A DNA stretch of 64,000 bases from Collimonas sp. OK607 (GTDB lineage Bacteria; Pseudomonadota; Gammaproteobacteria; Burkholderiales; Burkholderiaceae_D): NCBI RefSeq assembly GCF_900111995.1, contig NZ_FOKF01000021.1, positions 1-64,000 on the forward strand. Reading direction: 5' to 3'. The position numbers were made by a program, and so were the translations under genes. Position 1 is the first letter of the stretch. Every line of letters starts with the position of its first letter. A model generated the notes under the pieces. It ran no database searches. It had not been told where the DNA came from and was given only the letters and a program-made list of their open reading frames with translations. Shown one piece after another: positions 1 through 64,000 of this stretch.

Positions 1-538
1 CCCAGGTAGGCGTCTGGTATTCGATGACGTTATTGGCGCCCGGCCAGTTGCGGCCCTTGACCAGATTCTGCGTACTCATGAATTGCTGACCGGTAGGATC
101 GAGATTCCAGACGTCATTGACGATGAACAGGTTTTTACCGAATTTGATCGAGCCGGCGCTACCGTTCAGGCCGACATAAGAACGCCGATTGAACAAGGCG
201 CTACCGTTGGTGCTGCCGTTGGTGGCGTCAAAACCGGATTCCAACAAGAAAAAGGCGCTCAATCCGCCACCCAGATCTTCGGTACCCTTGAAGCCGATCA
301 TGCTGGTGCCCCACTGATTGCCGGATGCCGCCAGCTTGCTGCCAGTCTGGCCGGTGGGATTGCCGTTGGCGTCTTTCAGCGCAACATTGGTTTGATAATC
401 GACGCCAGCGTCAACGCGACCGTAAATTGTGACATTGGTCTGTGCTTGTGCAGCACCGGCGGCAAGGCCGAACAAGCCGGCTAACGCGATAGCTGCAAGC
501 GACCGTGACGGCGCGCCGAGAGTTTTGGGAAAAATCAT
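1..538 (-). CDS. Gram-negative porin, Omp32-type (3' part outside window)
   Basis: Only the first 179 codons lie in the window; the gene runs off the left edge. The start ATG at 538 is preceded by an AAGGAG ribosome-binding site 8 bases away. The N-terminus is a typical signal peptide ending Ala-Gln-Ala, followed by the porin hallmark NVTIYGRVDAGVDY and later GFKGTEDLGGG and the Gly-rich strands of a 16-stranded trimeric porin. It should form a diffusion channel in the outer membrane. It is divergent from the GbpR-like regulator, and their shared promoter region carries the same motif as the chvE promoter, so a role in sugar entry is a reasonable inference. Confidence 0.9.
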   Translation of the reverse strand, partial: MIFPKTLGAPSRSLAAIALAGLFGLAAGAAQAQTNVTIYGRVDAGVDYQTNVALKDANGNPTGQTGSKLAASGNQWGTSMIGFKGTEDLGGGLSAFFLLESGFDATNGSTNGSALFNRRSYVGLNGSAGSIKFGKNLFIVNDVWNLDPTGQQFMSTQNLVKGRNWPGANNVIEYQTPTW

Positions 539-784
539 GTTTGCGTCTCCTTGAAATTATTATGAGTTCACCCACTGCAGGACTGTCTCCCTTAGATAAG
601 CAAGCTTGACGGCGCCAGGCCAGCGTGAATGTGGCCTCATAGTAAGGATTGCAGTGATATCAATCCAATGAATTTTTGCGCCATATCAATACTGAATTTG
701 GTATCATTTTGAGAGCTTCACCACGGTGACGAAATTAGTGGAGCTAGCAAGCTACGTATAAAAAAATTAACTTTCGAGACAACA
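539..784. promoter_or_regulatory. Divergent porin/gbpR promoter region with TGATATCAA motif
   Basis: This AT-rich gap separates the porin (minus) and LysR gene (plus). At 655-691 it holds TGATATCAATCCAATGAATT and continues TTTGCGCCATATCAATA, followed by GGTATCATTTT. The same string, with few changes, occurs at 12386-12422 upstream of chvE. TGATATCA is itself a palindrome, as expected of a LysR-type site. The link to the neighbouring GbpR-like regulator is inference. Confidence 0.6.
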
Positions 785-1726
785 ATGCCTACCAACGACA
801 CCAACTGGTTTCTGCGCGCACGCCTGAAAACCCGTCAGCTGCTCTTGCTGATAGCACTGGATGAGGAGCGCAATATCCATCGTGCAGCGGAAGCGCTCAA
901 CATGACGCAGCCGGCCGCCTCCAAGCAACTCAAGGATCTGGAAGACATGCTGGATGTGCAGCTGTTCGAGCGTCTGCCGCGCGGCATGCGGCCGACCATC
1001 TATGGCGAAGCCATGATCCGCCATTCACGCATGGCGCTGACCAGTTTGTCGCATGCGCACGACGACATCACGGCGCTGAAATCCGGCCTGTCGGGACAAG
1101 TCAATGTCGGTGCGATCCTGTCGCCCGGCATGGTGCTGCTGCCGCCGGCGATCGCGCGGCTCAAGCAGCAGGCGCCGATGCTGCGGATCGGGGTCGAGGT
1201 CGAGAGCAGCAATATCTTGCTGGAACGGTTGCAGCGCGGCTCGCTGGATTTCCTGGTGGCGCGCATCATGGATCAGGACGATAACCGCAATCTCGAATAT
1301 GAAGAGTTATCGGACGAACCGGTATGCGCGGTGGCGCGCGTCGATCACCCCTTGCGCCATGTCACGAACCTGCAACTGAAGGATATCGCCGACGCCGGCT
1401 GGATCCTGCCGCCCAAGGGCAGCATCTTGCGCCATCGGGTCGACATGATGTTTCACAAGGACGGCCTGGCGCCTCCCGCAAACGTGGTCGACACCACCGC
1501 GATCCTGGTCATCAGCAGCCTGCTGCAGCAGACCGATTTCCTGCACGTGATGCCGGCCGAAGTGGCGCGCTTTTATGTCCAGGTGAATGTGTTGGCGATA
1601 TTGCCGATCGAGCTGCCGTGCAAGATGGATGGCTTCGGCATCATCACCCGGCGTTTGCAGATCCTTTCGCCGGGCGCGAAAATCCTGCAGCAAACGATTC
1701 GTGACGTGGCGGCGCAAATCTACTAA
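785..1726 (+). CDS. gbpR: LysR-family regulator, GbpR-like (galactose/arabinose-binding protein regulator)
   Basis: A 313-residue LysR-type transcription factor. The helix-turn-helix lies at about residues 20-80 (LNMTQPAASKQLKDLE is the recognition region) and the substrate-binding domain fills the rest. The sequence resembles GbpR, the regulator that in Agrobacterium and Azospirillum controls the sugar-binding protein gene chvE/sbpA in response to L-arabinose, D-galactose or D-fucose. The ChvE-GguAB transporter and oxidative pentose genes follow downstream on the opposite strand, which supports this role. The Shine-Dalgarno signal before the start is weak. The exact inducer cannot be read from the sequence. 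Confidence 0.78.
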   Translation: MPTNDTNWFLRARLKTRQLLLLIALDEERNIHRAAEALNMTQPAASKQLKDLEDMLDVQLFERLPRGMRPTIYGEAMIRHSRMALTSLSHAHDDITALKSGLSGQVNVGAILSPGMVLLPPAIARLKQQAPMLRIGVEVESSNILLERLQRGSLDFLVARIMDQDDNRNLEYEELSDEPVCAVARVDHPLRHVTNLQLKDIADAGWILPPKGSILRHRVDMMFHKDGLAPPANVVDTTAILVISSLLQQTDFLHVMPAEVARFYVQVNVLAILPIELPCKMDGFGIITRRLQILSPGAKILQQTIRDVAAQIY

Positions 1727-1807
1727 AGTACAGACGTTCGCCCTGATAGTGGCGATAAACATCGTGATTCGGTACAGTCGATAAAAATCAGAAAAAGGGG
1801 ATGATCA

Positions 1808-2635
1808 ATGTTAGCCAAATTAACCAAATACCGATTTTCGGCTTTTATCGCAGCCGCCTTCTTTGTATGTGATGCGGGCGCGCAGACAGCCGTGACCGAG
1901 GTCCAGGCGCCACCGGAATCAAGCATTCCGGCCGGCCCCAGGGGAGTCGCGATTCAGGAAGGCCGGAAACTGATGAACGAGACCCATCAGCGCTTGCCAA
2001 AAAATGTCGGGAACGGCCTCAATTGCACCAATTGTCATCTGGCTGGCGGCGCTACGGCGAACGCGTCACCATGGGTCGGCATCTGGGGAGTTTTCCCGGA
2101 ATACCGTTCGCGCAGCGGCAAGCTGATCTCCTTGCAGGAACGGATCAACGATTGTTTTGAACGTTCGATGAATGGCAAGCCGCTGCCATATACATCGGCG
2201 GAAATGACGAATATCCTGGCATACATGCAGTGGTTGTCGAGCGGCGTGCCCACTGGCGTCAGCGTGAAGGGACGAGGTTTCGGACCGGTCGACCAGAAAC
2301 TCAAGGCGGATCCAAACCATGGCAAGCAGGTGTATGCAGATAAATGCGCCAGCTGTCATGGTGCAGACGGATCCGGCATGAAAAACGGCGAACACGGCTA
2401 CACCTTCCCGCCGCTATGGGGAGCGAACTCCTTCAACGACGGCGCCGGAATGGCCCGCACCTACACGGCAGCAGCGTTCGTCAAGCACAACATGCCGCTG
2501 GGTCAAGGCGGCACCCTGACGGACCAGGAGGCGGTCGATGTAGCGGGATTTTTCACCCACCAGCCGAGACCGGTCTATCCTGGAAAATCACATGACTGGC
2601 CGCTAGGTGACAAACCTAAGGATGCGCGTAGCTGA
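1808..2635 (+). CDS. tsdA: Diheme c-type cytochrome, TsdA-like thiosulfate dehydrogenase
   Basis: A 275-residue periplasmic protein with a signal peptide (cleavage near residue 25, after AGA) and two heme c sites, CTNCH at 73-77 and CASCH at 180-184. Cys116 in the segment ERINDCFERSMNG matches the position of the unusual cysteine axial ligand of TsdA, which oxidises two thiosulfates to tetrathionate. An AAGGGG ribosome-binding site precedes the ATG. It sits alone between the regulator and the convergent dehydrogenase gene, ending 4 bp from it. It could be a related diheme cytochrome of another function; no partner tsdB is present in the window. Confidence 0.72.
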   Translation: MLAKLTKYRFSAFIAAAFFVCDAGAQTAVTEVQAPPESSIPAGPRGVAIQEGRKLMNETHQRLPKNVGNGLNCTNCHLAGGATANASPWVGIWGVFPEYRSRSGKLISLQERINDCFERSMNGKPLPYTSAEMTNILAYMQWLSSGVPTGVSVKGRGFGPVDQKLKADPNHGKQVYADKCASCHGADGSGMKNGEHGYTFPPLWGANSFNDGAGMARTYTAAAFVKHNMPLGQGGTLTDQEAVDVAGFFTHQPRPVYPGKSHDWPLGDKPKDARS

Positions 2636-2639
2636 GCAA

Positions 2640-3431
2640 TCAAGCCCAACCTGCATCGACGATGAATTCCTGGGCAGTGCACATCGCACTGTCATCCGCG
2701 GCCAGGAACAAGACCATGCGCGCCAGATGCCACGGTTGCAGTTTCCCGGGCAGGCACTGGTTGCGCTTGATGTCTTCCTCGCCTGCGGCATCCAGCCATA
2801 AGGCGACCTGCCTTTCGGTCATCACCCATCCCGGCGACACGGTATTGACGCGGATGTTGTGCGGCCCCAGGTCGCGCGCCAGGCCGCGTGTCAGGCCGAC
2901 TACGGCAGCCTTGGCCGTGGTGTACACCGGATAACCGCCGTTCGACAGATGCCAGCTGATCGAGCTGAGATTGATGATCGATCCGCCGCCTTTTTTTTGC
3001 ATGCCCGGTGCGACTGCCTGGCAGGTAAAGAACATCGGGCGCTGATTGATTGCAATCCGGTCGTCCCAATAATCGACGGTCACTTCTGCCAGCTGATGGC
3101 GCTGGTCGTTGGCGGCATTATTGACCAGCACATCGAATGCACCCAACTCTTGCGCCAATCCTTGTATGGTCGCCTGCAACGCTGCAATGTCACGGATATC
3201 GCAATGGCGAAATAGCGGCTTGACGAGACCAGTTGCGGCCAGGCTTTCACACAAAGCCTCGCTGGCTTCCTTTTCGATATCGACGAAAGCCACGCGCGCG
3301 CCTTGTTCCGCAAACGCGCTGACAATCGCCGCGCCGATACCGCTGCCGCCGCCGGTGATGAATACGTTCTTGTCTTTCAGGCTGGGGAAACGCGCCAGCT
3401 GCGCTTCTGCCATATCGTTTACTACCGGCAT
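2640..3431 (-). CDS. SDR sugar 1-dehydrogenase, XylB-like
   Basis: A 263-residue short-chain dehydrogenase with the NAD(P)-binding TGGGSGIG at 26-33, the NNAA structural motif at 104-107, and the catalytic Ser157/158-Tyr170-Lys174 set (YTTAK). The overall sequence, including WHLSNGG and the C-terminal DAGW, resembles Caulobacter XylB, the D-xylose dehydrogenase that opens the Weimberg pathway. It would oxidise an aldopentose (or galactose/fucose) to its lactone. AGGAG lies 5 bases before the ATG at 3431. It is the last gene of the minus-strand sugar cluster, separated from the aldehyde dehydrogenase by 54 bp. The true substrate is inferred from context. Confidence 0.8.
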   Translation of the reverse strand: MPVVNDMAEAQLARFPSLKDKNVFITGGGSGIGAAIVSAFAEQGARVAFVDIEKEASEALCESLAATGLVKPLFRHCDIRDIAALQATIQGLAQELGAFDVLVNNAANDQRHQLAEVTVDYWDDRIAINQRPMFFTCQAVAPGMQKKGGGSIINLSSISWHLSNGGYPVYTTAKAAVVGLTRGLARDLGPHNIRVNTVSPGWVMTERQVALWLDAAGEEDIKRNQCLPGKLQPWHLARMVLFLAADDSAMCTAQEFIVDAGWA

Positions 3432-3485
3432 ATCAACTCCTGTTCGATGTGATGCGTAGAAAATTCGCTTAGCTTGCTTGCTACT

Positions 3486-5066
3486 TTATTTGTTACTCAA
3501 CTGGCCATTAATACGCTGCCTGATCGCCAGGGGATTACTGTCCTGAATCGCTGCGGGCAGCAAATCCTGCGGTATGTTTTGATACGAAACCGGCCGTAAA
3601 AAACGCTGGATCGCAGCCGTGCCCACAGACGTCGCGCGACTGTCCGATGTGGCCGGGAATGGTCCGCCGTGAACCATGGAATAGGACACCTCAACTCCAG
3701 TCGGAAAGCCATTCGCCAGAATCCGCCCCACCTTGCGTTCAAGGATCGGCAACAGTCCGCGCACGGCCTGGTGATCGCCGTCAGTCATCTGCAAAGTTGC
3801 GGTCAGCTGCCCTTCCAGATGTTCTGCGACAGCAAGCATTTCAGCCATATCGCGGCAAGCGATCAGCAATGAAGCCGGCCCGAATATTTCTTCCGACAAT
3901 TGCGGATCGGCCAGGAAATCCTGGGCGCTGGTACTGAACAATGCCGGTACACCGCTACCCGCCGCGTCGCTGGCAACGCCCTGGCTGAGGTGGCGTACTC
4001 TGGAGTTGGCAGCAAGACGGCCGACACCTTTTTGATACGCATGATGAATGCCAGCCGTCAGCATGGTCGCCGCATTACGCTGCGCCAGTTGCGCAGCGGC
4101 AGCCGCACTGAAGCGTTCCAGATCGGGACCTTGCAATGCCAGCACCAGGCCGGGATTGGTGCAAAACTGGCCAACGCCCAGCACCAGCGAATCGACGAAA
4201 GCGGTGGCCAGCGGTTCAGCGTTGTCAGCCAGCGCCTGCGGCAACAGGAATACCGGATTGATGCTGCTCATTTCGGCATACACCGGGATCGGTTGTGGCC
4301 GTGCGGCAGCTGCCGCCATCAATGCCAGGCCACCCTGGCGCGAGCCGGTGAAACCGACCGCCTGTATCGCCGGATGCTGCACCAGTTCGATGCCAAGATC
4401 GTTGCCGATACCGGTCAGCAGCGAAAATACGCCTTCCGGAAAACCTGCTGCCGATACCGCTTTCTGGACCGCCCGCCCGACCAGCTCGGAGGTTCCGGGA
4501 TGGGCTGGATGGGCTTTCACCACAACCGGGCAACCTGCCGCCAACGCCGCGGCGGTATCACCGCCGGCGACTGAAAACGCCAAGGGGAAATTACTGGCGC
4601 CGAACACCGCAACCGGTCCCAATGCAATCATGCGCAGACGTAAATCGACGCGTGGAAAAGGTTGGCGATCCGGAAGTGCGGGGTCGATCCGTGCGTCCTG
4701 CCATGATCCTTCGCGCAGCACCTCGGCAAATAACTTGAGCTGGCCCACGGTGCGGCCGCGTTCGCCTTCCAGCCTGGCGCGCGGCAAACCGCTTTCACTC
4801 ATCGCACGCTCTATCAGCTGATCGCCAAGCGCCAGGATATTTTCAGCGATACTTTCCAGGAAGCGGGCGCGCGTCTCCGGGTCGGTATTCCGATAGGGAT
4901 CCAAAGCGATCCGGGCCAACTCGCAAGCGCAGTCGACTTCGGCTTTGCCTGCAGTATGGAATGCTGGTTGTAGTTCGCTGGCTGTGGCGGGATTGAATGC
5001 AAAAAAGGCGGTTCCTCCGCCTTTGATATGAGAAGCGCCGATCAGCGATTCACCTGTGATGTCCAT
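3486..5066 (-). CDS. 2-ketoglutarate semialdehyde (2,5-dioxovalerate) dehydrogenase, NADP-type
   Basis: A 526-residue aldehyde dehydrogenase of the family that oxidises 2-ketoglutarate semialdehyde to 2-ketoglutarate, the last step of non-phosphorylating pentose and hexarate catabolism. The cofactor-binding segment VFGASNFPLAFS is at 154-165, GFTGSRQGG at 238-246, the general base Glu265 in AEMSS, and the nucleophile Cys302 in GQFCTNPG. The long N-terminus and missing C-terminal oligomerisation tail fit the KGSADH (type III) branch rather than common NAD-dependent ALDHs. It lies 42 bp downstream of the FAH-fold gene, in the same direction, and completes the pathway. Confidence 0.88.
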   Translation of the reverse strand: MDITGESLIGASHIKGGGTAFFAFNPATASELQPAFHTAGKAEVDCACELARIALDPYRNTDPETRARFLESIAENILALGDQLIERAMSESGLPRARLEGERGRTVGQLKLFAEVLREGSWQDARIDPALPDRQPFPRVDLRLRMIALGPVAVFGASNFPLAFSVAGGDTAAALAAGCPVVVKAHPAHPGTSELVGRAVQKAVSAAGFPEGVFSLLTGIGNDLGIELVQHPAIQAVGFTGSRQGGLALMAAAAARPQPIPVYAEMSSINPVFLLPQALADNAEPLATAFVDSLVLGVGQFCTNPGLVLALQGPDLERFSAAAAAQLAQRNAATMLTAGIHHAYQKGVGRLAANSRVRHLSQGVASDAAGSGVPALFSTSAQDFLADPQLSEEIFGPASLLIACRDMAEMLAVAEHLEGQLTATLQMTDGDHQAVRGLLPILERKVGRILANGFPTGVEVSYSMVHGGPFPATSDSRATSVGTAAIQRFLRPVSYQNIPQDLLPAAIQDSNPLAIRQRINGQLSNK

Positions 5067-5108
5067 GCTTTTCCTAACAATAATATGGCGGCGGTCAGAA
5101 ATTCCGAA

Positions 5109-6104
5109 TCACAGCGGGCGAATCTGCGGTGTCGTCAAAGTCTCTACTGCGAGCCGGTTACGCAACGGCGGCCCGAACGCAGCCACGTCGATCTCGAAGG
5201 TTTCTCCGGGGGCTACCTGGATGCCGTCCGAGCAACTCAAGGTCGCAGTGCCGAAGAAATGGATATGCACATCGCCAGGGCGTCGGAACAGCGGGTATTT
5301 GAAGTGGTGGTACTCCAGGTTGGCAACCGTATGCGACATGTTATCTTCGCCGCTGACAAACGGCTTTTCCCAACGCACCTCGCCGTTGACGCCGCGAATA
5401 CGCGACATGCCTTCCACATGCGGCGGCAAATCGCCTAGCAGCAAAGCTGGGCCGACAGCGCAAACCCGTAGTTTGGAGTGCGCCAGATACAGATAGTTCT
5501 GACGTTCGGTGACATGATCGGAAAACTCATTACCAATCGCGAAGCCGAGCCGGCATGGCGTGCCGTCTGCGGCAATCACATATAGCGCGGCAATCTCGGG
5601 CTCTTCACCGCCATCCAGCGCAAATTGCGGCATCGTCAACGGCTGCTCACCGGCGCAGACGATACTGCCGTCGCCCTTGTAAAACCATTCCGGCTGCACT
5701 CCGGTCTGGCCGGGCTGCGGCTTGCCGCCTTCCAGGCCCATGCGGAACATTTTCATGCTGTCGGTCAGGGTATCGACATCGCTGATTTTCTTATGCATGG
5801 CGTCGCGGCCGTCGGCACTGCCCAGATGGGTAAGGCCGGTGCCTGTGACGTAGCAATGGGCGCTGTCGCTGTGATCCAGCGGAGGCAGCAAACGGCCGGC
5901 TTTAGCAACTTCAGCATAATCCAGAACGACAGCTCCCAGTCCGGCACTAGCCAGGCTTTGCAACGAACTGCTGGCAGCAATCGCTGCTTGCGCCAGCTGA
6001 TAGGTTGAGGCATAGCCTTCCACTACATGGATGTTACGGCCTTCATCTTCCAGTACCCCGATCCGACGCTGTCCGTCGGCTTGCTTGAATTGAACCAACA
6101 GCAT
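5109..6104 (-). CDS. gguC: FAH-superfamily GguC/AraD1 protein, probable 2-keto-3-deoxypentonate dehydratase
   Basis: A 331-residue protein of the fumarylacetoacetate hydrolase fold with the GguC/AraD1 signature: a small N-terminal domain, TGTGLTHLGSADGRDAMH at about 90-107 and the metal-binding GGEEPEIAAL region. gguC is linked to chvE-gguAB in Agrobacterium, and a FAH-fold enzyme (XylX) dehydrates 2-keto-3-deoxyxylonate in Caulobacter. The same step is therefore the likely role here, giving 2-ketoglutarate semialdehyde for the next enzyme. The start at 6104 (MLLVQF) has GGAG 7 bases upstream; the frame stays open further upstream through a REP element but that part has no homology-like content. 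Confidence 0.78.
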   Translation of the reverse strand: MLLVQFKQADGQRRIGVLEDEGRNIHVVEGYASTYQLAQAAIAASSSLQSLASAGLGAVVLDYAEVAKAGRLLPPLDHSDSAHCYVTGTGLTHLGSADGRDAMHKKISDVDTLTDSMKMFRMGLEGGKPQPGQTGVQPEWFYKGDGSIVCAGEQPLTMPQFALDGGEEPEIAALYVIAADGTPCRLGFAIGNEFSDHVTERQNYLYLAHSKLRVCAVGPALLLGDLPPHVEGMSRIRGVNGEVRWEKPFVSGEDNMSHTVANLEYHHFKYPLFRRPGDVHIHFFGTATLSCSDGIQVAPGETFEIDVAAFGPPLRNRLAVETLTTPQIRPL

Positions 6105-6120
6105 GTGTTTCTCCGGTTTT

Positions 6121-6191
6121 GTAGGGTGGGCACGCTTTTGTGCCCACGCGGATATCAAAACAGCATGGGCACAAAAGCGTGCCCACCCTAC
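6121..6191. repeat. REPIN-like element, copy A
   Basis: Two REP units face each other: GTAGGGTGGGCACGCTTTTG on the left and its near-exact reverse complement ending at 6191. Each unit begins GTAG and folds on GTGGGCAC/GTGCCCAC. The element lies inside the sugar operon, between the dehydratase stop and the gguC start, so it is transcribed. It is the shortest of the five copies. Confidence 0.85.
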
Positions 6192-6199
6192 GATTGCAA

Positions 6200-7945
6200 T
6201 TAGTGAGAATGTTTTGGCACTGCCGAACCACGGCAACCGACCAGGAAATCGAAATCGCAGCCTTCGTCGGCTTGCAATACCCGATCGATATACAAGCGCT
6301 GGTACCCGCTGTGTGCGGTCACGGTTTCCGCGTTCACTATGGCTCTTGCTGTCTGGCGCTGTGCCATTTCGGCATCGCTGATATCCAGGTGCAAACGCCC
6401 TGCTTCGCAATCCAGTTCGATCCAGTCGCCGTCCTGCACAATTCCCAGCGGTCCGCCGGCAGCCGCTTCCGGCGCCACGTGCAGGACCACAGTACCGTAA
6501 GCTGTGCCGCTCATGCGGGCATCGGAAATCCGCACCATGTCTTTGATGCCCTGCGCCAGCAACTTCGGCGGCAAGCCCATGTTGCCGACTTCGGCCATGC
6601 CGGGATAACCTTTCGGTCCGCAATTTTTCATCACCAGCACTGAGCTGGCATCGACATCCAGTTCCGGATCGTTGATACGTTCCTTGTAATGCGCAAAATC
6701 TTCGAACACTACCGCCTTACCGCGATGCTTCATCAGTTCCGGCGAGGCGGCGGATGGTTTGAGTACCGCACCGCGCGGCGCCAGGTTGCCGCGCAAGATG
6801 CAGATGCCGCCATCAGCAATCAAAGGCTTGTCGATGACACGGATTACTTCGTCGTTGTAGATTGGCGCGTCCTGGTTATTCTCCCAGAGGGATTTACCGT
6901 TCACCGTCAAGGCATCCTTGTGCGGCAACAACCCGGCTTCGCCCAGGCGGCGCAGCACGCCTGGCAAACCACCTGCGTAATAGAACTCTTCCATCAGGAA
7001 GCGGCCGGACGGCTGCAAATCGACCAGTGTCGGCGTGCCACGACCAATTTTTGTCCAGTCTTCCAATTCGAGCGGGACGCCGATACGGGCGGCGATCGCC
7101 TTCAAATGAATTACCGCATTAGTCGAACCACCGATCGCGGCGTTGACACGGATGGCGTTTTCAAATGCGGCGCGCGTCAGTATTTTCGACAACCGCAAGT
7201 CTTCCCACACCATGTCGACAATCCGCATGCCCGACATGTGCGCCAACACATAACGGCGCGCATCCACTGCGGGAATCGCCGCATTGTGCGGCAAGGAAGT
7301 ACCCAGCGCCTCGGCCATGCACGCCATGGTGGAAGCCGTGCCCATGGTGTTGCAGGTACCGGCCGAGCGCGACATGCCGGATTCGGCCGCCAGGAATTGA
7401 TGCATGGTGATCTGGCCGCCTTTGACGGCCTCGCTCAGTTGCCAGACAGCGGTGCCGGAACCGAGATCCTTGCCTTCGTGCTTACCGTTCAGCATCGGGC
7501 CGCCGGTGACCACAATCGCCGGGATATCGCAGCTGGCCGCGCCCATCAGCAACGCCGGCGTGGTCTTATCGCAGCCGACCAACAGCACCACCGCGTCCAT
7601 CGGATTGCCGCGTATCGATTCTTCCACATCCATGCTGGCGAGATTACGGGTCAGCATGGCGGTTGGCCGCAAATTCGATTCGCCGTTGGAAAACACTGGA
7701 AATTCCACCGGGAATCCGCCCGCTTCATAAATGCCACGTTTGACATGTTCGGCAATCTTGCGGAAGTGCGCGTTGCATGGTGTCAGCTCGGACCAGGTAT
7801 TGCAGATGCCGATGATCGGCTTGCCCTGGAATTCATGATCGGGAATTCCCTGGTTCTTCATCCAGCTGCGGTACATCATGCCGTTCTTGTCGTTGCTGCC
7901 AAACCATTCGGCGGAACGGAGCGGGCGTTTTTTATCGACAGTCAT
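6200..7945 (-). CDS. IlvD/Edd-family pentonate dehydratase, probable L-arabinonate dehydratase
   Basis: A 581-residue [Fe-S]-dependent sugar-acid dehydratase. The cluster cysteines are visible in CNTWSELTPCN, GCDKT and GTCNTMGTAST, with the active-site region DARMSGTAYG near the C-terminus and the end motif GCRGSAV. The sequence is close to the rhizobial L-arabinonate dehydratase type, which also acts on some other five- and six-carbon sugar acids. It removes water from the acid to give the 2-keto-3-deoxy acid. The start at 7945 (MTVDKK) has AAGGA 8-9 bases upstream; an open extension to 8071 lacks family sequence and was not used. It is transcribed with gguB upstream and gguC downstream. Confidence 0.85.
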   Translation of the reverse strand: MTVDKKRPLRSAEWFGSNDKNGMMYRSWMKNQGIPDHEFQGKPIIGICNTWSELTPCNAHFRKIAEHVKRGIYEAGGFPVEFPVFSNGESNLRPTAMLTRNLASMDVEESIRGNPMDAVVLLVGCDKTTPALLMGAASCDIPAIVVTGGPMLNGKHEGKDLGSGTAVWQLSEAVKGGQITMHQFLAAESGMSRSAGTCNTMGTASTMACMAEALGTSLPHNAAIPAVDARRYVLAHMSGMRIVDMVWEDLRLSKILTRAAFENAIRVNAAIGGSTNAVIHLKAIAARIGVPLELEDWTKIGRGTPTLVDLQPSGRFLMEEFYYAGGLPGVLRRLGEAGLLPHKDALTVNGKSLWENNQDAPIYNDEVIRVIDKPLIADGGICILRGNLAPRGAVLKPSAASPELMKHRGKAVVFEDFAHYKERINDPELDVDASSVLVMKNCGPKGYPGMAEVGNMGLPPKLLAQGIKDMVRISDARMSGTAYGTVVLHVAPEAAAGGPLGIVQDGDWIELDCEAGRLHLDISDAEMAQRQTARAIVNAETVTAHSGYQRLYIDRVLQADEGCDFDFLVGCRGSAVPKHSH

Positions 7946-8047
7946 CTTTGGCTTCCTTTTGAATTGTCTGGGCGGCATCCTTCCGCACCGGGGCAGATGC
8001 CAGTTGGTACAGTGCTTCGCAAATGATGAAGCCCCATAAGCGCTGCC

Positions 8048-8126
8048 TTTTTGCACCAGGCGTCGTTGCAAATCCTCGCGATAGTCCCGCTATCACTCCG
8101 GTTTGCGCCTAGCCTGGCACAAAAAA
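8048..8126 (-). other. Long imperfect hairpin between gguB and the dehydratase gene
   Basis: In the 284 bp between the two genes two arms of about 37 bases face each other. The left arm 8048-8084 starts TTTTTGCACCAGGC and ends GATAG; the right arm is its imperfect reverse complement at 8090-8126, with a TCCCG loop. About three quarters of the positions pair. The element would fold in the polycistronic RNA. It does not match the REP elements in this window. It may be a member of a genomic repeat family or a processing site. Confidence 0.6.
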
Positions 8127-8229
8127 TCAGCACTTCTGTGACTCCCCCATTCACGAAGTACTGTACAAAAATTAAATCTGGAAAATCGCCAGCTGCGGAT
8201 CAGTCATCCGCAGCGGCATTGCAGTGGTT

Positions 8230-9447
8230 CTATTTGTTCTTGTTGTAGACGTCGACAAATACTGCGGCCAGCAACACCAGGCCCTTGATCACCTGTTGAT
8301 AATCGATACCGATACCCATGATCGACATGCCGTTGTTCATCACACCCATCACGAACGCACCGATCACCGCTCCCATCACCTTGCCGACGCCGCCCGATGC
8401 CGAAGCGCCACCGATGAAGCAAGCTGCGATCACATCCAGTTCAAAGCCGGTACCGGCTTTAGGCGTGGCTGTATTGAGGCGCGCTGCAAAAATCAAACCC
8501 GCCAGCGCAGCCAGCATGCCCATATTGATGAAGGTGTAAAACGATACGCGCGATGTCTTGATACCGGACAGCTTGGCCGCCTTCTCGTTACCGCCGACTG
8601 CATAGATGCGGCGGCCGATGGTGGTCCGGTTGGCGATAAAGGTGTACACCACCATCAGCAGGAACATGATGATCAGTACGTTCGGCATGCCTTTATAAGA
8701 CGCCAGCAAGTAACTGAAGAAAATGATGACGGCGGCAAACACCGCGTTCTTCAAGATGAAGAACACATAAGGCTCGTCTTCCATGCCATGCTTGGTTTGC
8801 TTGTTGCGGGCGCGGACTTTGACGAAAATCATGATAGCGGCAACCACCACGCCTACCAGCAAGGAAGTGATGCGCAAATCGGCGGCGCTGAAAATATCGG
8901 GGATGAAACCCGAGCTCAGCATCTGGAAATCGTCAGGGAACGGCCCTATCGATTGCCCTTGCAGCAGCGCCAGCGTCAGGCCCTTGAACACCAGCATGCC
9001 GGCCAGGGTGACGATGAATGAAGGAATCTTGAAAAACGCCACCCAATATCCCTGCGCCGCGCCGATCACGCCTCCCGCCAGGATGCACAGGATGCTGGCC
9101 AGTACAAAATTCACGTGCAGGTTGACGATCAGCACTGCCGCCAGCGCACCGATGAAACCGACCACCGATCCCACCGACAAATCGATATGGCCGGCCACGA
9201 TCACCATCAGCATGCCCAGCGCCATGATGACGATGTAGCTGTTCTGCAGCACCAGGTTGGTCAGGTTCAGCGGCTCCATCAGGGTGCCGTTGGTCATGTA
9301 CTGGAAAAACGCCATGATCGCGATCAACGACATGAGCATGCCGTATTCGCGCATGTTGTTTTTCAGGAAGCCGCTGTATTCCTTTTGTCCGGCTGCGGGC
9401 TGGGGCCGGTTTTCGCTGGTTGCCGGCGCGATGATATCGTTGTTCAT
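8230..9447 (-). CDS. gguB: Multiple-monosaccharide ABC transporter permease GguB
   Basis: A 405-residue inner-membrane permease of the BPD_transp_2 (ribose/xylose/galactose) family with about ten hydrophobic segments. The motifs GHIDLSVGSVVGFIGAL and NRTTIGRRIYAVGGNEKAAKLSGI are diagnostic of this group. It forms the channel of the ChvE-GguAB importer. The start at 9447 is one base from the gguA stop codon and has GGAGAG 7 bases upstream, inside gguA, so translation is probably coupled. Confidence 0.9.
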   Translation of the reverse strand: MNNDIIAPATSENRPQPAAGQKEYSGFLKNNMREYGMLMSLIAIMAFFQYMTNGTLMEPLNLTNLVLQNSYIVIMALGMLMVIVAGHIDLSVGSVVGFIGALAAVLIVNLHVNFVLASILCILAGGVIGAAQGYWVAFFKIPSFIVTLAGMLVFKGLTLALLQGQSIGPFPDDFQMLSSGFIPDIFSAADLRITSLLVGVVVAAIMIFVKVRARNKQTKHGMEDEPYVFFILKNAVFAAVIIFFSYLLASYKGMPNVLIIMFLLMVVYTFIANRTTIGRRIYAVGGNEKAAKLSGIKTSRVSFYTFINMGMLAALAGLIFAARLNTATPKAGTGFELDVIAACFIGGASASGGVGKVMGAVIGAFVMGVMNNGMSIMGIGIDYQQVIKGLVLLAAVFVDVYNKNK

Positions 9448-9448
9448 T

Positions 9449-10987
9449 TCAGTTCTCTCCGTTCTTCACATTCCGTACTATTGCGCGCATGATTTTTTCC
9501 TGGGATGCTTCCGCGGCCGTCAGTTCGCCGACAAATTTCCCCTCGTTCATGACATAGGTACGGTCGCACATGCCCAGCAGCTCTGGCATTTCCGATGAAA
9601 TCATGATGATGCATTTCCCTTCCCTGGCCAGCTGGTCGATGATGGTATAGATCTCGTACTTGGCGCCGACGTCGATGCCGCGCGTCGGTTCGTCCAGGAT
9701 CAGCACATCGGGGTTGGAAAACAGCCATTTGCTGAGCACTACTTTCTGCTGGTTGCCGCCGGACAGGTTCAGCACTTTCTGGAATACGTTCGAGCAGCGG
9801 ATCTTCAGCTGGCGCCGGTAATCTGCTGCGACCGAATACTCGCGCCCTTCGTCGATCACGCTCCTGTCGGCCACGCCGTCGAGGTTGGCAAGCGTAATAT
9901 TCTTCTTGATGTCCTGGTCCAGGATCAGGCCGTAGCCTTTGCGGTCTTCGGTGACATAGGCGATGCCGTTGTCGATGGCTTTTTGCACCGTGCTGACGTC
10001 GATTTCCTTACCGCGCAAAAATACCTTGCCGCTGATGCGCTGGCCGTAGGCACGGCCGAAAATGCTCATCGCCAGTTCGGTGCGGCCGGCGCCCATCAAG
10101 CCGGCAATACCGACGATCTCGCCTTTCCTGACATGGAAATCGACGCCCTTGATGACCTGGCGTTCCGGATGTATCGGGTGATGTACCTGCCATTGCCTGA
10201 CTTCGAAAATGGTCTCGCCAATATTCGGGGTGCGCTTAGGATAGCGATCCGCCATTTCGCGTCCGACCATGTTCTGGATGATGCGGTCTTCGCTGATCAC
10301 TTCCTTGTGGCAGTCCAGCGTATCGACCGTGGAGCCGTCGCGCAGGATCGTGATCGAATCCGCGACTTTGGAAATTTCATTGAGTTTGTGCGAAATCAGG
10401 ATCGAGGAAATGCCCTGCGCCTTGAGCTCCAGCAGCAAATCCAGCAAGGCGTCGCTGTCGCTTTCATTCAGGCTCGCGGTAGGTTCATCGAGGATCAGCA
10501 GCTTGACCTGTTTCGACAGCGCCTTGGCGATTTCAATCAGCTGTTGCTTGCCGACTCCCAGGTTGGTGATCAGCGTGCTGGGCGATTCCTTCAGGCCGAC
10601 TTTAGCTAGCAGTTCCTTGGTCTTGGCGTATGAAAGTTCCCAGTCGATCACACCGTTCACGGCTTGCTCGTTGCCGAGGAAAATATTCTCTGTAATCGAC
10701 AGCAGGGGCACCAGCGCCAGTTCCTGGTGGATGATGATGATGCCGATTTCTTCGCTGTCTGCGATGCCGTCAAACTGCCGCGCCTTCCCTTCGAAATGAA
10801 TCTCGCCGGTGTAGGACCCGTGCGGATAGACACCGCTCAGCACTTTCATCAAGGTGGATTTTCCGGCGCCGTTTTCGCCGACCACGGCGTGGATTTCGCC
10901 GTTACGGACCGCCAGGTTGACATTGTCTAATGCTTTTACTCCCGGGAATGTCTTCCCGATCCCGCGCATTTCCAGGATGGTTTCCAT
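9449..10987 (-). CDS. gguA: Multiple-monosaccharide ABC transporter ATP-binding protein GguA
   Basis: A 512-residue cytoplasmic ATPase with two ABC domains, as in XylG/MglA. Walker A of the first domain is GENGAGKST at 37-45. The second domain, from about residue 260, carries a degenerate Walker A (GLMGAGRTE), an intact LSGGNQQK signature and [10 protein letters not shown] Walker B. It powers sugar import through GguB. GAGG lies 8-9 bases before the ATG. It follows chvE after a 132-bp gap containing a stable hairpin. Confidence 0.92.
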
Positions 10988-11034
10988 CTGTTGTTACCTC
11001 GCTTACCTCAAACCTTCGCCAGCGCCTGACTCCG

Positions 11035-11070
11035 GGACCTTGCAATGCATTCGTGCACATTGCAAGGTCC
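11035..11070 (-). other. Intercistronic stem-loop between chvE and gguA
   Basis: The arms GGACCTTGCAATG (11035-11047) and CATTGCAAGGTCC (11058-11070) are perfectly complementary. In the minus-strand RNA the loop can fold again on TGCA/TGCA around a CGAA tetraloop. No U-run follows. Such hairpins after binding-protein genes usually protect the upstream message from 3' decay, giving more binding protein than ATPase and permease; that function is inferred. Confidence 0.75.
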
Positions 11071-11119
11071 GGCCAAACAAGACTCTTTATCGCTACGTAT
11101 TGCTACGGTCAGCCGTCAC

Positions 11120-12184
11120 TTATTTGATCTGGGCTTCGGTGTAATAGCCGCTGCCGACCAGTACTGGCTTCCAGTTGGAGACATCGACGCTGACTGGCTT
11201 CAACAGGTAGGAAGGCACGATCTTGACGCCATTGTTATAGGTCTTGGTATCGTTGATGGCAGGCGCTTTTCCGCTCAGCATGGCGTCAACCATGCCGACC
11301 GTCACCTTGGCCAGTTCACGTGTGTCCTTGAACACAGTCTGGCGCTGTTCGCCGCGCACGATGGATTTCACGGAAGGGACTTCGGCGTCCTGCCCGGTCA
11401 CCACTGGCATCGGCGACTTCGGTGTGCCGTAGCCTACGCCTTTGAGCGACGACAGGATGCCGATGCTGATGCCGTCATACGGCGACAGCACTGCGTCCAC
11501 ATGGGCGTTGCCGTAGTAAGCGCTAAGCAGGTTATCCATGCGAGCCTGGGCTACCGCGCCATCCCAGCGCAAGGTCGAAACCTTGTCCATGCCAGTCTGT
11601 TTGCTGCGCACTACCAGCTTGCCTTTGTCGATATACGGCTGCAGTACCGACATCGCGCCGTTGTAGAAGAAGAAGGCATTGTTATCGTCAGCCGAACCGC
11701 CAAACAGTTCGATATTGAACGGACCCTTGCCACCCTTCAGGTCCAGCGCTTTTTCGATATAGCCGGCTTGCAGGACACCGACCTGGAAATTGTCGAAGGT
11801 AGCGTAGTAGTCGACGTTCTTGGAGTTGCGGATCAGGCGATCGTAGGCAATGACCTTGACGCCTTTGTCGGCGGCTTTTTGCAGAGCATTCGACAATGTC
11901 GTGCCGTCAATCGCGGCGATCACCAAGACCTTGACGCCTTTGGTAATCATGTTTTCGATCTGCGCCAGCTGGTTCGGGATGTCGTCCTCGGCATACTGCA
12001 GATCGGTCTTGTAACCTTTTTCCTTGAATACCTTGACCATGTTGTCGCCGTCGGCAATCCAGCGCGCGGATGATTTAGTCGGCATCGAAATGCCGATCGG
12101 GCCCTTCTCCTGCGCACCAGCCTGGGACACCAGGCCGAACACGCCAATCATCAATCCAACAATCGTCGTTTTAATCATTCTCAC
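11120..12184 (-). CDS. chvE: ChvE-like periplasmic monosaccharide-binding protein
   Basis: A 354-residue type I periplasmic binding protein with a signal peptide (cleavage after SQAGA, near residue 24) and the ChvE-type mature start beginning [14 protein letters not shown]. ChvE binds arabinose, galactose, glucose and related sugars and feeds the GguAB importer. The AAGGAG box lies 7 bases from a GTG at 12184 but 13 bases from the in-frame ATG at 12178, so GTG is the better start. This is the first gene of the cluster; the promoter region upstream carries several GATATC-centred sites shared with the gbpR promoter. Confidence 0.9.
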
Positions 12185-12630
12185 AGCTTGTCTCCTTTAG
12201 TTATTTTGATCTTGGGTCAGAACATTGTGAAGCGCTTGCTTTAATTGACTTAATTAGTACTCATGTGACCGGTTGTCGAATGGCTGGTGACTGCATATTA
12301 CTCATATTGCAGACATGCAACCATCAATATGGACCCAATACAGACCTTCTACCGCTGAATCTCCTCGCCATCTTACGAACATCAGTGATATCAAACAAAT
12401 GAATTTTTTCGTGATTTCGATATCTTTTTCAATATCAAAATAGTGAAGGGGAAAATTCCACGGAAGCCTTTCCGCCATCAATCACAAGAGAATAAATACC
12501 GATGCCAGTGTAAAAACACTTGGCTGGTCTTACTAATCACTTTTTTATCACAACCGATATCCATTTTGATATCAATCGTATAGCTGTGAGATGTTGCACA
12601 AGGTGAATTTGGCTGATTTGGCCGATATTT
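12185..12630. promoter_or_regulatory. chvE upstream region with clustered GATATC-centred sites
   Basis: This 446-bp AT-rich gap between chvE and the yeiE-like gene contains no credible coding frame. GATATC palindromes occur at 12387-12392, 12419-12424, 12556-12561 and 12568-12573. The first lies in TGATATCAAACAAATGAATT (from 12386), which matches the gbpR/porin motif at 655 nearly base for base. The last lies in TGATATCAATCG (12567-12578). They are candidate operators for the GbpR-like regulator. Confidence 0.6.
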
Positions 12631-13521
12631 TCAGGACCAGCTACGGCAGTAAGCCAGGAACTGCATCAGCCGCAGCGACAGCATTTTGTGCTTGCTGTGA
12701 ATCAGGTAGAAGTGCCTGTGCAATCTCGGCAATGATGTCTTCAGTTCAACTAGCCGCCCGCTTTGCAGGAAATCCGCCACCACCGCATGCGACAGGCAAC
12801 TGACGCCAAGACCGGCTGCAGTGGCGTGTTTGATGGCTTCCGAATTGCCGAATTCATAGCTTTGCCGTAAATGATGCAGATGCGGCAACAAGACCTGCTC
12901 GACCGCTTCACGCGTGCCGGAGCCCGGCTCGCGCAGCAGCCACTCGGCTTCGCGCAACTGCGTCACGCCGACTTTCTTTTCGCCTCCGGCCAACGGATGC
13001 TGCGGCGAGGCGACAATCAGCAACTCATCGACCATCCACGGCTCTACCTGCAGATCTGCAGCATGGGTCGGGCCTTCAATCAGGCCGACATCGACTTCAA
13101 AATTGACCACTGCGGCGACGATATCGGCCGTGTTGGCAATCGTCACCCGCACTTGCAGTTCACTGTGCTGCTGACGGTAAGCCGCAATCATCGATGGCAG
13201 CAGATAACTGCCGATCGTGGTGCTGGAGCCGATTTGCAAGCCGCCGCCCTGCGCCATGCCTGGCGTCAGGAATTGCTGTTCTATGGTCTTGGCGGCATCT
13301 ACCACCTGCCCCGCCTGCGGCAATAGCAGGCGGCCGTTATCGTTGAGGATAAGGCGCTTGCCGACGCGATCGAATAAACGGCAATCCAGCAGGTTTTCAA
13401 GCTCGTTCAAGGCGGCGCTGGTTGCCGATTGCGACAGTGCGACTTGTTCTGCCGCGGCTGTCGTGCTGCCGGAATGGGCGACAGCCAGGAATATCTGCAA
13501 TTGTCTGATGGTGAGACGCAT
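12631..13521 (-). CDS. yeiE: LysR-family regulator, YeiE/CysL-like
   Basis: A 296-residue LysR regulator: helix-turn-helix at about residues 15-65 (TTAAAEQVALSQSATSAAL) and a CysB-type effector domain with the GSSTTIGSYLLP strand and GLIEGP motif. YeiE-type regulators respond to sulfite and sit divergent from yeiH, as here. The 155-bp gap between the two genes holds an inverted repeat with half-site ATCTACCT. The regulator probably controls yeiH and itself. Confidence 0.82.
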   Translation of the reverse strand: MRLTIRQLQIFLAVAHSGSTTAAAEQVALSQSATSAALNELENLLDCRLFDRVGKRLILNDNGRLLLPQAGQVVDAAKTIEQQFLTPGMAQGGGLQIGSSTTIGSYLLPSMIAAYRQQHSELQVRVTIANTADIVAAVVNFEVDVGLIEGPTHAADLQVEPWMVDELLIVASPQHPLAGGEKKVGVTQLREAEWLLREPGSGTREAVEQVLLPHLHHLRQSYEFGNSEAIKHATAAGLGVSCLSHAVVADFLQSGRLVELKTSLPRLHRHFYLIHSKHKMLSLRLMQFLAYCRSWS

Positions 13522-13572
13522 CGTGGCCGGCCTCCGTATGGGATAAATAGCAATGATTGTCTGCAGATGCTT

Positions 13573-13612
13573 ATCTACCTAGATACCAATCTACCTACAT
13601 AACAGGTAGATT
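13573..13612. promoter_or_regulatory. Candidate YeiE operator
   Basis: AATCTACCT (13588-13596) and AGGTAGATT (13604-13612) form a perfect 9-bp inverted repeat with a 7-base spacer. A third half-site ATCTACCT starts at 13573, 16 bp away, close to one and a half helical turns. The position between divergent yeiE and yeiH is typical for a LysR site. No experimental motif is known to me for comparison. Confidence 0.65.
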
Positions 13613-13703
13613 ATACAAAATTAATCCGTTTTTCTTTTAGATATCAAATCGTTATAGTGATTTCCATAGCGGCATCGTGCCGCATACGATTGGAAGTCCT
13701 CAA

Positions 13704-14819
13704 ATGAACACATCTTCCTCGACGCTGACAGCCACAGCAAGTCCATCGATAGCCCAACCCTCGCGACTGGCCGGACTGGCCTTGAGCGCACTGATTGCCG
13801 CCGTAGCGATTGCTGCGATCAGGATAGACTGGCTGCAGGCGCATGGCTTCAGCGCATTGACTCTCGCCATCGTGATCGGCATGCTGGTCGGTAACCTGGG
13901 TTATCGGCGGATCGCTCCGCCCTGCACACCCGGCGTAAATTTTTCCAAACAAAACTTGCTTCGGCTAGGGATAATCTTGTACGGTTTCCGGCTGACATTC
14001 CAGGATATCGGCCATGTCGGACTGAGCGGCGTATTGATCGATGCCTTGGTCTTGTGCTCGACCTTTAGCATTGCAGTACTGCTTGGCACGCGCGTATTCA
14101 AGCTCGATCGCGAAACCGCCATGCTGATCGGCGCCGGCAGCTCGATTTGCGGCGCTGCTGCGGTGATGGCAACCGAGCCGGTGCTGCGGGCGCAGCCGGC
14201 ACAGGTAACAGTGGCGGTGGCAACCGTGGTGGTATTCGGTTCGCTGGCGATATTTCTTTATCCGCTGCTGTACCAGCTCAATCTGCACTGGCATTTCCTG
14301 GCAGCCTCGCCGCTGGCCTTTGGCATCTATACCGGATCCACGGTGCATGAAGTCGCGCAAGTGGTGGCTGCAGCCCGCGCAATCAGCCCCGATGCAGCCA
14401 ATACCGCAGTAATCGCCAAGATGGTGAGAGTGATGATGCTGGCGCCGTTCCTGATGCTTCTCTCCGCTTATATTTCAAAGAAAGGCGCTAAGAAAACAAC
14501 CACGGCAAAGAATGAAAAAGCGGACGGCACTATCAAGCGTGGCGCCGGCGGCTTGGCCATTCCATGGTTTGCATTTGGTTTTGTCGCCGTCGTAGCGTTC
14601 AATTCGATGAACCTGTTGCCGGGCACGCTGGTGTCGCATATCAACGATGTGGACAACGCCTTGCTGGCAATGGCGATGGCAGCGCTAGGCATATCGACCC
14701 AATTCTCTTCGCTGCGCACTGCAGGAATCAAGCCATTGATGTTTGCGGCCGTATTGTTCGGCTGGCTGATCGTCGGCGGCGCCTTGATCAACACGCTGGT
14801 GCTGCGCGTATTCGCCTGA
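13704..14819 (+). CDS. yeiH: YeiH family inner-membrane protein, putative sulfate exporter
   Basis: A 371-residue integral membrane protein of the YeiH family (conserved hypothetical 698, UPF0324) with about ten hydrophobic segments and the conserved GAGSSICGAAAV and FGIYTGSTVHEVAQV stretches. The family is annotated as putative sulfate exporters on indirect grounds. The ATG at 13704 has GGAAG 7 bases upstream; a GTG at 13677 in frame is possible but unsupported. Regulated most likely by the divergent YeiE-like protein. Confidence 0.85.
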   Translation: MNTSSSTLTATASPSIAQPSRLAGLALSALIAAVAIAAIRIDWLQAHGFSALTLAIVIGMLVGNLGYRRIAPPCTPGVNFSKQNLLRLGIILYGFRLTFQDIGHVGLSGVLIDALVLCSTFSIAVLLGTRVFKLDRETAMLIGAGSSICGAAAVMATEPVLRAQPAQVTVAVATVVVFGSLAIFLYPLLYQLNLHWHFLAASPLAFGIYTGSTVHEVAQVVAAARAISPDAANTAVIAKMVRVMMLAPFLMLLSAYISKKGAKKTTTAKNEKADGTIKRGAGGLAIPWFAFGFVAVVAFNSMNLLPGTLVSHINDVDNALLAMAMAALGISTQFSSLRTAGIKPLMFAAVLFGWLIVGGALINTLVLRVFA

Positions 14820-14829
14820 AGTGACTTAC

Positions 14830-14853
14830 GGGCGGAGCAACAAAGCCCCGCCC
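14830..14853. terminator. Possible bidirectional terminator hairpin
   Basis: GGGCGG (14830-14835) pairs with CCGCCC (14848-14853) between the convergent yeiH and porin genes. There is no U-run on either side, so it is only a weak candidate. Confidence 0.35.
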
Positions 14854-14911
14854 CGTACTACTTGCTATTACTGCTTGCTATTAACTGCTTACTTGCCAAC
14901 CTTTGCCAGAA

Positions 14912-16024
14912 TCAGAACTTGTGACGCAAGCCTACGCGCAATACGTTCTGGCTGCTGTCATCCGCTGGTGAGTTGGCGTATGCACCGTTGATCACGCCTG
15001 GATTGACGACGTCGTTGGCGCGCTGATTGCTGTACATCGCGTACACGTCAGTGCGTTTCGACAAGTAGTAATCAACCCCGAGGTTCAACTGAGTCGTCTT
15101 GCCCTTGGTCGGGCCCAGTGTTTTACGGCTGATATCGGCACGGTCGTAAATCACACTTGCCAGCAGATGCAGGTTACCCGACAGCGCATAATCCACACCC
15201 AGATCGAAGATATTGGCTTTGGTCGCGGTAGTGATATTAACCAGGCCGGTAGCTGCCAATGCGGTCGCCAATGGACGTTTTGTTTGCGACCATGCGCCAT
15301 AGATCTTGGCCGGGCCGGCTTGGTAGCTGGCGCCGAGGGTGAAGGTTTTCAGGTCGGTGTCGCCGGCCTTGGTCGGCAACGCATCGGCCGCCAGTTTAGT
15401 CTGGAAGTAACCCAGGCCGATACCGAACGGACCATTCGCATAGTTCGCTCCCAGGCCGAAAGCCTGGCCAGCGGAGGTTTGACCTGCAACTTCGCCGAAA
15501 CCGTAGAACAAGCTACCGTTGAAGCCGCTGTAATTGGCGCTGTCGTAGCGAATCGAGTTATTGGTGCGGGTGCCGGAAATGCGGTCCAGATTGTTGAAGT
15601 GGCCGCCTTTGACGCCGTTACCGCCGAATGTCTGCACCGACGTATACTTGTTACCGATGTCTTCCAGATAATCGGTTTGACGGCCGATGGTGACAGTACC
15701 GAAGCTGCCGGACAGGCCGACTACCGATTTACGATCAAACAATGTGTTGGCAGTGGCCAAAGAGCCGTCGTCAGCATTGAAACCGTTTTCCAGTTGGAAA
15801 ATCGCTTTCAAGCCGCCGCCCAGATCTTCCGATCCCTTGAAGCCGATACGGGAAGTCGACAAATCGCCTGAATCGACGCTGAAACGGCTATTGTTTTTCG
15901 GGCCGACTTTGCTGGTGTACGTCAGGCTGGCATCAACCACGCCGTAGATGGTGACGTTGGTTTGTGCTTGTGCATTAGCGCCGATCAGGCCGAGGGCGGC
16001 TAGTGCGAATACGGTCTTTTTCAT
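14912..16024 (-). CDS. Gram-negative porin, Omp32-type
   Basis: A 370-residue outer-membrane porin. The signal peptide (residues 1-21, MKK...ANAQAQ) is followed by NVTIYGVVDASLTY, then GFKGSEDLGGGLKAIFQLE and the constriction-loop region, ending with the porin C-terminal motif VGLRHKF, where the final Phe is the BAM recognition residue. It forms a trimeric diffusion channel. A GGGT ribosome-binding site lies just before the ATG. The upstream gap carries three phased TGTTAC repeats that may bind an OmpR-class regulator. Confidence 0.93.
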   Translation of the reverse strand: MKKTVFALAALGLIGANAQAQTNVTIYGVVDASLTYTSKVGPKNNSRFSVDSGDLSTSRIGFKGSEDLGGGLKAIFQLENGFNADDGSLATANTLFDRKSVVGLSGSFGTVTIGRQTDYLEDIGNKYTSVQTFGGNGVKGGHFNNLDRISGTRTNNSIRYDSANYSGFNGSLFYGFGEVAGQTSAGQAFGLGANYANGPFGIGLGYFQTKLAADALPTKAGDTDLKTFTLGASYQAGPAKIYGAWSQTKRPLATALAATGLVNITTATKANIFDLGVDYALSGNLHLLASVIYDRADISRKTLGPTKGKTTQLNLGVDYYLSKRTDVYAMYSNQRANDVVNPGVINGAYANSPADDSSQNVLRVGLRHKF

Positions 16025-16427
16025 TTCTACCCTTTGTTAATATATAAATAATTTTATTCCGATGTCCTGCCTGAAGATTTTCACAACGCGTGTTACAGGT
16101 GTTACTGATTGTTACAAGCTGAACGGCGTAGATATTACCTATCTACAAGAAAATTGCATTGATTTTTGATGATTTATTGAAAAGAAATGAAAATTTAATA
16201 GATGTTGCTGATTTATGTTGTTTTTTAACAGCCGTTTATGACATTTATGACTTGGCATATGCGTTATTCAACTAAGCGTATAGTGAAAAGCATCGGCAGC
16301 ACGCACTGATCGGGCATCGCCGAAAAATATTTCATCCCAGCATCAACATCGATTGATCAATCAATTAATCAATTAAGCAATTGACCGATACCGGTTCGTC
16401 GTTCCATCTCACAAGAAGGGAAATGCC
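16025..16427. promoter_or_regulatory. Divergent porin/aldehyde reductase promoter region with phased TGTTAC repeats
   Basis: This 403-bp gap has no credible gene. TGTTAC occurs at 16091, 16100 and 16110, each about one helical turn apart, 67-92 bp before the porin start. This spacing is like tandem half-sites of OmpR-class response regulators. Near the other end, 16351-16384 is a string of ATCAATTA-type repeats (GATTGATCAATCAATTAATC and on), 44 bp before the reductase start, with no assigned role. Confidence 0.45.
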
Positions 16428-17495
16428 ATGCTTAAAGCCGTTGGATATGCCGCGCAGACTGCGCAAACACCTCTTGCTCCGTTCAGTTTCGATCGCCGCC
16501 AACCGGGGCCCCACGATGTCCAGATCGAGATACTGTTTTGCGGGGTATGCCATTCCGATTTGCATACCGTACGTAACGAGTGGCACAACACCGTATACCC
16601 GGCGCTGCCGGGGCATGAAATAGTCGGCCGGGTGACCAAGGTCGGCGAGCACGTCAGGCACTTCAAGGCAGGCGATCTGGCCGGCGTCGGCTGTATGGTC
16701 GACTCCTGCCAGCACTGTCCGAGTTGCGCCGAAGGGCTGGAGCAGTATTGCGAAAATGGCTTTACCGGCACTTATAACGCTCCGGATAAGCATAATGGTG
16801 GCGTGACTTATGGTGGTTATGCCAACAATATCGTAGTCGACGAAAAATTTGTCTTGCGCATTTCCGACAAACTTGATCCAGCTGGCGCGGCGCCGCTGCT
16901 GTGCGCCGGCATCACCACTTATTCACCGCTGCGGCATTGGAAAGTCGGTAAAGGTCATAAGGTCGGTATCGTCGGTTTGGGTGGGCTGGGTCATATGGGC
17001 GTGAAGATCGCCCACGCGATGGGTGCGCATGTGGTGTTGTTTACTACGTCGCCGAACAAGATCGACGATGCGTTGCGCCTGGGCGCCGACGAAGTCGTGA
17101 TTTCCAAGGTTCCGAAGCAGATGGAGGTACACGCCAACAGTTTTGACTTCATCCTCAATACCGTGGCGGCGCCGCACAACCTGGATGCGTTCCTGGATCT
17201 GCTGAAGCGCGACGGCGCCATGACGCTGGTAGGTGCGCCGGCCGAATCGCATCCGTCGCCCAACGTGTTCAACCTGATCATGAAGCGGCGCACCCTGGCC
17301 GGATCGCTGATCGGCGGTATCAAGGAAACCCAGGAAATGCTGGATTTCTGCGCAGAGCACGGGATCGTCTCGGATATCGAAATGATCGCGATCCAGGATA
17401 TCAACCAGGCTTACGAGCGGATGTTGAAGAGCGATGTCAAATATCGCTTTGTGATTGATATGGCGTCATTGCAGCGCGACACGGCTGCCGGCTGA
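16428..17495 (+). CDS. NAD(P)-dependent zinc alcohol dehydrogenase, YahK-like aldehyde reductase
   Basis: A 355-residue medium-chain dehydrogenase of the cinnamyl-alcohol-dehydrogenase branch. Catalytic zinc ligands are in GVCHSDLH and PGHE; four structural-zinc cysteines lie in the SCQHCPSCAEGLEQYC segment; the Rossmann loop is GLGGLGHMG. YahK-type enzymes reduce a broad range of aldehydes with NADPH in the cytoplasm. It stands alone, ending 11 bp before REPIN copy B and converging on rpiA. The A-rich GAAGGGAA signal precedes the ATG. Confidence 0.88.
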   Translation: MLKAVGYAAQTAQTPLAPFSFDRRQPGPHDVQIEILFCGVCHSDLHTVRNEWHNTVYPALPGHEIVGRVTKVGEHVRHFKAGDLAGVGCMVDSCQHCPSCAEGLEQYCENGFTGTYNAPDKHNGGVTYGGYANNIVVDEKFVLRISDKLDPAGAAPLLCAGITTYSPLRHWKVGKGHKVGIVGLGGLGHMGVKIAHAMGAHVVLFTTSPNKIDDALRLGADEVVISKVPKQMEVHANSFDFILNTVAAPHNLDAFLDLLKRDGAMTLVGAPAESHPSPNVFNLIMKRRTLAGSLIGGIKETQEMLDFCAEHGIVSDIEMIAIQDINQAYERMLKSDVKYRFVIDMASLQRDTAAG

Positions 17496-17506
17496 CAAGA
17501 AAGGAT

Positions 17507-17616
17507 GTAGGGTGGGCACGCCTTTGTGCCCACGCGTGAACTCACCCCATGTATATGCCAATTTCTGCACTCCGGTTATCGCGGTCCGCGTGGGCACAAA
17601 GGCGTGCCCACCCTAC
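17507..17616. repeat. REPIN-like element, copy B
   Basis: Paired REP units GTAGGGTGGGCACGCCTTTG at 17507 and its reverse complement ending at 17616, separated by a non-conserved spacer. It fills the gap between the convergent adh and rpiA genes. Confidence 0.88.
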
Positions 17617-17622
17617 GTAGAA

Positions 17623-18303
17623 TCAGAAAGTCAGGGTCTTCACGCCGTCTGGCGTTCCCAGCAGACAAATGTCAGCGCCCTTTTCTGCAAACAAACCGAC
17701 CGTCACCACGCCGGTGATCTGGTTGATTTGCCGTTCCATTTCCACCGGATCAGTGATTCTCAGGTCGACCATATCGATAATCACGCAACCATTGTCGGTA
17801 ATCAGCGGCTTGCCATCCTTGAAACGCAAACGCGGCTCACCGCCCAGTTTGATCAGTTTGCGCGCCACCACCGCCTGCGCCATCGGGATTACTTCGACCG
17901 GCAACGGAAACTTGCCGAGCACCTTCACCAGCTTGGAACCATCGGCGATACAGATGAATTTTTCAGCTACCGAAGCAACGATCTTTTCGCGCGTCAGGGC
18001 GGCGCCGCCGCCTTTGATCATCGCGCCCTGCTCCGTGATTTCGTCGGCGCCGTCGATGTAGACCGGCATGGTCGCGACCTGGTTCAGGTCGTAGACTTCG
18101 ATGTCATGCGCCCGCAGACGCGCGGCAGTCGCTTCCGATGAAGCCACGGCGCCCTTGATCCGATGCTTGATCTTGGCTAGTTCATCAATGAAGAAATTGG
18201 CGGTAGAGCCGGTGCCGACGCCGACAATCTGGCCATCCACCACGTATTTGATTGCTTCACGGGCAACAGCTTGTTTGAGTTCGTCCTGGGTCATGGCAGT
18301 CAT
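17623..18303 (-). CDS. rpiA: Ribose-5-phosphate isomerase A
   Basis: RpiA interconverts ribose 5-phosphate and ribulose 5-phosphate in the pentose phosphate pathway. The 226-residue protein has [13 protein letters not shown], the catalytic DGADEI region and [11 protein letters not shown], all hallmarks. I chose the ATG at 18303 (MTAMTQ); the next in-frame ATG at 18294 is equally possible, while the open stretch up to 18345 is not conserved-looking. It is a single-gene unit facing the adh gene. Confidence 0.93.
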
Positions 18304-18400
18304 GGCTTTATCTTGAAAAAGAGGTAAAGACGCTATTTTAACCAAACGGCGGGATGAATTTGAAAAACAAAGCCGTCACTCATGCATCTATTCACACATT

Positions 18401-20167
18401 TTAATGATTTTCGTCTGGTTGCTGTTCCATCGTTTCACGCAGTGCAATCTGCAATTTCGAATGCAATTTCACAAAACGTTGCCACAACACCAGCACCAGT
18501 GCCGCCGCGCCAACCAGTACCAGGATCAGCAGATTGGTCGGCGGCAGGATCCGGCTGCTGAGCGCGGCGATCATCAACATGATGCCGATGATAGACACCA
18601 CAGGAATTACCTCGGCGATCACGCGCCGCACCGCATGGCTATGGGAACCGGCCCATTCCGGCTTGACGCTGATCTCCGCCAGCAACATGCTTAGCGCATG
18701 CAACTTGCGATAAGTTGCGATCAGGAAAGGCAATGAAATCAGCAAGGCTCCGCCCCACACTATCGCATTCTGAATCTGCTCATCCGCCACCCACGCCGAC
18801 ATGCTGTTGCCGACTGTCTGGGCAAAATAGCCGCTGATGATAAAAATCGCCACCACCAGCGCCAGGTTCACCACCACCTGCATCAAGATGCGACGAATAA
18901 TGCGCGACAACTCGGCGCGGTCGCCTTGCGGTTGCAAGCTATCGAGCCAGGTTGAATACATGCCGAATACCGACGCCACTTTCTCCGGCATGGCCTTCGC
19001 CAGGCGGTTTGATAGTGGATCGGCCAGCTTGATCAGGTACGGTGTCAGCAAAGTGGTCACGGCAGATACCGCTACCACGGTCGGATACAGGAAATCGCTG
19101 GTGACTTTCAAGCTGACGCCCAGCGCCGCAATGATGAAAGAGAACTCACCGATCTGCGACAGGCCCATGCCGACCCGCATCGAAGTGCGGCCGTCATGGC
19201 CGGACAGGAATGTCGCCAGGCCGCAGCTGATGACCTTGCCCAGCACCACAGCCACCGTAATCACACCGATCGGCAGCCAGTATTGGGCCAGGATGGAAGG
19301 ATTGAACAACAGGCCGATAGCCACGAAAAAGATGGCGCTGAACATGTCGCGCACCGGTTCGATCAGGCGTTCGATCTGATGCAGGTGGCGCGACTCGGCC
19401 ATCACGGCGCCGATAATGAAGGCGCCCAATGCCACGCTGTATTGCATTTTCATGACTAGCAAACAGAAGCCGAAACACAGGCCGAGCACCGTCACCAGCA
19501 ACATTTCCTTGCTCTTGAACTTTGCTACGTAGTCGAGCAGGCGCGGGATGATCAGGATGCCTGCCACCAGCGAAACAATCATGAATAGCACCAGCTTGCC
19601 GATGGTGACCGCGGCATCGCCGGCGTCCACCGAACCGCTGGTCGCCACGCCGGATAACAACGCGATCATGCCGATCGCCAACACATCCTCGACAATCAGG
19701 ATGCCGAAAATCAGCTGCGCGAATTTCTCGCGCTTCATGCCCAGCTCGTTGAGCGCCTTGACGATGATGGTCGTGGACGATACCGACAGCATGGCGCCGA
19801 GGAATACCGCATCCATCTGCTTCCAGCCGAAATAAATACCGATCTCGTAGCCGATCCACAGCATCAGCGTAATTTCCGCCAGGGCCGCCACAAAAGCAGT
19901 GGCGCCAACCTTGCCGAGTTTCTTCAGGCTGAATTCCAGGCCCAGTGAAAACAGCAGGAAGATCACGCCCAGTTCCGCCAGGATCTGGATCGTGCGTTCA
20001 TCCGTGATCAGCGAAAATGGTGGCGTATGCGGTCCGATGATGACGCCTGCGACGATATAACCAAGCACCACCGGCTGCTTGAAACGGTTGAACAGCACCG
20101 TGACGACACCCGCGATCAACATGATCACGGCCAAATCCTGGATAAACATTTCTACCGCATGGTGCAT
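18401..20167 (-). CDS. Kef-type (CPA2) cation:proton antiporter without RCK domain
   Basis: A 588-residue membrane protein with about twelve hydrophobic helices of the Na+/H+ exchanger fold (GYIVAGVIIGPHTPP, FLLFSLGLEFSLKKL, GILIVEDVLAI). The CPA2 family exchanges K+ or Na+ for protons. Unlike KefB/C and YbaL, no TrkA-N/RCK nucleotide-binding domain follows; the C-terminal 200 residues hold further helices and a short charged tail. The ATG at 20167 is preferred over a TTG two codons earlier. REPIN copy C lies just upstream. Confidence 0.85.
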   Translation of the reverse strand: MHHAVEMFIQDLAVIMLIAGVVTVLFNRFKQPVVLGYIVAGVIIGPHTPPFSLITDERTIQILAELGVIFLLFSLGLEFSLKKLGKVGATAFVAALAEITLMLWIGYEIGIYFGWKQMDAVFLGAMLSVSSTTIIVKALNELGMKREKFAQLIFGILIVEDVLAIGMIALLSGVATSGSVDAGDAAVTIGKLVLFMIVSLVAGILIIPRLLDYVAKFKSKEMLLVTVLGLCFGFCLLVMKMQYSVALGAFIIGAVMAESRHLHQIERLIEPVRDMFSAIFFVAIGLLFNPSILAQYWLPIGVITVAVVLGKVISCGLATFLSGHDGRTSMRVGMGLSQIGEFSFIIAALGVSLKVTSDFLYPTVVAVSAVTTLLTPYLIKLADPLSNRLAKAMPEKVASVFGMYSTWLDSLQPQGDRAELSRIIRRILMQVVVNLALVVAIFIISGYFAQTVGNSMSAWVADEQIQNAIVWGGALLISLPFLIATYRKLHALSMLLAEISVKPEWAGSHSHAVRRVIAEVIPVVSIIGIMLMIAALSSRILPPTNLLILVLVGAAALVLVLWQRFVKLHSKLQIALRETMEQQPDENH

Positions 20168-20205
20168 TGGCAAGTTTCCGAAGTAAGCAAATGGGAGAGA
20201 TTACT

Positions 20206-20319
20206 GTAGGGTGGGCACGCCTTTGTGCCCACGCATGACCGCAACAACCGGAGTACGGGCCCCGGGGGCATGTACGTGGGACGAGTTCACGCGTGGGCAC
20301 CAAGGCGTGCCCACCCTAC
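20206..20319. repeat. REPIN-like element, copy C
   Basis: Paired REP units starting GTAGGGTGGGCACGCCTTTG at 20206 and closing with GTGCCCACCCTAC at 20319. It sits between the antiporter start and the def stop, two minus-strand genes. Confidence 0.88.
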
Positions 20320-20391
20320 GCAGCTTGTTATTTTGCAATTATATATTGTGCCGACCCATGCCAACCCGTCAGCATGCCCGCACCACGCCGC

Positions 20392-20928
20392 TTAATCGTC
20401 GTGATTGGGATCCAGCTCGGGGAACAATACTTCGGTAAAACCGAAGCGGGTGAAGTCCTTGATCCGCATCGGATACAGGATGCCATTCAAGTGATCGGTT
20501 TCATGCTGCACCACGCGCGCATGGAAATCATCGACGTCGCGGCTGATGCGCGCACCAGACTGATCGAAGCCTTCATAATGCAAGCGCGTCCAGCGTGGCA
20601 CCACGCCGCGCATGCCAGGCACTGACAGGCAACCTTCCCAGCCATCTTCAACTTCGTCCGATAACGGGGTCAACACCGGATTGATCAGCACGGTCTCCGG
20701 CACTGCCGGTGCATCCGGGTAGCGGACGTTATTCTTGAAACCGAAGATCACCACCTGCAGATTGACGCCGATCTGCGGCGCCGCCAAACCGGCGCCGTTG
20801 GCTGCATGCATCGTATCGAACATGTCAGCGATCAGCACCTCCAGTTCCGGCGTATTGAACGCGGTGACAGGTTCTGCTTGGCGCAACAGGCGGGGGTCGC
20901 CCATTTTCAGGATTTCACGAACGGTCAT
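20392..20928 (-). CDS. def: Peptide deformylase
   Basis: A 178-residue metalloenzyme that removes the N-formyl group from nascent proteins. All three family motifs are present: [17 protein letters not shown] (metal-binding Cys) and HETDHLNG (two metal-binding His and catalytic Glu). It is not next to fmt, as a primary def usually is, but in the galU-ligA-zipA group, 21 bp after galU, so it may be a second copy. Start ATG at 20928 has no strong ribosome-binding site. Confidence 0.93.
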
Positions 20929-20949
20929 GGCGTCGGCTTTACGGTGTGA

Positions 20950-25029
<4,080 letters not shown>

Positions 25030-25071
25030 TCTGCTGATGCCTTAATAAGGAAAAAACACTTCTAAATTTGC

Positions 25072-25164
25072 GTAGGGTGGGCACCGGTGCCCACGCGTGA
25101 CCTTAGATTCACCTCGGGTACCCGTTACCGGCACCGCGTGGGCAAAAAAAACTGCCCACCCTAC
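25072..25164. repeat. REPIN-like element, copy D (variant stems)
   Basis: Left unit GTAGGGTGGGCACCGGTGCC with a near-loopless stem, right unit ending CTGCCCACCCTAC with an A8 loop. The stems differ from copies A-C but pairing is kept. It lies between zipA and smc, upstream of the zipA start. Confidence 0.82.
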
Positions 25165-25330
25165 AACTGCACGCGCAGCAAACGTATGTTATCGCGCCAA
25201 TTTTTACAATATATTGTAATAAAACCAGAAAATCAGCCTAGTGTCATCATAAAAAGTTATCAAGCTGGAATTAAAGCGAGTTAAAGCTGATTTCAAGCCG
25301 ATTTCAGCTAATCAAACTGCCGTTTTAGCC
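25165..25330. promoter_or_regulatory. AT-rich smc/zipA gap with a 16-bp palindrome
   Basis: Together with REPIN copy D this is the 301-bp gap between smc and zipA. TTACAATATATTGTAA at 25204-25219 is a perfect palindrome. It may be an operator or part of the promoter for the zipA-ligA-galU-def unit (minus strand). No terminator with a U-run was found after smc. Confidence 0.4.
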
Positions 25331-28300
25331 TTAAGCCGGCACCGGGTCGCTGGCAAAACTTCTGGCTGCTTCCATATCGACGGCCACAATCCGCGATACG
25401 CCCTGCTCTTGCATCGTCACCCCGATCAACTGCTGCGCCATTTCCATCGCAATCTTGTTATGCGAAATGAACAGGAACTGAGTATGGGCCGACATCCGCT
25501 TCACCATATTGCAGAAACGTTCGGTATTGGCATCGTCGAGCGGCGCGTCAACTTCGTCCAGCAAACAGAACGGCGCCGGATTCAGCTGGAACATCGAAAA
25601 CACCAGGGCAGTCGCGGTGAGTGCTTTTTCACCGCCTGACAGCAAGTGAATCGTGGCATTCTTCTTGCCCGGCGGTTGCGCCATGACTTGCACGCCGGAG
25701 TCGAGGATTTCGTCGCCGGTCATGATCAGTTTGGCCTGGCCGCCGCCGAACAGGATCGGGAACAGTTCGGCAAAATGCAGGTTGACCTTGTCGAAAGTGT
25801 CTTGCAACAGGTCGCGGGTTTCCTTGTCGATCTTGTGAATCGCATCCTGCAAGGTATTGATGGCCTCGGTCAGGTCGGCGTTTTGCGCATCCAGGAAATT
25901 CTTGCGTTCGGACGCTTGCGCCAGCTCATCCAGCGCCGCCAGATTGACTGCGCCCAGCGCGCCGATAGCGTTGGTCAGACGCGTCACTTCGCCTTGCAGA
26001 TAGGATGGCCGCATGTCGGCGGTCAGCTTCTCGCTCAATGCAGCCTCGTCGGCCTGCGCTTCGAGCAACTGCTGCACGTATTGTTCCTGGTTCAGACGCG
26101 CCGCCTGCTCTTTCAGTTGCAATTCCATGATGCGGTCGCGCTGCGGCTGCAGGCTGCGCTCGGCTTGCAGGCGGGTTTCTTCATGCTGGCGCAAATTCTG
26201 CGATACCTGGTCCAGTTCATGACGGGTATCGGCCAGCGCACGCTCCTGCTCGCTGCGCTTGTCCAGCAAGTCTTGCAAACCGGCTTGCGCGGCCTGATCG
26301 TCCAGGCTCTCCAGTTCGAGATGGCCCTGCTGCATATTGGCAAACAACTGTGCCGCCTGCTCCAGCGCGGTGGCGATGCTGCGCTTTAGCTCTTCGATCT
26401 TGTTGCGATGGGATTTCTCGGCAAATTCCGCTTCTTGCGCAGCGCGCTCCATCTCCCGCAGACGCTGGCGGGCATCGTTGAGCTGTTGTTCCTTGCCCAG
26501 GTAGTCGGTTTGTCCGTCTTCGTGCTTCTCTTGCAGTTCGGCCAACTCCATGTCGAGTTGCTCGAACTTGGCTTCCGATTCCATCTTGACTTGCTGCTGC
26601 TCGCTTTCCTGCGCCGCGATTTCAGCCAGATCGGAAGAAATTTGCGAACTGCGTTGATTGAAACGCTCCTGCAGCTCAGACAATTTCATGACGTCGATCT
26701 GCAAGCCATGCACCGCCTGCGTCAGGCCGGTGTGGCGCTGGCGCATCTCCTGCAGCCGCTGGGTTGCCTGCGACAGCGCCGCTTCGGCACGCACCGAACG
26801 CGAACGCGCTTCGTCAGCCAGCATCTGCTGGGCGCGCAATTGCTTGGTGATGTTTTCGATTTCCTGCTGGCGCGCCAGCATGCCGTCCTGCTCCGAATCG
26901 GAAGCATAGAAACGTACGCCGGTCTTGCTGATCACATGGCCCTGGCGCGTAACAAAGCTGGCGCCAAGCGGCAGTTTACTGCGCTCGGCGAATGCGGTCA
27001 CCGTGTCGTCGGCAGCGTAGAAATTGTGCAGCCAATCCTGCATCAGCACGCGCAAACCCGGATCGTTCAGTTGCAACAAACTCAGGAATGACTTGAGACC
27101 GGCAGGCGTTTCGGTGTTATCTACAGGCGCCACGCCATTGGGTGAGAACAAGGCCAGCTTGGCCGGTGGGGCATCATTGAAGAAGGCCTTGGCCCAATCC
27201 AGGTTCGACATTTCCAGGGCCGAAGTCCGCTCGCGCAGCACTGACTCCAGCGCCGTTTCCCAGCCGCCGTCGATATGCAGCTTTTGCCACAAGCGCGGCA
27301 ATCCTGCCAGTTCGTGTTTTTCCAGCCAGGGTTGAACCTTGCCTTCAGTCTGTACGCTTTCCTGCAATTGCTTGAGCGCTGTCAGGCGTGCTTCCAGCTG
27401 GGCGTTGTTGGCGCTTTCCGTATTGACTTGCTGCTGCGCGTTACGCCGTTCTTCTTCCAGGCGCGGCTGTTGTTCCTGCGCCTCTTCCAGTTGCATGCCG
27501 ATCTCTTCCAGGCCGGCCTGCTTCTCCTCCAGTTGCATGCGCAAATTGGTGAGATGAGCGTTGTCCGGCAGGTTCAAACCGTTCTTTTCCTGCGCCAGCC
27601 GTTCGCGCCGGCTGCTCAGGCCGTTCAGGATATTCGAGGCATTGCGCTGGTGGGTGGATTCCAGTTCGATCTGCTGCTGGATCTGCATGATCTTGCCGCG
27701 CGATTCAGTGCTCTTCAGTTGTGCTTCGCGCCAGCTTTGTTCCAACGCCGGCAACTGGTCGTTGTGCTGCTGCGACGCCACTTGCGATTGCTCGACCCGC
27801 GCCGCCAACTCTTCCAGATGCATCTCGGCCTCGACCAGGTCGTCCTGGAATTGAGTACCCTGGCGTTGCCACTGATCACGCTGCGCGGTCAATGAATTGA
27901 GTTGCGATTGCAGCCGGTTACGCGATTCGATGACAAACTTGATCTGCGCTTCCAGGCTGCCGATTTCGGAATTGGTCTGGTACAGATGGCCTTGCGCCTG
28001 GTGCATGCGGTCGCCGGCGGCATAATGCGCCTGGCGCATATGTTCCAGCTCGGTCTCGACATGGCGCAGCTTGGCGGTTTGCTCTTCCAGATCGGTTTGC
28101 GCTTTTTCAATCTCGCGGAAATATTTTTCCTGCTCGGTCTTGGCTTCGTTCTTGCGCAACAGCCACAGCAGTTTTTGCTTTTCTTCCTGGTCGCCTTGCA
28201 ACTCATGGAATTTTTGGGCGACCGCCGCCTGCGACTGCAGTTTCGCCAGATTCGCGTTAAGTTCACGCAGGATATCCTCAACCCGCACCAGGTTTTCGCG

Positions 28301-28861
28301 CGTGTCGTTCAGGCGATTCTCTGTTTCGCGGCGGCGTTCCTTGTACTTGGAAACGCCGGCGGCCTCTTCCAGGAAAACCCGCAGTTCTTCGGGACGCGCC
28401 TCGATGATGCGCGAAATCATGCCCTGGCCGATGATCGCGTAAGCACGCGGACCAAGGCCGGTGCCCATGAAAATATCCTGGATGTCGCGCCGCCGTACCG
28501 CCTGGTTGTTGATGTAGTACGTCGAAGTGCCGTCGCGCGTCAAAGTGCGCTTGACGGCGATTTCAGCATACTGGCTCCACTGTCCGGCCGCTTTGCCAAG
28601 ACCGTTGTCGAATACCAGCTCAACCGATGAGCGGCCGGCCGGCTTGCGATGTGAAGATCCGTTGAAAATGACGTCCTGCATCGATTCGCCGCGCAACTCG
28701 GAAGCCTTGGATTCACCCAAAACCCAGCGCACAGCGTCGATGATGTTGGACTTGCCGCAACCATTAGGCCCGACCACACCGACCAGCTGGCCGGGGACCT
28801 GGAAATTGGTGGGATCAACGAAAGACTTGAATCCTGATAATTTAATGGAGGTTAAACGCAC
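25331..28861 (-). CDS. smc: Chromosome segregation ATPase SMC
   Basis: A 1176-residue condensin ATPase that organises and segregates the chromosome. N-terminal Walker A is GPNGCGKSN, two long coiled coils (about 170-500 and 670-1010) flank a hinge at about 510-640, and the C-terminal head has LLSGGEKA and CLLDEVDAPLDD. The family start is normally MRLTSIKL; here the codon is GTG at 28861, with a TATAGT -10-like box at 28914-28919. The frame stays open 62 codons further to 29047 but that part is not SMC-like. Confidence 0.95.
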   Translation of the reverse strand: MRLTSIKLSGFKSFVDPTNFQVPGQLVGVVGPNGCGKSNIIDAVRWVLGESKASELRGESMQDVIFNGSSHRKPAGRSSVELVFDNGLGKAAGQWSQYAEIAVKRTLTRDGTSTYYINNQAVRRRDIQDIFMGTGLGPRAYAIIGQGMISRIIEARPEELRVFLEEAAGVSKYKERRRETENRLNDTRENLVRVEDILRELNANLAKLQSQAAVAQKFHELQGDQEEKQKLLWLLRKNEAKTEQEKYFREIEKAQTDLEEQTAKLRHVETELEHMRQAHYAAGDRMHQAQGHLYQTNSEIGSLEAQIKFVIESRNRLQSQLNSLTAQRDQWQRQGTQFQDDLVEAEMHLEELAARVEQSQVASQQHNDQLPALEQSWREAQLKSTESRGKIMQIQQQIELESTHQRNASNILNGLSSRRERLAQEKNGLNLPDNAHLTNLRMQLEEKQAGLEEIGMQLEEAQEQQPRLEEERRNAQQQVNTESANNAQLEARLTALKQLQESVQTEGKVQPWLEKHELAGLPRLWQKLHIDGGWETALESVLRERTSALEMSNLDWAKAFFNDAPPAKLALFSPNGVAPVDNTETPAGLKSFLSLLQLNDPGLRVLMQDWLHNFYAADDTVTAFAERSKLPLGASFVTRQGHVISKTGVRFYASDSEQDGMLARQQEIENITKQLRAQQMLADEARSRSVRAEAALSQATQRLQEMRQRHTGLTQAVHGLQIDVMKLSELQERFNQRSSQISSDLAEIAAQESEQQQVKMESEAKFEQLDMELAELQEKHEDGQTDYLGKEQQLNDARQRLREMERAAQEAEFAEKSHRNKIEELKRSIATALEQAAQLFANMQQGHLELESLDDQAAQAGLQDLLDKRSEQERALADTRHELDQVSQNLRQHEETRLQAERSLQPQRDRIMELQLKEQAARLNQEQYVQQLLEAQADEAALSEKLTADMRPSYLQGEVTRLTNAIGALGAVNLAALDELAQASERKNFLDAQNADLTEAINTLQDAIHKIDKETRDLLQDTFDKVNLHFAELFPILFGGGQAKLIMTGDEILDSGVQVMAQPPGKKNATIHLLSGGEKALTATALVFSMFQLNPAPFCLLDEVDAPLDDANTERFCNMVKRMSAHTQFLFISHNKIAMEMAQQLIGVTMQEQGVSRIVAVDMEAARSFASDPVPA

Positions 28862-29149
28862 GTTATCGACAATTCTTATCAAAGTCGGCGAAAAAGCGGC
28901 CGTCACACTTAACACTATAAAACGAGGAAAAACCTCGCAGGAGGTCGACATCATAACATTCCGTCCTGCCATATAGACGATCTGATGACTGCTACGAGCG
29001 GGAAAGATTGACCTCCGGTTTGGGGCCAAAGCATCAAAAAAGTTCAAGAAGACAATGGAAAGCTGAAAAAATCACATCGAATCGGCGTTTTTCGCTCTCA
29101 CTCACTCTCAAAACCGGGCAACGGCGGCGATCAAAGTCCCGCTTCTGTA

Positions 29150-29155
29150 TATAAT
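29150..29155 (+). promoter_or_regulatory. dapC promoter -10 box
   Basis: A perfect TATAAT predicts transcription from about 29162, giving a leader of about 100 nt before dapC. The gap 28862-29264 (403 bp) otherwise contains the smc promoter side, a small CGAGG/CCTCG hairpin near 28923-28937 and the strong hairpin at 29173-29205. Confidence 0.6.
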
Positions 29156-29172
29156 GCAAACAGGGCAGTCCA

Positions 29173-29214
29173 GGCTATAAGTCACGCTGTGCGTGACTTA
29201 TAGCCGCTTTTCTT
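29173..29214 (+). terminator. Perfect 15-bp hairpin with U-run in the dapC leader
   Basis: GGCTATAAGTCACGC (29173-29187) pairs perfectly with GCGTGACTTATAGCC (29191-29205) around a TGT loop, then GCTTTTCTTT follows. This is the shape of an intrinsic terminator, placed between the TATAAT box and the dapC start. It may attenuate dapC or end a short RNA of about 50 nt. Confidence 0.7.
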
Positions 29215-29264
29215 TATTTCATTTTGTTATTCATTCATCATCAACATCATCATCAATTAGCCAC

Positions 29265-30467
29265 GTGAATCCATTACTAGACCGGCTGCAGCCGTATCCG
29301 TTTGAAAAACTGCGCGTGTTATTCGCAGACGTCACGCCCAACCCGGCATACAAGCCGATCAGCCTGGGAATCGGCGAACCTAAGCATCCGACTCCGAAGT
29401 TTATCCAGCAAGCGCTGAGCGACAATCTGAACGGCCTGGCCAGCTATCCCAGCACCATCGGCGCAGAACCATTGCGGGCCGCGATCGCCGGCTGGCTGGA
29501 GCGCCGCTACGGTTTGCCGCCGCTCGATCCGGCGACTCAGATCCTGCCGGTCAACGGTTCACGCGAAGCGTTGTTTGCGCTGGCGCAGACGGTGGTCGAT
29601 CCGAGCCAGGCAGATGCATTGGTGATGTGCCCCAATCCGTTTTACCAAATTTACGAAGGCGCTGCCTACCTGTCGGGCGCCCAGCCGTATTTCGTCAACT
29701 CCGACCCAGCCCGCAACTTCGCCCCGGATTACCGCAGCGTGCCGGACGATGTCTGGCCGCGCGTCAAGCTGCTGTATCTGTGCTCGCCCGGCAACCCGAC
29801 CGGCGCCGTATTGTCGCTGGAAGACTGGAAAGAACTGTTCGCGCTGTCGGATCGTCACGGTTTCGTGATTGCGGCCGATGAATGCTATTCCGAGATTTAT
29901 TTCAAGCCGGAAGCGCCTTTGGGTGGACTGCAAGCGGCAAATATCCTGGGCCGTACCGGCTATCCACGCCTGATCGCCTTCTCCAGTTTGTCGAAGCGCT
30001 CCAATGTGCCGGGCATGCGCTCAGGTTTTGTGGCCGGCGATGCCGCCATCCTGAAAAAATTCCTGCTGTATCGTACCTATCACGGCGGCGCCATGAGCCC
30101 GCCAGTGCAAGCGGCTTCGGTCGCCGCCTGGAACGACGAAACCCACGTCGTCGAAAACCGCGCCAAATACATGGCTAAATTTCAACAAGTTACGCCAGTG
30201 CTGCAAACCGTGCTGGATGTGGCGTTGCCTGATGCCGGCTTTTACCTGTGGGCCAAGGTAGACAAATTGGCAAACATCTCCGATACGGACTTCGCCAAGC
30301 GGCTATATGCCGAATATAATGTTACGGTATTACCTGGCAGCTATCTGGCGCGCGACGCCCATGGCAGCAACCCGGGCCGGCAACGGATCCGCATGGCGCT
30401 GGTGGCTGAGGTGGAAGAATGCCTCGAAGCAGCGCAACGAATTGCCGCTTTCTGCCGCGGCCTATAG
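29265..30467 (+). CDS. dapC: Succinyldiaminopimelate transaminase
   Basis: A 400-residue PLP-dependent class I aminotransferase. DapC converts N-succinyl-2-amino-6-ketopimelate to N-succinyl-LL-diaminopimelate for lysine and peptidoglycan synthesis. The start VNPLLDRLQPYPFEKL is the family N-terminus and uses GTG at 29265. The PLP lysine lies in SSLSKRSNVPG; NPFYQIYEG, SPGNPTG and DECYSE are the other conserved motifs. dapD and dapE follow on the same strand. An intrinsic-terminator-like hairpin lies in the leader. Confidence 0.93.
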   Translation: MNPLLDRLQPYPFEKLRVLFADVTPNPAYKPISLGIGEPKHPTPKFIQQALSDNLNGLASYPSTIGAEPLRAAIAGWLERRYGLPPLDPATQILPVNGSREALFALAQTVVDPSQADALVMCPNPFYQIYEGAAYLSGAQPYFVNSDPARNFAPDYRSVPDDVWPRVKLLYLCSPGNPTGAVLSLEDWKELFALSDRHGFVIAADECYSEIYFKPEAPLGGLQAANILGRTGYPRLIAFSSLSKRSNVPGMRSGFVAGDAAILKKFLLYRTYHGGAMSPPVQAASVAAWNDETHVVENRAKYMAKFQQVTPVLQTVLDVALPDAGFYLWAKVDKLANISDTDFAKRLYAEYNVTVLPGSYLARDAHGSNPGRQRIRMALVAEVEECLEAAQRIAAFCRGL

Positions 30468-30492
30468 AGCTACGCCCTGATCTTACTTATTG

Positions 30493-30536
30493 CATCATGA
30501 CGACGTGTTGCTATCGTTGCTATCGTCGCCATGATG
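30493..30536 (+). other. Stem-loop in the dapC-dapD gap
   Basis: CATCATGACGACG (30493-30505) pairs with CGTCGCCATGATG (30524-30536) with a single mismatch, leaving an 18-base loop that contains a repeated TTGCTATCG. No U-run follows directly. dapD starts 38 bp downstream and lacks an obvious Shine-Dalgarno sequence, so the fold may affect its translation. Confidence 0.55.
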
Positions 30537-30573
30537 AAATTCACGTTTTTAAACTTTCAATCTGCGAACCATC

Positions 30574-31401
30574 ATGACTCAATCTCTGCAAGCATTTATC
30601 GACCAGGCCTGGGAACAGCGCACCGAATTCTCACCTAAGACTGCACCGGCCGATGTCCGCGAAGCGGTCGCCAAGGTTATCGCCGAACTGAACCAGGGCG
30701 CCTTGCGCGTCGCCGAAAAGATCGACGGCAACTGGGTAGTCAATCAATGGATCAAGAAGGCCGTACTGCTGTCGTTCCGCCTGGAAGACAACCTGCCTAT
30801 GCCGGCCGGCGACAACATGCAGTTCTACGACAAAGTCCCGACCAAGTTCGCCAACTACACCGCAGAAGATTTCGCCAAGGGCGGCTTCCGCGTGGTGCCG
30901 CCGGCAGTTGCGCGTCACGGCAGCTTCATCGGCAAGAACGTGGTCCTGATGCCTTCCTACGTCAACATCGGCGCGTATGTCGATGAAGGCACCATGGTCG
31001 ACACCTGGGCCACTGTCGGTTCCTGCGCACAGATCGGCAAGAACGTTCACTTGTCCGGCGGCGTCGGCATCGGCGGCGTACTTGAGCCAATGCAAGCCAA
31101 CCCGACCATCATCGAAGACAACTGCTTCATCGGCGCCCGTTCGGAAATCGTCGAAGGCGTGATCGTTGAAGAAAACTCGGTGATTTCGATGGGCGTCTAC
31201 ATCGGCCAGTCGACCAAGATTTACGACCGCGCTACCGGTGAAGTAACTTACGGCCGCATCCCTTCGGGTTCGGTGGTGGTTTCCGGCAGCTTGCCCTCGC
31301 CAGATGGCAAATACAGCTTGTATTGCGCAGTCATCGTCAAGCGTGTCGATGCCAAGACTCGTGCCAAGACCGGTATCAACGAGCTGCTGCGCGAAGCCTG
31401 A
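30574..31401 (+). CDS. dapD: 2,3,4,5-tetrahydropyridine-2,6-dicarboxylate N-succinyltransferase
   Basis: DapD succinylates tetrahydrodipicolinate in the lysine/diaminopimelate pathway. The 275-residue protein has an N-terminal helical domain and a left-handed beta-helix of hexapeptide repeats from about residue 105 to 230 ([22 protein letters not shown]). Length matches the family exactly. It acts just before DapC and DapE, encoded on either side. Confidence 0.97.
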
Positions 31402-31422
31402 TAATTACTTTGTCTCCGACAC

Positions 31423-31513
31423 GTAGGGTGGGCAAGTCTTTTTGCCCACGCGTTACCGAGACAAGCACGGTGATGAATTTGAAATAACGCGTGGGCACCT
31501 GTGCCCACCCTGC
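31423..31513. repeat. REPIN-like element, copy E (variant stems)
   Basis: Left unit GTAGGGTGGGCAAGTCTTTT, right unit GTGGGCACCTGTGCCCACCCT ending GC instead of AC. The stem bases differ between units but each unit still pairs with itself. It lies between dapD and pilU. Confidence 0.8.
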
Positions 31514-31568
31514 GCCTGATCAGATAAACAGTTGGATTGCGAAGAAAAATAATTTAAGGAGCTTTTTG

Positions 31569-32714
31569 ATGGCAATGGATCGCTTGTTTCATCTGATGCA
31601 GGAAAAGAGTGCGTCGGACATGTTCCTGGCGCCTGGTTCGCCGATTCATCTGAAGATCAAGGGCCAGATGCTCCCGGTCAATCAGCAGAACATGGATGAA
31701 CACACTATCCAGATGCTGTTGAATGAAGTGCTGTCCGCCGAGCGCCTGCAAGAACTGGAACGCAACAATGAATTGAATCTCGGTTTGCCGGTAGCCGGCG
31801 TCGGCAGTTTCCGGCTGTCGGCGTTCCGCCAGCGCGGCAGCATTTCCGCCGTGATCCGTTATATCCCCTACCAGATTCCAGCATTTGAAGAACTGCGCCT
31901 GCCGCCTGCACTGGTCGAACTGATCGGCCGCAAGCGCGGTTTGCTGTTAGTGGTGGGCGCCACCGGTTCCGGCAAATCGACGACTATCGCCTCGATGCTG
32001 GACTATCGCAATAAAACCCAGGCAGGCCATATCCTGACCCTGGAAGACCCTATCGAATTCCTGTTCCACAATCACCGTTCCATCGTCAACCAGCGCGAAA
32101 TCGGTAGCGATACTACCGACCTCAACGGCGCCTTGAAGAACGCGTTGCGGCAAGCGCCTGATTGCATCCTGATCGGTGAAATCCGCGACAAGGAAACCAT
32201 GTCGGCCGCCATGGCCTATGCCCAGTCCGGCCATCTGGTTGTATCGACGCTGCATGCCAACAATACCTACCGTGCGCTGAACCGCATCATCAGTTTTTAT
32301 CCGATGGAAAACCGGCCGGCACTGCTGGAAGACCTGGCATCGACCCTGGCTGCGATTGTGTCGCAACGGCTGGTCACTACCGTCGATGGCGAGCGCACCC
32401 CGGCGGTCGAAATCATGCTCAACACCCGCCACGTCTCTGAACTGATTGAAGAAGACAATATCAGCCAGATCAAGGAAGCGATGGAGAAGAGCCTGGCGCC
32501 AGGTTCGCAAACCTTCGAGCAGGCGCTGATGCAATTGATCGACGATGGCGTCATCACCCAGGACGAAGCGCTGGCGCACGCCGATTCTCCAAGCAACCTG
32601 TACTGGCTGATCAACAACCACACGCCGAATTCCAAAAAGAATTCGACACCGGTGGCGCCGGAACCGGAACGCGTCGAAGGCGCTACTTTTACCGAATTCA
32701 CACTGGACCTGTAG
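31569..32714 (+). CDS. pilU: PilT/PilU-family twitching motility ATPase
   Basis: A 381-residue hexameric retraction ATPase of type IV pili. Walker A is GATGSGKST, the Asp box ILTLEDPIEF, Walker B GEIRDKETM and the His box STLHANNT. Length, and the tail after the ATPase core, fit PilU rather than PilT. AGGAG lies 7 bases before the ATG at 31569. It is embedded between dapD and dapE with no other pilus gene in the window, as is common in betaproteobacteria. Confidence 0.85.
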   Translation: MAMDRLFHLMQEKSASDMFLAPGSPIHLKIKGQMLPVNQQNMDEHTIQMLLNEVLSAERLQELERNNELNLGLPVAGVGSFRLSAFRQRGSISAVIRYIPYQIPAFEELRLPPALVELIGRKRGLLLVVGATGSGKSTTIASMLDYRNKTQAGHILTLEDPIEFLFHNHRSIVNQREIGSDTTDLNGALKNALRQAPDCILIGEIRDKETMSAAMAYAQSGHLVVSTLHANNTYRALNRIISFYPMENRPALLEDLASTLAAIVSQRLVTTVDGERTPAVEIMLNTRHVSELIEEDNISQIKEAMEKSLAPGSQTFEQALMQLIDDGVITQDEALAHADSPSNLYWLINNHTPNSKKNSTPVAPEPERVEGATFTEFTLDL

Positions 32715-32744
32715 GTCACATCCACACCAAACCGCATTCAATCT

Positions 32745-33098
32745 ATGGCAATTACTCTTTACGGCATTCCCAATTGCGACACAGTCAAGAAAGCCCGCAC
32801 CTGGCTGGAAGACCAGGAGATCGCATACACGTTTCACAATTTCAAGAAAGACGGCGTCACGGCGCAACTGATCACGACCTGGCTGGCGGATGTGCCCTGG
32901 GATACGCTGGTGAACCGCAAGGGCACTACCTGGCGCGGCTTGTCGGAACAACGCCGCAACGGCATCACCGACGGCATCAGCGCTACGCCATTGATGATGG
33001 AGCTGCCATCTATCATCAAGCGGCCGGTGCTGTTCACCGGCAAGAACACATATGTCGGCTTTTCGGACGCGCTGTACCAAGAGATATTCAGCCAGTAA
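32745..33098 (+). CDS. ArsC/Spx-family protein, YffB-like
   Basis: A 117-residue thioredoxin-fold protein of the ArsC/YffB group, with a single N-terminal Cys11 in GIPNCDTVKKAR. YffB lies upstream of dapE in many proteobacteria, exactly as here (73 bp away). Related proteins have weak glutathione-dependent reductase properties, but no firm physiological role is known. Confidence 0.88.
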   Translation: MAITLYGIPNCDTVKKARTWLEDQEIAYTFHNFKKDGVTAQLITTWLADVPWDTLVNRKGTTWRGLSEQRRNGITDGISATPLMMELPSIIKRPVLFTGKNTYVGFSDALYQEIFSQ

Positions 33099-33159
33099 GG
33101 TAGCTAATAGGGTAACTAATAACCCGGCCAGCAATTCAACAAACCAATTTAACAAATAA

Positions 33160-34326
<1,167 letters not shown>

Positions 34327-34355
34327 TGTTGCACAAACGATGCACAGCCACAGAC

Positions 34356-34382
34356 GGCCGCACATTGTTGCGGCCTTATTTG
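34356..34382 (+). terminator. Probable intrinsic terminator after dapE
   Basis: GGCCGCA (34356-34362) pairs with TGCGGCC (34369-34375) around a CATTGT loop, followed by TTATTTGC. The U-run is interrupted, so it is of moderate strength. Confidence 0.6.
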
Positions 34383-34413
34383 CTCTAATTTGAACAAATA
34401 ACAACAAAATCAA

Positions 34414-34445
34414 GGTCTTAGCGCGCTTCTTGTCTCGCTAAGACC
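34414..34445. other. Perfect 10-bp hairpin upstream of prmB
   Basis: GGTCTTAGCG (34414-34423) and CGCTAAGACC (34436-34445) pair perfectly with a 12-base loop. It lies upstream of the prmB -10 box and may be a second terminator remnant or an operator. No U-run follows. Confidence 0.5.
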
Positions 34446-34528
34446 CATTCGGCATGGCATTTCCGATAAAATCCGCCTGACACTTTTGCGACCTCGGCGG
34501 CCAAGTCGCCGCATATCCGCCCTACCTT

Positions 34529-34534
34529 TATAAT
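34529..34534 (+). promoter_or_regulatory. prmB -10 box directly before the start codon
   Basis: A perfect TATAAT ends 7 bases before the ATG at 34542. Transcription would begin at or within a base or two of the start codon, and there is no Shine-Dalgarno sequence. This predicts a leaderless prmB mRNA. Confidence 0.55.
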
Positions 34535-34541
34535 TTGCACC

Positions 34542-35426
34542 ATGACACCACAATCCTTTACCTCCATCCGCGACTTGCTGCGCTATGCAGTAACCCGCTT
34601 CAATACCGCCGGCCTGTTCTTCGGCCACGGCAGCAGCAACGCGCTGGATGAGGCCGCCTACCTGATCCTGCATACGCTGAAGCTGCCGCTGGACAAGATC
34701 GAGCCGTTTTTCGATGCGCGCCTGCTGCCGCATGAAATCGACGCCGTACTGCAAGTAATTGAAAAACGCAGCACCGATCGCGTTCCTGCCGCCTACATTA
34801 CCAATGAAGCCTGGCTGGGCGAATACCGTTTTTACGTCGACCAGCGCGTGATCGTGCCACGTTCGTTCATCGCAGAATTGATTCCTGACCATTTCTCGCC
34901 ATGGCTGCAAGATCCTGAAGCTGTCAGCAATATCCTGGAACTGTGCACCGGCTCCGGATGCCTGCCTATCATGCTGGCGGATGCTTTCCCGCAGGCCCAT
35001 GTCGACACTGCGGATATTTCGGCCGATGCATTGGCTGTGGCACGTCGCAATGTCGATGACTACGAATTGCAGGATCGCATCACGCTGATCGAGTCCGACC
35101 TGTACAGCAAGGTTCCGGCAAAAAAATACGATCTGATCGTCACCAACCCGCCGTATGTCAATTCCGGTTCGATGGACAAGTTACCGCCGGAATATCTGCG
35201 TGAACCGCAAATCGCCCTGGCCGGCGGTAGCGACGGCATGGACCTGGTGCGCAAGATTGTTGCCGGCGCCAAGCAACGTTTGACACCCAACGGTGTACTC
35301 GTAGTCGAAATCGGCAACGAGCGCGCCTTCGCCGAAGCCGCGTTCCCGGATCTGGAAATGACCTGGGTATCGACCAGCGCCGGCGACGACATGGTATTCC
35401 TGCTGACAGCAGACCAATTGCCTTAA
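34542..35426 (+). CDS. prmB: Ribosomal protein L3 N5-glutamine methyltransferase
   Basis: A 294-residue SAM-dependent methyltransferase that modifies a glutamine of ribosomal protein L3. The SAM-binding motif is LELCTGSGCLP and the substrate-glutamine motif is TNPPYVNSG; the N-terminal helical domain SIRDLLRYAV is typical. PrmB is separated from PrmC by this N-terminus and by the LCTGSGC variant. A TATAAT box directly upstream suggests a leaderless transcript. Confidence 0.93.
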   Translation: MTPQSFTSIRDLLRYAVTRFNTAGLFFGHGSSNALDEAAYLILHTLKLPLDKIEPFFDARLLPHEIDAVLQVIEKRSTDRVPAAYITNEAWLGEYRFYVDQRVIVPRSFIAELIPDHFSPWLQDPEAVSNILELCTGSGCLPIMLADAFPQAHVDTADISADALAVARRNVDDYELQDRITLIESDLYSKVPAKKYDLIVTNPPYVNSGSMDKLPPEYLREPQIALAGGSDGMDLVRKIVAGAKQRLTPNGVLVVEIGNERAFAEAAFPDLEMTWVSTSAGDDMVFLLTADQLP

Positions 35427-35571
35427 ATCACAAGCTGCCTGCATGGGCCGTGCGCTCATGCAGCAACAAATAAGCAGTAAATAAGCAGCAAACAAGACCA
35501 TCACAACCTGCATGTTGTTTTAAACACATGCATGGCCACTCATTTAGCAAGATAGTTAGCAGATAGTAGAC

Positions 35572-37578
35572 ATGATACGTTTTCAACAAGTTTCCCTGAT
35601 GCGCGGCGTCAAGCCTTTGCTCGACAATGTCGACGTCACCCTTAACCCGGGCGACAAGATCGGCCTGATCGGCGCTAACGGCGCCGGCAAGTCCAGCCTG
35701 TTCGGGCTGCTGCGCGGGGAGCTGCATGCCGACCTCGGCGAGATCGATTTCCCGACGAAATGGCGCATGGCCTACGTTGCTCAGGAAACCCCGGCGCTGG
35801 ATCGTCCTGCGATTGAATACGCTATCGATGGCGACGTCACCCTGCGCCGCCTGGAAGAAGAACTGGCGTTCCTCGAAAGTGAACCGGAAACCACTTCCAA
35901 CGGCATTTTGATCGGCGAACTGTATAGCGCCCTGGCCGATGCCGATGCTTACACGGTGCGTTCGCGCGCCGAGCAATTGCTGACCGGCCTCGGCTTCTCG
36001 CTGGCGCAGATGGATCAGCCGGTGGCCAGCTTCTCCGGCGGCTGGCGCATGCGCCTGAACCTGGCGCAAGCGCTGATGTGCCCGTCCGACCTGCTGCTGC
36101 TCGATGAACCCACCAATCACTTGGACCTGGATGCCATCATCTGGCTGGAAGACTGGCTCAAGCGCTATCCCGGCACCCTGATCATCATTTCCCATGACCG
36201 CGACTTCCTCGACGGTGTGGTCAATGTCATCGTGCATATCGATGAGCGCAAGCTGAAGCGTTACTCCGGTAACTATTCCTCGTTCGAGCGCCAGCGTTCT
36301 GCGCAGCTGGAACTGGCTGCAGGTACTTTGGAAAAGCAGATGCGCCAGCGTGCGCATCTGGAATCGTTCATCAACCGCTTCAAGGCCCAGGCCAGCAAAG
36401 CGCGTCAGGCTCAAAGCCGGATGAAGGCCCTGGCCAAGATGGAAGAGTTGGCGCCGCTACGTGCAGCAGCTGAGTTCTCCTTCGAATTCCGGGTACCGCT
36501 GAGCGCACCTAATCCCTTGCTGGTGATGGAAGATGTAAGCGCCGGCTACCGCACCGAAAGCGAAACCAGCCATGACGTCACCGAAAAGGTGATCATCGCC
36601 GGTATCAATTTCTCTTTGCAGATTGGTCAGCGTATCGGCCTGCTGGGCGTCAACGGCGCCGGTAAATCGACCTTCATCAAAACCATCGCAGAAGAACTCA
36701 AACCATTGCACGGCGACGCCCAGTTCGGCAAGGGCTTGTCGATCGGCTACTTCGCCCAGCACCAGGTGGAAATGCTGCGCCATGACGAATCGCCGTTGTG
36801 GCACATGGGCAAGATCGCGCCAACCGTGCGCGAACAAGAGTTGCGCAATTTCCTCGGCAGCTTCAATTTCAACGGCCCGATGGTTACCAGTTCGATCGCA
36901 CCATTTTCCGGCGGCGAAAAGGCACGCCTGGCGCTGGCCCTGATCGTCTGGCAGCGCCCTAACCTGCTGCTGCTGGATGAACCGACCAACCATCTGGACC
37001 TGGAAACCCGCGAAGCGCTGACCATGGCGCTGGCGCAGTTCGAAGGCACATTGGTGCTGGTGTCACATGATCGCCATCTGTTGCGTGCCACTACCGATCA
37101 GTTCATCATCGTCGCCGACGGCAAGGTAGCACCATTCGATGGCGACCTGGACGATTACAAGGACTGGCTGTTCAAGACCAAGCTGGCGGCTAAAAACAGT
37201 GCGACCGATGCGACGCTGCCGAAAGCCAGCAGCAAGGCAAAAATCGCTAGCGCAGTCGCTCCGGCAGCGGCTCCCGTGGTCGACAATGCCGACCGCCGCG
37301 AACAAAAACGTGCGGAAGCCGAAGCGCGGCAAAAGCTGGCAGCGCAGAAGAAGCCGATCGAATCGCGCATCAAGCGCCTGGATGAACAGATCGCCAAACG
37401 CAGCGCGCAGAAGCATACTGTCGATACGCGCCTGGCCGATCCGGAAATCTACGATAAAGACAAGAAAAAGGAATTGGCGACGCTGCTGGCTGATCAGGCG
37501 TTTTATGCCAAGGAACTGACGCAACTGGAGGCGGAATGGCTGGAGCAACAGGAAGCGCTGGAGCTGCTGGGCAACTAA
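35572..37578 (+). CDS. ABC-F family ribosome-associated ATPase, YheS-like
   Basis: A 668-residue soluble protein with two ABC domains and no membrane segment. Walker A motifs are GANGAGKSS and GVNGAGKST, signatures FSGGWRMRLNLAQAL and FSGGEKARLALAL, and both Walker B are LLLDEPTNHLD. The linker (about 240-300) and a charged C-terminal coiled coil (about 570-668) fit YheS/Uup. ABC-F proteins act at the ribosomal E site. A lysine- and alanine-rich spacer precedes the coiled coil. Confidence 0.92.
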   Translation: MIRFQQVSLMRGVKPLLDNVDVTLNPGDKIGLIGANGAGKSSLFGLLRGELHADLGEIDFPTKWRMAYVAQETPALDRPAIEYAIDGDVTLRRLEEELAFLESEPETTSNGILIGELYSALADADAYTVRSRAEQLLTGLGFSLAQMDQPVASFSGGWRMRLNLAQALMCPSDLLLLDEPTNHLDLDAIIWLEDWLKRYPGTLIIISHDRDFLDGVVNVIVHIDERKLKRYSGNYSSFERQRSAQLELAAGTLEKQMRQRAHLESFINRFKAQASKARQAQSRMKALAKMEELAPLRAAAEFSFEFRVPLSAPNPLLVMEDVSAGYRTESETSHDVTEKVIIAGINFSLQIGQRIGLLGVNGAGKSTFIKTIAEELKPLHGDAQFGKGLSIGYFAQHQVEMLRHDESPLWHMGKIAPTVREQELRNFLGSFNFNGPMVTSSIAPFSGGEKARLALALIVWQRPNLLLLDEPTNHLDLETREALTMALAQFEGTLVLVSHDRHLLRATTDQFIIVADGKVAPFDGDLDDYKDWLFKTKLAAKNSATDATLPKASSKAKIASAVAPAAAPVVDNADRREQKRAEAEARQKLAAQKKPIESRIKRLDEQIAKRSAQKHTVDTRLADPEIYDKDKKKELATLLADQAFYAKELTQLEAEWLEQQEALELLGN

Positions 37579-37595
37579 CCAAGCAATCAAGCACG

Positions 37596-38468
37596 ATGCC
37601 GGACGGCGGCCAACGCCGTCCTCACACCCTAAGCTTAAGTATCATCGGGTGCGGCAAAGTCGGCCAGACTCTGGGCCGGCTTTGGCACGATCGCCAGACT
37701 TTTGTCTTGCTCGACATCCTGAACCGTTCCACTGCCAGCGCACAACAGGCCTGCGCCTTCATCGGCGCCGGCAGCGTAACGGCAGATCATGCCGGTCTGC
37801 GCAGCGCCGATATCTATCTGATTGCAACAAGCGACGACCAGATCGCCGCTTGTTGCAACGCCCTTGCCGCCGCCGGCAAACTGCATCCGGGCAGTATCGT
37901 GTTTCATTGCAGCGGCGCGCTGTCGTCGCTTGAACTGGCTGCCGCTACCGCACAAGGCGCGGCCGTCGCAAGCATCCACCCCATTCGCAGCTTTGCCGAT
38001 CCACAGCAGGTAGCCGACCATTTCGACGGCACCTGGTGCGGTAGTGAGGGCGACGCCGCCGCGCTGGCGGTTCTCGGCCCCGCATTCAGCGCCATCGGCG
38101 CCCAATCGGTAGAAATCCGGCGCGAACAAAAGACCCTGTACCACGCTGCGGCAGTATTCGCTTCCAACTATCAGGTGACGCTGATCGATGTCGCGCAACA
38201 GGCTTACGTTGCGGCTGGTATTCCCCCTGAGCTTGCCTTGAAACTGATCGAACCGTTACTGTCTGAAAGCGCGGCCAATGCTTTTCGGCTTGGTCCGGCA
38301 ACCGCCCTCACCGGCCCGATCGCACGCGGCGACCTGGCGACTGTCGCCAGGCAATATCAGGCAGTCCAGCAATGGCAACCGCAGATCGCGGAGCTATATC
38401 AACAGTTTGCGGTACTGACTACCGATCTGGCCATGCGCAAGAAAATAAGCAAACCCGGCAAACCGTAA
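37596..38468 (+). CDS. Rossmann-fold and DUF2520 domain protein
   Basis: A 290-residue protein with an N-terminal NAD(P)-binding GCGKVGQTLGR (about 18-28) and a C-terminal DUF2520 helical domain (SIHPIRSF, then the LYHAAAVFASNY motif). The fold resembles ketopantoate reductase and 6-phosphogluconate dehydrogenase, but the substrate is unknown. It starts 17 bp after the ABC-F gene and is probably co-transcribed. Confidence 0.85.
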   Translation: MPDGGQRRPHTLSLSIIGCGKVGQTLGRLWHDRQTFVLLDILNRSTASAQQACAFIGAGSVTADHAGLRSADIYLIATSDDQIAACCNALAAAGKLHPGSIVFHCSGALSSLELAAATAQGAAVASIHPIRSFADPQQVADHFDGTWCGSEGDAAALAVLGPAFSAIGAQSVEIRREQKTLYHAAAVFASNYQVTLIDVAQQAYVAAGIPPELALKLIEPLLSESAANAFRLGPATALTGPIARGDLATVARQYQAVQQWQPQIAELYQQFAVLTTDLAMRKKISKPGKP

Positions 38469-38611
38469 ATTGCCTAGATCGGCGATAGCTGATATTTTCC
38501 TGAAATGCAAAGACAATAAGTGCATATAAAGTCGCAAAACCATCATTTCACATTTGCAGGGAAAAACGCTTAACATAGTGCTACCAATCGCTACCAACCA
38601 AAGGAAAAGAA

Positions 38612-39415
38612 ATGGCCACTACACTGTCAAAACTGAGCAAGATTGCAGCCGCGATACTGATCACCGGCGTCACGCTCAACGCGTTCGCAGCTGACCTGCT
38701 GGATACTGTCAAAGCCCGTGGCACCCTGAAGGTGGCGATGGAAGGCAACTATCCTCCGTTCAATTTCAAAGATCCGAAAAGCGGCCAGCTGGATGGCTTT
38801 GAGGTTGACGTAGCCAAATTGCTGGCGGCCAAGCTGGGCGTGAAACCTGAATTCACGACAACCGAATGGAGCGGCATCCTGGCCGGTCTCGGCGCCGGCA
38901 AATACGATGTCATCATCAACCAGGTCGGGATCACCGAAGCGCGTCAAAAAGCCTTCGACTTTTCTCAACCGTACACCCTGTCCACGGCGCAATTGATCAT
39001 CAGGAAAGACGAGAAGCGCAGCTTCCCGACCCTGGAATCGCTGAAGGGCTACAAACTCGGCCTGGGCCAAGGCACCAATTTCGAACAAAAGGCCAAGGCT
39101 GTCCCAGGTATCGATGTCAAAACCTATCCTGGCTCGCCTGAGTACCTGGCTGACCTGGCTAGCGGCCGTATCGATGCAGCCTTGAATGACCGGCTGCTGG
39201 TGGGCTATCTGCTGAAAACCTCGAATCTGCCATTGAAGGCTGGCGCCACTTTTGGCGATATCGATAAAATCGGTATTCCTTTCCAAAAAGGCAACCCTAA
39301 ATTTGAAGCAGCTTTGAATAAAGCGCTGGACGAGATCCTGAAAGACGGCAGTTTCAAGCAAGTCTCATTCAAGTGGTTCGGCTTTGACGTTAGCAAAGCG
39401 CCATCGGCGCAGTAA
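38612..39415 (+). CDS. Amino-acid ABC transporter substrate-binding protein, cystine-type
   Basis: A 267-residue periplasmic binding protein of family 3 with a signal peptide cleaved after AFA (near residue 27). Motifs KVAMEGNYPPFNFKD and LDGFEVDVAKLLA are those of cystine/polar amino-acid binders (FliY/TcyJ group). An AAAGGA box precedes the ATG. A strong terminator separates it from the permease gene; no ATPase gene follows, so a remote one must serve. Confidence 0.88.
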   Translation: MATTLSKLSKIAAAILITGVTLNAFAADLLDTVKARGTLKVAMEGNYPPFNFKDPKSGQLDGFEVDVAKLLAAKLGVKPEFTTTEWSGILAGLGAGKYDVIINQVGITEARQKAFDFSQPYTLSTAQLIIRKDEKRSFPTLESLKGYKLGLGQGTNFEQKAKAVPGIDVKTYPGSPEYLADLASGRIDAALNDRLLVGYLLKTSNLPLKAGATFGDIDKIGIPFQKGNPKFEAALNKALDEILKDGSFKQVSFKWFGFDVSKAPSAQ

Positions 39416-39447
39416 CGGAATTCACGTTACACTTCAGTCAGACCAGA

Positions 39448-39477
39448 CATCCCCGCCCATCGCGGGGATGTTTTTTT
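39448..39477 (+). terminator. Intrinsic terminator between binding protein and permease genes
   Basis: CATCCCCGC (39448-39456) pairs perfectly with GCGGGGATG (39462-39470) and is followed by seven T. It is a strong rho-independent terminator inside what should be one transport operon, so it should lower permease relative to binding-protein expression. Confidence 0.92.
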
Positions 39478-39509
39478 AAGCAAGAAAATCTAGGTTTAAA
39501 AAAGACAAT

Positions 39510-40172
39510 ATGGAATTACTAGATTTGCTTCAGCAAGCGGGGCCGACTTTGTTTCGCGGCGTGGGTTACACACTGGTGTTTGCGGTGGCCTCAATGCTGG
39601 GCGGACTGCTGCTCGGCTTCCCATTAGCGATTGCCCGCATATTGCCGTCACGCCTGGCGCGCTGGCCGGCCAGCACCTATGTCAGCCTGATGCGCGGCAC
39701 CCCGCTGCTAGTGCAGATCTTTGTGATTTATTACGGCCTGCCGAGCATAGGAATCAGCTTCTCGCCGTTGACCGCGGGCGTCCTGGCGTTGAGCCTGAAT
39801 GCCGGCGCCTATCTGTCGGAAAGCCTGCGCGGCGCCATTGTCGGCGTGCACACAGGACAATGGTCCGCCAGTTACAGCATCGGCCTGAATTACTGGCAGA
39901 CGCTGCGCTATATCATCATTCCTCAGGCAATCCGGATTGCGGTGCCATCGATGAGCAATACCTTGATCAGCCTGATCAAGGATACCTCACTGGTGTCGGT
40001 CATCACCGTGACGGAGTTAATGTTGGCCACCAAGGAAATCATTGCGGTTACCTTCCGCCCCTTGCCGCTGTATCTGGCTGCCGCGGCGATTTACTGGTGC
40101 CTGAGCTTGTGCTTCGAGCGCTTGCAAAGCCGCCTGGAAACCAAGCTCGGGCAAGCTCACAAATCAAATTAA
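39510..40172 (+). CDS. Amino-acid ABC transporter permease, HisM/TcyL type
   Basis: A 220-residue inner-membrane permease with five or so helices, the family start TLFRGVGYTLVFAVASMLGG and the EAA loop with IGLNYWQTLRYIIIPQAIRIAVPS, which contacts the ATPase. It pairs with the cystine-type binding protein upstream. The third component, the ATP-binding protein, is absent here; ppk1 follows on the opposite strand. Confidence 0.9.
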   Translation: MELLDLLQQAGPTLFRGVGYTLVFAVASMLGGLLLGFPLAIARILPSRLARWPASTYVSLMRGTPLLVQIFVIYYGLPSIGISFSPLTAGVLALSLNAGAYLSESLRGAIVGVHTGQWSASYSIGLNYWQTLRYIIIPQAIRIAVPSMSNTLISLIKDTSLVSVITVTELMLATKEIIAVTFRPLPLYLAAAAIYWCLSLCFERLQSRLETKLGQAHKSN

Positions 40173-40181
40173 AAACGCAAA

Positions 40182-42236
40182 TTAAAAGCGCGACAACAAA
40201 TCGATCTGGCTGACCAGGGGCGTAGCATCGCCAGGGTTGGCCCGTTTATAGCGGCCTTCGCTATCCATATCCCAGGCCGATGCATTATCTTGCAAATGTA
40301 TCAGCAAGCTCTCTTCGATCACACGCCGCTTGAGCTTGCCGTCCAGGATCGGGAACGCTGTTTCGATACGACGGAATAAATTGCGATCCATCCAGTCGGC
40401 GCTGGACAGCATCACATGTTCTTCACCGTCGGCATAAAAATAGAATACCCGGTGATGCTCAAGAAAGCGCCCGATAACGGAACGCACCTTGATGTTTTCC
40501 GATAAGCCGGGCACGCCTGGCTGCAAAGCGCACACGCCGCGGATCAACAACTGGATCTTGACGCCCGCCTGGGAAGCCAGATACAAGGCTTCAATCACCG
40601 TAGGTTCCAGCAAGGCGTTCATCTTGGCGATGATGTAACCCTGCTTGCCGGCCTTGGCGGCGTCGACTTCTTTCTGGATTGCGTGCAGCACATTTGCGTG
40701 CAAAGTAAACGGCGATTGCCACAGGCGCTTGAGCGGTACTTGCTTGCCAAAACCGGTCAGTTGCTGGAACACGTTATGCACGTCTTCGCAAATTTTATCG
40801 TCGCTGGTCATCAAGCCGAAGTCGGTATAAAGACGCGCGGTTTTCGGATGATAGTTACCGGTGCCCAGATGCACATAACGCTTCAATTTGGTATGTTTGG
40901 CGTGGCGCTTGCGGCGTACGATCAGCAACATCTTGGCGTGCGTCTTGTAGCCGAACACGCCATACACCACGTGGGCGCCAACCGCCTCCAGCTTGGCCGC
41001 CCAGCCGATATTGGTTTCTTCGTCAAAGCGCGCCATCAGTTCCAGCACCACCGTGACTTCCTTGCCATTCTTGGCCGCCTGCATCAGCGCGCTCATCAGC
41101 GGTGAATCGTTGCCGGTGCGATAAATGGTTTGCTTGATGGCCAGCACATCGGGATCGATCGCAGCCTGCTGCAGCAACTCCAGCACCGGCTGAAAACTTT
41201 CATAGGGATGGTGCAGCAATACATCGTTCTGATCGATCACATCGAATACCGAAGCACCAGTCACGAAGGCCTTCGGCAGCACCGGCGTATGCGGCGTGAA
41301 TTTCAAGTCGGGCCGGTCGACCAGATCCGGCAAGGGCATCAGGCGCACCAGGTTAACCGCACCGTTGACGCGATAACAATCGGCAGGCGCCAGGCCGTTC
41401 TGGGTCAGGAGACGTTGCACCAGCGATGCCGGCGTACCATCCGCCACTTCCAGGCGTACGGCATTGCCCAGCTGACGGGTCGGCAACTCGCCCTGTAACG
41501 CCAGCCGCAGATCGGTAACTTCGTCTTCATCGACAAACAGGTCGCTGTTACGCGTGACCCGGAATTGATAACAGCCGCCGATCGACAAACCCGGAAACAG
41601 TTCGCCGACAAAGCGCTGCATGAAACTGCTCAGCAGCACAAAGCCATATGCGTGGGCCGACAAATGCTCCGGCATCCGGACCAGGCGCGGCAAGACCCGC
41701 GGCGCCTGCACGATGGCAAGTTCGGTCTCGCGGCCGAAGGCATCCTTGCCACTTAATTTGACCGCGAAATTCAGGCTCTTGTTGAGCACCCGCGGGAAAG
41801 GATGAGCCGGGTCGAGGCCGATAGGTGTTAGTACCGGCAGCAGCTCAGTCTTGAAAAATTCATGCGCCCAGGCGGTTTGCTCATCATTCCACTCGGATTC
41901 CTGATAGAAAGCGATACCCTCCGCGTTCAAGGCCGGCAGCAACACGTCGTTGAACAAAGCGTACTGGCGCGCCACCAGTTTCTGCGCACGCTCGCTGATG
42001 GTGCTGTAAGCATGTTGCAACGACATTCCGTCCGGTGTCATGCCATCCACGGCCACCCTGATCTGCTCTTGCAAGCCGGACATCCGGATCTCGGAAAACT
42101 CATCCAGGTTGCTGCTGGTGATACAGACGAAACGCAGTCGCTCCAGTAAAGGCACGGCAGGATCTTCGGCCTGGGCCAGGACACGCTCGTTAAAGGCAAG
42201 CACACCGAGTTCGCGATTGAGCAATGGAAAAGTCAT
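40182..42236 (-). CDS. ppk1: Polyphosphate kinase 1
   Basis: A 684-residue enzyme that reversibly polymerises the gamma-phosphate of ATP into polyphosphate. The phospho-accepting His lies in GYKTHAKMLLIVRRK, and the second conserved His in the LEHHRVFYF region. N-terminal helical domain (FNERVLAQA, ITSSNLDEF) and two phospholipase-D-like domains match the family. The start at 42236 (MTFPLLN) is chosen over an in-frame extension to 42398 that is not PPK-like. It ends 9 bp from the permease gene, tail to tail. Confidence 0.95.
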   Translation of the reverse strand: MTFPLLNRELGVLAFNERVLAQAEDPAVPLLERLRFVCITSSNLDEFSEIRMSGLQEQIRVAVDGMTPDGMSLQHAYSTISERAQKLVARQYALFNDVLLPALNAEGIAFYQESEWNDEQTAWAHEFFKTELLPVLTPIGLDPAHPFPRVLNKSLNFAVKLSGKDAFGRETELAIVQAPRVLPRLVRMPEHLSAHAYGFVLLSSFMQRFVGELFPGLSIGGCYQFRVTRNSDLFVDEDEVTDLRLALQGELPTRQLGNAVRLEVADGTPASLVQRLLTQNGLAPADCYRVNGAVNLVRLMPLPDLVDRPDLKFTPHTPVLPKAFVTGASVFDVIDQNDVLLHHPYESFQPVLELLQQAAIDPDVLAIKQTIYRTGNDSPLMSALMQAAKNGKEVTVVLELMARFDEETNIGWAAKLEAVGAHVVYGVFGYKTHAKMLLIVRRKRHAKHTKLKRYVHLGTGNYHPKTARLYTDFGLMTSDDKICEDVHNVFQQLTGFGKQVPLKRLWQSPFTLHANVLHAIQKEVDAAKAGKQGYIIAKMNALLEPTVIEALYLASQAGVKIQLLIRGVCALQPGVPGLSENIKVRSVIGRFLEHHRVFYFYADGEEHVMLSSADWMDRNLFRRIETAFPILDGKLKRRVIEESLLIHLQDNASAWDMDSEGRYKRANPGDATPLVSQIDLLSRF

Positions 42237-42425
42237 GATCCGGTCGGTAGAGTGATAAGGGGAATAGAGCGTTGCGATTTGAATATCTTGACGCTTACCA
42301 ATATGACATGTTTGATTGTAAGGAGGCAATGTGACGCGAGGATGACAAACAATGTGCATGCGCCACCACTTTCGCCGCCACTCGCGGTTTGTTTGCACGT
42401 GTGCCCGACGACGGCACTGGACTGG

Positions 42426-43112
42426 CTATGCTCGTCCACCGAAGAACGCCCCGACCACACCCGTCACTCCCATCGCAAGTAAGCCCAATGTAAGGACGCG
42501 CGCGGCTCCACGTATGATGGGCGCGCCACCGGCATATGCGGCGAACGCGCCTAACGCACCGAGAAAAATGAGGGAGACGACTGCAATCGTCGGAATAAGG
42601 CTGGCTGCAGGCGCCAGAACGGCCGCCAGCATCGGAACGACGCCGCCCAGCACGAAGCTCAGGGACGACGATATGGCGGCCTGCGCCGGCCGTGCCGTCA
42701 ACGCGTCAGTGATACCGATGTCGTCCCGTGCATGCGCCCCGATGGCATCATGCTCCATCAGCTGCTGTGCGACCTTTGAGGCGAGTTCAGTATCCAGACC
42801 GCGCTGGATATAGATGTCACGCAGCTCTATATGTTCTGCATCATAGTCTTGCAATAATGCGCGTCGTTCGATGTCGAGATCGGCCCGTTCCGTATCTGCC
42901 TGTGAACTCACCGAGACAAATTCACCGGCCCCCATCGACAAAGCACCGGCGACAAGTCCCGCGAAGCCGGTGACAAGGATGCCTTCCGGATTCATGTGTG
43001 CTGCTGCAACCCCAAGCAACAGGCTAGAGATCGACAATACGCCGTCATTTGCACCGAGTACGCTCGCGCGTAGCCAGCCAGATCGATGGGTGCGATGTAC
43101 ATGTGCAGTCAT
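42426..43112 (-). CDS. VIT1/CCC1-family iron/manganese transporter
   Basis: A 228-residue membrane protein of the vacuolar-iron-transporter family, with the N-terminal GANDGVLSISSLLLGVA, the MGAGEFVSVSSQ helix and four or five transmembrane segments around a cytoplasmic metal-binding loop rich in Glu and Asp. VIT proteins export Fe2+ or Mn2+ from the cytosol. The ATG at 43112 (MTAHVHRTHRSGW) is chosen; an upstream frame to 43214 is not family-like. It lies 125 bp downstream of the NRAMP gene and may be co-transcribed with it. Confidence 0.85.
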   Translation of the reverse strand: MTAHVHRTHRSGWLRASVLGANDGVLSISSLLLGVAAAHMNPEGILVTGFAGLVAGALSMGAGEFVSVSSQADTERADLDIERRALLQDYDAEHIELRDIYIQRGLDTELASKVAQQLMEHDAIGAHARDDIGITDALTARPAQAAISSSLSFVLGGVVPMLAAVLAPAASLIPTIAVVSLIFLGALGAFAAYAGGAPIIRGAARVLTLGLLAMGVTGVVGAFFGGRA

Positions 43113-43237
43113 GGCTGATCGATATTGTGATATCCCGCACTTACCAAAACCAAGACGGCATCCGATGCTGGCCTGGCGCCGATTACATGTGCATCGTATC
43201 ATGCAGCTGAGCAATATAGGCAGGGAAACGCGGTAGC

Positions 43238-44554
43238 CTATCCGGGGATAAACATGCGTACGGCAGCAGCCCCCATCACCGCGGTTGCAATCCAGCCGAG
43301 AGCGATAATCAACCTGCTTGCCGTGAACTCACCCATCACGGATTTCATTGACGCCAATACGATAATCACCACCATCAAAGGTACGGCAACGACGCCGTTG
43401 ATGACCGCACTCCAGAATAAAGCCTTCATCGGGCTGATCGGCGAATACTGGATGACAAGTCCGGCGAGCACGCTGACGGCGATGACGCCATAGAACCCGC
43501 ATGCGTCGCTGGCTTTTCGTTCCAGGCCGGATTTCCAGCCCATTGCCTCCGACAGGGCATAACCCGCGGAGCCGGCCAGCACCGGCACGCCGATCAGGCC
43601 GACACCCAGGATGCCAAGGGCAAAAACGGTATAGGCGAAATCACCGGCTAACGGCCGCAATGCGCTCGCCGCCTGCGCTGCGGTATCGATGTCCCTGACG
43701 CCGGCTACGTTAAGCGTGACCGCAGTCGCCAGGATAATGAAATAAGCAGTGATGTCAGAATAGAGCATGCCGCTCCAGGTATCCCACCGTATACGCCGCA
43801 GTTCGTCGACTGCAGCATGTCCATCAAGCACCAGCGGCACGGCGTCGCGTTGCGCCAGCATATCTTCGACCTCTTCGGACGCCTGCCAGAAAAAAAGATA
43901 GGGGCTGATGGTAGTACCGAAAATCCCGACAATCACTGCGGCCGTTGTGGAATTAAACTGGAATTTTGGCCAAACCGTGCGCGTCGCCACCTCTGCCCAG
44001 GGGACATGGACGGTGAACAAGACTATGGCGTAGGCAAGCAGAGAAAAGGTCAGCCACTTCAAGAAGAAGACATAGCGATGATAAGGAATGAACACCTGCA
44101 GCAGCAGCGTTCCGAATACAAAAAATGCGGTCATCAGATGACGGTCGAATCCGGTGACCAGTTCGGCAACTTCGCCCATGGCAGCCACGTCCGCAGCGAT
44201 ATTGAGAATATTGGCGATCAGCAGCAGCGACACGACAACCAGCAATACGGCGGGTGGAAACGTGGTCTTGATATTTGCGGCCAGCCCTTTTCCGGTGACT
44301 CGGCCGATACGCCCGCACATGGATTGAATCGCCGCCATCAATGGAAAAGCCAGCGGCATGGTCCACAGCATATTGAGACCGAACTGGGCGCCTGCCTGGG
44401 AGTAGGTGGCGATACCGCTAGGATCGTCGTCGGCGACGCCCGTGATCAAGCCCGGTCCGATTCGCGCCAGGGGATGTTCCTTCAAACGCTCCCACAAAAT
44501 GCGGAAACCTTGTCCGCGAATTGGAGCGATGACGTTATCGTTTGTCAATTTCAT
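43238..44554 (-). CDS. NRAMP-related divalent metal transporter with atypical metal site
   Basis: A 438-residue membrane protein with about eleven helices of the NRAMP (SLC11) fold. The TM1 metal motif is DPSG at 44-47 instead of DPGN, and TM6 reads TTISPY at 214-219 where classical MntH has the AxxMPH Met. Both soft metal ligands, Asn and Met, are therefore absent, as in divergent NRAMP-related branches. Substrate is uncertain; Mg2+ or another ion is possible. A near-consensus FNR box (44689-44702) with a TACCAT -10-like hexamer lies upstream. Confidence 0.82.
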   Translation of the reverse strand: MKLTNDNVIAPIRGQGFRILWERLKEHPLARIGPGLITGVADDDPSGIATYSQAGAQFGLNMLWTMPLAFPLMAAIQSMCGRIGRVTGKGLAANIKTTFPPAVLLVVVSLLLIANILNIAADVAAMGEVAELVTGFDRHLMTAFFVFGTLLLQVFIPYHRYVFFLKWLTFSLLAYAIVLFTVHVPWAEVATRTVWPKFQFNSTTAAVIVGIFGTTISPYLFFWQASEEVEDMLAQRDAVPLVLDGHAAVDELRRIRWDTWSGMLYSDITAYFIILATAVTLNVAGVRDIDTAAQAASALRPLAGDFAYTVFALGILGVGLIGVPVLAGSAGYALSEAMGWKSGLERKASDACGFYGVIAVSVLAGLVIQYSPISPMKALFWSAVINGVVAVPLMVVIIVLASMKSVMGEFTASRLIIALGWIATAVMGAAAVRMFIPG

Positions 44555-44688
44555 GCACAGACCTTATCGGCGGGACGCGAACACGGGCAACAGCCGGTGT
44601 TAAAAACAAGCTTTCATTGCGCATGCAGGTAATCTGACCATCATCTCGCATTACGCATCGAATGGTATCGGGCGACGCCCTGACGGAC

Positions 44689-44702
44689 TTGACCTGGATC
44701 AA
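44689..44702 (-). promoter_or_regulatory. FNR-type box upstream of the NRAMP-related gene
   Basis: TTGACCTGGATCAA differs from TTGAT-N4-ATCAA at one base. On the minus strand a TACCAT hexamer (44662-44667) follows after 21 bp, as at a class II FNR promoter. It lies in the 380-bp gap 44555-44934, which has no credible gene. Confidence 0.65.
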
Positions 44703-44818
44703 AATTACGCTAACTGGCGGGTGCTCCGACATGAAGCCCGCCGCGACGATCATTTTTTTGCTATCGAAGGTGAAATGATCTTTCCCAGGTGTAGATCGCC
44801 GCGAATTTTTGAGAAAAT

Positions 44819-44832
44819 TTGATGTGCATCAA
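44819..44832 (+). promoter_or_regulatory. FNR box upstream of the phasin gene
   Basis: TTGATGTGCATCAA is a perfect FNR consensus. A weak -10 candidate CACACT starts 21 bp downstream (44854-44859), giving transcription from about 44866 and a leader of about 70 nt to the phasin ATG. Confidence 0.75.
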
Positions 44833-44934
44833 TACCGCCAGCCCGGAAAACGTCACACTGAAACCTGGTTTGACAGTCGCCAATCAGCCTGACGCCCCGC
44901 AATTTCCATTTCCATTTACTACAAGGAGAAAACC

Positions 44935-45294
44935 ATGTTTCCGCTCTTGGAATCGATTTCGACAGTGATGAAGGCTGGCTACGAAGCGCAACTCGCAGTA
45001 ATGGCTCAGATCACCCGAACGGCAGTTGATGGCATGGAAAAGGCGATCAACCTGAACCTGAGTACCGCCAAGGCATCCCTGGATGCATCGTTAAATTCGT
45101 CGCAACAGATGATGTCGGCGACGACCCCGCAGGAATGGCTGCTGCTGAGATCGGCCCAGGTGCGGCCAACCGTTGATAGCGCCCTCCACTATGGTCATCA
45201 TATGGCCGATATTGTTTCTTGCACGCAGGCCGAGATCGCCGGGGTCGCAGCCGCGCATGTGGCCAACGCCAGCCGAAAAATCAAAGCGGCTTAA
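44935..45294 (+). CDS. Phasin-family protein
   Basis: A 119-residue, almost wholly helical protein of the phasin_2 type, with amphipathic heptad-like repeats and the QLAVMAQITRTAVDGMEKAI start. Phasins coat polyhydroxyalkanoate granules; small ones also occur in low-oxygen loci. An AAGGAG box lies 7 bases before the ATG, and a perfect FNR box is upstream. The alcohol dehydrogenase gene follows after 35 bp, probably in one operon. Confidence 0.8.
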   Translation: MFPLLESISTVMKAGYEAQLAVMAQITRTAVDGMEKAINLNLSTAKASLDASLNSSQQMMSATTPQEWLLLRSAQVRPTVDSALHYGHHMADIVSCTQAEIAGVAAAHVANASRKIKAA

Positions 45295-45329
45295 GACGTA
45301 AAGTCCAGCAACCGATCAAGGAGATTTGA

Positions 45330-46385
45330 ATGACACGCCCATCCAGCATGAAAGCCCTTGTCTATCACGGACCGGGAAAAAAATCATGGGACTCGGTTCC
45401 CACGCCAAAGATTTCCAAGTCCACCGACGTCATCGTCAAGATGCTCAAAACCACGATTTGCGGCACCGACCTGCATATCCTTAAAGGTGACGTGCCGGAA
45501 GTGACCAGCGGCAGGATACTGGGGCACGAAGGTGTTGGCATCGTGGAAGAAACAGGTGAAACCGTCAGCAATTTCAAAAAGGGCGACCACGTACTCATAT
45601 CCTGCATCACCTCCTGCGGGAAATGCGAATACTGCAAGCGGCAAATGTATTCGCATTGCGAAGACGGCGGCTGGATACTAGGACATTTGATCGATGGCAC
45701 CCAGGCCGAATATGTGCGGATTCCGCAAGCCGACAACAGCCTGTATCCGATCCCGGCGGGAATGGATGAAGAAGCCTTGGTCATGCTTAGCGATATCTTG
45801 CCCACCGGTTTTGAGATCGGCGTCTTGTATGGCGCCGTTAAGCCGGGCGATACGGTTGCCATCGTCGGCGCGGGTCCGATCGGCATGGCCGCCCTGCTGA
45901 CTGCACAATTTTTTTCGCCGGGAAAAATCATCATGATCGATATCGACGAATCGCGCCTGGCGCTGGCTAAGAAATTCGGTGCGACGGAAGTGATCAACAG
46001 CGCCAAAGCCGATGCTGCAGCAATGATCATGGCGAGCACAAAGGATGGCGTGGACGTGGCGATCGAGGCCGTCGGCGTACCGCAGACGTTTGACATCTGC
46101 CAGCAGATCGTCCGTCCCGGCGGGCACATTGCCAATGTCGGGGTACACGGCAAAAGTGTCGATTTCCAAATTCAAAAACTATGGGCGCAGAACATCACGC
46201 TGACCACCGGCCTGGTCAATACCAATACCACTTCGATGCTGCTCAAGAATGTTGAATCTAAAAAACTGAAACCGGAGAATTTGATCACCCACCGTTTCAC
46301 ATTCGATCAGTTTCTGCATGCTTACGATGTCTTTTCCAACGCGGAGAAAGAACATGCGTTGAAGGTCATCATCAGCAATACGTGA
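45330..46385 (+). CDS. Zinc-dependent alcohol dehydrogenase
   Basis: A 351-residue medium-chain dehydrogenase. The catalytic zinc site is TTICGTDLH and GHEGVG, four structural-zinc cysteines lie in CGKCEYCKRQMYSHC, and the cofactor loop is GAGPIGMAA followed by the acidic DIDESR, favouring NAD. It resembles C-alcohol/secondary-alcohol dehydrogenases. Context (phasin upstream, FNR box) suggests NADH re-oxidation by alcohol formation when oxygen is short. AAGGAG precedes the ATG. Confidence 0.9.
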   Translation: MTRPSSMKALVYHGPGKKSWDSVPTPKISKSTDVIVKMLKTTICGTDLHILKGDVPEVTSGRILGHEGVGIVEETGETVSNFKKGDHVLISCITSCGKCEYCKRQMYSHCEDGGWILGHLIDGTQAEYVRIPQADNSLYPIPAGMDEEALVMLSDILPTGFEIGVLYGAVKPGDTVAIVGAGPIGMAALLTAQFFSPGKIIMIDIDESRLALAKKFGATEVINSAKADAAAMIMASTKDGVDVAIEAVGVPQTFDICQQIVRPGGHIANVGVHGKSVDFQIQKLWAQNITLTTGLVNTNTTSMLLKNVESKKLKPENLITHRFTFDQFLHAYDVFSNAEKEHALKVIISNT

Positions 46386-46463
46386 ATCCATAATCGCGCC
46401 GCAAGACCACAAGGCGCATCCGGCCGCGCCGGATTATTTTGAATTGCGGCATCTTGTCACTGC

Positions 46464-46488
46464 GCCTGGCCGGTCGAACCGGCCAGGC
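46464..46488. terminator. Strong hairpin between convergent adh and HiPIP genes
   Basis: GCCTGGCCGGT (46464-46474) pairs perfectly with ACCGGCCAGGC (46478-46488) around CGA, directly beside the HiPIP stop codon. There is no U-run, so it may act with Rho or protect the ends of both messages. Confidence 0.6.
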
Positions 46489-46489
46489 C

Positions 46490-46795
46490 TCAGGACTTCT
46501 TGGTCCATGCGCTGCACCAGCCGTTGGCGGATACCTGTTTGCCAGCGAACAGGGGGCAGCCGCCAGCTGCATCACCCGGCTTACCCTGGTACAGCGAGCA
46601 ATTGCCGCAAAGCTGGCCAGTAGCGTACTTTGGAAATTTCACCTTGTCCGCTTTAGTAGCGTCGGCTTTGTAGCCTAGAGCTGCCGCCTGGGCATCACTC
46701 TCGGCGACCATGGCACCTTGGGCGAGGCTATGGCCCGATGCCAGTGCGGCGCTTCCCAAACCAAGTTGAACAATAAATTCGCGACGGCTGGTCAT
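46490..46795 (-). CDS. High-potential iron-sulfur protein (HiPIP)
   Basis: A 101-residue periplasmic electron carrier. A twin-arginine signal (SRREFIVQLGLGSAALA) is followed by a mature domain with the four [4Fe-4S] cysteines Cys63, Cys66, Cys80 and Cys94 in the HiPIP spacing (CGNC, GGC, GWC). The TAT signal fits export after cofactor insertion. It is the third gene behind the Cyc2-like protein and the c4-type cytochrome; GGAG lies 6 bases before the ATG. In acidophilic iron oxidisers a HiPIP (Iro) has been proposed in the Fe(II) electron path; a link to the respiratory chain is the general role. Confidence 0.93.
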   Translation of the reverse strand: MTSRREFIVQLGLGSAALASGHSLAQGAMVAESDAQAAALGYKADATKADKVKFPKYATGQLCGNCSLYQGKPGDAAGGCPLFAGKQVSANGWCSAWTKKS

Positions 46796-46858
46796 GATAT
46801 TTCTCCAAAATTTTTTAGAATCGGTGCGAAGCCAACAATGGCCAATCGCCAGAACACG

Positions 46859-47587
46859 TCATTGAATTGACGGCATAGCCTCCAGATAGGCAGCCACATT
46901 TTTCATGTTCTCTGGAGTGAGTTCGTGTGCAATCCCCTTCATCATGACGCCCTCCGGTCTTTCATCTGTCCGTTGAAAAACCATCAGTTGTTTGACGATA
47001 TAGTCGGAATGCTGGCCCGCCAAACGTGGGAACTGTTGAATGCCCTCGCCGTGCGCGCCGTGGCAGCCGGAGCAGGCAGGCGTGTTGTTTGCGGCAATGC
47101 CTTGTTCAAAAATTTTCTGGCCTTCCTTAAGTGAGTTTTCCTTGAACGATGCCTGATTTCCGGCTTTACCCGGGGGTGGCGATTGCGACGAGAAATAGGC
47201 AGCAAGTCCGTTGATCTGATCGTCGGATAACCTGGCGCTGATACCCCACATGTATTCGAATCCGGCTGGATCTGAACGGCCATGGCTTTTGAATGATTTG
47301 AGCTGTTCCACCAGATACGGTTGCGACTGCGCCGCCAGATTCGGGAAGTTGGGCGACACGGAAACACCCTGAACGCCATGGCAATTGGAGCAAACTTGCA
47401 GTGCGAGCGTCTTCGCGGCGACATTCGGATCGCCCAGAGAACGAGATCTTTCCGGCAGATTGCAAGCTGCAAGACCTGCCGCGACGATTAAGCCCAAAGA
47501 AAAATAAAGTCTCTTCCGTTTCACCTGCTCGAATCGGGTTTCCGTAGCCATGCGTTGTGCGGGTGTACCATCATCGTAGCTATTCAT
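46859..47587 (-). CDS. Diheme c4-type cytochrome lipoprotein
   Basis: A 242-residue protein with two similar heme domains: CSNCH at 66-70 and CSGCH at 172-176, with likely Met ligands near 113 and 217. The N-terminus has a hydrophobic helix ending in a lipobox (GLAAC, Cys42), so it is probably lipid-anchored facing the periplasm. The ATG at 47587 touches the stop of the Cyc2-like gene, and GGGGAG lies 8 bases upstream, inside that gene. Diheme c4 cytochromes (Cyc1 in Acidithiobacillus) accept electrons from outer-membrane cytochromes. Confidence 0.9.
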   Translation of the reverse strand: MNSYDDGTPAQRMATETRFEQVKRKRLYFSLGLIVAAGLAACNLPERSRSLGDPNVAAKTLALQVCSNCHGVQGVSVSPNFPNLAAQSQPYLVEQLKSFKSHGRSDPAGFEYMWGISARLSDDQINGLAAYFSSQSPPPGKAGNQASFKENSLKEGQKIFEQGIAANNTPACSGCHGAHGEGIQQFPRLAGQHSDYIVKQLMVFQRTDERPEGVMMKGIAHELTPENMKNVAAYLEAMPSIQ

Positions 47588-48922
47588 TTAGTACGCTCCC
47601 CACACATATAGAAACAACGTATTGTTGTCTTTGGCGTTGCGTCCGGAACCGTCGTAGTTGCTGGAGGCTCCGTGGAACTGGGTGTAGGCGTAGTATTGAA
47701 CGCCAATTCGAACGTACTGCACCGGCATCCAGAATATTTCTGGAACCCAGCCGCGTGTCCCCGGATTGGCTGCGACATCCTGATACAAAGTCGGATCCGA
47801 GCTTCCGGTGGTGCTGAAATAGCTCAGGCTGGTACCGTATTTCGCCCGATAGACGTAGCTGGCTTTCAGTCGCAACTGATTAAGCGTATTCGAGGCATTG
47901 CTGGCGACGCCTGTCACGTCGCCATTTGTGATGGTTTCCCTGATAAAGCTGACCTGCGCCGTCACGGTATGCGGATCCAGCAGATATTGATATTGCGCGT
48001 CTATCCCGCGGTCACGATAGCGCGTCGTCGGCCCGACAGGATTGGTGTTGTCGGGATAGATTTGCGCATTCATGGCAAGTGCCCCGATCATCGCACTATG
48101 CGGCCCCCAGTCGTGGCTGAGCGCCAGCCGTATGTAGGGATTGGTGCCCTTCAGATTCGTTTGATCCTGCGCTTTCGTGCCTTGGCTTAAGAACGACCAT
48201 ACGCCGTTGCTGGTCTGATATGCAGCCACCTCCGCGTATAGCGTCTTATTCCAGAAAGCATAGGCTGTCAGCCCGGCGACCTGGGTACCGAGTTGGCTAA
48301 TGATGGGGCTGGCGTCAGGCGCGGTGACGCCGAATTGGGTCGGGACATATTGAATCCATGCAGGAGCGGTGTTCCAGGGATCGGTAAGGGAAGGATTATT
48401 GTTCAGGCTGAATCCATAGATAAAGTCTTGGGTCGGGCCAATGAATCGATCGGCGTAGTGCAGGTCGAAATTATCGGAAGCCCACTTCCCTTGCCATTTT
48501 CCTGTGTCCTGATTTTGATTGTCGTAGTTGTTGTAGGTCCACTGTCCGAACACACCGACATTGTCAGTAACTTTGCCGGCCAGGAAGACGCTGCCGGTTT
48601 GAAACAGGGCGACCGCATCCTTGGCGAACGCCACGTCGCTATCCGGATTCTTACTCTTGGTGAAACTGGCTACCCCCATCACCGATAGCGGAATGGTGCG
48701 CGTACCGATCGTATAGCCGGTGAGCTTGAATAATCTTCCGTAAGCGGTCAGTTCAGGAAATTGGCCGCCGGCGTGACAGGCAACGCAATTTTGTCCGGTT
48801 TGCCTTGCGAAAACCGGTAACGCATCCGCCGCCAGTGGGCTCAACAAACCGTGAAGTACAAAAATAATGGCCAAGAACCGGGAATACCTCATTCCCCGAT
48901 ATAGGTATTTGAACGAATCCAT
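47588..48922 (-). CDS. Cyc2-like outer-membrane cytochrome-porin fusion
   Basis: A 444-residue protein with a signal peptide (to about Ala34), a short N-terminal monoheme segment (ALPVFARQTGQNCVACH, heme site 46-50, then FPELTAYGRLFKLTGY) and about 380 residues of alternating-hydrophobicity strands ending in YVWGAY, as in an outer-membrane barrel. This layout and the FAR..xC..CH..FP.L..(F/Y)G..FK..GY pattern are those of Cyc2-family fused cytochrome-porins, some of which oxidise Fe(II) at the cell surface. AAGGGG lies 9 bases before the ATG at 48922. An FNR box lies 158 bp upstream. The actual electron donor or acceptor is not known. Confidence 0.8.
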   Translation of the reverse strand: MDSFKYLYRGMRYSRFLAIIFVLHGLLSPLAADALPVFARQTGQNCVACHAGGQFPELTAYGRLFKLTGYTIGTRTIPLSVMGVASFTKSKNPDSDVAFAKDAVALFQTGSVFLAGKVTDNVGVFGQWTYNNYDNQNQDTGKWQGKWASDNFDLHYADRFIGPTQDFIYGFSLNNNPSLTDPWNTAPAWIQYVPTQFGVTAPDASPIISQLGTQVAGLTAYAFWNKTLYAEVAAYQTSNGVWSFLSQGTKAQDQTNLKGTNPYIRLALSHDWGPHSAMIGALAMNAQIYPDNTNPVGPTTRYRDRGIDAQYQYLLDPHTVTAQVSFIRETITNGDVTGVASNASNTLNQLRLKASYVYRAKYGTSLSYFSTTGSSDPTLYQDVAANPGTRGWVPEIFWMPVQYVRIGVQYYAYTQFHGASSNYDGSGRNAKDNNTLFLYVWGAY

Positions 48923-49079
48923 CCCAAGCCGCCCCTTTCATAGTTTTTTAAACTACTGTTGCAAAGCCCGAACCGCATTCGAATCAATTGACAGTAGGTA
49001 TTTTTTTAGCATTTGTCAATTAATTCACCCCTCTCCCAACGGCGTGCAATCAGAGTAACCGTGCGGGCAAGCCGGGTTC

Positions 49080-49093
49080 TTGATGTGAATCAA
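49080..49093 (-). promoter_or_regulatory. FNR box for the Cyc2-like operon
   Basis: TTGATGTGAATCAA matches the FNR consensus exactly. On the minus strand TACTCT (49052-49057) follows after 22 bp, predicting transcription from about 49045 with a leader of about 120 nt. The gap 48923-49269 (347 bp) contains this and the next box and no credible gene. Confidence 0.75.
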
Positions 49094-49162
49094 ATTTCCC
49101 CGAAACATCGGGGGTTATCGTCATGCCCACTGTGCCCCAGGTATTGGGGCTGTCCTGTATAG

Positions 49163-49176
49163 TTGATTTGCATCAA
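49163..49176 (+). promoter_or_regulatory. FNR box for the MaoC-phosphotransacetylase/ackA operon
   Basis: TTGATTTGCATCAA matches the consensus exactly. TATTCT (49198-49203) follows after 21 bp, so transcription should start near 49210-49211. This rules out the in-frame ATG at 49210 and supports the ATG at 49270. Confidence 0.82.
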
Positions 49177-49269
49177 ATTTTTCTTGTTCATCATTGTTAT
49201 TCTTAGAATATGCAGCAGCGTCGCTGCCTGGTCTGCACCCGGCTCCCGTTCAATCTACTCTTGACTAAC

Positions 49270-50712
49270 ATGACCGATACCGTTCGCTCCACTTCCCACG
49301 AGAATTTGCTTCACGATGAATTGCGGGTGCTCCGCAACCTGACTTTCGATGAAATCTCCATCGGCGACAGCGCCGCCATGGAACGCACGCTGAGCACCGA
49401 AGATATCCAGCTGTTTGCCGTCATGTCTGGCGACGTCAATCCCCAGCACCTCGATCCCGAATTCGCCGCATCTACCCAGTTCCATGGAGTGATCGCCCAT
49501 GGCATGTGGGGAGCGGCGCTGATTTCGGCCGTGCTGGGCACGCGCCTGCCCGGGCCAGGCACGGTATATCTGGCCCAGACCTTGCGATTCTTGCATCCGG
49601 TGCGGGTGGGCGACACCTTGACCATCAGCGTCACGGTGACTGCGCGCGAGCCTGACAAGAAGCAACTCAGCCTGCGCTGCTCGTGTATCAACCAGGACGG
49701 CAAGATCGTGATCGAAGGCGATGCCGAGGTGATCGCACCCAACGAAAAGATCGTGTACCCCAGGATGACCTTACCGGAAGTCCGTATCAGTTCCGGTGAC
49801 AAGGTGCAACGGCTGCTTGAACACGTGCGCCCGCTCAGCGCCATTCGCGTCGCGGTGGTGCACCCTTGCGACGAACTGAGTTTGACGGCCGCGCTGGACG
49901 CGCGCCACGCACATTTGATCGAACCGTTGCTGGTGGCGCCACGCGCCAAACTCGAAGCGGTGGCCGCTGCTGCCGGCCTGGACCTGACCGGCATAGACAT
50001 TGAAGATGTCCCGCACAGCCACGCGGCGGCGGCACGCGCAGCCGAAATGGCAGGCAAAGGCGAAGTCGAAGCTTTGATGAAAGGCAGCCTGCATACCGAC
50101 GAATTGATGGCGGCTGTGCTGGCAACGTCCGCCGGACTGCGTACCAAGCGCCGCATCAGTCATTGCTATCTTATGCAAACCTCTGCCTATCCGCGCCCTT
50201 TCATTATCACCGATGCGGCCATCAATATTGAGCCAACGCTCGACGACAAAGTCGACATCGTGCGAAATGCGATCGACCTGGCGCATGTAATCGGCGTCGC
50301 CTGTCCACGCGTAGCGATCCTGGCGGCGGTGGAAACGGTCAACCCAGGCATGCGGGCAACGCTGGATGCCGCCGTACTGTGCAAAATGGCTGACCGCGGC
50401 CAGATTACCGGCGCCATACTCGATGGCCCCCTGGCTTTCGATAACGCGGTATCGGTCGCCGCCGCGCGCATCAAAGGCATCGTGTCGGAAGTCGCGGGGC
50501 GCGCCGACATCCTGGTAGTGCCGGATCTGGAAAGCGGCAACATGCTGGCCAAACAACTCGAGTACCTGAGCGGCGCCGCCAGCGCCGGCATCGTACTTGG
50601 CGCCAAAGTGCCGATCATCCTGACCAGCCGTGCCGATTCGCGCGAGACCCGCATCGCCTCTTGCGCCATCGCACTGATGCTGGCGCACCACTATCGCAAC
50701 CATCCCCAATGA
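49270..50712 (+). CDS. Fused MaoC-type hydratase and phosphate acetyl/butyryltransferase
   Basis: A 480-residue two-domain protein. Residues about 20-150 are a MaoC-like hotdog hydratase (FAVMSGDVNPQHLD, FHGVIAHGMWG); residues about 170-475 are a phosphate acyltransferase of the PTA_PTB type (ILDGPLAFDNAVS, VPDLESGNMLAKQL). The second domain exchanges acyl-CoA and acyl phosphate. The ackA start overlaps its stop (ATGA), so acyl-CoA would be turned into carboxylate plus ATP. The start at 49270 is set by the FNR-dependent promoter geometry; no clear ribosome-binding site is seen. Confidence 0.88.
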   Translation: MTDTVRSTSHENLLHDELRVLRNLTFDEISIGDSAAMERTLSTEDIQLFAVMSGDVNPQHLDPEFAASTQFHGVIAHGMWGAALISAVLGTRLPGPGTVYLAQTLRFLHPVRVGDTLTISVTVTAREPDKKQLSLRCSCINQDGKIVIEGDAEVIAPNEKIVYPRMTLPEVRISSGDKVQRLLEHVRPLSAIRVAVVHPCDELSLTAALDARHAHLIEPLLVAPRAKLEAVAAAAGLDLTGIDIEDVPHSHAAAARAAEMAGKGEVEALMKGSLHTDELMAAVLATSAGLRTKRRISHCYLMQTSAYPRPFIITDAAINIEPTLDDKVDIVRNAIDLAHVIGVACPRVAILAAVETVNPGMRATLDAAVLCKMADRGQITGAILDGPLAFDNAVSVAAARIKGIVSEVAGRADILVVPDLESGNMLAKQLEYLSGAASAGIVLGAKVPIILTSRADSRETRIASCAIALMLAHHYRNHPQ

Positions 50713-51950
50713 ATATGCCAGCTCAGTCCGTGACGCCAGCCGATAATAATGAACGATTCATCCTGGTGCTCAATTGCGGTTCGTCCAGCATCAAGTTCGC
50801 GCTTTTTGATATTACCCATGCTACCGGCGCTCCGCTGCCGCGGCAGGCTGAATGGAAAGGCAAAGTCGAGGGCATCGGCGGCACCAAGCCTGGTTATATC
50901 GAGACTGGCGGCGAATCTGAGCCACTGGCGCTGGACACGCAACAGCCGTATCACTCCGCGCTGATGCATATTCTCGAACGGGTTGGTGTGCATCTTGGCG
51001 CACGCCGCTTATGCGCAGTTGCGCATCGCGTGGTACACGGCGGCAGCAAGTATTCCGCACCGACCAGGATTGATGCGATAGTACTGGCGGATTTGAAGAA
51101 TTACATTCCGCTGGCTCCTTTGCATCAGCCGTTTGCGCTGGACACCATCGAAGTGCTGCTGGCCAGCCAGCCCGGCCTGCTTCAGGTCGCCTGTTTCGAT
51201 ACCGCTTTCCACCACACGCTGCCGCATGTCGAACAAATGCTGCCACTGCCATACGCGCTGTGGGAGCGCGGCTTGCGCCGCTATGGATTTCATGGCCTGT
51301 CCTATGAATACCTGTCGATGGCGCTGGATGAGCGTTTCGGCGCCGCGGCGCACGGCCGCGTCATTGCGGCCCACCTGGGTAGCGGAGCCAGCCTGTGCGC
51401 AATGCGAGATCTGCGCAGCGTCGCCACCACCATGGGATTTTCCGCACTGGATGGGTTGATGATGGGCACCCGTTGCGGCGCACTCGACCCGGGCGCGGTA
51501 ATTTACCTGATGGAAATCGAGAAATTAAGCCTGGAACAAGTAGCGCACCTGCTGTACCACGAGTCAGGCTTGCTTGGGGTCTCCGGCGTTTCCGCCGATC
51601 CGCCGATCCTGTTCGCGCAAGAGCAACGGGACGATGCCGTCGGTGACCAGGTGCGCGCCGCACTCGCCTTGTACGAGCGTCGTATCGTCCGCGAAATCGG
51701 TGCATTGGCCGCCGTGTTGGGCGGCCTCGATTTGCTGGTGTTTACGGCCGGCGTCGGTGAACACAGTGCGGAGATTCGCAGCCGCGTTTGCCGTGACCTG
51801 GAGTTCCTTGGCGTACACCTGGAAGACGCAGCCAATCAGCGCAACGCACCATTGATATCCGCACACGGCAGCAGGGTCGCAGTCGCAGTCGAGGCCACCA
51901 ACGAAGAATGGATCGCAGCCCGGCACGCGCTAGTCATGCTCGACTCTTAG
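50709..51950 (+). CDS. ackA: Acetate/propionate kinase
   Basis: A 413-residue acetokinase with the phosphate-binding NCGSSSIKFALF, the catalytic HRVVHGG, RYGFHGLSYEYL, AHLGSGAS and TMGFSALDGLMMGTRCG. It makes ATP from acyl phosphate and ADP. The ATG overlaps the upstream stop codon by four bases, indicating translational coupling with the acyltransferase fusion. The pair gives substrate-level phosphorylation under oxygen limitation. The 3' end overlaps the convergent ligase gene by 4 bp. Confidence 0.95.
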   Translation: MNMPAQSVTPADNNERFILVLNCGSSSIKFALFDITHATGAPLPRQAEWKGKVEGIGGTKPGYIETGGESEPLALDTQQPYHSALMHILERVGVHLGARRLCAVAHRVVHGGSKYSAPTRIDAIVLADLKNYIPLAPLHQPFALDTIEVLLASQPGLLQVACFDTAFHHTLPHVEQMLPLPYALWERGLRRYGFHGLSYEYLSMALDERFGAAAHGRVIAAHLGSGASLCAMRDLRSVATTMGFSALDGLMMGTRCGALDPGAVIYLMEIEKLSLEQVAHLLYHESGLLGVSGVSADPPILFAQEQRDDAVGDQVRAALALYERRIVREIGALAAVLGGLDLLVFTAGVGEHSAEIRSRVCRDLEFLGVHLEDAANQRNAPLISAHGSRVAVAVEATNEEWIAARHALVMLDS

Positions 51951-53830
51951 TTGACGACTGCCTCTACGGCCTCGTCTATTATCTGGGCTGGCGTACGCTG
52001 CGCGTAAACATCGTCAATTTCAGCCTGAAAATGCGCAAGCAACGCGTTGCGTTTGAGCTTCAGCGTCGGCGTCATCAGCCCATTCAGCAACGACCATGGT
52101 TCCAGCGTGACCCGTACAACGCGCGGCACCGCATAGCTGGGGAAGTGCTTGCTTGCTGCTTGAATTCTCTGCAAAACGGCAGTCTGTATTGACGCAGAAT
52201 CCGGATTGACGCTATCGCCGGCATCGAGCTTAAGTTGCTGCAGCAGTGTGTCCAGGCCGCTACGGCCAAGTACAACAAAAGCGGCGATGAACGGGCGGTT
52301 GTCGCCAATCACGAATGCTTGCTCGAATAGCGGATCGGCCGTGATCGCCAACTCCAGATCCGCCGGCGCAATTTTCTCGCCGGTTGAAGTGACGATAATT
52401 TCCTTGATCCTGCCGATGATGCGGATGCGTCCACCTTCCATAGCTGCCTGATCGCCGGTACGCAACCAGCCGTCGACGGTCATTGCGTTGGCAGTCTCGT
52501 CCGGGCGTTTCCAATATCCTGCCATGACACCGCCGCCGCGCACCTGCAACTCGCTGTTCTCGCCGATACGTACCCTGACGCCTTCCAGCGGCTTACCAAC
52601 CGTAGCCGGCCAATTGTCGGACGGCGTATTGCAGGATATCACCGGCGATGTTTCTGTCATGCCGTATCCCTGCACCAATGGCAAACCCAGCGCCAGAAAG
52701 CATTCCGCTACCGCCTGCGACAAAGGTGCACCGCCGCATACCGCGACACGCAAGCGCCCGCCGAACTGCGCCAGCACCTTGCGCGCCACCAGCAATTGCA
52801 AGATAGGGCACAACAACGAATCCAGCCAATCCGGGGAGGCGCCGTTGCAAGGTAACTGCTGGCTTCGGCAAAAACGCCGCCAGCCGATCGTTTGCGCCAA
52901 CGCAAAAAGACGTCGCGTCAAATAGCCGGATTCGGCAAGAATCCCCTGCAATTTCACGTGAGACCGTTCATAGATTCTCGGCACCGAAACCAATACCGTC
53001 GGCCGGATCGTCGCCAGGTCTTCCGGAATCTGCGCCACTGACCGCGCGTAAGCGACGCAACTGCCGGCTGCAACCGGCAGGTAATATCCTACGGTGCGCT
53101 CGAAAGTGTGCGATAGCGGCAGGAACGACAGGAACACATCAGACGAGCGCACCTCGACCCGCGCCATCACCACCTGGATATTCGACAGTACATTGTTGTG
53201 GGTCAGCATGACCCCCTTAGGTTTGCCGGTAGTTCCCGAGGTATAGACGATCGCCGCCAGGGCGCCGCCCGACACCGGCGGCCTGCGTGTATTGTTGGGC
53301 AGTGCGCCGCTGGCCAGCCAGGTCGCCAAAGCAACCACCACGCCATGAACAGGAGCCGACGCGTAGTGATTGTCGAAATTTCCATCGCCCACCACCAAAA
53401 CCAGCTTCAAAAAAGGCATGGTTTCGCCGACCGCTGCAATCGCTTCCCATTGCGCACGGGTCGACAGCACCAGCATCGAGGCCTCGCAATCCTTGATGAT
53501 GTAGGCGATGCTGGCCGGATTGTCGAGCGCGTGCATCGGCACAGGAACCAGGCCCAGCGCCAGGCTCGCCTGATCGATGCAGACGGCATCCAGACCATTC
53601 GGCAGCAATACAGCCACTCGTGCCTCCGAGGGCAGACGTGACGCCGTCAGCGCGCTGCGCCAGATCCTTACGCGCTCGCCGATTTGCGCCCACGTATGTG
53701 AGTGCCAGCGCCCTGACTCTGAATTGAAGTGACGATACGCCTCGTTCTCTGGAGTCTGTCCGACCCGCCAGTCAAACAAGTCTCCAAGCGTTGCCATTTT
53801 CTTCAAATTAGCTGCAATAGCGGTTTTCAT
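51947..53830 (-). CDS. Long-chain acyl-CoA synthetase (AMP-forming)
   Basis: A 627-residue adenylating enzyme. The P-loop is YTSGTTGKPKG, followed by LSFLPLSHTFER, QGYGMTETSPVI and the hinge motif GWLRTGDQA; the C-terminal lysine lies in TGEKIAPADLE. Length and motifs fit the FAA1/FadD15 long-chain branch. The start at 53830 has AGGA 8 bases upstream. A shared FNR box with a TAGACT -10 on this strand (53869-53874) predicts low-oxygen expression, perhaps recycling fatty acids for lipid or polyhydroxyalkanoate use. Confidence 0.9.
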   Translation of the reverse strand: MKTAIAANLKKMATLGDLFDWRVGQTPENEAYRHFNSESGRWHSHTWAQIGERVRIWRSALTASRLPSEARVAVLLPNGLDAVCIDQASLALGLVPVPMHALDNPASIAYIIKDCEASMLVLSTRAQWEAIAAVGETMPFLKLVLVVGDGNFDNHYASAPVHGVVVALATWLASGALPNNTRRPPVSGGALAAIVYTSGTTGKPKGVMLTHNNVLSNIQVVMARVEVRSSDVFLSFLPLSHTFERTVGYYLPVAAGSCVAYARSVAQIPEDLATIRPTVLVSVPRIYERSHVKLQGILAESGYLTRRLFALAQTIGWRRFCRSQQLPCNGASPDWLDSLLCPILQLLVARKVLAQFGGRLRVAVCGGAPLSQAVAECFLALGLPLVQGYGMTETSPVISCNTPSDNWPATVGKPLEGVRVRIGENSELQVRGGGVMAGYWKRPDETANAMTVDGWLRTGDQAAMEGGRIRIIGRIKEIIVTSTGEKIAPADLELAITADPLFEQAFVIGDNRPFIAAFVVLGRSGLDTLLQQLKLDAGDSVNPDSASIQTAVLQRIQAASKHFPSYAVPRVVRVTLEPWSLLNGLMTPTLKLKRNALLAHFQAEIDDVYAQRTPAQIIDEAVEAVVN

Positions 53831-53896
53831 GATGTTTCCTGATTTTTTTGTTGCTGCGCCATGAAACAAGTCTAATTGCAACTGTTTCCGGCTGAG

Positions 53897-53910
53897 TTGA
53901 TATGGATCAA
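53897..53910. promoter_or_regulatory. Shared divergent FNR box
   Basis: TTGATATGGATCAA is a perfect FNR consensus. TATGCT (53932-53937) lies 21 bp away on the plus side and TAGACT (53869-53874) 22 bp away on the minus side, so one dimer could drive both the DksA-like gene and the acyl-CoA synthetase. Confidence 0.8.
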
Positions 53911-53966
53911 ATTTTTCCACCGAGCCATTGTTATGCTGAAGGCAGTCGTTCCTGGAGGATCGCGCC

Positions 53967-54341
53967 ATGCACGGACATTCGTTATTTCCTGACGTAGCAA
54001 AAATGATCTCTTTCAACTTGGCAAGACAACTCGAAACCCCGTTGCAGCGGCGACGCAAATATATAGTCGCGACAATCCGCTCGCAACGGTGCCAGGCCGG
54101 CGCGATGACAGGTTTGCTCAGCGCGGCCGAAATTGCTTTGCTCCGCAACAAGTCGGCAGAGCCAAACAAAATCCAGGCCGCGCTACAACGTATCAAAGCG
54201 CGCACATGCGGCAACTGCCTTGCATGCGGGGCAGTTATCACGCCACAGCGGCTACGCCTGCATCCGACTGCAGAACGATGCCAGTCATGCCAGGCTGCGC
54301 TGGAAAGCAGTCAACGACAGGGCTTGGAGCCTAACTTCTGA
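53967..54341 (+). CDS. Small DksA/TraR-type C4 zinc-finger protein
   Basis: A 124-residue basic protein. The C-terminal half holds Cys84-x2-Cys87-x17-Cys105-x2-Cys108, the exact spacing of the DksA/TraR zinc finger, preceded by a helical segment. DksA-type proteins enter the RNA polymerase secondary channel and retune promoters in starvation. The N-terminal coiled coil is short and I do not see the DxxDxA tip motif, so the mode of action may differ. GGAGG lies 8 bases before the ATG and a class II FNR promoter lies upstream. Confidence 0.75.
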   Translation: MHGHSLFPDVAKMISFNLARQLETPLQRRRKYIVATIRSQRCQAGAMTGLLSAAEIALLRNKSAEPNKIQAALQRIKARTCGNCLACGAVITPQRLRLHPTAERCQSCQAALESSQRQGLEPNF

Positions 54342-54441
54342 ATTTGCCTTTTTAACTTTTTAAAGAAACAAATTTTCTGCGTTTGTCCGTAAATATTTTG
54401 TCAGGCAGATTTTCTGCATTGATCAACCGGAGGGATATCAC

Positions 54442-55290
54442 ATGGAATATCGAACCATACTTGTGCACGTGGATGAATCCAGGCGCGCTCATGAACAAAT
54501 CAGGATCGCCGCTGTGCTTGCGCAAAAATGCAACGCGCATCTGATCGGCGCCGCAGCTACCGGCGTTGCGCCGCAATTCTTCATGCCGGGGGTAATCGGA
54601 GACAGCAACCTGGCTCTTCTCGGCTCCGCGCTAAGCGATCTGCGCGAGCATGCTGAAAGTCTGTTAACTGCATTTGAATCCTCTGCCTGGAAGATGGACG
54701 TCAAGTCCTTCGAAAAACGCCTGATCGAGGACGACGCCGGCACGGGCCTGGTTTTGCAGGCACGCTATAGCGACCTGGTGGTGATCGGCCAGGTCAATCC
54801 GACTGACTACTCGCCGCTGCTACGAGCCGACTTTCAGGAATATGTGCTGATGAATTCAGGCAGGCCGGTACTGATCATCCCCTATGCAGGTCATTTCCCC
54901 CAGGTCGGCAAAAGAGTGTTGCTTGCCTGGGACGGCAGCATGGAGGCAACGCGTGCTGTCAGCGCATCGATTCCGTTGCTGCAGCAGGCTGATCTGGTCC
55001 GGGTACTGGTGCTTGACACCGGCAGGCCGGCTGACGCCCACGGCGAACAACCGGGAGCCGATATCGCCATTTACCTGGCGCGCCACGGTATCAAACTCGA
55101 GGTATCGGAACAAAAGATCCCGGCCGATATAGATGTCGGCAACGCGCTCTTGTCGCACGCTGCCGATTTCGGCGCCGACCTGATCGTCATGGGCGGCTAT
55201 GGCCACACCCGCTTCCGCGAAATCTTGCTGGGAGGAGTGACGCGCACTGTCCTGGCTTCTATGACGGTGCCGGTGTTGATGTTCCATTGA
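54442..55290 (+). CDS. Universal stress protein, two UspA domains
   Basis: A 282-residue tandem UspA protein. The first domain (1-145) begins TILVHVDESR; the second (about 155-282) carries the ATP-binding motif GGYGHTRFREILLGGVTRTVL with the G-2x-G-9x-G-S/T pattern. Tandem USPs are markers of low-oxygen persistence loci. CGGAGGG lies 7-8 bases before the ATG. No FNR-spaced palindrome is upstream; it could be read through from the DksA-like gene 100 bp before. Confidence 0.92.
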   Translation: MEYRTILVHVDESRRAHEQIRIAAVLAQKCNAHLIGAAATGVAPQFFMPGVIGDSNLALLGSALSDLREHAESLLTAFESSAWKMDVKSFEKRLIEDDAGTGLVLQARYSDLVVIGQVNPTDYSPLLRADFQEYVLMNSGRPVLIIPYAGHFPQVGKRVLLAWDGSMEATRAVSASIPLLQQADLVRVLVLDTGRPADAHGEQPGADIAIYLARHGIKLEVSEQKIPADIDVGNALLSHAADFGADLIVMGGYGHTRFREILLGGVTRTVLASMTVPVLMFH

Positions 55291-55349
55291 AAGAAAAGCG
55301 CGTTGCCGGCGACGCATGGCTGACAACGCGCTTTATAACAATAGCGGAG

Positions 55350-56000
55350 CTAGGCAATCACCATCTTGTCGACGACCCGCGCCACGCCCGGCGCCGCCGC
55401 TGCCGCCTGTAATGCAGCGTAGCGTTCCGACCATGAGCGCACCGGGCCGGTAAGGGTCACCTGGTCGCCGTTGACTACCACCGTAATGCGTTGTGTTTCC
55501 ATGTGAGCGCGCCGCTGCAGCGCGGCCTCGATCTTGACCTTGACGTCCGCCGGCAACACGGCTGGCTTGACCACGATCTGATTGCTGATTCCGGTAACGC
55601 CCATCAAGTTACGCGTGACATTTTCCGCAGCCAGGCGCTGATAATCACGTTCCAGTTCACCGCTCAGCGTCACCCATCCGTCCTCAACCATGACTTTGAC
55701 CTGGTCCTTGGGGACCAGCACGTTCCATTCCAATGCCATTTCAGCGGCGCGCGCGATATCGGCATCGTTGCGCTCGCTTGGACCAGGTAACCATACATCG
55801 ATTTCCACTGCGATTCCCTTGACGCCGGCAACGCGCAACGTCGCGCGTTCAGCGGCATACTTCTCGGCATGACTATCTACATGCCCGGTCAGCGTCACCA
55901 CACCATCTTTCACCTCGACCCCGATCTCGATATCCTTGACAGACGGATCCCACTCCAGCTCATCCGTGACTTCCTGCTTTAACTGACGATCGCTTTTCAT
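55350..56000 (-). CDS. BON-domain protein, three BON repeats
   Basis: A 216-residue protein with three consecutive BON domains (about 5-70, 77-142 and 148-215), each with the V-x-D-G-x-V-T-L-x-G pattern. BON domains bind membranes or phospholipid surfaces (OsmY, RbmA-type proteins), but there is no signal peptide here, so a cytoplasmic or membrane-associated role is likely. AGAGAAG precedes the ATG. A perfect FNR box with a TATGAT -10 lies upstream. Confidence 0.88.
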   Translation of the reverse strand: MKSDRQLKQEVTDELEWDPSVKDIEIGVEVKDGVVTLTGHVDSHAEKYAAERATLRVAGVKGIAVEIDVWLPGPSERNDADIARAAEMALEWNVLVPKDQVKVMVEDGWVTLSGELERDYQRLAAENVTRNLMGVTGISNQIVVKPAVLPADVKVKIEAALQRRAHMETQRITVVVNGDQVTLTGPVRSWSERYAALQAAAAAPGVARVVDKMVIA

Positions 56001-56072
56001 CTCTTCTCTCCGTTACTGGCTTCAAAAAAACGCGTTCTGACAACCATCATAAATAACGCAGGGAATGAGGTT

Positions 56073-56086
56073 TTGATGCACATCAA
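56073..56086 (-). promoter_or_regulatory. FNR box for the BON-domain gene
   Basis: TTGATGCACATCAA matches the FNR consensus exactly. On the minus strand TATGAT (56046-56051) follows after 21 bp. The same site lies 168 bp before the fnr-like start, so autoregulation is possible, but the plus side has no well-placed -10. Confidence 0.8.
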
Positions 56087-56254
56087 AAATACCCGGCAAC
56101 GACCGCCGTTTCATATTCAAATCCGCCGTCATTTGTATATCTCTCGCATAGGGTGTACATTCAGCAACAAGATACCGATATGGCGCCTGTTCTTGCAGGC
56201 GTATGCAGGGAATCGATAGCCGGCCAACCATCAATGCGGAGTTAACCCATCACC

Positions 56255-57061
56255 ATGAATACGCCGTTTGCCAAAGTGGCATCGCCACTTTTGAACATTC
56301 CGGTATTGAAAGCCAGCTGCGCGGGTTGCAGCTTGCACCAGCTATGTTTGCCGATGGGCCTGGACAGTGCCGACATGACGCGCCTCGACCAGATCATCGG
56401 ACGCGGACAGCGCATCTTGCGCGACCAGCGTTTGTACCGGATGGGAGATCCGTTTAAGAACCTCTACGCGATTCGTTTCGGGCACTTCAAAACTTGCCAT
56501 ATAAATAATGGCGGTGAACAGCAGATCACCGGTTTCCAGATGGCCGGTGAATTGCTTGGCATGGATGCCATCAGTTCCGATCTTCACCACTGCGATGCCG
56601 TGGCGCTGGAAGACAGCGAGGTCTGCGAAATTCCTTTTGCGCGACTGGAAGAATTATTCAGCCATATCCCGACCCTGCTGCATCATTTCCATCGGATCAT
56701 GAGCCAGGAAATCACGCGCGATCAAAACATCATGCTGCTGCTCGGAAATATGCGCGCCGAGCAGCGATTTGCGGCTTTCCTGGTCAATCTTTCTTCCCGC
56801 TACATGGCGCGCGGCTATTCCTCGACCAGCTTCCAGTTGCGTATGTCGCGCGAGGACATCGGCAATTACCTTGGACTAACCATCGAAAGTATCAGCCGGC
56901 TCTTGTCCCACTTCAGGGTGCAAGGCTGGATTGCGGTCGACAAGCGGGATTTGCAGATCCTCGACCTGACGAAATTGAAAGAACTGGCGCTTGGCGGCGA
57001 GTCGGGGCGGATGACAAAAAAAGATTGCAAACCTGTCGCCTCTCCTGCCACCAAAACCTGA
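56255..57061 (+). CDS. fnr: FNR-family oxygen-sensing transcription regulator
   Basis: A 268-residue Crp/Fnr protein. Cys22, Cys25 and Cys31 at the N-terminus and Cys124 (in EVCEIPF) match the four [4Fe-4S] ligands of Escherichia coli FNR, so it should sense oxygen directly. The helix-turn-helix (about 199-217, SREDIGNYLGLTIESISRLL) has Glu211, Ser214 and Arg215 in the ExxSR arrangement that reads TTGAT-N4-ATCAA. Six such sites lie within 12 kb upstream of the gene, so it is the likely master regulator of the island. It ends 9 bp from the convergent Acs-GNAT gene. Confidence 0.93.
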   Translation: MNTPFAKVASPLLNIPVLKASCAGCSLHQLCLPMGLDSADMTRLDQIIGRGQRILRDQRLYRMGDPFKNLYAIRFGHFKTCHINNGGEQQITGFQMAGELLGMDAISSDLHHCDAVALEDSEVCEIPFARLEELFSHIPTLLHHFHRIMSQEITRDQNIMLLLGNMRAEQRFAAFLVNLSSRYMARGYSSTSFQLRMSREDIGNYLGLTIESISRLLSHFRVQGWIAVDKRDLQILDLTKLKELALGGESGRMTKKDCKPVASPATKT

Positions 57062-57070
57062 ACCAGATCG

Positions 57071-59518
57071 TCAGCGTTGCTGCGACGACCGCAAATCCAG
57101 ATGCAGCCACATGGTGCCATCGCGCTCCAGCGGCTTTACATCAAAGCCGAGCTTTCTTACCAAATGCAGGATGCGCGTATTGTGCGGCAAAGCCTCGCCG
57201 ATGATCTCAGCGGTGCCATGGCGGCGGCAATACGCAATCAATTTCGCCATTAGCAGATGGCCCAGTCCCAGCCCTTTCAAATCGGAACGCACTATCACCG
57301 AAAATTCCGCCTGGATGTTGTCCGGATCCGCGACTACCCTGGCCACGCCCAGCGTTTCGGCGCTGCCGTCCGGCTTGTTCCTGGTCGCTATGAAAGCCAT
57401 CTCGCGGTCGTAATCGATCTGCGTAAAACGCGCCAATTGCGATGGCTGTAATGCACGCACGCCGACAAACATCCTGTAGCGCACGTCTTCAGGATCGAGC
57501 GCGTTGAAAAACGCAATATGAGCCTGGCCGTCTTCCGGTTTGATCGGCCGCAGCAACAGCGTCGAGCCCTGCCAGGAGATGGTTTCTTCCAATTCTTCCG
57601 GATAGGGGCAGATCGCAAAACGCTGCAGACCGTCGCCAATGGCGGCCGGCTGCAATCGCCCGTGCGCCTGCAGCCCTACCATGTGTTTTCCATCTGGCAG
57701 CGTGAACTGGATGTCAAGTTCGACCAACTCCGGAACATCGGTCAGCAAATGAGACAGCTTGAGCAGGTGCCGGCAAATCTCGTCGATTTCCGGTTCTGGT
57801 TGCTGCGACGTGCTGTCGGCCACCTCGGCTATGCCGGTCGCATGCAATACCAAATCGCGCGCCAGCACCATGTTTAACGGCGGCAAACCTGCCGCTATCA
57901 CAGGCAAGTCAAATCTCCCGCCCTGTCCGAACACAATGGCCGGACCGAATATGGGATCGGTAACAATACCGATTTTCAATACCGGCGTCACCATCTGCGT
58001 GTCGTCTGCAAGATGTACATCATTCACCGGCAAGCCATATGCTGCCAGCAGTGCGCCGGTGTCAGCGGCCGCCAGCACTAGCCGGCCACCGGCCAAGGCA
58101 GCCGCGACAATCTTGCGCGCAGCCGGCCGATCTGCGACAAGGTCGGGTGATATCGTCGGCGGCACCTGCATCAGCAGATGTTGATTGCGTCGAAAATCGG
58201 CCATCTGCATGAAACCGCATACGGCAGCTTCCGGCGTAGCGTAGGTGGCGATGCCTGACTCCGCGAAAATACGCCGTGCGGGCGCCAACGCGGCGCCGCC
58301 CAGCCAGCAAACGAGGATATTACGTGCACCCTGCCTGGCCAGCGGAATAATGGCATCGGCAATATCGACACATGATGCGCTTGCACTCGGCGCGTGAATG
58401 ACAAGCAAGGCGTCCGCCCCGGAGTCTGCCGATACGGCCTCCAACACCTGCCGGTACAGTGACGCCGATGCATTGGCCGGCAGTGCGACCGGAGCGGAAC
58501 ACGCCGCATTCTCTGGCAGGAGCTGGTTGAGCTTGCATAGGGTCTCGTCCGACAACGTCGCTGACTTTCCTCCGCCACGTAGCAAGGCGTCGCAAGCCAT
58601 CAGCCCGGGGCCGCGGCCATTGCCGACAATTGTCAGCCGGCCATTGCCAAACGGACGGACTTGCGACAAGGTCTCCACAGCACTGAGCAAATCCTCTGTA
58701 GAGTACACCCGCAACATGCCCGCCCGGCGGATCGCCGCATCCAGCACTGCATCCGACCTGCCCGACATAGACTCCGCTACGAGGTCGCCGCCGCAGGGGC
58801 CGGTCTTGAGTATCAGCGTCGGTTTGTTGCGTGCGGCTGCGCGTGCCGCCGACATGAATTTACGGGCATGCGGAATATCTTCGATGCATAACAATATTGC
58901 CCGCGTGTCGCTGTCGCCGGCCAGGTAATCGAGCATGTCGCCGACATCGACATCGACGCCATCACCCAGCGTAATCACTTTGGAAAAACCGATACCTTGC
59001 GACCGTGCCCAATCAAGCATGCCCGCTGCCAGCATACCGGATTGGGCAAGCAACGCAATTTGTCCCTGCAACGCCCCGGTTGTGGCAAGACTGGCGTTCA
59101 GCCCAATCTTCGGAACCAATATGCCAGCCGAGCCGGGGCCGAGAATGCGCAGCAAATGGGGGCGCGCCGTTTCCAGCACTGACGGTTGCAATTTGTCGCC
59201 GGCACCGGCTTCTTCGCCTAGCACGATCGCCGCTTTGGTACCCAACCTGGCTAGCTGGCCGATGATCCTGGGTATGGTTGACGATGGTGTGCAAATGATC
59301 GCCAGTTCTGGCACGACCGGCAATTCAGCGAGATCGCGATAAGTCTTGAGGCCCTCCAGCAAGGTGTATTTCGGATTGACCGGAAAGATGTTCCCTTTAA
59401 AGCCACCTTGCACCAAATTCCGCAGCCCATACGTTCCCATGTGCTGCGTCTTTTCAGATGCACCGATGACCGCTATCGATCGCGGTGCGAAAAAAAATTG
59501 CAGGTTTCTTGCACTCAT
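57071..59518 (-). CDS. Acetyl-CoA synthetase-like (NDP-forming) protein fused to GNAT acetyltransferase, degenerate ligase
   Basis: An 815-residue protein. Residues 1-450 are the CoA-binding and succinyl-CoA-synthetase-like domains (IAVIGASEKTQHMG at 15-28). A remnant ATP-grasp domain (about 465-630) jumps from PVLKI at 512-516 to GIVTDPIFGP, lacking the usual HKSDVGG segment between. Residues about 638-800 are a GNAT acetyltransferase (GLGLGHLLMAKLI acetyl-CoA site). The layout is that of Pat/YfiQ (PatZ) protein lysine acetyltransferases. Without the ATP-grasp core it probably does not ligate acetate but acetylates proteins. It is the last gene of the minus-strand operon. Confidence 0.85.
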   Translation of the reverse strand: MSARNLQFFFAPRSIAVIGASEKTQHMGTYGLRNLVQGGFKGNIFPVNPKYTLLEGLKTYRDLAELPVVPELAIICTPSSTIPRIIGQLARLGTKAAIVLGEEAGAGDKLQPSVLETARPHLLRILGPGSAGILVPKIGLNASLATTGALQGQIALLAQSGMLAAGMLDWARSQGIGFSKVITLGDGVDVDVGDMLDYLAGDSDTRAILLCIEDIPHARKFMSAARAAARNKPTLILKTGPCGGDLVAESMSGRSDAVLDAAIRRAGMLRVYSTEDLLSAVETLSQVRPFGNGRLTIVGNGRGPGLMACDALLRGGGKSATLSDETLCKLNQLLPENAACSAPVALPANASASLYRQVLEAVSADSGADALLVIHAPSASASCVDIADAIIPLARQGARNILVCWLGGAALAPARRIFAESGIATYATPEAAVCGFMQMADFRRNQHLLMQVPPTISPDLVADRPAARKIVAAALAGGRLVLAAADTGALLAAYGLPVNDVHLADDTQMVTPVLKIGIVTDPIFGPAIVFGQGGRFDLPVIAAGLPPLNMVLARDLVLHATGIAEVADSTSQQPEPEIDEICRHLLKLSHLLTDVPELVELDIQFTLPDGKHMVGLQAHGRLQPAAIGDGLQRFAICPYPEELEETISWQGSTLLLRPIKPEDGQAHIAFFNALDPEDVRYRMFVGVRALQPSQLARFTQIDYDREMAFIATRNKPDGSAETLGVARVVADPDNIQAEFSVIVRSDLKGLGLGHLLMAKLIAYCRRHGTAEIIGEALPHNTRILHLVRKLGFDVKPLERDGTMWLHLDLRSSQQR

Positions 59519-59575
59519 CGCGCATTCTCAAAATTATCCGTCGACATACTGGTTGGCGCACTAGCCTGCACAACG

Positions 59576-60475
59576 CTAGCTGCGCGATCTCAGTAAATCG
59601 GTGACAGCGACGGCGGTCGGTTTTGCCATGTCGATCCGATTACTCGAATGGAAAATAGTGTTACAGCTGACGATACGATCGACACCAGCCACCTGCAGCG
59701 CGATATAGCCATCCCCGGCAAACAAAGGATGCACGGCGATACATACCGGGGGCGCCATGCCAGCTGCATTGATCTGCTTGACGGCAGCGACCATCGTGCG
59801 GGCGGTGGAAACAATATCGTCCATCAATACCGGTGTCCTTCCTTCCCAGTCATCCACATGCGGAATCGAGACTTCTACCTCGCGATCGCCACGCCGTTTC
59901 TTTTGCAATACCGTATATGGACACCCAACCACGTCAGCCACGGCTGCGACCCATTGTTCGCTTTCAGCATCGGGGCCGATAATGACGGGAAGCTGCACAT
60001 TTCCGGTAATCCATTTTGCCAGTTCAGGGGCCGCATGCACCACCCGACTCGGGATCGAGTAGATCTCAGCCAGCTCGCGATACCGGTGCAGATGCGGATC
60101 GACCGTCACCAGCCAGTCGCAGCAACTGGAAATCAAGCGCGCAAAATGCGCTGAAGTTACCCCTTCCTCGTCCATGAATCGTGCATCCTGCCGCATGTAA
60201 GGCAAGTAAGGAATGACGAAACCGATGCTACGCGCTCCCAGTTCGCGGGCAACGCAGCCGGCAAGATACAGCTCCATGATTTTTCTATCCGGCCGCTCCA
60301 GTGCACAGGCCAGCACTACGTCACGCCCCGCGACCGAAGTCATGAAGCGGGGGCAAGACTCGCCATCGGGAAAATGATGCATCTCCATGACACCGTTCTC
60401 GGCTGGTAAATAACTGCGCAACTGCGAGGCAAAGCCGTCGTTGCCCGGCATGGTGAAAAATACGGGTTTCATCAA
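59576..60475 (-). CDS. prs: Ribose-phosphate pyrophosphokinase-like protein
   Basis: A 299-residue PRPP synthetase homologue with FPDGE, the PYLPYMRQDARF loop, VTVDPHLHRY and the PRPP-binding loop DDIVSTARTM, where housekeeping enzymes have DTGGT. It is shorter and more divergent than a typical 310-320-residue Prs, so it is probably a second, specialised copy. It overlaps the phosphorylase gene by 4 bp, which suggests a joint role in handling ribose phosphates. Confidence 0.88.
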   Translation of the reverse strand: MMKPVFFTMPGNDGFASQLRSYLPAENGVMEMHHFPDGESCPRFMTSVAGRDVVLACALERPDRKIMELYLAGCVARELGARSIGFVIPYLPYMRQDARFMDEEGVTSAHFARLISSCCDWLVTVDPHLHRYRELAEIYSIPSRVVHAAPELAKWITGNVQLPVIIGPDAESEQWVAAVADVVGCPYTVLQKKRRGDREVEVSIPHVDDWEGRTPVLMDDIVSTARTMVAAVKQINAAGMAPPVCIAVHPLFAGDGYIALQVAGVDRIVSCNTIFHSSNRIDMAKPTAVAVTDLLRSRS

Positions 60476-62055
60476 ACCTCCTGTAAAGAAACTAAATTTT
60501 CCTGCGCCTCAGCGTAGGCCCGTGCGTAAGCCAGCTCTCCTGGCGACTCGGCGTGAATGGTCAGCAATGGCTGCCCGACTTCGATGCGTGTACCCAGCGG
60601 AGCCTGGAAAACAATCCCCGCGGCAGACGCCTTCGGTGCTCCCGCAAGTTTGGCAATGCTGGCCAATCTTCGGTTATCGATTGCAACCACTTTGCCTCGA
60701 TGCTGGGACAGTACCGGATGCGTGTACGCGGCCTGCGGCGGTATCCGCATGCCACCTTGGGCTTCGCAGATCGCCTGGAATTTTTGCCGTGCGGCGCCGC
60801 TATCCAGCACTTTGGCAGCCAACGCCATCCCCTGGCCGGCCTCAGCCTTACCGCCCAGCTCAAGCACGCTGGCGGTCAGCAACAGAGCCCGCTCGCGCAG
60901 ATCTTGCGGCGCATCCGCGGCGTTCTGCAAGATCGCGAGTACATCGTGTGCTTCCAGAGCCGGGCCGATGCCACGCCCAATCGGCTGCGTACCGTCGGTC
61001 ATGACCGGTTTGACCGCAATACCCAGTGCCGCACCAACCTTGACCAGCCGGTCAGCCAACGCTTGCGCGGCTTCCGGCGACCTGACCTTGGCGGTTGGCC
61101 CGACTGGCAAGTCGATCACGACGTGGGTGGATCCGGCGGCAATTTTCTTGGACAAAACGGAAGCGACCAACAGGCCGTCGCTGTCCAGGTCCAGTGGATG
61201 TTCCACCCGTATCAACAGGTCGTCGGCAGGACTAAGGCTGACTGCGCCGCCCCAGGCTATACAGCCGTTTTCGCGCTCGACCACATGCCGCATGCCGGCA
61301 ATATCCAGCGCTACCGGCGCCAGGGTTTCCATGGTATCTGCGGTACCGGCTGGCGAAGTGATAGCGCGCGAAGAAGTTTTAGGAATCGTCAAGCCGCATG
61401 CGGCGACGATGGGCACGATCAATAAGGTGGTGCGGTTGCCTGGCAAGCCGCCGACGCAATGTTTGTCGACCACGATGTCGGCATCCCAATGCAGGCGCTG
61501 CCCTACCTTGACCATCGCATCGGTCAAGGCTATCGTTTCAGTCAGGTCCAGGCGGCTACCGGAACAGGCCGTGATCAAGGCCGCCATTTCGATATGCGAA
61601 TAACGACCGGCAACGATGTCGTGGACGATGGCATCGACGCCACCGGAGGTAAAAGGGCGGCCATAGATTTTTGCCCGCACCGATGAAAATGACTGCATCG
61701 GCGCCGGATGTTCGATCCGCACCAGATCGCCATCAGCGCCGTCAAGCGCACGCCAGGCTGCTTCTGACAAGCCGACCTCGTGCATGGCAATCATCGGAAA
61801 ATGTACGACATTGAGGGTAGCGACGATATGCCGGTCGCCACACCACACTTCGACCCGAGAGTGCGCTTCGAATCCCTCTGATTTGCAGATATCGCAATCG
61901 CTGCGCATGTAGGCAACCAATTCCTGGTAGGTATCGATACCGACGCGTCGCATGCGCAAGCTGCCCGCCGCAGGTCCGCAGATTTCCTGCTGCTGCACGG
62001 GCTTGTGGAAAATCGGCCTATGATCCATCGGCTTGTGATAATTGCGATCGCTCAT
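60472..62055 (-). CDS. Thymidine phosphorylase type 2 / AMP phosphorylase family
   Basis: A 527-residue pyrimidine/nucleotide phosphorylase. An N-terminal domain of about 100 residues precedes the phosphorylase core with DKHCVGGLPGNRTT and KTSSRAITSPAGTADTMETLAPV. This long form is shared with archaeal AMP phosphorylases, which give ribose 1,5-bisphosphate, and with bacterial putative thymidine phosphorylases. It overlaps both neighbours by 4 bp. A comparable gene occurs in the lxa locus. Substrate cannot be decided from sequence. Confidence 0.87.
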   Translation of the reverse strand: MSDRNYHKPMDHRPIFHKPVQQQEICGPAAGSLRMRRVGIDTYQELVAYMRSDCDICKSEGFEAHSRVEVWCGDRHIVATLNVVHFPMIAMHEVGLSEAAWRALDGADGDLVRIEHPAPMQSFSSVRAKIYGRPFTSGGVDAIVHDIVAGRYSHIEMAALITACSGSRLDLTETIALTDAMVKVGQRLHWDADIVVDKHCVGGLPGNRTTLLIVPIVAACGLTIPKTSSRAITSPAGTADTMETLAPVALDIAGMRHVVERENGCIAWGGAVSLSPADDLLIRVEHPLDLDSDGLLVASVLSKKIAAGSTHVVIDLPVGPTAKVRSPEAAQALADRLVKVGAALGIAVKPVMTDGTQPIGRGIGPALEAHDVLAILQNAADAPQDLRERALLLTASVLELGGKAEAGQGMALAAKVLDSGAARQKFQAICEAQGGMRIPPQAAYTHPVLSQHRGKVVAIDNRRLASIAKLAGAPKASAAGIVFQAPLGTRIEVGQPLLTIHAESPGELAYARAYAEAQENLVSLQEV

Positions 62056-63413
62056 GGCAACTCCACGCTTTCCAGGTAGTCAGGCACCCGGCAAGGCCAA
62101 TGCAATTTTTCTTCGATCCGCCTGCGCAATGCATCCGCCGCCGCAGGCTCGCCGTGGGTGATAAACGTTTGCCTGGGAGGATTCGAAAAATGCGATAGCC
62201 AGTCGAGTATCTCGTCGGCGTCGGCATGCGCCGACATATTGTCGATCTGGCTTACCTGCGCGCGCAGCGGTACGTACTCGCCATGGATTTTGATCGCATC
62301 GGCGCCGGCAATCATGGCGGCGCCACGTGTGCCGCCTGCCTGGAAGCCGACGAACAGGATTGTGTTGCGCGGATCGGGGGCGAAAGCCTTTAAATGATGT
62401 AAAACCCGCCCTCCTGTCGCCATGCCGCTGGCCGCGATAATGACCATCGGCTGCTGCCTTTGATTCAAGGCAATCGATTCCTCCACACTGGTGATAATCT
62501 TTGCCGTGCGGAACATGGCCTCGCATTGCTGGTAATCGAGCCGGTGATCTTGCCGGTGCTTGTGATAAATCTCGGTGGCATCGACCGCCATCGGACTGTT
62601 CAGGTAGATCGGTAGCGCTGCCGGGATATCGCCGCTGGCTTTGAGCAGATGAATGGCATAGAGCAGGGCCTGAGCGCGCCCTACCGCAAAAGACGGAATG
62701 ATCGTTACTCCACCGCGAGCGGCGGTGTCGCGTATCGCCTTGCCTAGCAAGATAGCGGGGTCGGCGCTATCGTGGCAGCGATTGCCGTAGGTCGACTCAA
62801 CCACCAGGTAGTCAGTCTTTTCGATAAGAGACGGCGGTAGCATGATCAAATCATTGGGGCGCCCCAGGTCTCCGGAAAACGTGATGGTTGTCTCTGCGCT
62901 TTTCAGCGATACGATGGCAGCCCCCAGAATGTGCCCGGCACGATGCAAATGCGCGCTGAGGCCTTCGCATACCTGAAAATCCATATCGAACCGGACCGGA
63001 GAAAAAAAGGCAAGCGATCGCACCGCGTCGGCTTCCGAATACAACGGCAGGGCCGGACTGTGTCTGGAGAAGCCGTGACGATTCGCATAGCTGGCCTCCT
63101 CTTCCTGCAGATGACCGCTGTCTGGCAGCAGAATCTTGCACAGTTCGAAAGTCGCCTCGCTGCAGTAGATCTTCCCTTTGAAGCCGTTCTTGACCAATAG
63201 CGGCAGATAGCCGCTGTGATCGAGATGCGCATGGGTCAGGATCACCGCGTCCAGCTCCGACGGATGCAATGGCAAGCGTTCCCAGTTACGCAGGCGCAAT
63301 TGCTTATATCCCTGGAACAGGCCGCAATCTACCAGTACCTTCGCCGAACCGGCGCTGAGCAGATATTTTGAACCTGTCACGGTTCCGGTTGCGCCCAAAA
63401 ATTGGATGTTCAT
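62052..63413 (-). CDS. MBL-fold beta-CASP RNA-processing exonuclease
   Basis: A 453-residue metallo-beta-lactamase of the beta-CASP group. The metal motif HAHLDHSG is at about 60-67, followed by the beta-CASP insertion (about 200-330, PSFAVGRAQ, YLNSPMA) and the C-terminal SGMATGGR, SAHAD and FITHGE motifs. These enzymes cut or degrade RNA. It overlaps the phosphorylase gene by 4 bp and follows the channel gene by 20 bp. In low-oxygen cells it could adjust RNA turnover. Confidence 0.9.
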   Translation of the reverse strand: MNIQFLGATGTVTGSKYLLSAGSAKVLVDCGLFQGYKQLRLRNWERLPLHPSELDAVILTHAHLDHSGYLPLLVKNGFKGKIYCSEATFELCKILLPDSGHLQEEEASYANRHGFSRHSPALPLYSEADAVRSLAFFSPVRFDMDFQVCEGLSAHLHRAGHILGAAIVSLKSAETTITFSGDLGRPNDLIMLPPSLIEKTDYLVVESTYGNRCHDSADPAILLGKAIRDTAARGGVTIIPSFAVGRAQALLYAIHLLKASGDIPAALPIYLNSPMAVDATEIYHKHRQDHRLDYQQCEAMFRTAKIITSVEESIALNQRQQPMVIIAASGMATGGRVLHHLKAFAPDPRNTILFVGFQAGGTRGAAMIAGADAIKIHGEYVPLRAQVSQIDNMSAHADADEILDWLSHFSNPPRQTFITHGEPAAADALRRRIEEKLHWPCRVPDYLESVELP

Positions 63414-63433
63414 ATTTTATGTCTTCTATGAGT

Positions 63434-64000
63434 TCAGACACGGAGCAATTCTTTACCGGCAGTGTCGACATCCTCACCGCCAGATTCAGGATGCGAAGAT
63501 CGTAATTCTTTATGCAATAACGAAATTTCCCTGCGTAACATGCGCATGTCAGCGTGCAGCTCGCGCTCCAGCCGCTTCTCATCCTCACCCACCAACATTG
63601 CCGATATGCTCGCCGTGACAACCGAAAACAAGGCATAGCCCAGCAATACGATAAAGGCGGCGAAAATCCTGGAGGCTGGCGTGGACGGAACCAGGTCGCC
63701 ATAGCCAACTGTCGCCCCTGTAATGAATGCCAGCCAGACGCCGTCGGCATAGGTATGGACGCGCGGTTCCAGCCACAAGAAACCAGCTCCGGCCACTGCC
63801 AGCACCGCGATTGCCAGCGCCACCACATGCAGCAGCCGGCGCGGCACCAGGTATTCTCCCAACAGCATCGACAAACGCAGGAAAACGATGCCGCAATAGG
63901 CCATCCGTAAAGTCCATTCGATCACGCTCCACGGCGGATTGCCTGGCCAGGCGCTGAGCACTGCGCCGAAAAAAAACATCGCATTCAGCGTGACCACACC
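63434..64000 (-). CDS. Two-pore-domain-type K+ channel protein (5' end outside window)
   Basis: At least 188 codons are present and the frame is open at the right edge, so the true start lies outside. Several hydrophobic helices precede a pore loop with the selectivity filter TVGYGD (about 96-101 of the visible part), one more helix, and an acidic/basic coiled-coil tail. It is an Ion_trans_2 potassium channel. It is the first visible gene of the channel-nuclease-phosphorylase-prs-Acs/GNAT operon. Confidence 0.85.
   Translation of the reverse strand, partial: GVVTLNAMFFFGAVLSAWPGNPPWSVIEWTLRMAYCGIVFLRLSMLLGEYLVPRRLLHVVALAIAVLAVAGAGFLWLEPRVHTYADGVWLAFITGATVGYGDLVPSTPASRIFAAFIVLLGYALFSVVTASISAMLVGEDEKRLERELHADMRMLRREISLLHKELRSSHPESGGEDVDTAGKELLRV

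Follow-up and report, generated by a model that had tools for sequence, protein, structure and literature searches.

A Cyc2-type cytochrome-porin with a lipid-anchored cytochrome c4 in a putative FNR-controlled island of Collimonas: a candidate low-oxygen electron-uptake cassette

Gene organization of the locus

We analysed a stretch of 64,000 nucleotides from Collimonas sp. OK607 (hereafter, the window), in which three adjacent minus-strand genes for a cytochrome-porin, a cytochrome c4 and a HiPIP lie among perfect FNR boxes and the following genes.

44819..44832: perfect FNR box, before the phasin gene
44935..45294, plus strand: phasin (PHB granule protein)
45330..46385, plus strand: zinc alcohol dehydrogenase
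46490..46795, minus strand: 101-aa HiPIP with a twin-arginine N-terminus; nothing else in the genome matched HIPIP
46859..47587, minus strand: diheme cytochrome c4 lipoprotein (Cyc1-like), 242 aa, abutting cyc2
47588..48922, minus strand: cyc2, fused monohaem cytochrome-porin, 444 aa, with a single CVACH and 16 predicted strands
49080..49093: perfect FNR box, lying ∼158 bp upstream of the cyc2 ATG
49163..49176: perfect FNR box, the second before cyc2; its position is class-II for pta, the divergent gene (TATTCT, 4/6)
49267..50712, plus strand: bifunctional hydratase/phosphate acetyltransferase (pta), transcribed away from cyc2 and probably starting at 49267
50661..51950, plus strand: acetate kinase
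51947..54241: AMP-ligase-like gene (named by eye)
53897..53910: perfect FNR box, close to where the AMP-ligase-like gene begins
54442..55290, plus strand: universal stress protein (Usp)
55350..56000, minus strand: BON-domain protein
56073..56086: perfect FNR box, before the fnr gene
56255..57061, plus strand: FNR-type oxygen regulator (NCBIfam Fnr, 258 bits; cut-off 228)

The three minus-strand reading frames were found at the coordinates given in a preliminary description of this DNA, and the c4 gene indeed begins where cyc2 stops (47588 closes the cyc2 stop codon and 47587 opens the c4 ATG). The c4 and HiPIP genes are separated by 63 nt.

The 444-aa protein is of the Cyc2 type

The published Cyc2 signature consists of AXPXFAR[Q/K][T/Y], CXXCH and PXL (Keffer et al. 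2021, PMC8406198). The 444-aa protein fits it with ALPVFARQT, GQN and CVACH, and five residues lie between CVACH and PEL, the published spacing being 4. Its length and its single CXXCH are those of a Cyc2 protein (at least 365 aa with one such motif), and a helix at residues 4–26 of the structure model, counted as the signal peptide from the helix alone, precedes the haem motif. The model (pLDDT 82.9, pTM 0.81) has the anticipated 16 strands behind an N-terminal haem segment. Its best PDB folds were the 16-strand porins OmpC/OmpF (TM 0.47 by query), and the block pLDDT over residues 31–60 is 57–75. No meaningful match of the protein was obtained in Pfam, NCBIfam or the PDB sequences. A viral origin was rejected, as no relative was found in viral_contigs.

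The haem-binding and signature residues are invariant or almost so among 48 aligned proteins. When the pattern was relaxed (F[AS]R[QKR], then CXXCH), 48 of the 54 related named loci matched; two of the misses are truncated ends and four are variants such as AVPAYARQT.

Placement in the Cyc2 tree

Our tree was built from ORFs no shorter than 340 aa in which a motif regex matched close to the N-terminus, and the removal of rows more than 85% identical reduced 122 rows to 101. Eight of the 54 named loci (L039, L045, L047, L057, L063, L065, L070 and L074) are absent from it, as are the plasmid loci L086 and L087 and 24 of L089–L170, some of which are not cyc2. The 444-aa protein stays among the motif-bearing Cyc2 proteins; as only such proteins entered, the tree alone cannot exclude unrelated porins. 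Together with the signature and the predicted barrel, this place supports the Cyc2-type identity that had been proposed.

The Cluster-1-like rows and the Collimonas Cyc2 occupy opposite sides of the tree, uncultured Ferrovum being on the side of the latter, and the split between the sides has a support of 100 in this quick-method tree. Cluster 1 is a label that we infer for these rows, like those of families f79/f99 (Zetaproteobacteria-like) and f24/f37 (Gallionella-like); the tree holds no named reference from Mariprofundus, Leptospirillum or the A. ferrooxidans rus operon, and without one from Leptospirillum it does not separate cluster 3. The Cyc2 of Ferrovum's family is reported as cluster 2 (PMC13390463). 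In the family to which Collimonas belongs, 22 of the 145 sampled genomes have a cyc2 relative of some kind, a count that takes in fragments and more distant types.

A conserved c4 partner and a less constant HiPIP

The c4 protein has two CXXCH motifs and a lipobox (LAAC), and matches Pfam Cytochrom_C at 74.4 bits in two stretches, consistent with a c4/Cyc1 protein. Its best solved relative is PDB 1h1o (128.9 bits over residues 63–237; the next c4 scores 105.6), which we take to be Cyc1 of Acidithiobacillus ferrooxidans. A c4 gene stands downstream of cyc2 in 44 of the 54 related loci, and 41 of these 44 c4 proteins have a lipobox-like Cys. Eight related loci with room for the gene do not have it, including the uncultured Ferrovum pair L081/L084, which tells against the electron-uptake model proposed below. 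L040, L046, L047, L049, L053, L065 and L071 were left out of the neighbour clustering.

These data bear on the reading that the protein is a porin whose haem domain has a structural or stress-related role, in an operon that is a generic low-oxygen cytochrome set serving no external donor. The barrel is strongly divergent, profile matches to one large family being mostly confined to the first ∼115 positions, and ordinary respiration could also use a HiPIP and a c4. We nevertheless consider this reading improbable, given the near-invariance of the haem-binding and signature residues and the c4 partner next to cyc2 at most loci.

The HiPIP matches Pfam HIPIP at 96 bits (cut-off 22) over positions 2–66 of 66, with the four Cys present, and its best PDB match is 1hlq (93.8 bits), presumably from Rhodoferax fermentans. 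It had been described as TAT-exported and Iro-type. Its start, MTSRREFI, does read as twin-arginine, whereas the NCBIfam Tat model gave only 15.3 bits (cut-off 16.7); the Iro-type label is wrong, the NCBIfam Iro model NF041615 scoring 11.9 bits against a cut-off of 100. Of the three genes, cyc2 and c4 stay together in other genomes; a HiPIP gene in third place, however, was seen in no c4-bearing loci other than those of Collimonas, a further point against the uptake model. In four loci (L017, L019, L020 and L071) a HiPIP gene over the Pfam cut-off replaces c4 after cyc2; thus, both c4 and HiPIP recur beside cyc2. By a hand tally, 15 of the 22 cyc2-bearing genomes of the family have a HiPIP match versus 30 of 123 others; the seven cyc2-bearing genomes with no such match also argue against that model. 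So does a transcriptome study of Collimonas pratensis on biotite, a strain that may or may not have the operon, in which several cytochromes are named but HiPIP is not (PMC12542777).

FNR boxes and the putative low-oxygen island

The window has five perfect FNR boxes (0.08 expected from shuffles), all at 44.8–56.1 kb. A single perfect box had been described upstream of cyc2; its presence was borne out, but the number was not, as two boxes (49080–49093 and 49163–49176) precede the gene. By the class-II spacing rule of FNR, the box at 49080–49093 would imply minus-strand transcription from about 49045; the match to the −10 element is weak (3/6), which speaks against the uptake model. The box at 49163 is, by its predicted position, better placed for the divergent pta gene than for cyc2. 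With TTGAT-N4-ATCAA boxes upstream and fnr in the genome (a second fnr gene lies ∼5 kb beyond the window), cyc2 is a candidate member of the FNR regulon. The island around it contains pta-ackA, phasin, Usp and fnr and extends to a cbb3 oxidase cluster.

The association recurs in related genomes. A perfect FNR box was found upstream of 12 of the 47 members of the Collimonas cyc2 clade (0.05 expected), and 18 of 47 have a box at one mismatch or less (1.15 expected). These clade counts cover tree rows with at least 200 bases upstream; L162 and L163 fall outside all four groups. Upstream of Cluster-1-like cyc2 no box was found in 25 cases (0.67 expected at one mismatch). FNR boxes precede 20 of 44 cyc2 regions versus 14 of 228 other genes of the same loci, the cyc2 regions not being deduplicated and the Fisher tests on these counts ignoring relatedness. 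The 29 of 47 clade members with no upstream box even at one mismatch count against the uptake model, and so do the boxes before those 14 other genes. Low-oxygen control as predicted from the boxes in the window and the clade thus appears better founded than in the preliminary description.

Two further Collimonas genomes have a hemN-like gene in place of cyc2 behind this island promoter, which there carries one or two FNR boxes. It is therefore probable that the boxes did not arise here for cyc2, another point against the uptake model.

Linkage to the cbb3 oxidase and lifestyle

The cbb3 oxidase cluster lies 21–27 kb from cyc2 on the same contig and has its own FNR box. In Collimonas OK412 the gene row is cyc2–c4, a DsbD_2-family membrane protein, a copper-type P-ATPase and ccoN. 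Collimonas has two FNR-linked sites for the cassette, the pta-ackA promoter (the strain of the window and its kin) and the cbb3 cluster (OK412). We tentatively propose that cyc2 with a lipid-anchored c4, the HiPIP being optional, is a movable respiratory cassette that heterotrophic Betaproteobacteria insert at FNR-controlled promoters or beside cbb3 oxidase genes, and that it may confer on them low-oxygen lithoheterotrophy on Fe(II).

Autotrophy was rejected. The sole RuBisCO_large hit of the genome passes the Pfam cut-off but falls under every NCBIfam cut-off listed; it fits best the OiaX decarboxylase model (444.9 bits, cut-off 700), RuBisCO III scoring 239.8 (cut-off 497), and the genome therefore looks heterotrophic. 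Nitrate as acceptor by way of NarG was also rejected, the only match (38.7 bits) lying under the cut-off. Collimonas is a mineral-weathering, fungus-feeding genus (PMC12542777, PMC4690342).

Electron uptake at low oxygen as the preferred reading

We propose that the module is a low-oxygen electron-uptake cassette, with Fe(II) as the most likely donor, that feeds the cbb3 oxidase in a heterotroph; we infer both donor and direction, and put the probability of this reading at roughly 0.55. When oxygen falls, FNR would activate the cyc2 operon. Fe(II) in solution, or another small reductant of this kind, would then enter the Cyc2 pore and be oxidised at the periplasm-side haem, from where the electron would pass to the c4 lipoprotein anchored beneath and onwards to the cbb3 oxidase, either via the soluble HiPIP or directly. 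The cell would remain heterotrophic, with Fe(II) as an auxiliary donor where oxygen is low enough for abiotic oxidation to be slow. An ordinary heterotroph may thus burn iron as a side fuel.

The same conduit and direction could serve a donor other than free Fe(II), such as reduced humic or phenolic compounds or Fe(II) in organic chelates that derive from weathering or fungal tissue, or could remove Fe(II) as a guard against radical chemistry and not for energy. The heterotrophic-looking genome and the weathering and fungus-feeding habits of the genus are in line with this, as is the fact that many cluster 2 and 3 homologues have no settled function in print; Keffer et al. caution that these may do other things (PMC8406198). 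For the Cyc2 of the Collimonas clade we found no tested substrate in the literature, a point against Fe(II) uptake. On the other hand, one Cyc2 has been tested per cluster and each oxidises Fe(II) (PMC8406198), and the c4 partner is nearest to 1h1o. We hold such a donor or protective role to be rather unlikely.

The opposite direction, release of electrons to the outside, is less probable in view of the carriers involved and the cbb3 linkage. Here, electrons of fermentation or PHB oxidation would be passed to an external acceptor once oxygen is gone, which would suit a module adjoining pta-ackA, phasin and Usp in a persistence-like low-oxygen island. The published potentials are 208 mV for Cyc2 PV-1 and 351 mV for the HiPIP of Rhodoferax fermentans (the presumed source of 1hlq), values that are poor for the reduction of Fe(III) or humics at neutral pH. 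The linkage to cbb3 moreover points to oxygen as the sink, and we give outward release little credence.

Cyc2 outside iron oxidisers is already known. The putative FNR regulation, the cbb3 gene linkage and the lipid-anchored partner described here were not found in the literature consulted. If electron uptake from Fe(II) is true, low-oxygen iron oxidation would be a regulated side option of common soil heterotrophs and not of specialists only, and a genus studied for mineral weathering would be among them; the FNR link would also give a concrete reason why aerobic screens would miss it. The function of cyc2 outside known iron oxidisers is described as open, and genetics as hard in iron oxidisers (PMC8406198). 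Collimonas strains are in culture, and therefore the role of cyc2 might be tested in them by gene removal.

Comparison with known systems

Ferrovum has been proposed to use a HiPIP plus a c4 (PMC10879576). Its chain (Cyc2 of cluster 2, HiPIP-41 and the c4 proteins CytC-18/CytC-78) has the same three component types and is also betaproteobacterial. Ferrovum is an acidophilic autotroph, whereas Collimonas is a soil heterotroph having one gene cluster, FNR boxes and a c4 lipoprotein. The two uncultured Ferrovum loci lack a c4 beside cyc2 and have a 126-aa HiPIP-like ORF, named by eye and with no Pfam match.

As in the rus operon of A. ferrooxidans (cyc2-cyc1-cup-cox-rus), a diheme c4 gene directly follows cyc2 in Collimonas. 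Unlike in that operon, the named neighbours include no rusticyanin or aa3 genes, a HiPIP (not Iro-type) being present instead, and the region has a cbb3 oxidase.

In Zetaproteobacteria, cyc2, cyc1 and cbb3 are parts of a proposed Fe(II) pathway (PMC7029218). This Cluster 1 pathway of Zetaproteobacteria and Gallionellaceae (cyc2, cyc1, bc1, cbb3) shares the signature haem segment and the proposed cbb3 route with Collimonas. The profile matches between the Collimonas Cyc2 and the presumed Cluster 1 families are mostly within the N-terminal ∼115 positions, and all 25 Cluster-1-like cyc2 genes counted differ from that of Collimonas in having no upstream FNR box.

The lxa locus of Burkholderia cenocepacia is activated at low oxygen and includes a Usp, a BON protein and a cytochrome c; Cyc2 is not reported in the excerpt of its description (PMC6127331). 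The Collimonas island, known from its genes and boxes, resembles it in gene content, having these three components.

Organization of the module and identity of its products

The module consists of three open reading frames, running on the minus strand from 48922 to 46490:

47588-48922, minus strand: cyc2
46859-47587, minus strand: c4 gene
46490-46795, minus strand: HiPIP gene

The positions of these reading frames confirmed the preliminary description of a minus-strand trio with the c4 gene beginning right at the cyc2 stop: its ATG is at the base directly after the stop codon, and the HiPIP gene starts 63 nt after the c4 gene. The c4 product (242 aa) has the lipobox LAAC and two CXXCH motifs, as described for a diheme c4-type lipoprotein. 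The 101-aa HiPIP has the twin-arginine start of the TAT-exported protein that had been proposed, but its Iro-type identity was rejected (11.9 bits against the Iro model, cut-off 100).

The 444-aa Cyc2 protein has an N-terminal helix, followed by ALPVFARQTGQNCVACHAGGQFPEL and a long stretch without further haem sites. Its nearest named relatives are from Collimonas sp. OK307 and OK242 (97% identity). Sequence searches of Pfam, NCBIfam and the PDB gave nothing meaningful for it. The Cyc2 criteria of Keffer et al. are AXPXFAR[Q/K][T/Y] ahead of CXXCH, PXL behind it, a minimum length of 365 aa, and a porin (PMC8406198). The signature, the haem site, PXL (five residues on, not four) and the length were all found in the window protein. 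Among 48 aligned relatives, the cysteines and the histidine of the haem site never vary, nor do several residues of the signature, whose other positions are nearly invariant. The AlphaFold2 model from this alignment (mean pLDDT 82.9, pTM 0.81) has exactly 16 strands of at least three residues past the haem segment, the number expected beforehand; OmpC and OmpF, both 16-strand porins, are the PDB structures that it matches best in fold. These observations support the assignment as a Cyc2-type fused cytochrome-porin.

Place in the Cyc2 family

Relatives of the window Cyc2 were present in 22 of 145 genomes of its family, 70 of 300 in the order sample and 89 of 398 in the phylum sample, the three samples overlapping; 65 of the 89 phylum-sample matches belong to one family (f79). 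A tree of 101 rows, made by a quick method, has a deep, fully supported split with 26 rows on one side. These are from f79 and f99, which are outside the window strain's class and were taken as Zetaproteobacteria, and from f24 and f37, which are within its order and were taken as Gallionella-like; together they are treated here as Cluster-1-like. The tree placement that had been called for put the window Cyc2 on the opposite side, within an Oxalobacteraceae clade; the Cyc2 of an uncultured Ferrovum (L081) is on this side too. Because published work assigns the Cyc2 of Ferrovaceae to cluster 2 (PMC13390463), this common side makes cluster 2 the likely home of the window protein in a tree that has no named cluster 3 reference.

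Two cyc2-like genes (2663-4090 and 5893-7380) lie less than 2 kb apart in Uliginosibacterium gangwonense (L082). Others, annotated as hypothetical protein, are on acidophile plasmids of A. ferrooxidans YQ-N3 (L087) and Acidiphilium; they share ∼32% identity with the window protein, and their signature deviates from the usual one (AIPAFAAQT in L087). On the A. ferrooxidans plasmid a c-type cytochrome gene comes next.

Probable low-oxygen control of cyc2

All five perfect FNR boxes (TTGAT-N4-ATCAA) of the window are within 44.8-56.1 kb (shuffles give 0.08). Two of them are in the interval that separates cyc2 from the divergent pta gene, where one perfect box had been noted earlier ahead of the module. 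This region encodes a phasin, an alcohol dehydrogenase, a hydratase/phosphate acetyltransferase, acetate kinase, a universal stress protein (Usp), a BON protein and an FNR regulator. Shortly beyond the end of the window, the contig continues with two Usp genes, another FNR gene and the cbb3 genes ccoN, ccoO, ccoP, ccoG and ccoH, which are 21 to 27 kb away from cyc2. This cbb3 cluster has an FNR box of its own and is followed by genes for a copper-type P-ATPase and a DsbD_2 membrane protein and by hemN. We take Herbaspirillum to be a member of the same family. Its direct Fnr targets include bc1, Usp and phasin genes, and its cbb3 genes are among those most induced at low aeration (PMC5934665). 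Beside fnr, an acyl-CoA synthetase/GNAT fusion, a ribose-phosphate diphosphokinase, a thymidine phosphorylase and a beta-CASP nuclease follow in a row (57071-63413) and appear to belong to the low-oxygen island.

Of the 47 tree rows in the clade of the window cyc2, 12 have a perfect box upstream (shuffles predict 0.05) and 18 have one with at most one mismatch (1.15 expected). The corresponding numbers for other rows outside Cluster 1 were 4/25 (0.03 expected) and 6/25 (0.52 expected); Cluster-1-like rows had none in 25 (0.02 and 0.67 expected). Compared with other genes in the same loci, cyc2 upstream regions had more perfect boxes (9/44 versus 6/228) and more boxes with at most one mismatch (20/44 versus 14/228). 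The excess upstream of cyc2 is therefore clear, though most rows have no box.

In Collimonas OK412 (L032, 6001-13332), cyc2-c4, here with no HiPIP third gene, is followed on one strand by genes for a DsbD_2 protein and a copper-type P-ATPase and by ccoN (741.6 bits, cut-off 583). The Collimonas genomes G805 and G808 (L195, L196, L197, L198) have the pta-ackA island, and perfect FNR boxes separate pta from its divergent partner, one in G805 and two in G808; a hemN-like gene stands in the place of cyc2 (236.9 and 324.0 bits, under the hemN cut-off of 324.95). The cassette of cyc2 and c4 thus occupies two FNR-linked places within one genus. Because the boxes in G805 and G808 accompany a hemN-like partner, those at the window site probably predate the cassette. 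The comparison weakens the view that the boxes evolved for cyc2, and favours placement of the cassette under low-oxygen control.

Partner genes

In 44 of the 54 named loci, the gene immediately after cyc2 encodes a c4; of the others, two end at a contig edge and eight have no c4 gene. As 41 of these 44 c4 proteins have a lipobox-like cysteine, a lipid anchor is predicted to be the rule among them. The best solved relative of the window c4 is 1h1o (128.9 bits; next c4, 105.6 bits), presumably the A. ferrooxidans Cyc1, which is the c4 cytochrome encoded in the rus operon. The two systems are alike in having a c4-type gene after cyc2, the rus order being cyc2-cyc1 (PMC10654088).

HiPIP genes directly follow more distant cyc2 genes in L017, L019, L020 and L071 (Pfam HIPIP 26-37 bits, cut-off 22), and one is just upstream of such a cyc2 on a Caballeronia plasmid. 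In uncultured Ferrovum (L081, L084), the 126-aa ORF after cyc2 has no Pfam match but resembles a HiPIP by eye in its twin-arginine start and clustered cysteines. In the family sample, 15 of 22 genomes with cyc2 have a HiPIP gene, a larger share than the 30 of 123 among the other genomes (not corrected for relatedness). Co-occurrence with cyc2 is common for c4 and recurs for HiPIP, but all three genes together were found only in Collimonas loci.

In L081 (128-3275), cyc2 and the HiPIP-like ORF are followed by a CytoC_RC gene (photosynthetic reaction-centre cytochrome; 403.5 bits), and L084 has the same order, judged by sequence; this may be a light-driven iron-oxidation layout. A genus-mate of the window strain (G083, L019) carries a cyc2 gene of a second and distant type (41% identity), and a HiPIP gene (33.7 bits) comes after it.

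Probable role

Cyc2 outside known iron oxidisers has been reported before, and iron-oxidation potential is described for Noviherbaspirillum (PMC11784278). In the papers that we opened, from a library without most subscription titles, we found no description of cyc2 under FNR control, of a c4 partner with a lipid anchor or of cbb3 linkage in the family. One tested Cyc2 of each cluster oxidised Fe(II), and the structure suggests pore entry of dissolved Fe2+ (PMC8406198). The Collimonas set of Cyc2, lipid-anchored c4, HiPIP and cbb3 matches pieces proposed for Ferrovum (HiPIP and c4 cytochromes as electron carriers; PMC10879576) and Zetaproteobacteria (cyc2, cyc1 and cbb3; PMC7029218).

In the window genome we found no RuBisCO above an NCBIfam cut-off and no NarG, and the chain would therefore likely serve as an auxiliary electron donor route at low oxygen; we infer the donor, the direction and the c4/HiPIP order. 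A RuBisCO-family protein elsewhere in this genome (L122, 6692-7933) best matches OiaX of the isoapionate pathway, below the OiaX cut-off, and is not evidence of autotrophy. Export of electrons through the same components to an outside acceptor is less likely, given the linkage of the module to an oxidase and the published potentials of Cyc2 PV-1 (208 mV) and Rhodoferax fermentans HiPIP (351 mV).
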